From positions 1 to 49,824 of the forward strand of contig JAUZSQ010000085.1 in assembly GCA_030949325.1 (NCBI GenBank): a stretch of DNA of 49,824 nt. Reading direction: 5' to 3'. The notes below the pieces were generated by a model that saw only the letters and a program-made list of their open reading frames with translations, did no database searches and was not told the DNA's origin. The position numbers and the translations under genes were made by a program. This DNA is from Sulfurovum sp. Its GTDB lineage: Bacteria > Campylobacterota > Campylobacteria > Campylobacterales > Sulfurovaceae. The first letter of the stretch is position 1, and each line of letters begins with the position of its first letter. Shown piece after piece: positions 1-49,824 of this stretch.

Positions 1-92
1 TTATCGGCGATGGGAGGCTTGACTTCCAGGTTCGGAATGGAGCTGGGTATGACCCTCCCTCTAGCTCCCACCACTAAGAGAGATAAGAGACA
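1..92 (-). rRNA. rrf: 5S ribosomal RNA (3' part cut by window edge)
   Basis: On the minus strand the conserved 5S core is readable: CCATTCCGAACCTGGAAG followed by CGCCGAT. The 3' end lies beyond base 1. The 5' end near base 92 is estimated from the helix I position. It follows the 23S gene in the same transcript, as expected for a 16S-23S-5S operon. Confidence 0.85.
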
Positions 93-134
93 CCAATGTG
101 TGCTTATCTCTCTAAGCTTATAAGCTTTGAGATT

Positions 135-259
135 ACTTAGTATTGTTAAGAGTCTGACGTTCAAGTGTTTAGCTTGATGAGTGTTGCTTTGTGTAAATTA
201 CAATCTTACAAGAAGTTTTCACTTATTAGGTGTTTAATGCACTTAATAAGGTAGTACCT
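135..259 (-). other. 3' strand of the 23S pre-rRNA processing stem
   Basis: Two blocks in the 23S-5S spacer are complementary to two blocks upstream of 23S. Bases 238-259 pair with 3159-3180 (21 of 22 positions). Bases 135-160 pair with 3398-3423 (24 of 26). In the transcript they would close a long double-stranded stalk around the 23S rRNA, the known RNase III substrate in bacterial rRNA maturation. The pairing is read directly; the RNase III role is inferred from other bacteria. Confidence 0.8.
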
Positions 260-261
260 AT

Positions 262-3147
<2,886 letters not shown>

Positions 3148-3158
3148 ACTTAATTCTA

Positions 3159-3423
3159 AGGTACTACCTTATTAAATGCAAATAAGTCATCTTTTATACA
3201 TATTTAACTATCGATATTGTATGGTTTAGTTGTTTTATAATAAGTTTGAAGTTCTTACACTTCCTCATTTTTTAAGAGTTTGTTCTCTTTTGAGTTTCTT
3301 GCACATGAAAGATATTAATCTTAAAGAATACATTCTTCTTGACTAATATGTTTATGTTAAATTGTAATTTATTGTAAAACTTTCGTTTTGCAACATTACG
3401 TTAGACTCTTAACAATAATAAGT
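3159..3423 (-). other. 5' strand of the 23S pre-rRNA stem; spacer without tRNA-Ala
   Basis: This spacer between tRNA-Ile and 23S holds the partners (3159-3180 and 3398-3423) of the complementary blocks downstream of 23S. The remaining roughly 320 bases are A+T-rich and contain no second tRNA. I checked for a tRNA-Ala cloverleaf on the minus strand and saw none. Confidence 0.75.
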
Positions 3424-3482
3424 TAAATAACTTTAGACAAATGTCTAATCAAAATATTAAAATAATACTTTGATTAAACATA

Positions 3483-3560
3483 TGGTGGGCGTACCAGGAC
3501 TTGAACCTGGGACCTCACCCTTATCAGGGGTGCACTCTAACCAGCTGAGCTATACGCCCA
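3483..3560 (-). tRNA. tRNA-Ile (anticodon GAT)
   Basis: The minus strand begins TGGGCGTATAGCTCAGCTGG and has the anticodon loop CTGATAA, a T-arm GGTTCAAGTCC, and a matching acceptor stem. The terminal CCA is genome-encoded (TGG at 3483-3485). It sits in the 16S-23S spacer as the only tRNA there. Confidence 0.95.
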
Positions 3561-3589
3561 CATGAAGTAGTACATCAAAGATCCTAATA

Positions 3590-3606
3590 ATCTTTGACAA
3601 CCAAAC
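3590..3606 (-). other. 16S pre-rRNA processing stem, downstream strand (partner 5341-5357)
   Basis: ATCTTTGACAACCAAA at 3590-3605 is the exact reverse complement of TTTGGTTGTCAAAGAT at 5342-5357. The two copies flank the 16S gene, so the transcript can form a closing stem around 16S, as RNase III processing requires in other bacteria. The pairing is seen; the function is inferred. Confidence 0.75.
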
Positions 3607-3690
3607 ATAAGTTATTGATTAAACAATTTAAACAAATCACGTCTTATTGTGTTGTTGAAGATGCACTGTGAGGTTACATCTTCTATACTC

Positions 3691-5213
<1,523 letters not shown>

Positions 5214-5410
5214 AATGGACATGATTTGAACCATTTGTCAGAATCACTTATTGTATTTCTATAATAAGCTTTTTCTTTGTCCTAGTTTTTTGAAAACTAG
5301 TAAAATTAAAACTCAAATAGACGTTGATTTGTTTACTTATATTTGGTTGTCAAAGATCACTCAATAACACTCTTATCTAGCTACTTGCTAGATCGTCCTA
5401 TGTGTTGTTG

Positions 5411-5446
5411 GACGCGTATTATAGCACTTATCTCCTCCCCTGTCAA
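5411..5446 (-). promoter_or_regulatory. rRNA operon promoter (sigma-70 type)
   Basis: On the minus strand there is TTGACA (5441-5446), a 17-bp spacer, then TATAAT (5418-5423): a perfect consensus core promoter. Transcription should begin near 5411. Upstream (5447-5530) is strongly A+T-rich, like an UP element. The leader from about 5411 to 5213 holds one arm of the 16S processing stem. A full -35 box is unusual in Campylobacterota and fits the highest-output promoter of the region. Confidence 0.85.
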
Positions 5447-5528
5447 GGGTTTTAGCTGAAATTCTTTTGAATTCTTTTATTCTAACTTTATTTTATTATT
5501 TTACTTACATTAATATATACTTTTTTAT

Positions 5529-6312
5529 TTAATATCGCTTAGTTTCTCTATATTCCTCATCTCTCATACTTTTGGCTGTAGGATTTCTTATTTTTTTGAG
5601 TTCCATATCAATATATTCAATACCTTCTAACATTGCTAGAGAAGCTACTGTAGATTTACGCATCAACTTTGCACTATGGATAAAAATATAAAATCCATTT
5701 TCATACAATCCCAAACGAATAGATGCAGCGATAGAATAGGTCGTGAGTATCGCGTCATCCTTTGTAATAGCTCTAATACTCGTGAAATGCTCTCTTGTCC
5801 ATAGCAGAGGGTTATGTGCAGGACTAAAGGCATCTTGATAGATAATATCTATTGGCTCTTTTATCTTGGGAATACTCTCTCTCGCATCTCCTAAGAGTAT
5901 TTCTATCTTGCACTGTACATCTTCATAATACAGGTTTTGACTTATCGCCCGAATAATAGGTTTGAGACTATCAAACTCTGGGGGGGAAAATAAAAGTATC
6001 CAAAGAACGTAACAGTGCTTCATCAAATTCGGGAGAAAGGATGTGTACTTGTATTGGAAGTTTGTGTTTTTGTAGGTAATACAGTGTTGCGAAGGTATTG
6101 TATCCTAGACCAAAGCAAATATCCAAAATTACAAGCTTGGTTTTATGGGATTTAAAAAAGAGGGCTGGTTTTACATGCTTTTCTAAACTTTCATGCAAAG
6201 CCCCATCTTTGGTAGAATGGTAGTGTTCTTCAAATTCTTTGGAATAAAGTGTATGCGTACCATCCTCGCAAAGTTTTATTTCTTTTTGTCCTCTTAATAC
6301 CTCGTTATACAC
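5529..6312 (-). CDS. mnmD: MnmD-type tRNA 5-methylaminomethyl-2-thiouridine methyltransferase (one frame break)
   Basis: This SAM-dependent methyltransferase matches the N-terminal domain of MnmC; its known role is the last step of mnm5s2U synthesis at the tRNA wobble base. The SAM-binding motif region VILDICFGLGYNT lies in the first third. The family signature DIIYQDAFSPAHNPLLW lies in the second half. No C-terminal FAD oxidase domain is present, so it is stand-alone MnmD. The frame breaks at a run of seven G (5980-5986). With six, one continuous 260-residue protein results, reading FIFPPEFDSLKP across the junction. It starts 21 bases after the corrected luxS stop, so the two probably share a transcript. 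The break is either an assembly indel or a true disruption. Confidence 0.75.
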
Positions 6313-6333
6313 GACTGTATCTTGAGGGTTGCA

Positions 6334-6850
6334 TTATTTATTAGCGTTTTTTAACTGTTTTGAAGACATCTTCAATTTTTTGTTACTCATCTTTCCAATC
6401 CCTTGGCTAATGACCTTACTTGCAATCTCTTTGGCTTCATCAAGAGAGTGCATTTTGTAAGTCCCACATTGATAGAGATTGAGTTCTGGAATATCTTTTT
6501 TTGGACTTGACCCCTAAGACATCATCCATAGATTCTTTCCATGCTTTGGCTACTTTTTTGGCTTTGGGTGTACCAAGAAGTGACATATAAAAGCCTGTAC
6601 GGCATCCCATAGGAGAAAGGTCAATAATTTCTACCTTCTTGTCATTGAGATGCTCTCTCATAAATCCTGCAAATAAATGCTCCAAAGTATGCATACCTTT
6701 GATAGAAAGGATATCTTCATTAGGTACACAAAATCGTAAGTCAAAGACCGTAATATCGTCTCCACTTGGTGTACTCATCATTTTTGCAACCCTCACGGCT
6801 GGGGCTATCATCTTGGTATGGTCAACGGTAAAACTGTCTAATAATGGCAT
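6334..6850 (-). CDS. luxS: S-ribosylhomocysteine lyase LuxS (one frame break near the 3' end)
   Basis: LuxS cleaves S-ribosylhomocysteine to homocysteine and the autoinducer-2 precursor. The zinc-ligand motif HTLEH and the catalytic-cysteine motif MGCRTGFY are clear. The uncorrected frame ends at 6440 and loses the third zinc ligand. Removing one base from the seven-T run at 6496-6502 restores [21 protein letters not shown], which carries that Cys, and extends the protein to 171 residues, the normal length. A minus-strand -10 (TATAAT, 6875-6880) and an AAAGGA ribosome site precede the ATG. It is followed by mnmD. Confidence in the family is very high; the break looks like a homopolymer indel. 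Confidence 0.9.
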
Positions 6851-6897
6851 AATATTCCTTTTAATGTAATGCTAATTATAGCCTAAATCACTTTAAG

Positions 6898-8376
6898 CTA
6901 TTGAACTTTTTTACACTTCTTGGGGTCAGGATTAAATTTGAGAATGGTCACGATTGGTACAATGAAGCCAATAAGAATCACCGTCCATAAAAGTACACCC
7001 AAGTCATCGTAATTCGCAGGTGTAGTGATGATTCCATCGATCTTAATCTCTCTGCTTAAAACAAAAATTTGATTAAGGTACTTGGATAATAACCCCCCTG
7101 CACTCATCGCAATATTCATCAACGATGCCATCAAAGCAAACCATGTACCCTTTTTTCCCTCAGGTGCATAAATGGCTACTAAAGTGAGCATCATAACCCC
7201 TGCAATATAATCAAAAGGCGAAGCCAAAGCAGTATCAACCAAGGCTACTGTCCGTGCATCTAACCCTAGCATCGTATGTATATCATAATACAATCCCAAG
7301 ATAGGCAAAGACAAGAAGAAAGAAATAATGCTCATCCATATCAAGACTTTGCCAATGGCTTGGTTGATAATATATTTTGCCGATATCCACATACCTACCA
7401 ATGCCAAAACAGCACCAATCTGTCCTAATGTACCAAAAAATGCCTTATCAAAATGCAAAATATCAATCTCCCACCATAGCAAAGCAGGTCCTACACTAGG
7501 CATGGCTCTATAGACAAAAATCACAATCATTGCCATTTGAATATGCTTAATCGTATCAGCATCCAAGTCTCGTATCAAAGTATTAAGCATCAACAACACT
7601 ACAACTAGAGACACTACAAACACTATCTCTTGAGCAAAAGGCACTTCATTGTAACCAATCAATATCACAAAAATCGCAAAGGCAAACCCTCCAAAAAAGA
7701 TAGGCTTGTTCAAAGGAGAAGGAGCTACAGCATTGAGCTTCACAAAACTCACTCCAATAATAGAAAGGATAGGTACAAACAAAGAAATCTCAAACATCGT
7801 CTCATAACTATATATCTGAGCCAACCACCCTTTGAGTCCAGAGATAAACATAATAGCCAAGCCCAAAGACAAACGAGCCAAGACTTGTATCATAGCCAAT
7901 TCTTTGCGTATCTCCTCTGCTGATTGGGTTTTATCTACGACTTCTGTACTCATCGTATCGGCTACCACATCTTGCATCACAAAACCCACCATCATGATAA
8001 GAGACGCAAAGATATACACACTTTCTTTACTATAAGACGCACACCAAGAAGCATTGGAGACAAGCTCAATCATCAAAAATGTTCCCAAAGCCATTAAGGT
8101 CGCACCTACATACACATAAAACTTACGATTAGACCCAAAAGGAGCAAAAGAATCGACCATCTGACCAAATATCATCTTAATCGTCCACGGTACAGTCATC
8201 CACACCCCCAAAGCCAAAAGATTCTCAGCCGAAAGACTCAACTCTTCTTTGACCCAAAAAGTTTCAGCCACAGCCGTAAAACCACTCGCCCCATAGGCAA
8301 AGTAAATCACAAGTAATGGAATATAACGTCGTTTTATCGCACGAAAAGGCAAAAGAAATACATCTAAAAATTTCAT
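6898..8376 (-). CDS. MFS transporter, BT1/folate-biopterin-like
   Basis: A 492-residue polytopic membrane protein with roughly 12-14 hydrophobic helices. The early block GQMVDSFAPFGSNRKFYVY, between the second and third helices, resembles the loop signature of the BT1/folate-biopterin branch of the major facilitator superfamily. The helices starting near residue 20 (YIPLLVIYFAYGASGF) also fit that branch. Substrate cannot be told from sequence; relatives carry folates and pterins, but bacterial members are mostly uncharacterised. It is separated from luxS by 47 bases on the same strand and is divergent from hupE. The frame is intact. Confidence 0.6.
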   Translation of the reverse strand: MKFLDVFLLPFRAIKRRYIPLLVIYFAYGASGFTAVAETFWVKEELSLSAENLLALGVWMTVPWTIKMIFGQMVDSFAPFGSNRKFYVYVGATLMALGTFLMIELVSNASWCASYSKESVYIFASLIMMVGFVMQDVVADTMSTEVVDKTQSAEEIRKELAMIQVLARLSLGLAIMFISGLKGWLAQIYSYETMFEISLFVPILSIIGVSFVKLNAVAPSPLNKPIFFGGFAFAIFVILIGYNEVPFAQEIVFVVSLVVVLLMLNTLIRDLDADTIKHIQMAMIVIFVYRAMPSVGPALLWWEIDILHFDKAFFGTLGQIGAVLALVGMWISAKYIINQAIGKVLIWMSIISFFLSLPILGLYYDIHTMLGLDARTVALVDTALASPFDYIAGVMMLTLVAIYAPEGKKGTWFALMASLMNIAMSAGGLLSKYLNQIFVLSREIKIDGIITTPANYDDLGVLLWTVILIGFIVPIVTILKFNPDPKKCKKVQ

Positions 8377-8509
8377 AACTGTCCTTAAAATTAGAGAATA
8401 TATATTTTAACATATTTCTGATATGGTACGTTGAAAACAGCACCCTACACTAAGTTTTCATTATCAAAAAAAATGTATAATAAAATCCAGCTCTTATCAA
8501 GGAGCAAAA

Positions 8510-9280
8510 ATGAAAATGATTTTTCTATTTGTCACATTTCTTTTACTCAGTACTATTGTATCTGCACATGGTATTTCACCAGCAGATATGCAATCGATGT
8601 TAGAAGGTGGAAACCTTCGTTACATTTGGTTGGGTGCAACCCACATGTTGTCGGGTTATGACCACTTACTCTTCCTCTTTGGAGTAGTATTTTTCTTAAC
8701 CACAACTAGGGATATTGTCAAATTTGTCACTATATTTACTATAGGGCATAGTATCACTTTAATCTTTGCTACCTTTATGGGTATTACGGCAAATTATTAT
8801 TTGATTGATGCCGTGATTGCTCTTAGTGTTATCTATAAAGCATTTGATAACAATAAAGGGTTTCAAAACTATTTAGGCGTAAAGTCTCCCAATTTGTTGA
8901 TGATGGTTCTTATCTTTGGACTTATTCATGGATTTGGGCTTTCAACAAGATTACAACAGTTACCATTAGGTGAACAAGATTGGGACATGTTGTTAAAAAT
9001 CATCTCATTTAATATAGGTGTCGAAATTGGACAGATAATAGCTCTTGTCTTTATGCTTATACTCTTGACCCAGTGGAGAAAACGCCCATCGTTTTTACGC
9101 TTAAGTAAAGTAGCCAATCACGCATTGATGTTTCTAGGTTTTATGCTATTCTTGATGCAATTACACGGTTATTTACATACAGCCAACGAAGAAGAGTTTG
9201 GGTTTAACAAAGATGCACATTACCATAGTCATATAGATATGGAAAAAGCCAAACAAAATACATCTCAACCAATACCTTAG
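8510..9280 (+). CDS. hupE: HupE/UreJ-family metal permease
   Basis: A 256-residue inner-membrane protein. It has a signal-like N terminus ending ...STIVSAHG, the family core THMLSGYDHLLFLFGVVFFL and the conserved IHGFGLSTRL block. HupE/UreJ proteins are thought to import Ni (or Co) for hydrogenase or urease. The C terminus carries an extra His-rich tail (HYHSHIDMEKA) that could bind metal. An AAGGAG ribosome site lies 5 bases before the ATG, and a -10 TATAAT is at 8476-8481. No hydrogenase or urease genes are in the window. The His-rich DUF6488 protein downstream may be a functional partner, split off by a transposase relic. Confidence 0.85.
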   Translation: MKMIFLFVTFLLLSTIVSAHGISPADMQSMLEGGNLRYIWLGATHMLSGYDHLLFLFGVVFFLTTTRDIVKFVTIFTIGHSITLIFATFMGITANYYLIDAVIALSVIYKAFDNNKGFQNYLGVKSPNLLMMVLIFGLIHGFGLSTRLQQLPLGEQDWDMLLKIISFNIGVEIGQIIALVFMLILLTQWRKRPSFLRLSKVANHALMFLGFMLFLMQLHGYLHTANEEEFGFNKDAHYHSHIDMEKAKQNTSQPIP

Positions 9281-9374
9281 CCAAAAACCCCCTCTAAGCC
9301 ACCCTCTCACGAGAGTGAATCGCCCTAAATTCATGCAATCTTAATGGATACCTTCTGAATTAAATACTCGTTAG

Positions 9375-10210
9375 CTAAATGGGGAAGCAATTTAAATACC
9401 TCTTTGACGTATTATTAAGCCGTAGGTAGTGGGCTTTAAGGTCAAGAATACTCATCTCATTCATATCAGGATTTTGGCGTAATCCATGAGAGAAGTTGAC
9501 CATAAAAGCAGAGAGATTTGCCCGACTATGGATAGGTATTTTCTTAATGTTCATAGAATCACTCCATTCCCCAATACTGCTTGGCACTCTCTAAAGACAA
9601 ATTCAATCTGAAAGCGATGGTAATAGTAATCAATAACCTTTTCATAATCCAATGTTACATCGGTGAGAAAGAATTCACATGAGAGATTTTACCTGTGCTT
9701 AAATTTCTCTTTTGGATAATCACAACATTGAGAGTATCAGAGAAAGTTTACGATGGGACATTTCCATTTGATAAATTCTTGTTTGGATATTTTTATCTTC
9801 GTCTATGCTATCTGATTTTAGATAGGGTTCAGGAAGATTATCATAGTCAATAAGCATCTCCATATTTCCGGCCCTCTTCCTGCATACTCTACAAGGAAAT
9901 AGCAGTGCAATTTTTTGAAGTTTAGAAATGATATGCAATCCACATTGCCTCACCATTTGTACAAGGATTATTTCAAATGCTCCATCAAAGACAAAATAGA
10001 CAATATCAATATGCTTGTCAATCCGTTTAAGTGCCTTATTTACGGACTCTTGACAATTTAGATAGGGTGAGAGTTCAATATCTTTTTATCTTGATTCCAC
10101 TTCCTTAGGTTTGACTTTAGCATCCTTTTTTCTTTCTTCACACTTATCTTGATCTTCTTTTGTCTCACTATCTGTTGTACTAATGGAATAAACCTATCTA
10201 CCATAAGTAT
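9375..10210 (-). pseudogene. Degenerate IS4-type transposase
   Basis: The minus strand, read in shifting frames, gives ordered pieces of one transposase: DIVYFVFDGAFEIILVQMVR, then GLHIISKLQK, then IDYDNLPEPYLKS, then DYYYHRFQIEFVFRECQAV, then a short C-terminal piece ending at 9375. RFQIEFVFRE matches the YREK-type block (Y-x-R-x-x-x-E-x-x-F-R) of IS4-like DDE transposases. At least three frame breaks and stops separate the pieces, and no terminal inverted repeats are recognisable, so the element is dead. It fills the otherwise empty stretch 9281-10228. The degree of decay far exceeds the single-base breaks elsewhere, so this one is truly degenerate. Confidence 0.75.
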
Positions 10211-10252
10211 GTTAGCTCTTATCTCAACATGATGCACTATAAAAGGAACAAA

Positions 10253-10621
10253 ATGAACACCTTAATAAAAACAACACTTATCGCAGTAGCACTTACTTCT
10301 GGAACAATATACGCAGGTTCTGGTCATTCTCATAATGATGAAGGTGGGCATGGTCATAGTCATACTCAAAAAGAAGTCTCTAAAGAAAAGATAGAGAAAG
10401 TAGCAAATAAACATCTCATAGGATTAGTTGAGCATGGCAAGATTGCTAAAAGTTGGATAGATACCCCTATTGCAAATATCGAAAAGAAACAATTTAATCA
10501 TAATACAGAATGGGTAGTGCATTTTCTAAACAAAGAAAGTAAAGATGAGACAAAACAAACACTTTATATATTTGTTAGTCTATCTGGTCAAATAACAGGT
10601 GCTAATCATACAGGTCAATAA
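10253..10621 (+). CDS. Periplasmic His-rich DUF6488-family protein
   Basis: The 122-residue product has a signal peptide (MNTLIKTTLIAVALTSG, then IYA). A His/Gly-rich stretch follows (GSGHSHNDEGGHGHSH), then a compact domain with EHGKIAKSW, NTEWVVHF and KQTLYIFVSLSGQ, which match the DUF6488 pattern as I know it. The function is unknown; the His cluster suggests metal binding. I chose the ATG at 10253 over an in-frame ATG at 10229 because AAAGGAA lies just upstream and the signal peptide then starts at residue 1. It lies 970 bases after HupE on the same strand, with the transposase relic between. Confidence 0.75.
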   Translation: MNTLIKTTLIAVALTSGTIYAGSGHSHNDEGGHGHSHTQKEVSKEKIEKVANKHLIGLVEHGKIAKSWIDTPIANIEKKQFNHNTEWVVHFLNKESKDETKQTLYIFVSLSGQITGANHTGQ

Positions 10622-10625
10622 GCAT

Positions 10626-10739
10626 TAAATCAGGGAATCCATCAACGGGGTGTATGAATACCACTCCTTCGATGACTAATGACCCTGCTAGACAGCCTCT
10701 TCCTGCTTCGTCTATGCCACATAAAGGATTATTTTTCAT
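10626..10739 (-). pseudogene. rnhB: 5' stub of ribonuclease HII
   Basis: From an ATG at 10739, overlapping the end of mcrB by 11 bases, the minus strand encodes MKNNPLCGIDEAGRG followed by CLAGSLVIEGVV. This is the RNase HII N-terminal active-site motif (GIDEAGRGPLAG in the family). Similarity stops after about 37 codons, at the edge of the DUF6488 gene; family members are about 190 residues or more. The invariant Pro after RG is replaced by Cys. This is a truncated relic, marking a deletion or insertion breakpoint near 10625. A functional copy would have to be elsewhere. Confidence 0.7.
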
Positions 10740-12051
10740 ATAATGCCAATACTGCTATTAAGCCTTTTTCATCCCCATAATAATACTCCTTCAACAAAGG
10801 TGTAATTTTATAATCCCACACAAAGTCTAAATCATCATCACTTTTTATTTTCATAAAATAGCTATGACCTATTTGATATTCTTCTGTTAGCATGTTATTT
10901 ACTGCTTCCATGACTTCTTTCGCTTTTGGATATGTTACCAAACTACTTTTCGGCTTCATTTCCAAAAATGTAAAGCGTCTGCGTAAAGCGATGTCAATGA
11001 GAGCGATAGATTTATCGGTAGTATTCATCGTACCTATGATATAAAGGTTTGAAGGGATTGTAAAGGTTATTTTAGAGTAAGGAAGTGTGACTTCAAGAGT
11101 ATCTCTTTTGTCTTCTTCTATGAGTGTGATAAGTTCTCCAAAGATTTTAGAGACATTTCCTCTGTTGATTTCGTCTATGACTAGGTAGTAGTTTTGTTTT
11201 TCATCCTCATCAGCCTTCTCACAAAGAGATTTAAATATACCCTCTACAGGTCTAATGTTTCCCTTCTTATTCGGTCTAAATCCTTCTATAAAGTCTTCAT
11301 AGCCAAAGCTTTGATGGAAAGTAATGAATTTAACTCTATCTTTTATAGTATCAATATCTACAACATTGTTTAACGCATTATCTTTAATCGTCTTAAATAT
11401 CTCTTTATCTGATTTTCCACTTTCTATAAGGCTGATTAGTTTTTTTGTATTATGGGTCTTTCCTACTCCTGCTACTCCGTAGAGGATTATATTTTTTATT
11501 CTACAATACTTTAATGGTGGTTCAGGTATATCATTTTTATTTATAAATGTAATATTAGAATGACCTTTAAAATCAAATATTTTTTGCAATATATTTTTTG
11601 CTTGAATTATTGTAAAGTTTTCTTCTAATTCTAATATACTTAAATTCTTACTACAAATTACCTTTATAGGATATTCTCTATCATTAAAAACCTGATAAAA
11701 TATATCAGCTTTATTTAATTCATAATTATCTTTATTCTCTAAATAATCATTCATTATTTCAATTATTTTTAGGTATTTTAAATAATATTTATAGCGTCTT
11801 GCTCCACTTCTACAATCATTGAAAGTTGTATCACTTGTAAAAGTATGATTTAAGTCATATTCTTCTTTGAAATCATTATCTTCATTTGAAAATTTGATTA
11901 ATTTCTCATTATCATCTAAATTTTGGTATCTCTCAATATTCTTTAAAATATCAATTTTATTTTCACTTATATAACTTGGATATGTCTGTAAACTATTATT
12001 TGAAAACCCTATTTTTATTAAATATTCTTTATATCCATCATAATCAATCAT
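10729..12051 (-). CDS. mcrB: McrB-like GTPase of a type IV restriction system
   Basis: AAA+ motor subunit of McrBC, which translocates DNA and activates the McrC nuclease on modified DNA. Walker A GVAGVGKTHNTKK is near residue 192, Walker B YYLVIDEINRGNVSKIF near 290, the McrB signature IGTMNTTDKSIALIDIAL near 340, followed by an RRRF arginine block. The N-terminal 180 residues (rich in Asn, Asp and Lys) would be the target-recognition part and resemble nothing I recognise. At 440 residues it is near the E. coli length. Its ATG overlaps the mcrC stop (ATGA, 12048-12051), so it is translationally coupled behind mcrC, the reverse of the E. coli order. The frame is intact. Confidence 0.85.
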   Translation of the reverse strand: MIDYDGYKEYLIKIGFSNNSLQTYPSYISENKIDILKNIERYQNLDDNEKLIKFSNEDNDFKEEYDLNHTFTSDTTFNDCRSGARRYKYYLKYLKIIEIMNDYLENKDNYELNKADIFYQVFNDREYPIKVICSKNLSILELEENFTIIQAKNILQKIFDFKGHSNITFINKNDIPEPPLKYCRIKNIILYGVAGVGKTHNTKKLISLIESGKSDKEIFKTIKDNALNNVVDIDTIKDRVKFITFHQSFGYEDFIEGFRPNKKGNIRPVEGIFKSLCEKADEDEKQNYYLVIDEINRGNVSKIFGELITLIEEDKRDTLEVTLPYSKITFTIPSNLYIIGTMNTTDKSIALIDIALRRRFTFLEMKPKSSLVTYPKAKEVMEAVNNMLTEEYQIGHSYFMKIKSDDDLDFVWDYKITPLLKEYYYGDEKGLIAVLALYEK

Positions 12052-13191
12052 CTCATCCCCTCCAATCTACTTTTAATCTCACCCAAAAACCCATCATACC
12101 CATCATACCCACCATCATACCCACCATCAAACCCCAAATCCAAACTCTTCATCTTCAATCTTATCAAATCTTCTCCTTTTCCTAGTTCTAAATTTTCATC
12201 TACATCAAGCAAGTGTTTGGGATATAAAAGCATCGTTTCTTTTACTTTGAAATTTACCCCATACGCAAACATTTGATATTTGTCTTGTGTTGTGACATCA
12301 CTTCTGCTATTGACCTTTTTATATTTAGTATCTATAATCTGTCTTGCTGTGACAATATCGGGTTTCAAGTGTAGGCTTCCAAAGTTACCCTGCTTTTGTA
12401 GCTGTGTTGAGCTGTCTATCTCTTGATACATTTTACCCACAAACTTCTCAAATACCACAGCCATATCAAACAAAAAAGCAAAACTTTTGTCTCTACTATG
12501 TTGTGTCATGGGGACAAGCTTTTGGAGTATCAGCAAGTGCTATCTCATACGATTTTTTATATCTGGTATTCATACGGTCAAAATGTATATTTAGGTTTTT
12601 CACATCTACATTGACAGAACCTACTTCATCCAATACAGCCTCACATCTATGTAGGTTACCATAAGAGCTAAACTTCTTGAAGATGCGTATCGCATAAAGT
12701 AGAAATTGATTCAGCTCATTATCCATAGAAAACGCATCAAATTCACAATAAATATTTTGATGATAGAAGTTTTGAAAGTTTTTGTCAATGAGGTATTTGC
12801 CACGCAAAACTTTGAGATTTTCTTGCATACTGATGTATTGCTTGAAAACCCCTTTTTTTAACTCCTCCAACAGAGTATCAGCAAACACTCTAATAAAACT
12901 TTCAAATATTGGATGCTCTTCATGGTTGGAGTGTATGAAATCTTCATTTTTGAGTTTAATATCATAGGCATAGATGAGCATATACATAAAGACATTGAGA
13001 TTTTGAGTATCTACATCTACTATTTTGGGGATAATGAAATAACTTTTATTTGCAATAGACAAAAAACCACAATAATTCTTGGGTTTAATCCCTTGGAAAT
13101 TAATATCAAAATAGGGATATACACTTTTATGCTCTTTGATATGCTGTTCTAGCTCTTTGGGGATGTTTTGGTTTTCATAAAGATATATCAT
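12048..13191 (-). CDS. mcrC: McrC-like nuclease subunit (one frame break)
   Basis: McrC supplies the PD-(D/E)xK nuclease to the McrB ring. The catalytic pattern is visible in the second part: LKPDIVTARQIIDTKYKK (D ... D-x-K). The N-terminal part (FDINFQGIKPKNYCGFLS) resembles the 5-methylcytosine restriction subunit family. The frame breaks at the four-T run 12520-12523; removing one base gives ALADTPKLVPMTQHSRDKSF and a protein of about 380 residues. I start at ATG 13191 because GAGGGTGG lies just upstream. The extreme C terminus has a GGYDG-type repeat (see repeat entry). The break is probably a sequence indel, since mcrB is intact and coupled. Confidence 0.8.
12089..12133 (-). repeat. Short tandem repeat at the mcrC 3' end
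   Basis: The plus strand shows four near-copies of an 8-12 base unit, CCCATCATA / CCCACCATCATA. On the minus strand it encodes GGYDGGYDGYDG close to the McrC C terminus. All units keep the frame if 12 or 9 bases change at a time. Copy number may vary between strains. Confidence 0.8.
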
Positions 13192-13266
13192 CGCCACCCT
13201 CAACTTTCCCTTTGAAATTATTCAAATAATTATACCCAAATTCATGCTGTTGTCAGAGACAACACC

Positions 13267-15045
13267 CTATGCTTGAAATAGCTCCAAAAATACCTTACCA
13301 TATCTCTCAAATTTCACTTCTCCTATACCGTGAACTGCTAACATTTCTGCTTTGTTTTGGGGTTGGGTTTTGCTCAGTTCTTTGAGGGTTTTATCAGAAA
13401 ATACAATATACGGAGGGATGCCTTTTTTAGTAGCTATTTGTGTCCGTAAGGTGCGTAAGGTGTCATACATCTCTGCATCATAGTCATCAAAATAAGCCAC
13501 ACGTTTTTTGGCTTCGGCTTTTTGTACGCTGAGTCGTTCTTTTTTGAGGTCTATGCTATGCTTTCCTTTGAGGACTTCTACACCAAAGGCAGTCAAGCCA
13601 TAAACTTTGAATTCCCCTATCTCCACAGCTCCTAGTTCTAACAGTTTATCCCCTATGGTCAGCCACTGATTCTTGCTATATTCACTTCCTATACCATAAA
13701 CAGAGAGGTTATCGTGTCCGTTTTGAAGTAGGCGTTGTTCTTTGCTTCCTTTGAGTACATCGATGACATAATGTAGTCCAAATCGTTGTTCTGTGCGTAC
13801 CATAGCAGACAGTAGCATACGCGATGGTGTGGTAATATCTACTTTTTCACTCTCTGGGGCTGTACAATTGTCACACTTGGTCTTGCACTCCACAATCCTA
13901 TCATCAAAATAATTCGCTACTGTCTGATGCCTACAGTTTTCCGAATTGGCGAAGCGTACCATGGCATCGAGTTTATTGAAGGCATGTTGCTTGTAAGGTG
14001 TCTCTGGTAAATCTTCTATAAAAAGCTTTTGTTGGACTATATCTTGTGCTGAAAAGAGTAACAAAGTCTCAGATTGTACCCCATCACGCCCTGCTCTTCC
14101 TATCTCTTGGTAGAAGTTTTCTATCGTCTTGGGCAAAGTCATGTGTACGACAAAACGGATATTTGACTTGTCTATCCCCATCCCAAACGCGATGGTAGCC
14201 ACAACTATTTGTACCCTGTCTGCCACGAAATCGGCGTAGGTTTTGTTCTTGCGTTCGGTGGGAAGTCCTGCATGGTAAGCTTCTGCTTCTATCCCCTTGC
14301 CTTGCAAAAATTGTGCCACGCTTTCTGTAGATTTACGTGAGAGTGTATAGATGATGCCCGATTCATTGGTATGGAGTTTGAGAAATTCCATCAACTGCAA
14401 ACGACCATCTTTGATACGATGTCGTCCATTGATAGTAAGATTTTCACGAAAGAGTGAGCCTCTGACACGTTTGGGATTAACCAGTCCTAGATTCGTAGCA
14501 ATGTCTTGTTCTACTGCATGAGTAGCAGTGGCTGTAAATGCCGTGATAGGCACAGTAGGAAACTGTTCTTTGAGCAAAGAAAGCCGTCTATAATTCTCAC
14601 GAAATTCATGCCCCCACTGGGAAACACAATGGGCTTCATCTATCACAAAGAAATTTAGAGGAAGCTGATGTAAAAGGTTCAAAAAATACGAATTGGTGAG
14701 GCGTTCAGGAGCTACATACAAAAGCTTCACTTCGCCTCGTCTCAATGCCCCTTCTATGGCATGGGATTCTTCTAATGTCTGCATGGAAGAGAGCATCTCT
14801 GCTTCTATATCATTGGCTCGAAGTGCCACCACTTGGTCGTGCATCAAAGCCAAAAGAGGAGAGACTACCACCGTAATCCCATCCATCAAAAGCGTAGGAA
14901 GCTGATAACAAAGCGACTTGCCTCCACCAGTAGGAAGTATCATCAAGACATCTTCTTTGTTTAGTATCGCATCGACGACCTCTTCTTGCAAAGGTCTAAA
15001 AGCATTGTGTCCAAAATAGTGTTCAAGGGTTTCTAATTTATTCAT
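13267..15045 (-). CDS. recQ: ATP-dependent DNA helicase RecQ
   Basis: A 3'-5' SF2 helicase used in recombination and replication-fork repair. Motif I is MILPTGGGKSLCYQLP (about residue 35) and motif II FVIDEAHCVSQWGHEFR (about 135). Motif III is TAFTATAT, and motif VI QEIGRAGRDG lies near 305. Four zinc-binding cysteines of the RQC region follow (NCRHQTVANYF, ECKTKCDNC). The winged-helix region comes next, then a C-terminal HRDC domain (KTLKELSKTQPQNKAEML). At 592 residues it is a full-length bacterial RecQ. It lies between mcrC and a response regulator on the same strand, with gaps of 75 and 58 bases. The frame is intact. Confidence 0.95.
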   Translation of the reverse strand: MNKLETLEHYFGHNAFRPLQEEVVDAILNKEDVLMILPTGGGKSLCYQLPTLLMDGITVVVSPLLALMHDQVVALRANDIEAEMLSSMQTLEESHAIEGALRRGEVKLLYVAPERLTNSYFLNLLHQLPLNFFVIDEAHCVSQWGHEFRENYRRLSLLKEQFPTVPITAFTATATHAVEQDIATNLGLVNPKRVRGSLFRENLTINGRHRIKDGRLQLMEFLKLHTNESGIIYTLSRKSTESVAQFLQGKGIEAEAYHAGLPTERKNKTYADFVADRVQIVVATIAFGMGIDKSNIRFVVHMTLPKTIENFYQEIGRAGRDGVQSETLLLFSAQDIVQQKLFIEDLPETPYKQHAFNKLDAMVRFANSENCRHQTVANYFDDRIVECKTKCDNCTAPESEKVDITTPSRMLLSAMVRTEQRFGLHYVIDVLKGSKEQRLLQNGHDNLSVYGIGSEYSKNQWLTIGDKLLELGAVEIGEFKVYGLTAFGVEVLKGKHSIDLKKERLSVQKAEAKKRVAYFDDYDAEMYDTLRTLRTQIATKKGIPPYIVFSDKTLKELSKTQPQNKAEMLAVHGIGEVKFERYGKVFLELFQA

Positions 15046-15103
15046 ACCGTAAGTGTACCCTCTCTAACATCAAAAAAGGTAAAAAGTTGTCAAATTGTTA
15101 GGT

Positions 15104-15787
15104 TTAATAAAAAACATACCCAAGCCCCCACACAGGGTGAAAGTAGTTGACTTTGTGTTCGGGGTCTATTTTGTTCTTGAGTCGGTTAATCGCTACATTG
15201 ATGGCATTGTCATTGACTCCTTCTCCTTCTGTTCCCCATACCTCATCACGTAAAAAGTCTCTGCTGAGGGGTTTGTCTCTGTGTTGCATAAAGGTGTAGA
15301 GGAGCTTAAATTCCAAGCTTGTGAGGGAGATAGGGTTGTCATGAAGATAGAGTGCTTTGTCACCTAGGTCTAGGGTAAGGTCTTTGTATTTGATGCGTGA
15401 TTGTGGGAGTAATGCTCCAGAACGTTTGAGCAAGGCTTTGACTCTAAGGGTCAGTTCTTTGGGTGAAAAAGGTTTGGTGATATAGTCATCTCCACCTGCT
15501 TCAAAACCTTCTTCTAGTTCAAAATCATTGTCTTTGGCTGTGAGAAATATCACAGGAATAGCATAGCCTACTTCACGCAGATAAGAGACAAATTCACTGC
15601 CCTCCATCCCTGGTAAATTTCTATCTACTAGCATCAAATGAGGGCTTTCTTCTTCTAAAAATTGTTCTACATTTTGGGTAGAGAGAAAACCCGTAATAAG
15701 GTATCCCTCTTTGCTCAGATGATACTCAATAAGTTCTAATATATCTGCATCATCTTCAATAATGACTATTTCAATCTCTTTTTTCAT
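15104..15787 (-). CDS. OmpR/PhoB-family response regulator (orphan)
   Basis: The receiver domain is residues 1-115. It has the acidic pocket IIEDDAD, the phospho-acceptor D in LMLVDRNLPG, the conserved T in VIFLTAKD and the K in YITKPFSPKEL. The C-terminal winged helix (about 130-227) has SLEFKLLYTFMQH and GVNDNAINVAINRLKNKI. It is closely similar over its whole length to the regulator at 30621, so they are paralogues. No histidine kinase adjoins. A TATAAT (minus strand, 15793-15798) stands only 5 bases from the ATG with no ribosome site, suggesting a leaderless mRNA. No Pho-box is seen upstream, unlike the paralogue. Its target is unknown. Confidence 0.9.
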   Translation of the reverse strand: MKKEIEIVIIEDDADILELIEYHLSKEGYLITGFLSTQNVEQFLEEESPHLMLVDRNLPGMEGSEFVSYLREVGYAIPVIFLTAKDNDFELEEGFEAGGDDYITKPFSPKELTLRVKALLKRSGALLPQSRIKYKDLTLDLGDKALYLHDNPISLTSLEFKLLYTFMQHRDKPLSRDFLRDEVWGTEGEGVNDNAINVAINRLKNKIDPEHKVNYFHPVWGLGYVFY

Positions 15788-15808
15788 GAGATATTATAGC
15801 AAGAAAGC

Positions 15809-17110
15809 CTAAGCATCCTCTTCATCATAGGGTAATTCCAACGCCTCAATATGCACAAGACTACTATTACCTGATATACCTTGCAATGCACCATACATCT
15901 CTGTGGTATTGGTGAGTACTCCATCAATGGTCTTTTCTCGCCGTTTCCAAGATGCCATAAGTGAGCGTTTTTCTTTGTCTAATTCTTCTTGCATCTTCAT
16001 GAAACCATCTACTATGGCTGTCATCTGCATAGAGAATTCATTGCCCGTCATGTAGTTATACAATAAACTCATCTTGTCAGACTTGTTTTCTTCTTTCTTG
16101 ACCGTTTGATGTACTCTAATGAGACGATTCACGAAGCAAAGAAACTGAACCCTTAAACTCATCTAACGAACAAACCCAAATCCCATCAACAAAACCCATC
16201 CTGTCCATATCTCTAGGATACACAGAGCTTACCAAAACCCCTATATCTCCATTGACTTTGAGCATATCTTGTTTGAGTTTAGCAATCCATCCATCAGACC
16301 ATGCTTTGGTATTTTTGGATTCATAACAAATAGTCCCACAGTTTTGTAACTCTCTAGTATGCACAATCTGTACACAATCAGCACCAAAAGCCCCTTTTTT
16401 GACCTCTTCTATACTGTCAAAAGGAAATTGAGAATCCAACCAAGACTCAATAGCTAGTTCAAGAGCTTCACCTTGTATTTGCATACTTCCCTGTTCTGCT
16501 TTGCGTCTAGCATTGTCTAGTTCACGCTTTATCTGTTCTAGCTGTTCATCTTTGGCATGTCAGTTCTAGTTCACTGAGCTTGGCGTATCTCTTTGTGTGA
16601 CTTGCATTTCTTGCCTGTCCGAAGCTTACTCGGCTAGTTTGGCTTTTTCTTTACGCAATTCGCTATTTAAGACTATCTGTGCATCTGCTTTGGCTTTGGA
16701 CTCCACTTCTGTCATATCACGTTTGAGTTTTTCTATTTGGGCTTTACTTTTGTTAAGTTCTTGTACTTGTTTAGACTTCTCTTCAAGCTCACGTTGCAAG
16801 AGTGCCATAGACTCACTCTGTTCTTCTAGAAGTTCTTTTTTAAGTGCCTCTTGAAGCTTGGAGCGTTCAAGTTTCAACTGTGACTGCGTAGCTTTACGCA
16901 AATCCTCATCAAACTTCTCTTTCTGCTCTTGCATAGAAGTCTCTTTGATTTTGAGTGTTTGCATCGCTTCTTTTATGTTTTCTGTCTATTATTTTCTAGT
17001 TCATCAGCATGTTTTTGTGTCAATGACTTTTCTAATTCTAAAGACAAGACTTCATTCACATCTATCTGTGTAGCACAATTGGGGCATTGTATAGTGGTTT
17101 TATTTTGCAT
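15809..17110 (-). pseudogene. DUF2130 protein gene with several frame breaks
   Basis: Read across breaks, the minus strand gives a DUF2130 protein of about 433 residues, the normal family length. The pieces are an N-terminal CxxC block (TIQCPNCATQIDV), a long Glu/Lys/Gln coiled coil, and a PD-(D/E)xK-like core (GAFGADCVQIVH ... ICYESKNTKAW). A C-terminal helical part follows (NKSDKMSLLYNYMTGNEF). Breaks lie at about 16978-16981 (one A short), near 16626 (messy, about 30 bases), near 16559 (one extra base) and near 16135 (one extra base). I start at ATG 17110, which has AAGGA upstream. With at least four breaks this may be a real pseudogene; a badly assembled patch is the alternative. The family's function is unknown. 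Confidence 0.7.
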
Positions 17111-17179
17111 GGGCCATTTCCTTGGTTTCTTATACACTATACTACTCTCTTTTCATCAAAAAGAAGCTTCAAAAGGAAG

Positions 17180-18720
17180 CTAAACGCCTACCCCTTTGAG
17201 AATAAAGAAAATAATAGCAGAGAGTATCGCAGCAGCTGGAACCGTAATCACCCATGCTGCGACAATTTTTTTGACCATACCACGCTTGACATAGGTTTCA
17301 CGCAGTGTACGTTTGATGTTTTTGACTTTTTTCTTTTGACTTTTTAAGGCTTCCATGAGTTCTACTTGCTTCTTGTAGTCACCATGCTTTGCCATTTTAT
17401 TGAGTTCTACTTTAAGTGTATTTTGTTTTTCTATTTCGGCATTGAGCTTTACTTGTCTCTCTCCTAATTGTTTGGAATCTAACCACTCACGCAAAAATCC
17501 GACCCCAAAGATAGCACCTACGGCAATATGTGTGGAAGACACAGGTAAGCCTAGTTGAGAAGCAATAACGACCGTAATAGAAGCTGCCATCATAATAGAA
17601 AAGGCTCTCATTTGGTCAAGCTCTGTAATCTCAGTCCCCACTGTCTTGATAAGTCTAGGACCAAAAAGTGCAAGACCGATAGAAATACCCACCCCTCCTA
17701 CAACCATCACCCACAAAGGAATAGACGCTTTTTCCGAAACCTCCAAACTGGTAAGTGCATCATAGACAGCTGCCAGAGGTCCTACGGCATTGGCTACATC
17801 ATTGGCACCATGAGCAAAAGACAACATGGCTGCGGCAAAAATAAGAGGAATGGTAAACAATAGGTTGATAGAAGCCCTCGAACCATCCAACCCAATGACC
17901 TTTTTGGCAATTTTGGGTTTGACAAGCACATAAGTAAGCCCTGCTCCAATAGCACCAAACATCAAGGCTATAAGAAAACTAGGTTTTTTGGTTTGAGGTA
18001 AAAAACTCAAGGTCTCCACAATTAAAGGCCATATCTTTTTGAGACCTTTGACTGTCAAGTAGGTAATAAACGCGCAGCCATAAGTGCCACCAAAATCGGT
18101 ACAATTTTCTTTGCAGCGTGAAGTTTATCTTCTTTATAAAGTATTTGAGATTTAATCACATAAAGGAATATCGCAGCAATTATCCCTCCAAGCACAGGAG
18201 ATATGACCCAAGAAGCGGCTATCTTACCCATCGTTCCCCACGAGACAATAGCAAAGCCTCCTGCGGCAATTCCTCCACCGAGTACTCCACCCACAATAGA
18301 ATGTGTCGTAGATACTGGTGCTCTTAGCCAAGTAGCGAGATTGAGCCAAAGTGCAGCTGCTAAGAGTGCAGCTGACATTGCATAAACAAATATCATAGGG
18401 TCTCCACCAAAAGCATCAGGAGAGATAATCCCTTTTTTGATAGTCCCCACCACATCACCACCTGCGAGTAATGCACCAGAAGCTTCAAAAATAGAAGCAA
18501 TTACAATGGCTCCACCAATGGTCAATGCACCAGAACCTACAGCAGGGCCTACATTGTTAGCCACATCATTTGCCCCAATATTCATAGCCATATACGCACC
18601 AAATACAGCCGCAAGTACCAAAAACCCTCCATGAGAAGACTGTCCGATAATACTATTGGCATAAAATCCTACTGCTACGGCAAACCCTGCACCTATCATC
18701 ATTTTGATTGTGTTGTTCAT
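17180..18720 (-). CDS. pit: PiT-family low-affinity phosphate transporter (one frame break)
   Basis: An inner-membrane inorganic phosphate carrier of about 513 residues. The duplicated PiT signature is present twice: MNIGANDVANNVGPAVGSG in the first half and FAHGANDVANAVGPLAAVY in the second. The paired motifs APVSTTHSIVGG and LPVSSTHIAVGA are also present. Between the last helices is a long charged loop rich in Lys and Glu. The frame breaks near 18070: one missing base in GCTGCGCG would restore VALMAAAFITYLTVKG, joining the halves. The second half alone would have to start at a TTG with no ribosome site, which supports one gene. A Pho-box promoter precedes it. Confidence 0.88.
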
Positions 18721-18749
18721 TTGTATTCCTCATCTATCTATTTTAGACT

Positions 18750-18782
18750 ATTATAGAAGAAAAGTATTACATTCTGATTACC
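18750..18782 (-). promoter_or_regulatory. Candidate Pho-box and -10 of pit
   Basis: The minus strand reads GGTAATC-AGAA-TGTAATA, then 9 bases, then TATAAT (18750-18755). The same layout (7-bp site, short spacer, 7-bp site, 9 bp, -10) precedes pstS, pstC, the PhoB-like regulator and the porin. No -35 hexamer is present, as is typical of PhoB-activated promoters. Confidence 0.65.
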
Positions 18783-18799
18783 AAATATATGAAATATGA

Positions 18800-18805
18800 T
18801 ATAAT
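18800..18805 (+). promoter_or_regulatory. -10 element for the outer-membrane protein gene at 18839
   Basis: TATAAT lies 33 bases before the ATG, with AAGG as ribosome site between. There is no recognisable -35, which is usual for Campylobacterota vegetative promoters. It is divergent from the pit promoter. Confidence 0.55.
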
Positions 18806-18838
18806 GCCAAAAGTAAAAACTATTTTAAGGAAAAACCC

Positions 18839-19423
18839 ATGAAAAAAACTGCATTAATACTAACTACTGCTTTGGCTATGACTCCATATCTATTGGCTGA
18901 GGAAACAATTATTCCCAAAGAAAAGACTTCAAGTGAGTACTCTTTATATACAGAAGGTAGCTCATTTTACTCGGCACTGGGATATTCATATATCTCTGCA
19001 GATATATATGAATCAGAAACAGGTAATGCCTATACTCTTATTGCTGGTTATACTATTAATGACTATGTAAGTATCGAAGGACGTTATAGCAAAACATTTG
19101 GTGACTTAGAGATAGAAGGTGGAGAGAAAAAAGATAAGCTCATACAAAATGGAGCACTGTATATTAAACCAAACTATGAAATATCAGAAGGAATTAATAT
19201 CTATGGACTCATTGGATATGGTGAAGTCGTTATGGCTAATACTTCAGGTGATGGATTTCAATGGGGATTGGGGATGAGTTACAAAGTTTCACCGAATGTA
19301 CATATTTTTATAGACTATACTGATCTTTATGATGGTACACTAGATAATGTGGATCTTCGTCCAGGTTATAATGTAGATACGCAAGTCAATGCAACGACTT
19401 TTGGTGTCACATACTACTATTAA
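18839..19423 (+). CDS. Outer-membrane beta-barrel protein, OmpA-barrel-like
   Basis: A 194-residue protein with a signal peptide (MKKTALILTTALAMTPYLLA, cleavage after LLA). Alternating strands follow, such as FYSALGYSYISADIY, AYTLIAGYTINDYVSIEG and INIYGLIGYGEV. The C terminus NATTFGVTYYY ends in an aromatic residue, the outer-membrane sorting signal. About eight strands fit an OmpA/OmpX-size barrel. The role could be structural or adhesive; no substrate clue is present. It is convergent with the porin gene and separated from it by a hairpin. Confidence 0.8.
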   Translation: MKKTALILTTALAMTPYLLAEETIIPKEKTSSEYSLYTEGSSFYSALGYSYISADIYESETGNAYTLIAGYTINDYVSIEGRYSKTFGDLEIEGGEKKDKLIQNGALYIKPNYEISEGINIYGLIGYGEVVMANTSGDGFQWGLGMSYKVSPNVHIFIDYTDLYDGTLDNVDLRPGYNVDTQVNATTFGVTYYY

Positions 19424-19436
19424 TCTGTCTAAAAAC

Positions 19437-19453
19437 CTCTCCTCTTGGGAGAG
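19437..19453 (-). terminator. Terminator hairpin of the porin gene
   Basis: CTCTCC-TCTTG-GGAGAG forms a 6-bp stem. On the minus strand it is followed by GGTTTTTAG, giving the U-run of an intrinsic terminator for the porin. It may also stop the convergent outer-membrane gene, although the plus side lacks a good T run. Confidence 0.65.
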
Positions 19454-19458
19454 ACTCT

Positions 19459-20586
19459 CTAATAAAATTTCACAATTACATCTAATTGTACACGCTCGTA
19501 GTCTGTCTCTAGTCCTGTTTTACTATTACTAGCATTCAGTGTATTGAAGAAGAAGTTACCAGCGATGTAGAGGTTTGTACCTGCTTTGTATTTTGCTCTA
19601 ATCGCATGACCACTTGCATCAGTACCACCACCGAAGTTATCTGAGTCAGAATATGCACCAAGTGTCGCATCTTTTTCAAGATCGGTATATGAATATTTTA
19701 CTTGCCAGTCACCGACATTTTTAGCTTTACCTAATTTAACTGCTACATCATACCCAAAGTTATCGTCATCAGCTCCAAAGTTATAGACAACACCTGCTGC
19801 TATTTTCAATGGTTTACCAAATACATTTTTCAACTGGACTTCAGCAAATCCTTCTACAATATGATAATCATTTGTAAATACACCATTAACTGCCGTATTA
19901 CCTTTAGTACTACCAAAAAGTGTTGTGTTACCTTTTAATCCATCATAATAATAAAGACCTGCACCTAAATTAAGTTTTGCAGATTCTAATTTGGTTTTAT
20001 GTACATATTGTGCGATAAAGAGATTGACATCCTCTTTGGCAACAGAAGCTTCTTCTAATGTCGGTTGGTTTAAACCTACAGTGATGATTGTTGTATCATC
20101 TTTATACTGATAATTTACACCATTCATAGAAACATCATTATCCCAAACAAGTTGTGATTTGATAGGTCTGTACATCATGTATGCTTGTCTACCTACTTTG
20201 TAAGTAGAGTTACCAGACTTATACGATAAACCTAAAACATTAAATCTCAGTGACTGTAAAAAGTAGTCGCTCAAAGGCTCATCATCATTAAAAGTTTGGT
20301 TTCCTGAAGTTGGGTTTGCAAATCCAGATCTCATACCTACTTCTAATTGAAGATTATCGATTAGATCAACTTTTACTCCTAGTCTTAAACGGTATCTATT
20401 TCTATATTTATTGTCTTTATCGTCTCTTTCTATACTCTCATATCTTAGTCTTAAATCATTTTTGAAATGAAATCTATCAAGAAAGCTATTCTCAATTGCT
20501 AAAGGTGGCTCCGTGATAGCTGTGTCTGTAGTATCTGCAATAGATAAAGTAGCCATGGTGGCTAGGGATAAGATGATTTTTTTCAT
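19459..20586 (-). CDS. Outer-membrane porin, probably phosphate-starvation inducible
   Basis: A 375-residue protein with a signal peptide (MKKIILSLATMATLSIA). A long series of barrel strands follows, including RLRYESIERDDKDNKYRNRY, FNVLGLSYKSG, YKVGRQAYMMYRP and the terminal VQLDVIVKFY with a final aromatic residue. The pattern fits the Campylobacterota Opr/Porin_5-type porins (12 or more strands). Substrate is not readable from the protein, but the promoter carries the Pho-box geometry shared with pstS and pit. I therefore infer a role in phosphate or phosphorylated-solute entry across the outer membrane. The frame is intact. Confidence 0.8.
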   Translation of the reverse strand: MKKIILSLATMATLSIADTTDTAITEPPLAIENSFLDRFHFKNDLRLRYESIERDDKDNKYRNRYRLRLGVKVDLIDNLQLEVGMRSGFANPTSGNQTFNDDEPLSDYFLQSLRFNVLGLSYKSGNSTYKVGRQAYMMYRPIKSQLVWDNDVSMNGVNYQYKDDTTIITVGLNQPTLEEASVAKEDVNLFIAQYVHKTKLESAKLNLGAGLYYYDGLKGNTTLFGSTKGNTAVNGVFTNDYHIVEGFAEVQLKNVFGKPLKIAAGVVYNFGADDDNFGYDVAVKLGKAKNVGDWQVKYSYTDLEKDATLGAYSDSDNFGGGTDASGHAIRAKYKAGTNLYIAGNFFFNTLNASNSKTGLETDYERVQLDVIVKFY

Positions 20587-20620
20587 AATGTTAGTGTCCT
20601 TCTATCAATTAATGTATAGA

Positions 20621-20652
20621 AGTATAGAGAAAGTTAGTTACAAAGAGTTACA
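20621..20652 (-). promoter_or_regulatory. Candidate Pho-box and -10 of the porin gene
   Basis: The minus strand reads TGTAACT-CTT-TGTAACT, an exact 7-bp direct repeat, then 9 bases, then TATACT (20621-20626). The spacer is 3 bases here rather than the 4 seen at pstS, pstC, pit and the regulator. The distance from box to -10 is identical. Confidence 0.65.
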
Positions 20653-20670
20653 AGGGAAAAGGGGAGAAAA

Positions 20671-20985
20671 TTATTTAGCCCCAAAAGGATTCATATCACC
20701 CATCATTCCCATAGCCTGAGACTTTTTTTGGTCTTCTACCATTTTATTGGCATCATTCATCGCAGAGATAAGCAAGATTTGTAAATACGCTTTATCATCC
20801 ATAAGTGTATCATCAATAGTCACATCAATCACTTCAGCAATACCATTGATAGTCACAGCGACCAGTCCACCACCTACTTTGGCAGTAAACTCTATATGCT
20901 TGGCCTCTTCTTGTATCTCTTTGGCTTTTTCTTGCATTTGTTCTATCATGCCTGACATCTTTCCCATATCAAATCCATCAAACAT
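20671..20985 (-). CDS. ybaB: YbaB/EbfC nucleoid-associated protein
   Basis: A 104-residue DNA-binding family protein that forms tweezer-like dimers. The N-terminal half is a Met/Glu/Lys helix (MIEQMQEKAKEIQEEAKHI). It is followed by the family strand TAKVGGGLVAVTINGIAEV and DVTIDDTLM. It ends in a Met/Gly-rich tail (GMMGDMNPFGAK). Its ATG shares one base with the panD stop codon (TAATG at 20985), so the two are translationally coupled, with panD first. The family binds DNA broadly; a specific role here cannot be said. Confidence 0.9.
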   Translation of the reverse strand: MFDGFDMGKMSGMIEQMQEKAKEIQEEAKHIEFTAKVGGGLVAVTINGIAEVIDVTIDDTLMDDKAYLQILLISAMNDANKMVEDQKKSQAMGMMGDMNPFGAK

Positions 20986-21353
20986 TATATCAGTCCTTCA
21001 AAAGATTGTGCAATCGTATTGTCTTCTTCTAAGATGACAATCTTAGGCTTATACACATCTGCTTCAGCTTCACTCATACTTGCATAGGCAATAATAATAA
21101 TCTTATCGCCCTTATGCACTTTTCTCGCAGCTGCACCATTGAGACAAATATCTTTTTTGCCTCGTTGTCCTGAGATAATATAAGTAGAGAAACGTTCACC
21201 ATTATTGATATTGACAATATCAATCTTTTGTCCTACACGCATATTGACAGCATCCATAAGGTCTTGGTCAATCGTAATAGACCCTACATAGTTAAGGTTG
21301 GCATCTGTGACCGTAGCTCTATGGAGCTTGGAGTACAACATCGTAATATTCAT
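20985..21353 (-). CDS. panD: Aspartate 1-decarboxylase
   Basis: PanD makes beta-alanine for pantothenate and CoA. It is a pyruvoyl enzyme that self-cleaves at Gly24-Ser25, visible here as NYVGSITID, which yields the pyruvoyl group. Other family blocks are [27 protein letters not shown] and IIIIAYA. The 122-residue length is standard. It precedes ybaB, overlapping by one base. Confidence 0.95.
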
Positions 21354-21418
21354 ACGGAATCCTATTTAGTATATTAAATGAGTAAAATTATAGCAAAAAA
21401 TAGTAAAATACTTACATA

Positions 21419-21796
21419 CTATGTAGCAATAGACGCAGGGTCTATAGCTTCGCCCCACATCATATCAGGAATCACATATTCAGAAACCACATTCCCACCA
21501 ATAATATGCTCATCAATAATCTTATTGATTTTTTCTTTTGTCAAATTGACATACATAATATGCCCAGGTTCTACTAACATCACAGGACCACTGGCACAAC
21601 GGTTAAGACATCCTGTTTGAATAGGTGTAACTGTACCTATAATCCCTTTTTTCATAAGTGTTTGAGACAAATGCTGGAAGAGTTCTTGTGATTCTTTGTC
21701 ATCTGCTTTGACACAGGCAGGTTTTGGCATCCCCGGAGGTGCTGATTGTTGGCATTTGAAAATGTAAAACGCTGGTTGTGGTATTCCTGGTATCAT
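21419..21796 (-). CDS. Thioredoxin-like (2Fe-2S) ferredoxin
   Basis: A 125-residue soluble protein of the thioredoxin-fold 2Fe-2S family (NuoE-like). The cluster cysteines are in IFKCQQSAPPGMPKPAC near the N terminus and in TGCLNRCASGPVMLVEPG near the middle. The family carries electrons in the cytoplasm; its partner is unknown. The start MIPGIPQPAFYIF lies close to its likely promoter in the gap facing the DUF6394 gene, from which it is divergent. Confidence 0.85.
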   Translation of the reverse strand: MIPGIPQPAFYIFKCQQSAPPGMPKPACVKADDKESQELFQHLSQTLMKKGIIGTVTPIQTGCLNRCASGPVMLVEPGHIMYVNLTKEKINKIIDEHIIGGNVVSEYVIPDMMWGEAIDPASIAT

Positions 21797-21923
21797 AGTA
21801 ATATCCTCGAAAGTTTAATTTTTTGCTATTCTATCCCTATTTCCTTAATTATAGATTAGTGCTATTAAGTCTATATCATAACTTCAATGGTTATAATAAT
21901 CATTCAAATAATGAGGAGTTTGA

Positions 21924-22262
21924 ATGAATTGGGGTAAAGTTTTTTATATGTTTTTTACATTGATGTCCCTCACGACATCTGCAGCATTTCTTTATGAGCA
22001 TTCTATGGTGGCACTCTTTATCGCTTCTTCTGTTAATGTCATTTCTACACTGATGAAAATTGGTGTGCGTAACTTGCTTTCAGCAGAGCTATTGGCAGGG
22101 TCATTGGTTGCAGACTTACACCTCATCCCTGCATTTTTTTCTTTGCAATTTTACCAAAATGAACCCTTGGCAATTGGATTGGTCATTGGAGCAGTCATAG
22201 CCAATATCTATACCCTCGTACTAGCTATCATAGAAAGTACCCAACAAAAAGTAGATTTTTAG
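21924..22262 (+). CDS. DUF6394-family small membrane protein
   Basis: A 112-residue protein with three to four hydrophobic helices (VFYMFFTLMSLTTSAAFLY, MVALFIASSVNVISTL, PLAIGLVIGAVIANIYTLVL). It looks like the DUF6394 family common in Campylobacterota; the function is unknown. TATAAT is at 21892-21897 and GAGGAG precedes the ATG. The next gene, dacB, starts with GTG directly after its stop, so they are co-transcribed. Confidence 0.7.
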   Translation: MNWGKVFYMFFTLMSLTTSAAFLYEHSMVALFIASSVNVISTLMKIGVRNLLSAELLAGSLVADLHLIPAFFSLQFYQNEPLAIGLVIGAVIANIYTLVLAIIESTQQKVDF

Positions 22263-23661
22263 GTGCAAAAGAGTTTTATATTATACCTATTACTCTCCAT
22301 TTGGCTCTTTGCTTTACCACAAGCTATCAATCAAAAGATTCAACAAAGTGGTATCGCCAAAAAAGATATTAGTATCTATATCAAAGAAGCAGGAGTCGGT
22401 GGCAAGGTCTTGGTGTCACTCAATGCCAAAACTACACGTACCCCTGCTTCTGTGATGAAAGTACTTACCACCTACGCAGCCATACGCAAATTAGGATTTA
22501 ATTATCGTTGGCAAACCAAATTTTATACCCAAGGTAAGATAAAAAATGGTGTACTGTATGGAGATTTAATCATACAAGCTTTGGGTGACCCTTCCTTGCA
22601 TACGCGGGACCTCAATAAAATCGTCTCTTATATCCGTGCTGAAGGTATCAAAGATATTGAAGGTAATATCATTATTGATAGAAGTTATTTCAACGTAGGC
22701 AATCAAAATAGTGCACATTTTGATGACAATCCCTACAGTCCTTATAATGCCTTGCCTGATGCGATGATGTTTAATGAGCGTATTAGTACCGTATGCCTTA
22801 ACCCCAAACGTAAGCTCGTCTATAAGAAAATAGAAGACGAAAGTTACCGTGTCATTAACAGACTCACCCATGTCAATAACCCCTGTAAAGGGAAATACTC
22901 TTGGCCTAGTATCAAGGTAGTCGAAAGTGAGTCAATGCCTAGTATCATACTCCAAGGTAAGATTTCAAAACACTGTAAGCCACGTAATATCTCTAAGGTA
23001 TTGACCAAGCCTTACCAATCGTTTTACTATGCCTTACTAGAAGTAATGGACAACTATGATATCTCTGTCTCAGGTTCACTCGAACTACAGAAGGTACCTA
23101 AAGGGGCAAAAGAACTCTTTAGCTACTCTGCTAATGCGTTAGAAGCTATTGTCTCGAAAACAGCTAAAAAGAGTAATAATCTTTATGCAAGACAGCTCTT
23201 ACTTCTCCTAGGTGCCAAAACCTATGGTAGCCCTGCGACACTCACAAAAGGACGTAAAGCCATTCGACAGATACTCTCTTCTTCTCAGGCTTTAAGCAGT
23301 GGACTCTTAAAATTAGACAACGGTTCAGGCTTGTCTCGTATAGCCAAACTCAATGCTGTACTCTTGGGACATATCTATGACAATGCCTATGACCGTTATG
23401 GCAAAAGATGGATGAACACCCTCTCCATTGCAGGAATTGATGGTACTATTAAAAGACGTTTCCGTCATACCATAGTCAAAAATAGGGCATGGATGAAAAC
23501 AGGTACACTCAAAAATGTCAAAAATATCGGAGGATATGTACAAGATATTGAAGGGTAAGCTCTATACGGTAGTGATATTTGTCAATAGTACAAAAGCCCG
23601 ATACCAAGGGGCTAAACTGCAAAATGAGATTATGAAATGGCTAGTCAAAAATGGAAGCTAA
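22263..23661 (+). CDS. dacB: D-alanyl-D-alanine carboxypeptidase/endopeptidase, PBP4 class (one frame break)
   Basis: A periplasmic low-molecular-mass penicillin-binding protein that trims or opens peptidoglycan cross-links. It has a signal sequence (LYLLLSIWLFALPQA), the SxxK motif PASVMKVLTTYAA near residue 60, an SNN motif (KKSNNLYARQLL) near 300, and the KTG motif AWMKTGTLKNVKNIGGY near 415. The frame stops at 23558 after QDIEG. Reading GG instead of GGG at 23553-23555 continues to 23661 with KLYTVVIFVNSTKARYQG, the usual C terminus, for about 465 residues. It starts at GTG, immediately after the DUF6394 stop. The break looks like an indel error. Confidence 0.88.
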
Positions 23662-23667
23662 AGCCTT

Positions 23668-24540
23668 TTAGTCACAAAAACGTTTGAGAAGACAGTCATA
23701 AGATTCAATACGCCTATCACGAAGAAAAGGCCAAATATCTCGTACCTCTTTGGTACGTTCATGTATGATATCAGCATAAAGAATCGTCTCTTCTTGATGC
23801 TTCGCATGTGTGAGTATTTCTCCTTGTGTGCCACAGATAAAAGAGTTTCCCCAAAACCTTGTGCCTTTGAGCACTCCACTAGGGTCATACTCCACCCCCA
23901 CACGGTTACAAGAGATAACAGGAATCGCATTGGCTATAGCGTGAGAGCGTTGTATGGTAATCCAGCTGTCTAATTGTCTGTGTTTTTCTTCGGTACTGTC
24001 AGTATCAAACCATCCAATGGCTGTAGGATAAATGAGTATCTCAGCACCTCTAAGCGTCATAATCCTTGAAGCTTCAGGATACCATTGATCCCAGCAAATC
24101 AGCACTCCTAAGCTACCTACAGAAGTCTGTATAGGTTCAAAACCCAAGTCCCCAGGGGTAAAATAAAACTTTTCATAAAATCCTGGGTCATCAGGGATAT
24201 GCATTTTACGGTATTGTCCTGCTATCGTGCCATCTTTTTCAAATACCACTACTGTATTGTGATACAATCCTGCTGTACGTTTCTCAAACAAAGAAGTCAC
24301 AAGGACTATACTATGCATTTTGGCAATATTTGACCAAAATACTATATCAGATTCAAAGCTATTGGCATAGGCAAAAAAGCGTGTATCTTCACATTGACAA
24401 AAGTACTCTGTTTGATGTAATTCTTGCAATACTACCAACTCTGCCCCTGCTTCACTAGCTTCGGCAATAGATGCACAAGTCGCTTGAATGGTTGTGCTTT
24501 TACTTCCATGATATTGTTGTTGAATCACTGCTGTTTTCAT
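23668..24540 (-). CDS. aguB: N-carbamoylputrescine amidase
   Basis: A carbon-nitrogen hydrolase (nitrilase superfamily) that turns N-carbamoylputrescine into putrescine, CO2 and ammonia. The Glu-Lys-Cys catalytic set is visible: ELVVLQELHQTEYF (E), YRKMHIPDDPGFYEKFYFTP (K), and GVLICWDQWYPEASR (C). At 290 residues it is the family length. Its ATG overlaps the aguA stop by 4 bases, giving an aguA-aguB operon. It is convergent with dacB, 6 bases apart. The frame is intact. Confidence 0.93.
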   Translation of the reverse strand: MKTAVIQQQYHGSKSTTIQATCASIAEASEAGAELVVLQELHQTEYFCQCEDTRFFAYANSFESDIVFWSNIAKMHSIVLVTSLFEKRTAGLYHNTVVVFEKDGTIAGQYRKMHIPDDPGFYEKFYFTPGDLGFEPIQTSVGSLGVLICWDQWYPEASRIMTLRGAEILIYPTAIGWFDTDSTEEKHRQLDSWITIQRSHAIANAIPVISCNRVGVEYDPSGVLKGTRFWGNSFICGTQGEILTHAKHQEETILYADIIHERTKEVRDIWPFLRDRRIESYDCLLKRFCD

Positions 24541-25562
24541 AAAGACTCCTCATATCCTATTTGCATAGTAGAGCAATGTAAACTGCCCCCTTGTTCCACG
24601 AGCTTTAGACAAAGAATGGGAATACATTCTTTATCAGGAAAAAGGCGTTTAAAAATCAAGCCTACTTCCTTGTCATGCCTATCATTGTAGGTTGGATATA
24701 ACACGGCATGGTTAATGATAAGAAAATTGGCATACGTTGTGGCTAATCGTTCCTGCTTGGTATTGTATATCGCATCGCTCATAGGCAAAGCTATCAGATG
24801 ATAAGGCTTTCCTTCTTTTGTCCTAAACGCTTGAAGCGCTTGTTCCATCTGGGACAAAGACGCATGATGCTCATCCTCTTTATCATAAGACTTCACATAC
24901 ACAATCGTATCTCTATTGATAAAACGTGCCAAAGTATCTATATGTCCATCGGTATCATCTCCTGCTAAGTAGCCATGGTCTAACCATAAAATACGCTCTG
25001 CCCCAAGGTATTCCAAAAACCTTGCTTCTACTTGGGGTTTACTCAATCCTCCATTACGGTTAGGATGACAGAGACAAGAAGACGTCGTCATAATCGTACC
25101 CTCTCCATCGCTCTCAATAGCACCTCCTTCTAAGACAAAATCTATAGGCACTAAAGGAGTGATTCCCATATAGCCTTTTTGCTGTAGAGTATGATTGACC
25201 TTCGTATCAAGTCTTGCATCAAACTTCCCTCCCCAACCATCAAAAGTAAAATCAAGCAAGGTATTTTTAGCATTTTCTCTACAGCTAATCATCCCATAAT
25301 CACGAATCCATGTGTCATTTGTTTCTATCTCAATAAAGGTCAAGTTACGCGTAGAACAAAACAATGACGCTATGTGTATTTTGTCATCACAGACTATATA
25401 CACAGCTTGTCTGTAAGCAATAGCCTGAGCAATACGGATAAAGACGCAGAGTGCCTCATCCAAAGAAGCCTTATTATCCTCTTCGTACCAATCGGTATTT
25501 TGATGTGGGAAACTCATCAATACACAGGCTTGTTTTTCCCATTCTGCTGGTATCACTCTCAT
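24537..25562 (-). CDS. aguA: Agmatine deiminase
   Basis: A guanidino-group hydrolase converting agmatine to N-carbamoylputrescine, the first half of the agmatine route to putrescine. Family blocks: the substrate-binding TWIRDYGMISC, the FEGGA-like FVLEGGAIESDGEGT, the catalytic DHGYLAGDDTDGHIDTLARF, and the nucleophilic Cys in GGSLHCSTMQ near the C terminus. The 341 residues match stand-alone bacterial AguA. It is followed by aguB, overlapping 4 bases, and is divergent from alr with only 26 bases between. Confidence 0.94.
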   Translation of the reverse strand: MRVIPAEWEKQACVLMSFPHQNTDWYEEDNKASLDEALCVFIRIAQAIAYRQAVYIVCDDKIHIASLFCSTRNLTFIEIETNDTWIRDYGMISCRENAKNTLLDFTFDGWGGKFDARLDTKVNHTLQQKGYMGITPLVPIDFVLEGGAIESDGEGTIMTTSSCLCHPNRNGGLSKPQVEARFLEYLGAERILWLDHGYLAGDDTDGHIDTLARFINRDTIVYVKSYDKEDEHHASLSQMEQALQAFRTKEGKPYHLIALPMSDAIYNTKQERLATTYANFLIINHAVLYPTYNDRHDKEVGLIFKRLFPDKECIPILCLKLVEQGGSLHCSTMQIGYEESL

Positions 25563-25577
25563 TTTAAGCCTTTACGA

Positions 25578-25583
25578 TATAAT
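25578..25583 (+). promoter_or_regulatory. -10 element giving a likely leaderless alr mRNA
   Basis: TATAAT ends 5 bases before the alr ATG (25589), and no ribosome binding site fits between. Transcription would begin at or next to the start codon. The start is well supported by the alanine racemase N terminus. Confidence 0.55.
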
Positions 25584-25588
25584 CTATT

Positions 25589-26589
25589 ATGGCATTTATT
25601 ACAATTAACAAACAACATTTCCACCATAATCTTAACCAAATTGCACTTCAAACTGGCTCAGTAGATAAAATTGCTATTGTACTCAAAGACAATGCCTATG
25701 GGCATGGTCTTGTACGCATGGCAACATTGGCATCAGACTTTGGTATCAAACATGCAGTGGTGCGTAATATCCAAGAAGCCCAACAGATAGACACCCTCTT
25801 TGAAAGTCTCTTAATCTTAGGCGATACCCCTACCCTCACAGGAGGATACCATTATGCTCTCAATAGCCTAGAAGACATACAACACACAGCCCAAGCTAAC
25901 AAAGTCGTTCTCAAAGTCGATACAGGGATGCATCGTAATGGTATTGCCATGAGTGAACTCACCCAAGCCCTAATAGAGATAAAAGCAAGAGACTTAGACC
26001 TCGTAGGACTCATGACACACTATCGCTCTGCTGATATCTTAAGTTCGGAGTTCTTTTGGCAACAAAAACAATTTGAAATAGTCAAAAGACAAGTCAAAGA
26101 CGCAGGGTTTGACAATATAAGCATCCATTCTCATAACTCTGCTTCTATTTGAGAAATACACATTTTAGTGAAAGTAGCGTTCGTGTAGGTCTTTCCGTCT
26201 ATGGATATAATGAACTCCCTTGCGTATTTGACAACATCATACTCAAACCTGTTCTAGCTCTTTATGCCACAAAAATTTCTACAAGAATACTCCAACAAGG
26301 ACAAAGAATTGGCTATGGAGGGGATTTTATAGTAAAAGAAACCATGTCTGTCTCTACTTATGATATAGGCTATGGAGATGGGTTACATCGTTATCAAGAG
26401 ATACCCTTTATTACCGCTACAGGCTTAGCGATATTAGGACGTATTTCTATGGATTTTATCTCTTTAGCTTCCAATCAAGAGACAGTCTGCATTATAGACA
26501 ATGCCCAAGAAGTAGCAAAACAATGGAATACTATCTCCTATGAAGTCCTCACAAGCCTACATCCTGATATACCAAGACGTATTATCTAA
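25589..26589 (+). CDS. alr: Alanine racemase (one frame break)
   Basis: A PLP enzyme making D-Ala for peptidoglycan. The PLP lysine is in [18 protein letters not shown] near residue 36. The second catalytic Tyr lies in the IGYGG ... YDIGYGDG region, and [10 protein letters not shown] is the C-terminal family motif. The frame breaks after [10 protein letters not shown] run of three at about 26147-26149 read as four joins it to [20 protein letters not shown], the expected continuation, giving about 333 residues. The gene is normally needed for wall synthesis, so an indel error is the best reading. It overlaps the next convergent gene by 4 bases. Confidence 0.9.
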
Positions 26590-27242
26590 TGATTCATCTG
26601 CTCAAAGAGTAATGCTTTGGCTTCTTGTCTTTCAAAGGCTTGTCTTTCTTGTGTGGTCATTAAGGCACGTTTGAGTATTTTATTTTCCTTAGGTGAAGTA
26701 CTGCGTATTTCAATCACATCAATATACTCATCAGGATTTTTTGCTATCACTTCAACTTTTTCTACCAAAGCTTTGACTTCGGGAACATCTACTTTGGGAA
26801 GCGTAGTAATTTCTCGTACTAACTCTACTACATCTATTTTCTTTACAACTTCTTCTACTTCTTCTACTGCTTTTATTTCTTCGCTAGGTTTGACTATCTC
26901 CACATACACCTCACTCACTTCTAGCTCTTGTATACTTTGCGTTTTATAGTCAATAAGATACACAATATACGCAATATTAAACAACAAAACTATCGAAAGC
27001 AAGAAAAAGAATATCTTTAACCAAGAACGTTTTTTAGGGGTTTTTTGAGAGTCATTGGCTTGATTCTCTCCTGCGTCCTCTAGCTCTTCGGAGAGTGCTT
27101 CTTCAGGTTCTTTGGCTTTGAGATATTTAGACATCCCTACAGGTGTTTCTTCTACAATAGGTTCATCTACTTGCTTATTTTGGGAAACTTTATCGTGAAT
27201 CTTGTCTAGGAGTTCATTATTGGAGGAAGTAGGTTCATTCAT
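26586..27242 (-). CDS. Hypothetical single-pass membrane protein
   Basis: A 218-residue protein I do not recognise. Residues 1-70 are acidic and polar. A basic patch (KTPKKRSW) then precedes one transmembrane helix (LKIFFFLLSIVLLFNIAYIVYL, about 74-95). The rest is a Glu/Val/Lys-rich segment (VKPSEEIKAVEEVEEVVKKI) and a charged tail (KRALMTTQERQAFERQEAKA), with no cysteines or enzyme motif. Basic residues before the helix predict the N terminus inside and the C terminus in the periplasm. It lies between alr and bamA; an envelope role is possible but unsupported. Confidence 0.7.
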   Translation of the reverse strand: MNEPTSSNNELLDKIHDKVSQNKQVDEPIVEETPVGMSKYLKAKEPEEALSEELEDAGENQANDSQKTPKKRSWLKIFFFLLSIVLLFNIAYIVYLIDYKTQSIQELEVSEVYVEIVKPSEEIKAVEEVEEVVKKIDVVELVREITTLPKVDVPEVKALVEKVEVIAKNPDEYIDVIEIRSTSPKENKILKRALMTTQERQAFERQEAKALLFEQMNH

Positions 27243-27340
27243 GGGTATCTTTTTAATGGATTTACTAATGGTATATTCTATTGAGTTAAACTTTAGTCAA
27301 GATAAGGAGGAGGAGTATTCCTATCTCCCCCTTACAATAT

Positions 27341-29635
27341 TTAAAACTTTGTTCCCATAGAGAATTCAAAGGTAGAAGTTCTATCACCTTCTATCTCATC
27401 AAGAGGATAGGCAAAGACTAGGTTGATAGGACCAAATGCTGATTGCCATTCAAGTACCACACCCGTAGAGGAACGAGAGACAGAATCTATACCAATATTG
27501 CTTTCAGAATCGAGTGATACGATACCATAATCATAGAAAAATGCCAAACGCATCTTCGCTGCTTCTGAGAGAGGAATACTCGCTTCAAGGCTTCCTGAGA
27601 TACGTTTTGTACCCCCTACCAATGCACCTGTATTCAATGATGGAGAGAGTGAATAAGGGTCATATCCTCTAACGCTACCGATACCACCCATAAAGAGTTT
27701 CTCAGCTGTGGGTATTTTCTCACCATCATTACGAGAAATATAGGTAAATCTACCTTTAGCCCGTAGAATTAAATCATAATCTAAAATATCTTCTAATCCA
27801 TAATATAATCCTAGCTTACCAGAAGTTTTGAGGAAATCACCATATCCATTAGGAAACAATTGCAAGTCAACATCATCACCTGCTAATTGTGCATACTCAA
27901 AGTTCATAGTAGCTTTTACCCCTTCTCTTGGGATATAAAAGTCATCCGTATTATCAAAATTAATCGTAGTAAAACCTGAGGTTTTTTCATATTGGTCATT
28001 GTATAAAAAATCTTGCAAAATGTTATCTGCATTATCATTGATAGTCGATTGATTATCTACATAACCTACACCCACAGAAGCATGTACATATCTATAGAAT
28101 TCTTTACCAATAGACACTGAAGCACCCAATTGGTCTTGGCTATAATCAATGTATTCATAATCTCGCTTATAGACACTCACAGACATACTATACATGCTAT
28201 CCCATACTTTTGGATTGACAAAAGAAAGGTTATAGTTTGTAGCAATTTTAGAAATTTCAAATCCTAGCGTCGTATTGATTCCTGAACCAAATAAGTTTCT
28301 ATCAGAAATAGAAGCATTGACCATCAATCCTTCATACGAACCATATCCACCACCTGCTGAAATCGTTCCAGTAGAAGCTTCTTTGACATTGACTAGGAGG
28401 TTAATTTCATTGGCTGAGATACGTTGACTCTGAATATCTACTTTGTCAAAAAATCCTGTTCTTCCCAATGCAGCCTTTGAGTCTTTCAAATCTCTAGCAT
28501 TAAACTTATCACCTGGGGCTAAATAAATATAACGACGGATGACTCTGTCTTTGGTATTGGTATTTCCTGAGATAATGACATCTTTGATAGTCACAGGTTG
28601 ACCTTCTGAAATTACATAATTGAGTTCTACCGTTTGGGCATGAATATTCTTATTCATTTGTGGAGAAACACTCACATAGGCAAAACCATAATTTCCAACT
28701 AGGGCTTCAAGTTTTTTAATATCTTTACGCATACGCTTAATATTAAAGACTTTACCTTCTTTGAGTAGAAGGTCATCTTTGAGACCCTGTGTTTTGAGTC
28801 CTGCAATGCTGTGCGTAATCTTGATTGAACCTACACGATATTGCACACCTTCTACAATTTGATAATCTACTTCTGCTTTGTACGAACCAAAATCTACACG
28901 CATCAAAGGCTTACTGACTTTTACATCAAGGTATCCATGTTCCATATAGGTATTTTTCACTCTATGTGCATCATATTCTAGTTGTCCTACAGACGCTTCA
29001 CCATCATTTCTCCAAGGCATCCACCCTAAAGTATCTTCTTCCTTAGAGGCTAAGTTCCTTTGAATTTCATCTTGACTCAATGCTTTTGCACCAATAAAGT
29101 TCATCTTTTTGATGGTAATCTTTTCACCTTTATTGACATCAAAGACAATAGAGACACTGCTCTTACCTACATTTTTTTTGCTTACGGCTACAACACTGTT
29201 ATAGTATCCTTTGGCTTGTAATTTGGCTTTTATAGCCTTTGTCGCTTTTTTGACACGTCTTTCGTCATAAAGGTCACCCTTTTTGATACCAATACCTGCC
29301 AAAAGCTCTGACCCATCATCACCTGAGCCATAGCCTTTGATTTCCACATTGGCAATGGCTAGTTTTTCTTTAAAATGATAAATAAGTTTACCACCCTTTT
29401 GATCTACCCATACATCTTTAAAATACCCTTGTACAAAAAAGTTTTTAATAGATTCATTAATATTCCCTGCTGTGATTTCTTCACCGACATGAATACCTGC
29501 TATTTCTTTGGCAGAACTAGCAGAAAGATGTGCCAAACCGACAAATTGAATTTGTGTCACTTTTTGTGCAAATAAGAATGAACCTATCAGCATCCAAAAG
29601 AATAATATCTTAGAAAACTGTGTTGTTTTTACCAT
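27341..29635 (-). CDS. bamA: Outer-membrane protein assembly factor BamA
   Basis: The core of the machine that folds beta-barrels into the outer membrane. It has a signal peptide (ILFFWMLIGSFLFA). POTRA domains run from about residue 25 to 430 (e.g. GVQYRVGSIKITHS, EGQPVTIKDVIISGNTNTKD). A 16-strand barrel follows, with the loop-6 motif GIGSVRGYDPYSL near residue 640 and a C-terminal FEFSMGTKF ending in Phe. At 764 residues the length is normal. The frame is intact. It is followed by the single-pass membrane protein gene on the same strand. Confidence 0.95.
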   Translation of the reverse strand: MVKTTQFSKILFFWMLIGSFLFAQKVTQIQFVGLAHLSASSAKEIAGIHVGEEITAGNINESIKNFFVQGYFKDVWVDQKGGKLIYHFKEKLAIANVEIKGYGSGDDGSELLAGIGIKKGDLYDERRVKKATKAIKAKLQAKGYYNSVVAVSKKNVGKSSVSIVFDVNKGEKITIKKMNFIGAKALSQDEIQRNLASKEEDTLGWMPWRNDGEASVGQLEYDAHRVKNTYMEHGYLDVKVSKPLMRVDFGSYKAEVDYQIVEGVQYRVGSIKITHSIAGLKTQGLKDDLLLKEGKVFNIKRMRKDIKKLEALVGNYGFAYVSVSPQMNKNIHAQTVELNYVISEGQPVTIKDVIISGNTNTKDRVIRRYIYLAPGDKFNARDLKDSKAALGRTGFFDKVDIQSQRISANEINLLVNVKEASTGTISAGGGYGSYEGLMVNASISDRNLFGSGINTTLGFEISKIATNYNLSFVNPKVWDSMYSMSVSVYKRDYEYIDYSQDQLGASVSIGKEFYRYVHASVGVGYVDNQSTINDNADNILQDFLYNDQYEKTSGFTTINFDNTDDFYIPREGVKATMNFEYAQLAGDDVDLQLFPNGYGDFLKTSGKLGLYYGLEDILDYDLILRAKGRFTYISRNDGEKIPTAEKLFMGGIGSVRGYDPYSLSPSLNTGALVGGTKRISGSLEASIPLSEAAKMRLAFFYDYGIVSLDSESNIGIDSVSRSSTGVVLEWQSAFGPINLVFAYPLDEIEGDRTSTFEFSMGTKF

Positions 29636-29692
29636 AAGAGGACCTTTATATAATTTAACAATATCATATCATAATAAACAGAAAAATCATGC

Positions 29693-29698
29693 TATACT
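29693..29698 (+). promoter_or_regulatory. -10 element of tyrA
   Basis: TATACT lies 25 bases before the tyrA ATG, with AGAGGA as ribosome site between. No -35 is recognisable. Confidence 0.5.
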
Positions 29699-29723
29699 TT
29701 GTAAAAATGATAAGAGGAATGAT

Positions 29724-30566
29724 ATGTATAGATATAAGATAGGTTTTATTGGCTTAGGTCTCATGGGAGGTTCGTTGAGTATTGCCCTACAAAAACTTCC
29801 CTCTAAGGACTATTACCTAGGATATGACCACAATACTCTACACTGTCAACAAGCCTTAGCTCTCAACCTTGTAGATAAAATTGCCCTCTCCTTAGAGGAG
29901 ATAAAATCCTGTGATATTATTTTTATTTCTATTCCTGTCGATGGGATTATCGCTGTGTCTCAACTATTGGTAGGTATCTCCAAAGACTGTACCGTCATTG
30001 ATTTAGGCAGTACCAAAGAAAAGATTTCTGCCTCTATTCCTCCTAGCATACGCTCCAACTTCGTCACAGCACATCCCATGACAGGTACAGAAAAGTTTGG
30101 TCCCACATCAGCCATTGACAATCTTTATACCGATAAGGTCGTTGTATTGTGTGACATACGCAAAAGTGGCTCACATCAAGAAAAGATTGCCAAAACCTTA
30201 TTTACTGATATAGGTATGAACATCGTCTGTATGGATGCCAAAGAACATGACCGACACGCTGCGTTTATCTCTCACATGCCTCACGCTTTGTCTTATGCAC
30301 TTGCCAATGCCGTCATACAGCAAGAAGATGCTACAAGTATTATCGCTCTTGCAGGAGGTGGATTTAGAGATATGAGCCGTATTGCCAAATCTTCTCCTAG
30401 TATGTGGGAAGATATTTTTAGACAAAACAAGACCAATGTACTAGAAGCCCTAGATAGCTTTCAACTAGAATTAGCCAAATGTCAAGAAATGGTAGAAAAT
30501 GAAGAGTGGGATAAGCTCAACAGCTGGATGAAAGATGCGAATACATTACATACTATATTGAAATAG
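29724..30566 (+). CDS. tyrA: Prephenate dehydrogenase
   Basis: Oxidatively decarboxylates prephenate toward tyrosine. An N-terminal Rossmann fold has GFIGLGLMGGSLSIAL (NAD binding) at residue 7. The substrate-binding HPMTGTEKFGP is near 115, and HDRHAAFISHMPHALSYAL near 175. A helical C-terminal dimerisation part contains AGGGFRDMSRIA. The 280 residues are the size of a monofunctional TyrA; there is no chorismate mutase or ACT domain. It is followed by the PhoB-like regulator, which has its own promoter. Confidence 0.92.
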   Translation: MYRYKIGFIGLGLMGGSLSIALQKLPSKDYYLGYDHNTLHCQQALALNLVDKIALSLEEIKSCDIIFISIPVDGIIAVSQLLVGISKDCTVIDLGSTKEKISASIPPSIRSNFVTAHPMTGTEKFGPTSAIDNLYTDKVVVLCDIRKSGSHQEKIAKTLFTDIGMNIVCMDAKEHDRHAAFISHMPHALSYALANAVIQQEDATSIIALAGGGFRDMSRIAKSSPSMWEDIFRQNKTNVLEALDSFQLELAKCQEMVENEEWDKLNSWMKDANTLHTILK

Positions 30567-30581
30567 CCATTTTATACCTTT

Positions 30582-30614
30582 GGTAATCAAAATGTTACTC
30601 TTATGTACTATTAT
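30582..30614 (+). promoter_or_regulatory. Candidate Pho-box and -10 of the PhoB-like regulator
   Basis: GGTAATC-AAAA-TGTTACT (30582-30599), then 9 bases, then TATTAT (30609-30614). The first half-site is the same heptamer as in the pit promoter. The -10 ends 6 bases before the ATG at 30621, so the mRNA may be leaderless. The site suggests autoregulation. Confidence 0.6.
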
Positions 30615-30620
30615 ACAAGT

Positions 30621-31307
30621 ATGGAAAATATAGATATAGAAATTATTGTCATAGAAGATGAACCCGATATATTGGAATTGCTTGAATATATACTTAGGAA
30701 AGAAGGATATACCGTGACAGGATTTTTCTCTACTCATAATGTCGAAGCCTTTTTAGAAGAAGAAAACCCTAGTCTCATGATAGTAGATAGAAATTTACCC
30801 CATATTGAAGGTAGCCAATTTGTCCTACAAATGAGAGAGATAGGCTATCATATCCCTGTCATATTCCTCACAGCAAGAGACAAAGAGAGTGATATTATTG
30901 AAGGGTTTGAATCTGGTGGTGACGACTATATGACCAAACCTTTTTCAGCCAAAGAATTGCTCGTACGCGTAGGGGCATTATTACGCCGTGCAGGAGTAAC
31001 CCATAATACACAGAAGTTACGCTACAAAGATTTGATTCTTGACCTACATCAACGGTTGGTATTTATAGATGACAGAGAAATAGAACTTACCAACCTTGAA
31101 TTTAAATTGCTTCTTACTTTTGTCAAGAGTCCTCAGCAGACCCTTGATAGAGATTTCCTTAGAGATGAGGTATGGGGAGATGATAGTACTACTTTTCATG
31201 ATAAAACCATCAATGTAGCCATGAATAGACTCAAAAAAAAGATAGACCCCCAAGGTACAAAAGAGTACTTTACTCCTGTGTGGGGTGTGGGCTACAAACT
31301 CCTGTAA
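30621..31307 (+). CDS. PhoB-like response regulator of the phosphate regulon
   Basis: OmpR-family two-domain regulator. Receiver: acidic pair in IVIEDEPDILELLEY, phospho-acceptor Asp in LMIVDRNLPHIEG, Thr in VIFLTARD, Lys in DDYMTKPFSAKELL. DNA-binding winged helix: NLEFKLLLTFVKSP and KTINVAMNRLKKKI. I prefer the ATG at 30621 (MENIDIEI) over 30603, since the upstream one lies in the promoter. It sits directly before pstS and has Pho-box-like promoter sites itself, so it is the likely PhoB/PhosR counterpart. No PhoR or PhosS kinase gene is adjacent or elsewhere in the window. It is a paralogue of the regulator at 15104. Confidence 0.88.
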   Translation: MENIDIEIIVIEDEPDILELLEYILRKEGYTVTGFFSTHNVEAFLEEENPSLMIVDRNLPHIEGSQFVLQMREIGYHIPVIFLTARDKESDIIEGFESGGDDYMTKPFSAKELLVRVGALLRRAGVTHNTQKLRYKDLILDLHQRLVFIDDREIELTNLEFKLLLTFVKSPQQTLDRDFLRDEVWGDDSTTFHDKTINVAMNRLKKKIDPQGTKEYFTPVWGVGYKLL

Positions 31308-31335
31308 CCAAATTGTTTCCAAGTTCTTTTATACT
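31303..31335 (+). promoter_or_regulatory. Candidate Pho-box and -10 of pstS
   Basis: TGTAACC-AAAT-TGTTTCC (31303-31320), then 9 bases, then TATACT (31330-31335). A weaker third repeat, TCTTTTA, continues the 11-bp period and overlaps the -10. The 13 bases around the spacer nearly match the pstC site. The box overlaps the end of the regulator gene. Confidence 0.7.
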
Positions 31336-31378
31336 TTCACTAATTCATCGCTAAGATGATACTTTAAAGGAACGCATT

Positions 31379-32380
31379 ATGACCGTTAAAACATTCATTA
31401 GCACTGCTATTATTTCTTCTCTAGGACTTACTTCTGTTTATGCAGACGATTTAAAAGGAAGAGGGGCTTCTTTCCCAGGTCCTGTATATAAAGCATGGAC
31501 AGCAGGATATTATGCCGATACCAAAGCACAAGTAAACTACACACCTACGGGTTCAGGTGATGGAATTAAATCTATCTCCAAAAGAATGGTAGATTTTGCT
31601 GGTTCAGACAAGCCACTTAAAGCCCAAAAACTTGCCAAAGAAAAACTTTATATGTTTCCTGCTGTCATTGGTTCAATCGTTTTAGCCTACAATATTGAAG
31701 GTATCAAAGATGGAGAACTTAAACTGAGCCGTGCAGCTATTGATGCAATTTTTACAGGAAAAGTTTCTTTTTGGGATGATGCACTCATTACCAAAGACAA
31801 TGCAGGACTGAAATTACCTCACAAAGCGATTACTACTTGTGTAAGAGCCGATAAATCAGGTACAACTTTTAACTTTACTTATTTCCTAAACAAAATTAAT
31901 CCTGAGTTTAAAATCAGTAAAAAACCTACATGGAAAGCCTCTAGCGTGATTGCTGGAAAGTCTAACTCTGGTGTATCTGCAAATATCCAACAGATTAAAA
32001 ACTCTATTGGATATATTGAATATTCTTACAAAATCAAATTAGGTCTTCCTGCAGCACAAGTGGAAAACAAAGAAGGTCACTTCATCAACCCAACTGTAGC
32101 CTCTTTTCAAGATGCAGCTAAATATGCTTCATGGACAGCAGAAAATGACTTTTATGCCGTCATTGCTGACCCAAAAGGTGCAACATCTTACCCTATAGTA
32201 GCAGCGACATTTATCTTGCTTCCTATAGAAAAAGAAGAGACAAACAAAGCCGTCACAGCCTTTATTGACTGGTCTTACAAAAATGGTGACACACTAGCTT
32301 CAGACTTAGGTTATGTACCCCTTCCAACAGAGACAAAAGATGCAGTTAGAGCTTATTGGGTAACTAAAAATATTAAATAA
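31379..32380 (+). CDS. pstS: Periplasmic phosphate-binding protein PstS
   Basis: The solute receptor of the high-affinity phosphate ABC importer. It has a signal peptide (TFISTAIISSLGLTSVYA). The phosphate-site blocks are GRGASFPGPVYKAW, YTPTGSGDGIKSI and DFAGSDKPL in the first third, then VRADKSGTTFNFTYFL and KSNSGVSANIQQI. The 333 residues match the family. A Pho-box promoter lies upstream and AAAGGA precedes the ATG. Normally pstC follows; here an opposite-strand Rpn gene lies between, and pstC has its own Pho-box promoter. Confidence 0.95.
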   Translation: MTVKTFISTAIISSLGLTSVYADDLKGRGASFPGPVYKAWTAGYYADTKAQVNYTPTGSGDGIKSISKRMVDFAGSDKPLKAQKLAKEKLYMFPAVIGSIVLAYNIEGIKDGELKLSRAAIDAIFTGKVSFWDDALITKDNAGLKLPHKAITTCVRADKSGTTFNFTYFLNKINPEFKISKKPTWKASSVIAGKSNSGVSANIQQIKNSIGYIEYSYKIKLGLPAAQVENKEGHFINPTVASFQDAAKYASWTAENDFYAVIADPKGATSYPIVAATFILLPIEKEETNKAVTAFIDWSYKNGDTLASDLGYVPLPTETKDAVRAYWVTKNIK

Positions 32381-32398
32381 CCCTTAACTAACCTTTGC

Positions 32399-32449
32399 CC
32401 TTCACACAAGATAAAATTCCTTGAATCTTTTTTTACACTTGTGTGAAGG
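32399..32449. repeat. Perfect 12-bp inverted repeat after pstS
   Basis: CCTTCACACAAG (32399-32410) and CTTGTGTGAAGG (32438-32449) flank a 27-base loop that contains a T7 run. It could be a terminator or mRNA-stabilising hairpin for pstS, or a scar of whatever brought in the Rpn gene. There is no copy of it on the far side of the Rpn gene. Confidence 0.6.
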
Positions 32450-32470
32450 CAATCCCTCTATCCCCTTTTC

Positions 32471-33382
32471 TTATTTCAAATTTTTTATCTCTTCAATTTC
32501 TAAACCTGTTGCTAATCTAATCGTATCTAGCTCTATATTAGATTTTAATAAGTTTTTAGCTACCTCTAAATTTCTTTTATATTCTCCTTCTTCTCGTCCT
32601 TGTTCTAATCCTTGTTCTAATCCTTTGGCAAGTCCTTTCTCCAATCCTTTGGCAAGTCCTTTCTCCAATCCCTTAGCTTCAGCTGTATCTAGTGTATTCA
32701 CCCAATCTCTATAATGTTTTAAACTCAGTTCATACTCTTTTCGTTTTTCAGGGTTCATTGTTGCAAGTTCAGAAAGAGAAAAGGCTTTTTCTATAATATC
32801 CTCTTTAAACCCCTCTGGAATTTCATCTAATTCGCTTAATTCATTAAAAAACCATAACCATTTTTCAAGATGATTGGATAACTCTTTTTCTGTTTTTTTA
32901 AATTTTGGTAATTCTATATAAATAAAAGAAAGTTTATCGTACATTACATTATTCGTATCTCTATCTGTAATTTGTCCATAATGTAGATAATTATCATCCT
33001 TAAAATCGTTCACTTTAAAATTGAGAATACCTACAAAATAAATCGGTGTAAGTTGAAAATTCCAATCTCCTCTTGTGGCTTGTTCACGAATAGGAAAAGA
33101 GGTATAATATAATGCTCTATCTTGAAAATATGTTTGTCCTGCTCGTTGAAGTTCTACGATAAACATATTATCTTTTTCATCTTTACAATGTATATCAAAA
33201 ATAGCTTTTCTATCCTCTTTTAACATTCCTGTATATTCATTCTTATTAAAATTGAGCGAAACAATTTTATCTGTAATAGGTAATAAATCATTTAAGAAGC
33301 TTATCAATAGTGGTTTAGACTCTTCACTACCAAAAATGCGTTTAAAACCAAAATCTGTAAATGGGTCTATATAAGTTGCCAT
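32471..33382 (-). CDS. Rpn/PD-(D/E)XK-family nuclease-transposase-like protein
   Basis: The product matches the Rpn (recombination-promoting nuclease, YhgA-like) family. N terminus YIDPFTDFGFKRIFG is the family hallmark. The PD-(D/E)xK core is visible as AIFDIHCKDEKDNMFIVELQ (D ... E-x-Q). The C terminus has KGLEKGLA-type repeats, typical of the family and encoded by a DNA tandem repeat. I start at ATG 33382 because AAAGGAA precedes it. Known Rpn proteins are DNA nucleases linked to phage defence and recombination. The gene lies on the opposite strand between pstS and pstC, an unusual place that indicates insertion. The frame is intact at about 303 residues. Confidence 0.85.
   Translation of the reverse strand: MATYIDPFTDFGFKRIFGSEESKPLLISFLNDLLPITDKIVSLNFNKNEYTGMLKEDRKAIFDIHCKDEKDNMFIVELQRAGQTYFQDRALYYTSFPIREQATRGDWNFQLTPIYFVGILNFKVNDFKDDNYLHYGQITDRDTNNVMYDKLSFIYIELPKFKKTEKELSNHLEKWLWFFNELSELDEIPEGFKEDIIEKAFSLSELATMNPEKRKEYELSLKHYRDWVNTLDTAEAKGLEKGLAKGLEKGLAKGLEQGLEQGREEGEYKRNLEVAKNLLKSNIELDTIRLATGLEIEEIKNLK
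32594..32672 (-). repeat. Tandem repeat in the Rpn gene C-terminal region
   Basis: A 24-base unit is repeated exactly at 32619-32642 and 32643-32666. Next to it are two copies of a 12-base unit (CCTTGTTCTAAT). Translated on the minus strand this gives KGLEKGLA repeated and then KGLEQGLEQG. Units are multiples of 12, so slippage changes length without breaking the frame. Confidence 0.85.
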
Positions 33383-33436
33383 ATTTTTTCCTTTTCTATA
33401 CAAATATTATAGTCAATTTCCTACCCATTGTCAAAA

Positions 33437-33469
33437 TGTTACCAAATTGTAACTGTATTCCTATAGTAT
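33437..33469 (+). promoter_or_regulatory. Candidate Pho-box and -10 of pstC
   Basis: TGTTACC-AAAT-TGTAACT (33437-33454), then 9 bases, then TAGTAT (33464-33469). TATAGT at 33462 is an alternative -10. The box core ACCAAATTGT is identical to that of pstS. A second promoter here would let pstCAB be expressed despite the Rpn gene upstream. Confidence 0.65.
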
Positions 33470-33496
33470 TCCACAGTATAAACTAAAGGTATATTT

Positions 33497-34351
33497 ATGG
33501 GTGGAACTTTTTTTAAAAACTTCTCTTTCTTTTCAGCAACACTTTCATTTTTCCTTCTTATTGGTATTTTTTCTATCCTCTTTTCTTATGCACAAGATGC
33601 TTTACATGAATTTGGGTTTGACTTCTTATTTAATGAAGTTTGGGAAGCCGATGAAGATGATGAAGGGGGAATATTTGGTGGATTTATTCCTATTATTGGG
33701 ACGCTTCTTTCTACACTGATTGCAATGATTATTGCCACACCTTTGGCAATGGGGATTGCGATTTTTCTTACAGAGATTGCTTCAAGCAAGATTGCTAAAC
33801 CTGTCTCTATTGCGATTGAGCTTCTTGCTGCTATTCCTAGCATTATCTATGGAATGTGGGGATTGTTTTATTTTGCTCCTATCGTACAAGAATATATCGG
33901 AGGCAATGGTGTAGGACTTCTCACAGCAGGGATTGTTTTGGCGATTATGATATTGCCTTTTATGGCTGCGATTAGTAGAGATGCAATGCAAACGACACCT
34001 GCTGTACTCAAAGAATCAGCTTATGCTATGGGTGCGACGAAGTTTGAAGTGATTAAAGATGTGATTATGCCTTATGCCAAAGGGGGGATTATCGGTTCGG
34101 TCATTCTTGCCTTGGGTCGAGCCTTGGGAGAGACGATGGCTGTGGCATTCTTGATTGGTTCGGTGATGAGTATCCCGTCTTCTATCACAGACCCTAGCAC
34201 TTCTATTCCTGTACTTTTGGCAAATAATTTTGCCGAAGCACAAGATTTGGAAATGTCTGCAATGTATTATTTGGCACTTATCTTATTTATTGTGAGCCTT
34301 GTGATTATCTCTATCGCTAAATTTTATTTTTTACGCACAAAGGTTAAATAA
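33497..34351 (+). CDS. pstC: Phosphate ABC transporter permease PstC
   Basis: A 284-residue inner-membrane subunit with six hydrophobic helices. The acidic periplasmic stretch EADEDDEGGIFGGFIPIIGT comes after the first helix. The ABC-coupling EAA loop is ESAYAMGATKFEVIKDVIMP, followed by RALGETMAVAFLIGS, typical of PstC. AAAGG lies 7 bases before the ATG. The pstA start follows its stop directly. It pairs with PstA in the membrane and receives phosphate from PstS. Confidence 0.95.
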   Translation: MGGTFFKNFSFFSATLSFFLLIGIFSILFSYAQDALHEFGFDFLFNEVWEADEDDEGGIFGGFIPIIGTLLSTLIAMIIATPLAMGIAIFLTEIASSKIAKPVSIAIELLAAIPSIIYGMWGLFYFAPIVQEYIGGNGVGLLTAGIVLAIMILPFMAAISRDAMQTTPAVLKESAYAMGATKFEVIKDVIMPYAKGGIIGSVILALGRALGETMAVAFLIGSVMSIPSSITDPSTSIPVLLANNFAEAQDLEMSAMYYLALILFIVSLVIISIAKFYFLRTKVK

Positions 34352-35161
34352 ATGAACAGACTACTTTTAAATAAACTTATTCTTATCCTCTCTACGCTTT
34401 CAGCAGTAATTGGAATTTCTTTTTTATTTTGGATACTTATTACACTGTCTTATAAAGGGATTTCAGCACTGAGTTTTTCTATCTTTACCCATGACCTCGT
34501 TGAGGGAGGGATTAGAAATTTACTTGTAGGGCAGTTTACCATGGCGATTTTGGCTTCTTTGATTGCCGTGCCTATTGGGATGATGGCAGGGATTTACCTA
34601 CGCGAATATGGACATGGCACAAAACTGGCCTCCATTATCCGTAATCTCTCGGATGTGATGATGTCTGCACCTTCTATTGTCATTGGAGTTTTTGTCTTTG
34701 CCCTTTTTGTTGCTCCTTTTGGAGGCTATAATGGCTGGGCTGGAGTTATTGCTTTGGCGATTATGATGATACCGATTATTATCTCAACGACGGATAATAT
34801 GTTGGCACTTGTCCCCCAAGAACTACGAGAAGCAGGGATGGCTTTGGGAGGCTCTAAGCATAAAATTGTACTTCAGATTGTGGTTCGTGCAGCCAAAGTA
34901 GGGATTACTACGGGGATTTTGCTTTCTTTTGCTAGAATTATTGGAGAAACAGCTCCCTTGCTTTTTACTTCTGCAAACAATCAATTCTTTAGCATGGATT
35001 TAACAGAACAGTTCCCTTCACTTACCGTAAGTATTTATAACCTTGCCACCTATCCCGATGAATCCAGTAGAGATTTAGCATGGTCGGCTGCCTTTGTACT
35101 TACCGTCATTGTCTTGTGTATCAACCTTTTGGGTCGATTTGTAATTCGAAATAAAAAATAA
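34352..35161 (+). CDS. pstA: Phosphate ABC transporter permease PstA
   Basis: A 269-residue inner-membrane permease with six helices. It has the PstA core [18 protein letters not shown], the [16 protein letters not shown] helix, the coupling loop [19 protein letters not shown] and [14 protein letters not shown]. It starts at the base after the pstC stop and is followed 13 bases later by pstB. Confidence 0.95.
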
Positions 35162-35174
35162 AAGAGGATATAAA

Positions 35175-35966
35175 ATGTCAAAAAAAGATTTGGTGATGGA
35201 AGTAAAAGATTTCTCTTTTACTTATGCAGGAGTAGATAAACCCTCCCTCAATAAGATTAACCTTCCTATAGAAAAAAACAAAATTACGGCGATGATTGGT
35301 CCTAGTGGTTGTGGAAAATCTACCTTGCTTAGAGCCATGAACCGTATTCATGATTTGTATACAGGAAATCGCTATGAGGGAGAAATTAATCTCTATAAAG
35401 AAGATGATTCGATACAAAATATTCTCAAGCTCAAAAAAGAAAATGATTTTATTCAACTGCGTCAAGAGGTAGGGATGATATTTCCAAAACCTACGCCTTT
35501 TCCTATGAGTATTTTTGACAATGTTGCCTATGGTTTGAAACTTTCTGGACTCAAAGACAAAGCAGAGATAGAACACCGTGTAGAAACAGCCCTCAAAGGA
35601 GCTTCTATTTGGAACGAAACGAAAGACCGACTTAAAAAGTCTGCTTTAGGACTTAGTGGTGGGCAACAGCAACGGATTTGTATCGCTAGGGCTGTGGCAC
35701 TCAAACCTCGTGTTTTACTCTTTGACGAGCCGACATCTGCTCTTGACCCTATCTCTACAGGAGCGATTGAAGAACTCATTAGCGAACTCAAAAAAGAACT
35801 TTCTATTGTGATTGTGACGCACAATATGCAACAAGCCTCACGCCTAAGCGACAGTACGGCATTTATGTACTTGGGGGATTTGATTGAATATGATAAAACA
35901 GATACCATTTTCTTGAACCCAAGTGAAAAACTAACAGAAGATTATATTACAGGGAGATTTGGATAA
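35175..35966 (+). CDS. pstB: Phosphate ABC transporter ATPase PstB
   Basis: A 263-residue ATPase driving phosphate import. Walker [17 protein letters not shown], the Q-loop block [19 protein letters not shown] typical of PstB, signature LSGGQQQR, Walker [14 protein letters not shown], and switch His in [10 protein letters not shown]. The stop codon shares a base with the phoU start (TAATG, 35966), so the two are coupled. Confidence 0.96.
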
Positions 35967-36631
35967 TGTTATTAAAATATCAAGAAGAGAGACACAAAGT
36001 ACGAGAAGAGGTTTTAAGTATCCTCAAAACGTTGGCATTGGTCAATGAAGAAGGATGCAAAGCACTTAAAAATATGGATACAGAACAGCTAGAAGAGATT
36101 AGAAAAGCACTTTTACCCATACAAAATCGTACCGAAGAAATAGACAATAATATTGTCCTCATTTTTGCCAAATATACCCCAGAAGCAAGAGATTTACGAG
36201 AATTGGTTTCTTACCTTAAGATTACTTCTGCTCTTAATCGTATTCGTTCCAATCAAAATAATTATCTCAAAAATATACAAACATTACTGATGGAAGAGAA
36301 TCCAAATATTTTGAAACTTATTCAAGATTCTTTACTCATCAACCGTTGTACACTTACAGCCTTTGAGCATACTATAACAATGTTTCAAACCTTTGACGAC
36401 AATGAGAAGATACAACTTTTAGCTTCCAAGATAGAAGTAGAATATGCTAAAACCGAAGATATTTATACGCTGATGGAAAAAGATATATTACAGCAAATGT
36501 GTGCCTTTAAAGGTTTATCAGAAGAATATTTCCACCTTCTCAAATACATACGTAAAAACCTCAAAATCATCGACAGACTTGATTCTATTTCTCAAAGAAT
36601 TATCTTTGCACGAATGGGTGGGAAGCTTTAA
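35966..36631 (+). CDS. phoU: PhoU-like phosphate signalling protein
   Basis: A 221-residue all-helical protein in the position of PhoU at the end of pstSCAB. The first PhoU repeat spans about residues 10-105 (VNEEGCKALKNMD ... YTPEARDLRELVSYLKI) and the second about 110-215. It lacks strong E-x-x-x-D metal motifs in the second repeat, and similarity to PhoU is partly from position. PhoU links Pst activity to the PhoR/PhoB-type regulators; no kinase is seen here. It overlaps pstB by one base. Confidence 0.75.
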   Translation: MLLKYQEERHKVREEVLSILKTLALVNEEGCKALKNMDTEQLEEIRKALLPIQNRTEEIDNNIVLIFAKYTPEARDLRELVSYLKITSALNRIRSNQNNYLKNIQTLLMEENPNILKLIQDSLLINRCTLTAFEHTITMFQTFDDNEKIQLLASKIEVEYAKTEDIYTLMEKDILQQMCAFKGLSEEYFHLLKYIRKNLKIIDRLDSISQRIIFARMGGKL

Positions 36632-36641
36632 TACGCTATAC

Positions 36642-36670
36642 TTGTCACCAAAAGTAAACAAGACTATTAT
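36642..36670 (+). promoter_or_regulatory. Candidate promoter of the Sel1-repeat gene
   Basis: TTGTCA (36642-36647), a 17-bp spacer, then TATTAT (36665-36670), in the gap after phoU. A transcript from here would give a leader of about 55 bases to the ATG at 36732. No Pho-box is visible. Confidence 0.4.
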
Positions 36671-36731
36671 ATCTTTATCTTATCTATATAATAAGGTAAG
36701 ACCTAAAGGTAAAAATGATAAACTCCTTCAA

Positions 36732-37235
36732 ATGAATACAAATTTTACACCTGCAAACCCAGAAATTATCCAAAGCTTTGTAAATCTCCAAGAGTTTTAC
36801 CCTCCCACGAAAGAAACTGATAGTAATTATGCTACCGTACAAGCATGGATTAAAATCATTCGTACCCAAGGTTTTGATGATGCTATGATGGAAGAGATGA
36901 TGGTCTTTTGTTTGAACCTCATCAACAAAGGCAAAGACGAAGAAGCGTCTTTACTACTCTTAGTCTCTTGTGCTACCCACAATGATAGTGCCTGTTATAT
37001 CTTAGCAAGAGAACTCTTCAAAGGCAAACTCTTTACAGCCAATCCTACAGCTTCTTTTGGCATGTTTTCACACTCTGCCCAAAATGGCAATGCTGAGGCA
37101 CTTTGTGATATGGCACTCTTTTACAAACATGGCATTACCGTAAGTAAAAATAAAAAACACGCACTAAAGCTCTACAAACAAGCCATGGACGCAGGAGTCA
37201 AACGTGCCAAGTATCACTATGAAAAATTACGCTAA
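36732..37235 (+). CDS. Sel1-like repeat protein
   Basis: I take the ATG at 36732 (MNTNFTPANPEII), giving 167 residues. Earlier in-frame starts fall inside phoU and their translation is not protein-like. The ribosome site is poor, so the start is uncertain. The C-terminal half shows Sel1/TPR-like helical pairs: NDSACYILARELFKGKL, ASFGMFSHSAQNGNAEALC, ALKLYKQAMDAGVKRAKYHY. There is no signal peptide, so it is cytoplasmic. Such repeats bind proteins; the partner is unknown. It lies between phoU and dnaX on the same strand. Confidence 0.6.
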   Translation: MNTNFTPANPEIIQSFVNLQEFYPPTKETDSNYATVQAWIKIIRTQGFDDAMMEEMMVFCLNLINKGKDEEASLLLLVSCATHNDSACYILARELFKGKLFTANPTASFGMFSHSAQNGNAEALCDMALFYKHGITVSKNKKHALKLYKQAMDAGVKRAKYHYEKLR

Positions 37236-37273
37236 GATACACTATTCATACTACAAATCATTGAGGAGATACT

Positions 37274-38945
37274 GTGTCTTTAGCTCTAGCCCGAAAATAC
37301 CGTCCGAGTACCTTTAATGACCTCATTGGTCAAGAATCTGTTTCACAAACCCTTTCCCTTGCATTAGAAGAGCAATAGACTCTCTCATGCTTACCTTTTT
37401 TCTGGACTTAGAGGTTCAGGCAAAACCTCTACAGCACGAATCTTTGCCAAAGCCTTGCTCTGTGAAAAGGGAGAAACAGCACATCCTTGTGGCACCTGTG
37501 GTCATTGTGTGATGGCAAGTCAAAGTAACCACATGGATATTATAGAAATGGATGCTGCCTCTAATCGTGGTATTGATGATATTAAAGATTTGATTGAACA
37601 TACCAAATATAAACCTTCTTCTGCACGGTACAAGATTTTTATTATTGATGAAGTACACATGCTCACCAATCAAGCCTTTAATGCCTTACTCAAAACCCTA
37701 GAAGAACCTCCTAGCTTTGTAAAATTTATCTTAGCAACGACTGACCCTCTCAAACTTCCTGCGACTATTCTTTCTCGTACACAGCACTTTAGATTTAAGA
37801 AAATTCCTCAAAACCTTGTACTCCAACACTTGGAACATATCTTGACCTTAGAAGGTGTAGGATTTGAAAAAGAAGCCTTGGATATTTTGGCACGTTCAGG
37901 AGCAGGGTCGCTTAGAGATTCTTTGACCCTAGCAGACCAAGCCATTGTCTATTCCAAAAACTTTGTAGATATGCAAACCGTGACCAAGATGCTAGGGATT
38001 ATTGAGCCTAGCCATTTGAATAGGCTATTGCAAGATATTTTACAAAAAGATACCGACAAAATTATAGACTTTATTCACATGGCCAGTGACTATGAAGCAG
38101 AAATGATTTTAGATGAATTTACCCTTTATCTCAAAGAGTTACTCTTAAGCCGTAGCGATATGATAACAGCTATGACGATTGAGCGTTTCTTTAGGGTCAT
38201 AGCAGACTCCAAATCACTGCTCTCACTAGGTTCAGATGGGGAGTTCGTCCTCTCTTTGGCACTGTTCAAAATGATGGAAGCCTTGGAAATCAAAGATATA
38301 GATACCATGATACGAGGATTGGAAAATGAACTCAAAGGCATAGAGGTATCACAAATTGTGCTAGAAAAATCTATCCCAAAACCTCCTATTGAAACACTTA
38401 TCGAAGCACCCGTAAAAGAAGAAATTGTGGAAGTGGTAAAAGTGGCTCAAATAGACCCTTATATAAAAACCTTTGCTACGCTATTAGAAAAGCTTTATGA
38501 TAGAGATTATGACCTAGGGGAATGTTTCAAACGTAATATTACCTTCAAGCATTTTGAATCCCATAAACTCACATGGGAATCTACAGCCAAAGACGAAGAT
38601 AAAAAATCTCTTCGAACCCACTGGGGTCTTATCAATATGTTTGTCAAAGATTGCTTTGGATATGAAACCAAGATTATTAATATCAGCCAAAAAATCATAG
38701 AAGAAGTACCCAAAGAAGTAGAACCTATCCCTCAACAACCCATACAAAGCAATATACAAGTAAATATAGAACCTAGTCTCCAAGACCAAGACAGCGAAAT
38801 GAAAAGTTCATGTATTGCTCCTAGTGCAGGAGATACCGAAGCAGCCCAAGAAAAAGACCCCTCAACCCTACTCGACGAACCTATGATAAGAGAAGCCATC
38901 GCACTCCTAGACCCCAAGAAAGTCCGTATCAAGAGAAATAGCTAA
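37274..38945 (+). CDS. dnaX: DNA polymerase III gamma/tau subunit (one frame break)
   Basis: The clamp-loader ATPase, essential for replication. It starts at GTG 37274 with GAGGAG 5 bases upstream: VSLALARKYRPSTFNDLIGQ. The frame stops at TAG 37376. Removing one base there gives LALEEQ-RLSHAYLFSGL and then the Walker A RGSGKTSTARIF, in frame with the rest. Next come the zinc cysteines HPCGTCGHCVMAS, Walker B KIFIIDEVHMLT, sensor 1 LATTDPLKLPATILSRTQ, and the sensor 2 region SGAGSLRDSLTLADQ. A tau-like tail reaches about residue 557. Because the gene is essential, the break is almost surely an indel error in the sequence. Confidence 0.92.
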
Positions 38946-38948
38946 ACG

Positions 38949-39758
38949 CTATTCCATCCAAGCCTGAGTCACAATCTTAGGCTTGTCACCATAAATCTTA
39001 ATCTTTTCAGCCCCAATACAACGCCCATCATCATCTAGCTCAAACACTATCATTTGTAAAATAGCCTTACACTTCTCAGCAATATCATAATGCCCTCCTA
39101 GACCTGTTAAAAAGCGTTTAATAGGTACAACATCATCCATACCAATGACCCCATCTCTACAGCCCGTAAGCCCCACATCACTCACATAGCAACAACCATT
39201 AATTACTTGTAAGTCATCTGTTCCCACATGGGTATGTGTACCTAAAATGGCAGATATATCTTTTTTGAGTATTTGACGCAATGTATTTTTCTCTGAAGTT
39301 GCTTCTGCATGAATATCCAAAACAATATGCTTAAATCCCTCTGCTTTCAACTTCTCTACGACTTCCACTATCATCGTAAAAGGATTATCTACCATAGGCA
39401 TCGTATAATATCCCATCAGATTCAAAATAGCCACTTTTTCACCATGAATAGTCGTCTTAAAAACCCCTTCCCCTGCTGTCTCTTTAGGGTAATTCATCGG
39501 ACGAATCAAAGGGTACTCCTCAAACATTCCCAAAATCTCTTTCTTATCAAAAGAATGATTCCCCCCCGTCATCATATCCACCCCATACCCAAGCAACTCT
39601 TCACAATTCTTTTTGGTCAATCCAAAACCATGAGAGGCATTTTCATAATTGGCTATTGTAAAGTCTATGGAGTGTTCTTGTTGAAGACGTTTGAGATGTC
39701 GTTTGAGCATTAAGCGTCCTGCTTTGCCTACGATGTCGCCTATGAATGCTAGTTTCAT
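38949..39758 (-). CDS. YmdB-family metallophosphoesterase
   Basis: A 269-residue calcineurin-like phosphoesterase of the TIGR00282/YmdB family; Bacillus YmdB hydrolyses cyclic nucleotides. Metal-ligand motifs appear in order: FIGDIVGKAGR, ANYENASHGFG, TGGNHSFDKKEI, DIHAEATSEK, ILGTHTHVGTDD. It is convergent with dnaX, 3 bases apart. A small inverted repeat (AATAGC/GCTATT) spans the junction. The frame is intact. Substrate in this organism is unknown. Confidence 0.88.
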   Translation of the reverse strand: MKLAFIGDIVGKAGRLMLKRHLKRLQQEHSIDFTIANYENASHGFGLTKKNCEELLGYGVDMMTGGNHSFDKKEILGMFEEYPLIRPMNYPKETAGEGVFKTTIHGEKVAILNLMGYYTMPMVDNPFTMIVEVVEKLKAEGFKHIVLDIHAEATSEKNTLRQILKKDISAILGTHTHVGTDDLQVINGCCYVSDVGLTGCRDGVIGMDDVVPIKRFLTGLGGHYDIAEKCKAILQMIVFELDDDGRCIGAEKIKIYGDKPKIVTQAWME

Positions 39759-39782
39759 TTAAAACTCCATACTTTATACTTT

Positions 39783-40447
39783 TTAATGACACCATTGTAG
39801 TTCACAAGGGATACCATCATTATTCCCATCCATTTTTGTATTAGGACAATTATTAATATAAAAAGTTGCTTCTTCACAAGAATACATTTGAGAACAATGA
39901 TATTTTTTTTCACACCTAAAGTGAGAACTATCTTTGATATCTATCATTTGCATATCAAATTCTTTATTCTCAAATACTTTTATAGGTTTTTCTTGTGAAT
40001 TATACATAAACTTTTTGTTTCTACTACGTTAGATTTATTCTCTTGTAGATATACATAGACTCCAAAAACTAACAATATGAATAAAACCAATCTATTCAAA
40101 AAACCTTTTTTCTTAGACGATGGATTATATGAATAGCCTCCTGATGACCGAGAATCCCGAGAATATTTTTTAATAATCTTAAAAGCTTCTAATTCTTTAA
40201 TCACTCGATTGGCTGTTTGTTCATAACGAGAAAAATTGTTAATTGCAAAATCATCTTCATGCATTGCCTTATTCCGTATCGTAGCAAGGTATCGTATAGG
40301 TTTTACTATATCTACATCCAAGTTATTTTCTATAGAAGAAACTTTTTGATGTAATCCTTTTCCTTGGGCATCAAATTTTTTCTCTAAAAGACTTTCTATT
40401 TTTCGAGTAAGTGTAATAATCTTTGCAATTTCTAATTCATCTGCCAT
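39783..40447 (-). CDS. DUF4145-like protein with transmembrane helix and Excalibur domain (one frame break)
   Basis: The N-terminal 95 residues (LTRKIESLLEKKF ... LATIRNKAMHEDDF) look like a DUF4145-type helical domain. A Ser/Lys linker and one transmembrane helix (RLVLFILLVFGVYVYL, about 124-139) follow. After one missing base in an A run (about 40014-40018) the frame continues to a C-terminal Excalibur calcium-binding domain: CSQMYSCEEATFYINNCP and DGNNDGIPCELQWC. As one protein it has about 221 residues, with the Excalibur domain outside the inner membrane. Alternatively there are two genes overlapping by 28 bases, but the second would lack a ribosome site. It is 6 bases after fabH. Confidence 0.6.
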
Positions 40448-40453
40448 TGAATC

Positions 40454-41465
40454 TTACTCCACAGCCTTCCCCGAAAAAGGAAGTAAAGCAGAAGCCCAAG
40501 TAAGCCCTCCACCAAAGGTATCAAGTAACATCAATTCTCCATTTTGGAGTCTGCCACTTTCCCAAATATCATTAATAGCCATAGGAATAGATGCGGCTGA
40601 AGTGTTTCCAAATTTACCAACAGTCACTACTACTTGTTCTTTGTTCATCTTTAGTGCGTCACCAACGGCTTTGATAATTCTATAATTGGCTTGATGTGGG
40701 ATGAAGTGAGGAATATCGGCTGAATTTATTTTATTCTTGGCTAAAATTTCTTTGACATCTTTGGTGAGGGTTTTTACGGCGAGTTTAAAGGTTTCATTGC
40801 CTTTCATTTGCACAAAGTTTAAGCCCTCGTCTATGACTCTTTGGCTTACAGGATTGACTGTCCCTGGGGCAGGAGTCATGAGGAAATTAGCATATTTACC
40901 ATCTGCTGAAGCATGTAGGTCTATAAACCCTTCTTCTTTTTTTGTCTGTAGCACAAAGCATCGCAGCCCCTGCACCATCTCCAAATAAAATACACGTGCT
41001 TCTGTCAGTATAATCAACAATAGAAGAGAATTTTTCTGCACCTACTACTAAAACATTCTTCTTCATACCTGATTCTATAAAAGCTTTGGCAATAGAAAGA
41101 AGGTACACAAAACCAGAACACGCAGCTGAAATATCAAAGGCTTGGACGTTATTAATCCCTAATTTATCAGAGATAATACACGCAGTTGAAGGCATATTAA
41201 AATAATCTGGAGTAACCGTGGCACAAAGTACCAAATCTATATCTTCTTTTGCCACACCTGAACGCTCAATAGCCAAGGCACAGGCTTTTGCACCCATATC
41301 ACTAGTAACTTCATTTTCTCCTGCGATATGACGCTCAGAAATTCCTGTACGTTTCAAAATCCACTCATCTGTAGTATCTACCATCTTTTCAAGGTCAGCA
41401 TTGGTTAAAATTTTTTCAGGTACATAAGCACCGATAGAACGAAATGAAGCATATATTTTTGACAT
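40454..41465 (-). CDS. fabH: Beta-ketoacyl-ACP synthase III (one frame break)
   Basis: FabH condenses acetyl-CoA with malonyl-ACP to start fatty acid synthesis. The catalytic triad is readable: Cys in [14 protein letters not shown], His in [14 protein letters not shown], Asn in [13 protein letters not shown]. The C terminus is [16 protein letters not shown]. The frame breaks at the seven-T run 40937-40943; with six, [18 protein letters not shown] reads through, for about 336 residues. I start at ATG 41465 ([12 protein letters not shown]), with AAGGA upstream. This is a normally essential function, so the break is most likely an error. It lies downstream of plsX but beyond a terminator. Confidence 0.92.
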
Positions 41466-41538
41466 AATTATCCTTGGCAAATGATGTATAAGCTATAATT
41501 TTACCATAATAATCAAGAAGATGTCTAAAAAGAAAAGT

Positions 41539-41573
41539 AAAAAGGGAAACAAGCCTAAGCTTGTTCCTTTTTA
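41539..41573 (-). terminator. Terminator between plsX and fabH
   Basis: The minus strand reads AAAAAGGAACAAGC-TTAG-GCTTGTTTCCCTTTTT: a stem of about 13 bp with one bulge, then a T-rich tail. It begins inside the plsX stop codon. It should separate or attenuate fabH from the upstream operon. Confidence 0.75.
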
Positions 41574-42563
41574 TGCAGAAGTTTCTGCTAAAAGTGACTC
41601 AATAGCACTATTGACATCTGATTCCACATAAGAAATCGCTTGGAATACTGCATTTTTGATGGCTTTGGGAGTGGCTGCACCATGGGCTATGATGGCACAT
41701 CCTTTGAGACCTAGTAATGGAGCTCCACCATATTCATCTTTATCTACTTGTTTTTTCATGTTTCCAAAAACTTTTTTCTTCATCATCAACGCCCCTACTT
41801 TTGCAGGAAGCGATTTACGAATATATTGCTTCATCAAATCAAAAATAGTAGAAACTGCACCTTCGGCAGTTTTTAGTAAAATATTGCCAGTAAAACCATC
41901 ACAAACAACAACATTTACGCTACCATTAAAAATATCTTTACCCTCAACATTCCCCACAAAACCATCTAAGGCTTTAAGCAGTGGGAAAGTGGCTTTGGTC
42001 AGTTCATTCCCTTTCGAGTCTTCACTACCATTGGCTAAAAGTCCTACTTTAGGATTAGGAATTTTAAGAATTTTACAGGCGTAAGCTTCACCCATCGCTC
42101 CAAATTGAAAAAGGTTTTCAGGTTTACAATCGGTAACAGAACCTACATCCAAAACCAAGGTTTTATCTTTGGTAATACTTGGCATAAGTGTAGCAAGTGC
42201 TGGTTTTTTAATCCCTTTTATCCGTCCAATACGCAAAGTAGCAGCCGTCATAGTAGCACCCGAATGTCCTGCTGAAAGTACTGCGTCCGCTTTACCATCT
42301 CGTACAAGCTCTGCTGCTTTAAAGATAGAAGAATCTTTACGCTTCAAAGCATCGGTTGCTGCGTCAGACATAGCAATCACATCTGAAGCTTCTTCAAACT
42401 CTACTTTGTCAATATAATATTGGGGGAGGTATTCTAGTATTTCTTCTTTATTACCTACAAGAATAGGCATAAATTGTTTTTCTTCTAGTGCTTGTATCAC
42501 ACCTTCTATAATAGGTTCAGGACCAAAGTCCCCACCCATTGCATCAATTGCAATTCGTATCAT
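41571..42563 (-). CDS. plsX: Phosphate acyltransferase PlsX
   Basis: PlsX makes acyl-phosphate from acyl-ACP for phospholipid synthesis. It has the N-terminal [19 protein letters not shown], then [38 protein letters not shown], and [18 protein letters not shown]. The 330 residues are the normal length. Its ATG overlaps the rpmF stop codon (ATGA), giving coupling. The rpmF-plsX-fabH order is widely conserved. The frame is intact. Confidence 0.95.
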
Positions 42564-42733
42564 GCAATTATGCTTCTTTTTTGTACTTTGTACTCACCTG
42601 TTGTCATGTTCATGTGGTGAGGCATTCTCCATGTTCCATCTGCATCTTTTACAGGTACAGGTAATGTCAATTTGTAATGTGTTCTTCTTTTTGCTGCTCT
42701 CGTATGTGATACGCGTCTCTTAGGTACTGCCAT
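42560..42733 (-). CDS. rpmF: Large ribosomal subunit protein bL32
   Basis: Translating the minus strand from the ATG at 42733 gives 57 residues: [20 protein letters not shown], then [20 protein letters not shown], then a short tail ending KRSIIA. MAVPKRR is the bL32 hallmark. No cysteines are present, so this is the zinc-independent form. The stop TGA overlaps the plsX start codon. It lies between the DUF177 gene and plsX, the classic arrangement. Confidence 0.95.
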
Positions 42734-42750
42734 AATAATTCCTTTTCGTT

Positions 42751-43125
42751 TTAAAACTCAACTTCAAAAGCTTCATCATTATTGTCACATATTGCACAAT
42801 AATGATAAGCACTTTCTATCGAGGTAATTTCGCTCTCCAAAATGTACAAAACATCAATTTTGCCATCTAAAAACTCAATTATATCTAAATCATCTTTATC
42901 TTCTGAAACCAAATCACTTAGCTTCAAATATAACTTGGTATTTAAGGTGTGTATATAATGCTTTCCACACCTATCACAATCTAAAGGAACTTCTCCCTCC
43001 ATCTGTGCATCCAAAGTTACACGATGATAACCACTTTTTTGTAAAGTACCTACAAGATGTACCCCTTTTGAATTTACTTCAACAGGCTTTCCCGTAGAAC
43101 CAATCTTATCAAATATTATTTTCAT
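42751..43125 (-). CDS. DUF177/YceD-family protein
   Basis: A 124-residue acidic protein with the YceD pattern: [20 protein letters not shown] in the middle, then [18 protein letters not shown], and a C-terminal CxxC (YHYCAICDN). Two Cys pairs (CDRC, CAIC) could bind zinc. YceD is linked by conserved position to rpmF and is thought to act in 23S rRNA or ribosome maturation. It lies 17 bases upstream of rpmF, as expected. Confidence 0.8.
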
Positions 43126-43148
43126 AAGAATACTTCCCCTAATCTCTC

Positions 43149-43562
43149 TTAGCTAAGTTCTCTTTGTGCAAAAAAGAAATTGATTTCGTTTGTTGCATTT
43201 TCAACAGAATCAGAACCGTGTACAGCATTTGCATCAATACTTTCTGCAAAATCTGCTCTAATAGTCCCAGCTTCTGCTTCTGCAGGGTTGGTTGCACCCA
43301 TAAGGTCTCTGTTGATTTGCATGGCATTTTCACCCTCAAGTACAGTCACAACAACAGGACCAGAAATCATAAATGCTACAAGGTCTCCAAAGAAAGGACG
43401 CTCAGCGTGTACTGCGTAAAATGCTTCTGCATCTGCAAGGGAGAGTTGCATTTTTTGAGTCGTTGCAATTCTAAGACCTGCATCTTCAAATCTAGAAAGA
43501 ATTTTTCCTACAACGTTTTTTGCTACTGCATCTGGTTTGATGATTGATAATGTTTGTTCCAT
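43149..43562 (-). CDS. ndk: Nucleoside diphosphate kinase
   Basis: Balances NTP and dNTP pools by phosphate transfer through a phospho-histidine. The phospho-acceptor His is in [12 protein letters not shown]. Other blocks are [19 protein letters not shown] at the N terminus and [18 protein letters not shown]. The 137 residues are the standard length. It lies 23 bases upstream of the DUF177 gene and after the ferredoxin gene. Confidence 0.96.
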
Positions 43563-43667
43563 AATAATATCCTGAAAAGTATTTTGGCGAAATTATATCT
43601 TGATATGTATTAAGTATGGGTTAAATAAGGGGGTAGAGGAAAAGAGTGTGCGATATTTGAGTGTCAC

Positions 43668-43697
43668 TTTACCTAAAGGACTACGCCTTTAGGTAAA
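43668..43697 (-). terminator. Strong hairpin between ferredoxin and ndk
   Basis: TTTACCTAAAGG-ACTACG-CCTTTAGGTAAA is a perfect 12-bp stem with a 6-base loop, 8 bases past the ferredoxin stop. No clear T run follows on the minus strand, so it may be an attenuator or mRNA-stabilising structure rather than a full terminator. Confidence 0.65.
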
Positions 43698-43705
43698 AGT
43701 AGTCA

Positions 43706-44068
43706 TTAGTCTTCAACTACTGATTTTTTCTCTGCTCTATCTTCAAGGGAAATATCATCTCTTGTAGGCATCACTAGATCAGCATTTTCCATGACATAAT
43801 TTAAACCATCAATGTAGTTTTCACCTGCATAATATTCTTTGTGGTCTTCTGTAAATGGCATATCCCAAGTAATACAACCCTCAGTTGGACATGCTTCAGC
43901 ACAGGCTGGGCTATCAAAATGATCTACACACTCAACACATTTATCAGGATATACATAATAATATTCCTCATCCGTTGGGTTATCATCCTCATCTACAATC
44001 GCTTCTACAGGACATTCATCAATACACGCTGCACAGTTGATACAAGTATCTCCAATAATTACTGCCAT
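43706..44068 (-). CDS. 2[4Fe-4S] ferredoxin
   Basis: A 120-residue cytoplasmic electron carrier with two clusters: CINCAACIDECPVEAI and, with a longer loop of the Allochromatium-type, CVECVDHFDSPACAEACPTEGC. The C-terminal extension is acidic. In Campylobacterota such ferredoxins serve pyruvate and 2-oxoglutarate oxidoreductases; I infer that role. The ATG is preceded by AAAGGAAT. Confidence 0.92.
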   Translation of the reverse strand: MAVIIGDTCINCAACIDECPVEAIVDEDDNPTDEEYYYVYPDKCVECVDHFDSPACAEACPTEGCITWDMPFTEDHKEYYAGENYIDGLNYVMENADLVMPTRDDISLEDRAEKKSVVED

Positions 44069-44196
44069 TTTAATTCCTTTATATTTAATATAATCAAACT
44101 ATAGCTAAAAAAAGTAAATAAATCTTTAATACTTGCTCCATTTGAGATAAATTCTATAAGACGCTTCATTTTCCAACAAGCTATCCTACTAATAGT

Positions 44197-45345
44197 TTAG
44201 CTATATCTTGCTAAGCTCTCAAATCCTATTCTTTCCTGTTCTAATCTAAAATATTTCGCATAAAAATCTTCTTTTAATTTCAAAAATATCTCTTCTTCTG
44301 CTTTGCTTAAATAGCCTAACTCTCCCATAAATCTTTTAGTCTCATTCTCTTGTGTCGCCATATTTTTATATTTTAAGAGTATCTCTTCATTCATAAGCAT
44401 AGACTCAGCATGAGGGAAATAAGAACGAAACTGTGAAAGAATAGCAAAACCATGCGTATCAATATCACCCCAATAATAAAGTTTCTTGTTTTGCAACCAT
44501 TGCACCTCTTTGAGACTCTCTATTCCATAACCCAAACCAAAAATAACGATAGCAGAAGACATTTGAGGAAAACTAAGTCCATTAATTTTATTTTCGGTGA
44601 TAAATACTTTCTCACAAGCGATATCAAGTGTCATGAATTCATTTAGAGGCAAAGTAATATCGCTTAATCCTGCAATAAAATGATTTTTATCCAAAATTCT
44701 AAAACGAATACTAGGCAAGTCATATTTTAATCCATAGCGTTTTTCAAAACCATGTTGAGCCAATGTTACAACTTCCCTTTCATCTAAGATAGACAGTATC
44801 GTATCTATGATTTTTTTGTGGCTTTCTATAAATTTTGTATCCACACTTTCTATCTCTAGTTCTCTCATATACACAGAAGGATTGGGATGTTTTAAAAAGT
44901 GCTTACAGACAAGTAAAACCCTCTCCCATACCTCATCATATTCCATAATGAGCTTAGGCTTGGCTAGTAAAAATTCTTGAAGCTGAGGAAAAGTAGTAAG
45001 GATTTTGTCTATCAGTATACAATGATTCATATAACTTTTTTGCTTTAACAAAGTCTGTAAAAAGCCCTCAACTCCCATAGACAAAAATTTAGGCATCAAC
45101 TGATCTCCCAAAGAACGATACGAAATCGTCTCAAAAGACACATCAAAAGTACTCTGATTCAAGTCCATCACCCAATCACGCACAGCCTCAAAATGTTGTT
45201 CTATCTCTTTTTCGGACAAGCGTCTAAATTTGATTTCAATACGAAATGTTTCTTCTCTCATATAGGCTTTGAGATGTTGGGCTTGGGTGTAGCTTTTAGT
45301 GAGTTTTTTGTTTAGGTCTTTGGGAGTTTGAAGTTTAAGGGGCAT
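44197..45345 (-). CDS. Orphan JetD-like protein (DUF3322 + DUF2220, Toprim-type nuclease)
   Basis: A 382-residue protein matching JetD, the nuclease subunit of Wadjet anti-plasmid systems. The N-terminal DUF3322 part (about 1-180) is helical. The C-terminal DUF2220 part has a topoVI-A/Toprim core: a catalytic Glu in VFITENKINGLSFP and the D-x-D motif in LYYWGDIDTHGFAIL, followed by LSQFRSYFPHAESMLMNEE. No jetA, jetB or jetC lies next to it. It starts 8 bases after a RelE-like toxin gene, with its GAGGA ribosome site inside the toxin's last codons, so the two are coupled. The frame is intact. Confidence 0.8.
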   Translation of the reverse strand: MPLKLQTPKDLNKKLTKSYTQAQHLKAYMREETFRIEIKFRRLSEKEIEQHFEAVRDWVMDLNQSTFDVSFETISYRSLGDQLMPKFLSMGVEGFLQTLLKQKSYMNHCILIDKILTTFPQLQEFLLAKPKLIMEYDEVWERVLLVCKHFLKHPNPSVYMRELEIESVDTKFIESHKKIIDTILSILDEREVVTLAQHGFEKRYGLKYDLPSIRFRILDKNHFIAGLSDITLPLNEFMTLDIACEKVFITENKINGLSFPQMSSAIVIFGLGYGIESLKEVQWLQNKKLYYWGDIDTHGFAILSQFRSYFPHAESMLMNEEILLKYKNMATQENETKRFMGELGYLSKAEEEIFLKLKEDFYAKYFRLEQERIGFESLARYS

Positions 45346-45353
45346 TATAGTTG

Positions 45354-45698
45354 TTAATCCTCTTCCTTAAACAAAGTTTTGGCTAAACTAATTAATTTAT
45401 CTAAAGTGTTATCATCTAAATTTTTTAATTCACTTTTTAGATACATATACAATAATACTACAGAACCTTTAGTATTTTTATAAAAGTAATAAACCCTATA
45501 ACCAGAACTTTTACCTTTGTTTGAACTAGAGTTTTGAACTCTAATTTTATAAGTATCATCTTTTATAAATGTAGCATTTTTAGGGTTTTTTTGAAGACTA
45601 TCAAGTAGAGATTGATAGTCCTTTTTTATTGAAGGATTTTTCTTCTTATACTGTTTTAATTTTTTTTCAAAAATAGGTAATCTTAAAATTTCAATCAT
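45354..45698 (-). CDS. RelE/ParE-superfamily toxin
   Basis: A 114-residue basic protein with the RelE-fold pattern. It has an N-terminal helix pair (FEKKLKQYKKKNPSIKKDYQ), then KIRVQNSSSNKGKSSGYRVY and YFYKNTKGSVVLLYMYLKSE, resembling HigB/RelE-type toxins with the GKSGGYRVIYY block. Known members cut mRNA on the ribosome. It lies 3 bases after its likely antitoxin gene and 8 bases before the JetD-like gene. It has a long Asp/Lys tail. The frame is intact. Confidence 0.75.
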   Translation of the reverse strand: MIEILRLPIFEKKLKQYKKKNPSIKKDYQSLLDSLQKNPKNATFIKDDTYKIRVQNSSSNKGKSSGYRVYYFYKNTKGSVVLLYMYLKSELKNLDDNTLDKLISLAKTLFKEED

Positions 45699-45701
45699 AT
45701 T

Positions 45702-46049
45702 TTATAGTTCAGCTAATAAATCATAGGCAGATTTTAATTTTAATGTGCCATTATTTACCTGTCTTACTTCATCTTCTATACTTTTTATATCTTCCATAAC
45801 TAAGATTTTTTCTTTTTCATAAGCTATCATATAATTTAAATAATCTACAACCGAAAGATTATTTTTTTTTGCTTCTTCTTCTAATATATTTTCAACTTTT
45901 GAAATATTGATTTTTTTAGAAAAATTAGGTAATGATACTTTTTCTTCAACATTCATAGAAATATCTTTAAATTTAGATATATATACTTCCAAGCCTTTTA
46001 GAAAAGTTTGAGTACTGTTACTAAACTCTATAGTCATTGTATTCATCAT
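45702..46049 (-). CDS. Probable antitoxin of the RelE-like toxin
   Basis: A 115-residue acidic, helix-rich protein directly before the toxin gene. I recognise no named antitoxin family. Its middle (ILEEEAKKNNLSVVDYLNYM) and end (VRQVNNGTLKLKSAYDLLAEL) look like an antitoxin neck and toxin-wrapping tail. The role is inferred from position and size. Two ATGs in tandem (46049, 46046) both lie just after GGAG; the second is slightly better spaced. Confidence 0.55.
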   Translation of the reverse strand: MMNTMTIEFSNSTQTFLKGLEVYISKFKDISMNVEEKVSLPNFSKKINISKVENILEEEAKKNNLSVVDYLNYMIAYEKEKILVMEDIKSIEDEVRQVNNGTLKLKSAYDLLAEL

Positions 46050-46272
46050 CTACTCCATTTAAATTATAATATAGGTCTAGTATATCAAAAAATAATAAAA
46101 AATTACTCTGCATTTTTATCAAGTTATAATGTCCCCCAACTGTCAAGACTATACCACCCCAATTAGTCAAGACAACTTTTCTAAAATCCTGCATGAGAGA
46201 GTGAGAGTAACCCCGTATAACCTGAAAAAAGGTTAAGGCTACTTGCAAGTATGGTATAAAATGCGATAAAGG

Positions 46273-46620
46273 TTATTTAGTATTGAGTGTTGCTAGAGAA
46301 ACCTCTTCAAATATAGCACAAGATGAGATAAGAATATCTCTAAACTCTATAAGAGCATTTTTTTTCTTTAAGTCTTTAAAAACATTTGAAGCTATATCAG
46401 CTTGATTTTTTTCAAATGCTATTATCTCTATATATTTGAAAAGAAGTGTATCAAAATCACTATTTTTAGAACCTGACATATATTCAAAATAACAGATAGA
46501 TGAAGTAATGAGCATATAGCCTTCTTTTCTTAGTTGATAAAGTTTTGTTTTAGATTTATTCTCTTTTCTAAAATATTCTATAAAAATAGAGGTATCTACT
46601 AAAACTCTTCTATCTTCCAT
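46273..46620 (-). CDS. vapC: PIN-domain toxin, VapC-like, short C terminus
   Basis: A 115-residue PIN ribonuclease. Acidic residues lie in RVLVDTSIFIEYF (D), ITSSICYFEYMSG (E) and LIEFRDILISSCAIF (D). The protein ends at LATLNTK, where relatives continue with a final strand and an acidic or aromatic motif, so it looks clipped by about 10-15 residues. I start at ATG 46620, with GAGGG upstream, inside the end of the antitoxin gene (22-base overlap). The loss of the tail might reduce activity. Confidence 0.75.
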   Translation of the reverse strand: MEDRRVLVDTSIFIEYFRKENKSKTKLYQLRKEGYMLITSSICYFEYMSGSKNSDFDTLLFKYIEIIAFEKNQADIASNVFKDLKKKNALIEFRDILISSCAIFEEVSLATLNTK

Positions 46621-46853
46621 AAGGCATGTCCCTCTTTTATATTTTTCTCCCATATTCCTGCTTCGTATTCAGAAATAGTTGGACCACTTTCTAATAGAGA
46701 TAAAAAATCATCCTCTTTCTTTATCATATTTGAAGAACTTATATCTATTTTAGTATGTTGAAAAATCTCTCTTTTATTTTTGGGTATATCTTTTAAAAAG
46801 TTTAAAATAGAGTCTAAATAATGATCATCTACATGTATAGTTATTGTTTGCAT
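46599..46853 (-). CDS. vapB: Antitoxin partner of the PIN toxin (VapB-like)
   Basis: An 84-residue protein with an N-terminal strand-helix (TITIHVDDHYLDSILNFLKDI) of ribbon-helix-helix type and an acidic C-terminal half (FLSLLESGPTISEYEAGIWE) of the kind that wraps a PIN toxin. It overlaps the toxin gene by 22 bases, upstream of it, the classic antitoxin-toxin layout. The assignment rests mostly on context. Confidence 0.65.
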   Translation of the reverse strand: MQTITIHVDDHYLDSILNFLKDIPKNKREIFQHTKIDISSSNMIKKEDDFLSLLESGPTISEYEAGIWEKNIKEGHALWKIEEF

Positions 46854-46862
46854 ATTTTTCCT

Positions 46863-47247
46863 TTATATTTCAACTTTTGTATTTTTCACACCACTCACCC
46901 CATAAGGACGAATGATGAGAAACACTATAAGTATAGCATAGAGTAGTAGATTAAAGCCAAAGGTAGGCGTGATACCTGTATCAAAGCCTACGAGTATGCC
47001 TCCTAATACTGCATAACATGACCCAAGTCCAAAAGCATAAAGTATAATACGGTCTTTGGGTATACCAAATACTTGTGAAAGCTCAGGATTATCGGCTATA
47101 GCTCTCATAGCTAGACCAAATTTAGTCTTATACCATAGATACAATGTGAACCCTAACACCAACACTGCCACAAACATAGTAACTAACTGTATATCTGTAA
47201 CATACGCCCCCATAAACTTATTCCCTACTTTGATTAATAAAGGATTA
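46863..47247 (-). pseudogene. Relic of a branched-chain amino acid ABC permease (LivH-like)
   Basis: The fragment carries the LivH block LYLWYKTKFGLAMRAIADNP and ELSQVFGIPKDRIILYAFGL, then GGILVGF. TPTFGFNLLLYAILIVFLII then jumps to the C-terminal RPYGVSGVK. In intact LivH about 45 residues (the GG-G-S helix region) lie between those two parts, and about 150 residues precede the first. So it is truncated at the 5' end (breakpoint near 47247, against the UvrA-like gene) and internally deleted. No other liv genes are nearby. Confidence 0.75.
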
Positions 47248-47264
47248 GGCTCTTTTTACTTACT

Positions 47265-49824
47265 TTACAATTCCTTAAGTTTTAAATTTATTGTTATATT
47301 CTTGTTTTTATAGAATGCTACTTCTTTTTTAAATCCATTAGAACAAAATGGACACTCTACAGAATATTGAGACTTTTTAATATCATCAACTATGTTTATT
47401 TTCTTTAAGTCATCATAAACATATTTATATATCCCTTGCCATCTTATATAATCTCCAATAGCATTTATCCGACCTTTTGGTTTTAGAAACTTATATTCTT
47501 TAAACCCAAATAAAAATATATTTTTCTCTTCATCTGAAAGCTCATTAAAAGGCTTTGTAAAATCAAATAAATTCTCTTTTTCAAACTTTGTAATTATCCC
47601 TTTGAGATTAAATTTAATATTAGCATGAAAAAAACCACTATCTAAGATAGATTTATTTTTATCTGCTATGATTAAATCTTGGTTATATACCTCTTTTGAA
47701 AAAGTACCGTCACAATAGATACAACTGTTTAAATATAGATTAAAAGTTTTTTCATCAATTTTTGGAGTTCCTATTATTTTATTTTTGATTGAAACTAATC
47801 TTGTAAAAAGTTCATAAGTGATATTTTCACTTTTGATTGTTATCCAACCATTACCAAAATTATAGGCTTTTTGTAGAGTATCACTATCTATTCTATAATT
47901 CCATTCATCTTGTTCAAAATCTTTTAAATCTATTTTAAAGCCTAGCTTTTTAAGATGTTTTATTTTCTCTTTTTTGAGACCCAAAGGCACTTTTTTATAT
48001 TTAAATAGTTCTGTTACGAAAGGATTAAATGATATTTTAATATTTTCTAAACTCTCTATAAAAGTAAATAATTCCTCTCTTGTTTTGAAATATTTATGAT
48101 TTTTATCATCTGTTGTCACTTTATAATTTTTAGCAAAATCTTTTTCTACAGCAAAGTGTTTATCATCTAAATAAAATTTATTACAATGAGGCTCTTTTTT
48201 ATTATTATAGATTTTTTGTGATAAGTTTGATGTATCTATTTGAATATTTTTTATATTCTCAAAATCATTATTAAAAGCTTTTGCTGTGAGTGATGTCTTA
48301 TGTTTTAATAAATTTTCAAAACTACCAGAAAAAAGATTTTTACCTCCATCTTTCCCACTACCAATTCCAATGTCAATAATAAAATCACTATTTTTTATGA
48401 TATTTTGATTGTGTTCAATGATAATAATTGAGTTATGGAAAGAGAGTATCTCATCAAAAATAGAATATATCTTTGCTGTATCTTTAGCATTTAATCCTGT
48501 TGTTGGCTCATCTAAAATAAATAAGAAGTTACCTTTCTTTATTTTATGAAAACTTTCAATCAATGTTTTTGCTAGTTTTAATCTTTGGGCTTCTCCACCA
48601 CTAAGAGTAGGTGTTGTACGACCTAGATTGATATGAGACAATCCTAATCTTTCTAATGTTTCAAAAGCAAATCTTAGTTTTTCATCTTCAAAAATTTCAC
48701 TCATTTTATCTATTTGTGTATTTAAAATTTCAAAGATATTCAACTCTTTAACTCTTATATCTAAAACTTCTGCTTTGTATCTTTGACCTAAACAATTTGG
48801 ACAAATAATTTCTTCAACTTCTCCCAACCCTTTACAACTCTCACACGCTCCAATAGAATTAAAACTAAAATAACTTTTATCAAAACCAAACTCTTTTGCT
48901 ATTTGTGATGATGAGAATATATCTCTAATTTTATCAAATATATTTAGATAAGTAGCTACGATTGACCTAGAATTTATCCCTATTTGTGATTGTGTAAGTT
49001 CAACAATGGCTTTTATGCTATCAAGGTTTTTTATCTCTTTAACCAAATCTTTATTATAAGTTTTATCTGCTAAATATTGTTTTATAGTTGGCACTAAAAC
49101 TTTATGAATTAAAGATGATTTCCCACTTCCACTTATCCCACTAATAGCCACTAAACAATTTAATGGAATTAAAAAATCTTCATTTCTAATATTATTAGCG
49201 TTTACTCCTAATAGTTCTATAGAGTTCTTTAAATCAATATTTAATTTTACTCTCGTAAATTCAACATCATCAAAAGTTTTATTCTCGCCACTAAAAACAA
49301 TCTCACCACCTGCATCTCCACTACCATAACCCAACTCAATGATATAATCGCTATTCTTGATATAATCTCTATTATGCTCACTTACAATAACAGTATTACC
49401 CTTATCTCTTAGATTTTTAATAAGACTTATCATCTGATAATTATTATACGGATGTAGCCCAGTTGATGGCTCATCTAAAATATACAACAAATCTTTATAA
49501 TCACTATTTAACTCCATAGCAAATTTCAACCTTTGTAACTCTCCACCACTCAAAGTATCAGTTGTTCTATCAAGTGTCAAATATCCTAAAGTAGCTTTTT
49601 GTAAAGAGTGTAGAATAGTCAATATCTTTTATGATGAAGTTCTTTATCTTGTAAAAAATCATATAATTTATCTACTGTAAAACTTAGTATTTCACTAATA
49701 TTTACTCCATGAAGTTTAATAGCATTTGCTTTATAGTTCAATCTTGAACCATCACATATAGGACATTTAATACTTTTTACAAATTTGCCAATTGATGGCT
49801 TTGCTTGATGTTTTAGTATTTTGG
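47265..49824 (-). CDS. UvrA-like ABC ATPase with long C-terminal extension (cut by window edge; one frame break)
   Basis: The visible part begins inside the first UvrA half with the zinc-type block IKCPICDGSRLNYKANAIKL. It then breaks frame near 49622 (one base) and continues: signature TLSGGELQRLKFAMEL, Walker B LLYILDEPSTGLH, second Walker A SGISGSGKSSLIHKVL, zinc module CESCKGLGEVEEIICPNC, second signature TLSGGEAQRLKLAKTL, and LFILDEPTTGLNAKD. Canonical UvrA ends soon after the last ATPase block. Here about 330 more residues follow, Lys/Phe/Asn-rich, with two further CxxC sites (CIYCDG and CPFCSNGF). I do not recognise this extension. The A+T richness and accessory setting suggest a transferred paralogue, not the housekeeping uvrA. 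Confidence 0.8.

Follow-up and report, generated by a model that had tools for sequence, protein, structure and literature searches.

The stretch of DNA analysed here (the window; 49,824 nucleotides, contig JAUZSQ010000085.1 of the Sulfurovum sp. assembly GCA_030949325.1) carries genes for two phosphate uptake systems, an outer-membrane porin and two PhoB-like response regulators, and five of its promoters bear a common motif (Table 1). The G+C content of the window is 36.9%, and the assembly that contains it measures 2.53 Mb. The pit gene, split into two reading frames in the window, is a single open reading frame of 512-514 amino acids in three relatives.

Table 1. Coordinates of the genes and candidate regulatory sites within the window
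Feature	Position	Strand	Basis or sequence
PhoB-like 2, paralogue 60% identical to PhoB-like 1	15104..15787	-	no upstream box
pit (PiT phosphate transporter), two ORFs, frame break near 18064-18076	17180..18720	-	PF01384 in first part
Pho-type box and predicted -10 of pit, weaker form	18750..18782	-	GGTAATC-AGAA-TGTAATA-N9-TATAAT
Outer-membrane porin, Porin_5 family	19459..20586	-	PF16930; barrel model, mean pLDDT 77.8
Pho-type box and predicted -10 of porin, 3-bp spacer	20621..20652	-	TGTAACT-CTT-TGTAACT-N9-TATACT
Pho-type box and predicted -10 of PhoB-like 1 gene	30582..30614	+	GGTAATC-AAAA-TGTTACT-N9-TATTAT
PhoB-like 1, response regulator, receiver and winged-helix	30621..31307	+	Pfam PF00072, PF00486
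Pho-type box and predicted -10 of pstS, overlapping the PhoB-like 1 gene end	31303..31335	+	TGTAACC-AAAT-TGTTTCC-N9-TATACT
pstS	31379..32380	+	NCBIfam TIGR00975 above cut-off
Pho-type box and predicted -10 of pstC	33437..33469	+	TGTTACC-AAAT-TGTAACT-N9-TAGTAT
pstC	33497..34351	+	NCBIfam TIGR02138 above cut-off
pstA, pstB, phoU, 3' of pstC	34352..36631	+	ORFs; phoU PF01895; pstA and pstB by eye and position

All five Pho-type sites of the initial annotation stand letter for letter where it placed them, and the geometry it claimed, two 7-bp half-sites with a 3-4 bp spacer followed after 9 bp by a -10 hexamer, holds at each. The gap between box and predicted -10 is 9 bp at all five, with the box taking the position of a -35 element; the form half-site-4-half-site-9-TANNNT fits four (period 11), and the porin site differs in having a spacer of 3 bp and a period of 10. 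The two direct repeats at an 11-bp period that define a PhoB-type Pho box are thus found at four of the five window sites, and also in relatives. The TA....T columns of the predicted -10 are conserved across aligned rows chosen by score, and the start codon of PhoB-like 1 lies only 6 bases 3' of its predicted -10.

The pattern NGTWAYC-N4-TGTWAYH-N9-TAHNHT, with at most one mismatch, matched the window four times, always at listed sites (shuffle mean 0.07; 0 of 100 shuffles attained four matches), and its 3-bp-spacer counterpart matched once, at the porin site, a result attained by 1 of 100 shuffles. Because both patterns were composed after the sites had been seen, it is the relatives that provide independent tests. 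Across the 2.53 Mb of the assembly the fitted pattern gave eight matches, four of them the listed promoters. The other four are not credible as promoters when labelled by eye: one (C21) is a tandem repeat, one (C51) lies within the start of a cytochrome-c-like reading frame, one (C86) overlaps an opposite-strand reading frame near a contig end, and one (C2) falls between reading frames on a plasmid-like contig. A strict genus pattern had no exact match in the genome itself, so its sites lie slightly off the consensus of the relatives.

A gene-blind scan of 30 genus relatives with this strict pattern gave 40 exact matches as against 0 for the reversed pattern. Assigned partly by eye, their targets are PhoB-like 1 (11), porins (4), pstS (3), pstC (1), other porin-like genes (10), DUF3450 genes (3) and lipoproteins (2), while 6 have no clear target. 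A second scan, of 10 genomes that we chose ourselves, gave 27 matches versus 1 for the reversed pattern; 24 precede porin, porin-like, pit or pstC genes and 3 have no clear target. Conservation was also evident gene by gene: in close relatives the box lies upstream of pstS in 29/29, pstC in 28/29, PhoB-like 1 in 26/29 and the porin in 19/24 cases, and the box-associated genes are grouped in one cluster. For pit the figures are 5/29 at a strict score of 2.5 and 22/29 at a loose score of 3.5, and the shuffle rate is 2.8% at the score that most pit orthologues attain. Across the phylum the box precedes pstS in 27 of the 29 loci examined, the Campylobacter-type GTTTC version included. In the regulator tree, 72 rows fall outside the PhoB-like 2 clade, and in 37 of these no box is present at the PhoB-like 1 position. 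The initial annotation had named two outcomes that would speak against its proposal, equal frequency of the pattern elsewhere and lack of conservation before orthologues. Neither was observed: matches far outnumbered those of the reversed controls in both scans of relatives, and the box is kept at pst, phoB-like, pit and porin genes. In the source assembly, in relatives and in the gene-blind scans alike, the box is found in front of phosphate genes and is not a general feature of other loci, and the TGTWAC-type PhoB/PhosR site proposed for this lineage is, with corrections, supported by the scans and by orthologue conservation.

The candidate regulators are two. The initial annotation pointed to the boxed gene at 30621 and missed the second paralogue at 15104-15787, on account of which the 30621 protein is not the sole candidate binder. 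For both, the best NCBIfam model is that of PhoB (TIGR02154), with scores of 180.9 and 171 bits against a cut-off of 296.2; we therefore call them "PhoB-like." Both carry the DNA-reading helix [IV]NV[AT]xNRLK. None of the clusters read had a kinase gene next to the regulators, and the PhoR model (TIGR02966) gave many kinase matches below its cut-off and none above it in six genomes; as only 1 of 14 control genomes exceeds that cut-off, the latter result carries little weight. The reading frame at 13267-15045 was considered as a histidine kinase and rejected, being by eye a RecQ-type helicase.

For the porin, PF16930 (Porin_5) was the only profile match, and it did not qualify as Porin_O_P (PF07396). 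Foldseek searches with its model placed OmpM1 first (TMq 0.63), followed in E-value order by the C. jejuni MOMP (TMq 0.52), with OprO at rank 16 (0.57) and OprP at rank 25 (0.56); since OmpM1 and MOMP outrank OprO and OprP, the barrel is not specifically OprP-like. Alternating basic residues on two porin strands are no more than suggestive of phosphate or anion selectivity. Box-fronted porins belong to more than one family, and in one relative (L275) a PF07396 Porin_O_P member stands behind the box; a porin of another relative (L269) resembles it by eye. For a second porin-like family, a profile search of the PDB returned no barrel, and the structure model is poor (mean pLDDT 51).

We regard the five sites as very probably PhoB-type activator sites of a phosphate-starvation regulon, a reading that rests on sequence comparison. 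That their likeness merely reflects chance in A+T-rich DNA has a probability close to nil: a pattern relaxed to three mismatches was indeed unenriched genome-wide (102 matches versus 157 for its reversed control) and is useless as a detector, but the shuffle, reversed-pattern and orthologue tests all contradict chance, which we regard as already refuted for pstS, pstC, PhoB-like 1 and the porin, and less firmly for pit, because the orthologues keep the box. It is also improbable that the binder is some other OmpR-family regulator with phosphate genes as only part of its targets. Some boxes front DUF3450 and lipoprotein genes, where a link to phosphate is not obvious, and both regulators score under the PhoB cut-off; against this, PhoB-like 1 is itself boxed in 26/29 relatives, within the same cluster, and 29 of the 40 genus boxes front PhoB-like, pst or porin-like genes.

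The control of pit and of the porin that was proposed at the outset gains from conserved boxes upstream of both genes; the pit box is the weaker, and the direction of control is one that we infer. In some bacteria PhoB represses pit genes, and low-affinity PiT transporters are frequently not induced by starvation; these precedents, and the distinct, weaker form of the pit box (nGTAACA-AAAT-TGTAATA), would suit a regulator that represses at pit and perhaps at the porin. We consider such repression unlikely, given that the 9-bp gap to the -10 at pit, like that at pstS, pstC and the porin, is an activator arrangement. The 3-bp porin spacer is, judged from the sequences, peculiar to the window: in 24/24 scored relatives the best site has a 4-bp spacer, under a score that favours 4 bp. 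The box could therefore be non-functional in this genome and the porin a regulon member in relatives only, a possibility of some weight that we do not favour, since both half-sites (TGTAACT) and the exact TATACT -10 are all intact. Alternatively, the short spacer may be a sequencing error, and the broken frame of the nearby pit would fit an error-prone assembly.

Under activation, scarce phosphate would lead phosphorylated PhoB-like 1, PhoB-like 2 or both to occupy the two direct repeats of 11 bp (TGTWAYC-N4-TGTWAYC) head to tail, where a -35 element would otherwise lie; the bound regulator would recruit sigma-70 polymerase to the -10 starting 9 bp downstream. Such a regulon would provide uptake across both membranes, through the outer-membrane porin, PstSCAB-PhoU and PiT, with PhoB-like 1, a member of its own regulon, giving positive feedback. 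In eight relatives without detectable pst, only PhoB-like 2 of the regulator pair was found; the pit box is kept in 7/8 and the porin box in 5/5 of those with the porin, and no PhoU above the family cut-off was found in the pst-less Sulfurovum relatives. We tentatively suggest that part of Sulfurovum has a stripped Pho regulon of PhoB-like 2 with boxed porins and PiT, lacking Pst and PhoU, and that PhoB-like 1 and 2 divide the labour elsewhere. If this stripped regulon responds to phosphate, PhoB-like 2 must receive the signal independently of the textbook Pst-PhoU complex, perhaps via PiT; in pst-bearing species, a self-activating PhoB-like 1 with a leaderless message would be tied to pst. 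The pst-less relatives, the cultured Sulfurovum lithotrophicum among them, allow a direct test of whether phosphate can be sensed by a Pho regulon in the absence of Pst and PhoU.

These results offer a workable model of the regulatory site for phosphate control in Sulfurovum-type bacteria, with outer-membrane porins as a predicted core of the phosphate response. Our literature search found no Pho box or Pho-controlled porin for Sulfurovum; subscription papers lay mostly outside its scope, and absence is unproven. As in E. coli PhoB regulation, direct repeats at an 11-bp period precede the -10, and phosphate-uptake genes and the regulator itself are targets. The known Pho box consists of two 11-nt direct repeats with the core CTGTCAT (PMC4415409), whereas the half-site here is TGTWAYC; the reading helix is VDVHIRRLR there and INVAxNRLK here, and the present system has two PhoB-like paralogues and porins as frequent targets. 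The Pseudomonas porins OprP and OprO are likewise outer-membrane barrels under apparent phosphate control, and a Porin_O_P member is box-fronted in one relative, but those are phosphate-selective Porin_O_P proteins and the window porin is a Porin_5. The PhosS-PhosR system of Campylobacter jejuni belongs to the same phylum; phosS and phosR adjoin there (cj0889c-cj0890c; PMC9449129), in contrast to the clusters read here, in which the regulators have no adjacent kinase gene. Its pho box shares the 11-bp period, as the initial annotation observed, and most half-sites here have WAY where Campylobacter has TTC. The Campylobacter consensus published in 2006 is reportedly GTTTCNAAAANGTTTC. The half-site is not the separate type first supposed and grades into that of Campylobacter: TGTTTCC-AAAT-TGTTTCC occurs at three Sulfurovaceae-type pstS promoters, and TGTTTCC-ATTT-TGTTTCT at the pstS promoter of a genome in which PstS shares 79% identity with the Campylobacter fetus protein, which indicates one family of sites through the phylum up to Campylobacter.

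The initial annotation had proposed that five promoters of the window, those of pstS, pstC, the transporter gene pit, a porin and a PhoB-like regulator (here PhoB-like 1), share one Pho-type box (two 7-bp half-sites, a spacer, 9 bp and a -10 hexamer). The letters of all five sites were confirmed in the window; four have a common geometry (7-4-7-9-6), whereas the porin site departs from it in its spacer (7-3-7-9-6). With at most one mismatch the pattern occurs at four places in the window, all among these sites, against 0.07 expected, and its 3-bp-spacer form matches the porin site only, against 0.01 expected; the source assembly (2.53 Mb, 115 contigs) has eight places, including the pit, PhoB-like 1, pstS and pstC sites, compared to five for the reversed pattern, and since the patterns were fitted to the sites, these counts show specificity and are not independent support. 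The remaining four places were rejected as promoters, not being credible. A looser, 3-mismatch pattern showed no enrichment in this genome.

Conservation upstream of orthologous genes, chosen beforehand as a check, was borne out. Among 120 genomes of the family, the source included, matches were found for the regulator in 102 (E-value limit 1e-40), for pstS in 64, pstC in 68 and pit in 91 (each 1e-20), and for the porin in 26 (1e-10). The box, at fixed spacings of 4 and 9 bp, was sought in the 150 bases before each gene and in its first 15 bases, in the best-scoring relatives only, so that the following counts describe close orthologues. With 2.5 as the score limit (lower being stricter) it precedes pstS in 29/29 relatives, pstC in 28/29, PhoB-like 1 in 26/29 and the porin in 19/24 (25 relatives, with L247 left out as too short and L255 counted though a promoterless fragment). 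The pit box, which has its own weaker consensus (nGTAACA-AAAT-TGTAATA), is found mostly at the loose score: 5 of 29 at 2.5 and 22 of 29 at 3.5. Rates in shuffled sequence were 0.07-0.25% at 2.5 and 1.6-2.8% at 3.5.

Genome scans made without regard to genes, also called for as a check, showed that the pattern is not equally frequent elsewhere: TGTWAYC-N4-TGTWAYY-N9-TAHNHT matches exactly at 40 places, spread over 23 of 30 other genus genomes, and at none when reversed; it has no exact match in the source genome. Behind these 40 boxes lie PhoB-like 1 (11), a porin-like family without a Pfam barrel match (8), Porin_5 porins (4), pstS (3), DUF3450 proteins (3), Porin_O_P-type proteins (2), Ig-like lipoproteins (2) and pstC (1), the target being absent or doubtful in 6; six proteins were Pfam-scanned, and the rest were identified by eye or from a BLAST match to a gene of the window. 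A second pattern gave 27 matches in 10 chosen genomes against one reversed, 24 of them before porin, porin-like, pit or pstC genes and three without a credible gene; pit was the source genome's only contribution.

Exported barrel-like proteins of 358-452 aa are encoded behind the box at eight loci of relatives (L265, L267, L274, L279, L280, L281, L285, L290); several have an N-terminal coiled coil, and the two members scanned gave no Pfam barrel match. The DUF3450-type genes (L301, Pfam-scanned; L291 and L303, alike by eye) may belong to a phosphate-controlled, energised uptake system of the outer membrane. The Ig-like lipoprotein genes are at L304 (Pfam-scanned) and L286 (alike by eye).

Across the phylum, pstS was found in 50 of 200 genomes, the source included, and the box precedes it at 2.5 or better in 27 of 29 other loci (0.2% in shuffled sequence); these 29 include two from the same family, and 20 further genomes with pstS lie outside the count. 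At two phylum loci, both of one genus, the site reads TGTTTCC-ATTT-TGTTTCT, and PstS of one of these has 79% identity with that of Campylobacter fetus; TGTTTCC-AAAT-TGTTTCC is found before pstS at L150, L154 and L170 within the Sulfurovaceae. The Campylobacter half-site had been regarded as of a different type; given these TGTTTCC versions, we take the Campylobacter and Sulfurovum-type sites to be versions of one site.

The window encodes a second regulator, PhoB-like 2 (60% identical to PhoB-like 1), which a quick tree built from 102 sequences places in a 30-member clade (SH-aLRT 99). None of these 30 has a box at the PhoB-like 1 position, compared to 35 of the 72 other sequences, nor does any of the 29 genes assigned to PhoB-like 2 by best match and with enough upstream DNA. 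At 1e-20 neither pstS nor pstC is matched in eight genomes of the genus, all with a completeness of 94% or more; each of the eight has one regulator at 1e-40, in every case from the PhoB-like 2 clade. The pit box is kept in seven of them (at the loose scores of 2.5-3.5 usual for pit; the exception is genome G003), and the porin box in all five that have the porin. PhoU scored above cut-off in 4/4 pst-bearing genomes tested and 0/8 pst-less ones (G104 has one sub-cut-off match), though it scores low even where present (33-39 bits, cut-off 23.5) and a divergent PhoU could escape. The helix [IV]NV[AT]xNRLK is common to both regulator groups, the search expression failing to match in 8/30 and 2/73 rows. 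From these sequences we infer that PhoB-like 1 and PhoB-like 2 can both read the same box. The clusters read contain no sensor kinase. The PhoR model TIGR02966 gave many kinase matches below its cut-off and none above it in 6 genomes, but only 1 of 14 control genomes exceeded it either.

In 11 distinct PhoB-like 1 genes of relatives the start codon lies 5-7 bases past the -10, and in the window 6 bases; the search ran only downstream of the -10, which excludes an upstream start by construction, and the evidence is the constancy of the distance. With transcription starting at the usual distance from the -10, the PhoB-like 1 message is predicted to be leaderless.

Gene order at L306 is porin-like, porin, pit, PhoB-like 1, pstS, pstC, pstA, pstB, phoU, PhoB-like 2, recQ; L033 is alike, minus the Porin_5 gene and plus a polyphosphate-kinase-like gene before recQ (this and recQ named by eye). 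Of the 25 relatives in which a porin was matched, 14 have it directly before pit on the same strand. The window has the same genes in two opposite-strand blocks, porin-pit-PhoB-like 2-recQ and PhoB-like 1-pstS-pstC-pstA-pstB-phoU, and its sites 12 kb apart thus belong to the single cluster of L306 and L033. A transposase-family ORF separates pstS from pstC, which adjoin in L306 and L033; the pstC box lies between this ORF and pstC. The pit box lies in an intergenic region shared by pit and an OmpA-like gene. The pit frame is broken in the window, being a single ORF in three relatives, and an alanine-racemase-like gene is also in two overlapping ORFs; either real decay or assembly errors would account for both.

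Coordinates of features in the window
Feature	Position	Strand	Remark
PhoB-like 2	15104-15787	-	
pit	17180-18720	-	frame break near 18064-18076
OmpA-like beta-barrel gene	18839-19423		PF13505; start divergent from pit
Porin	19459-20586	-	Porin_5
Alanine-racemase-like gene	25589-26589		named by eye
-10 to start codon of PhoB-like 1	30609-30623	+	start codon at 30621
PhoB-like 1	30621-31307	+	
PD-(D/E)XK transposase-family ORF	32471-33403	opposite to pstS and pstC	PF12784

In the porin, strands 39-54 and 60-76 carry a basic residue at alternate places, with acidic D44 and E50 interspersed; K42, R46, R48, R54, R62, R64, R66 and R68 are invariant in 16 sequences, and K42, R46, R48, R54, R66 and R68 remain so in 24 more divergent ones. 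In the structural model, a beta-barrel (pLDDT 77.8), these residues would all face the pore from one side; because basic clusters occur in general porins too, they are at most a hint of anion preference. Ranked by E-value, OmpM1 (TMq 0.63) and the C. jejuni MOMP (0.52) come first for this model, ahead of OprO (rank 16, 0.57) and OprP (rank 25, 0.56).
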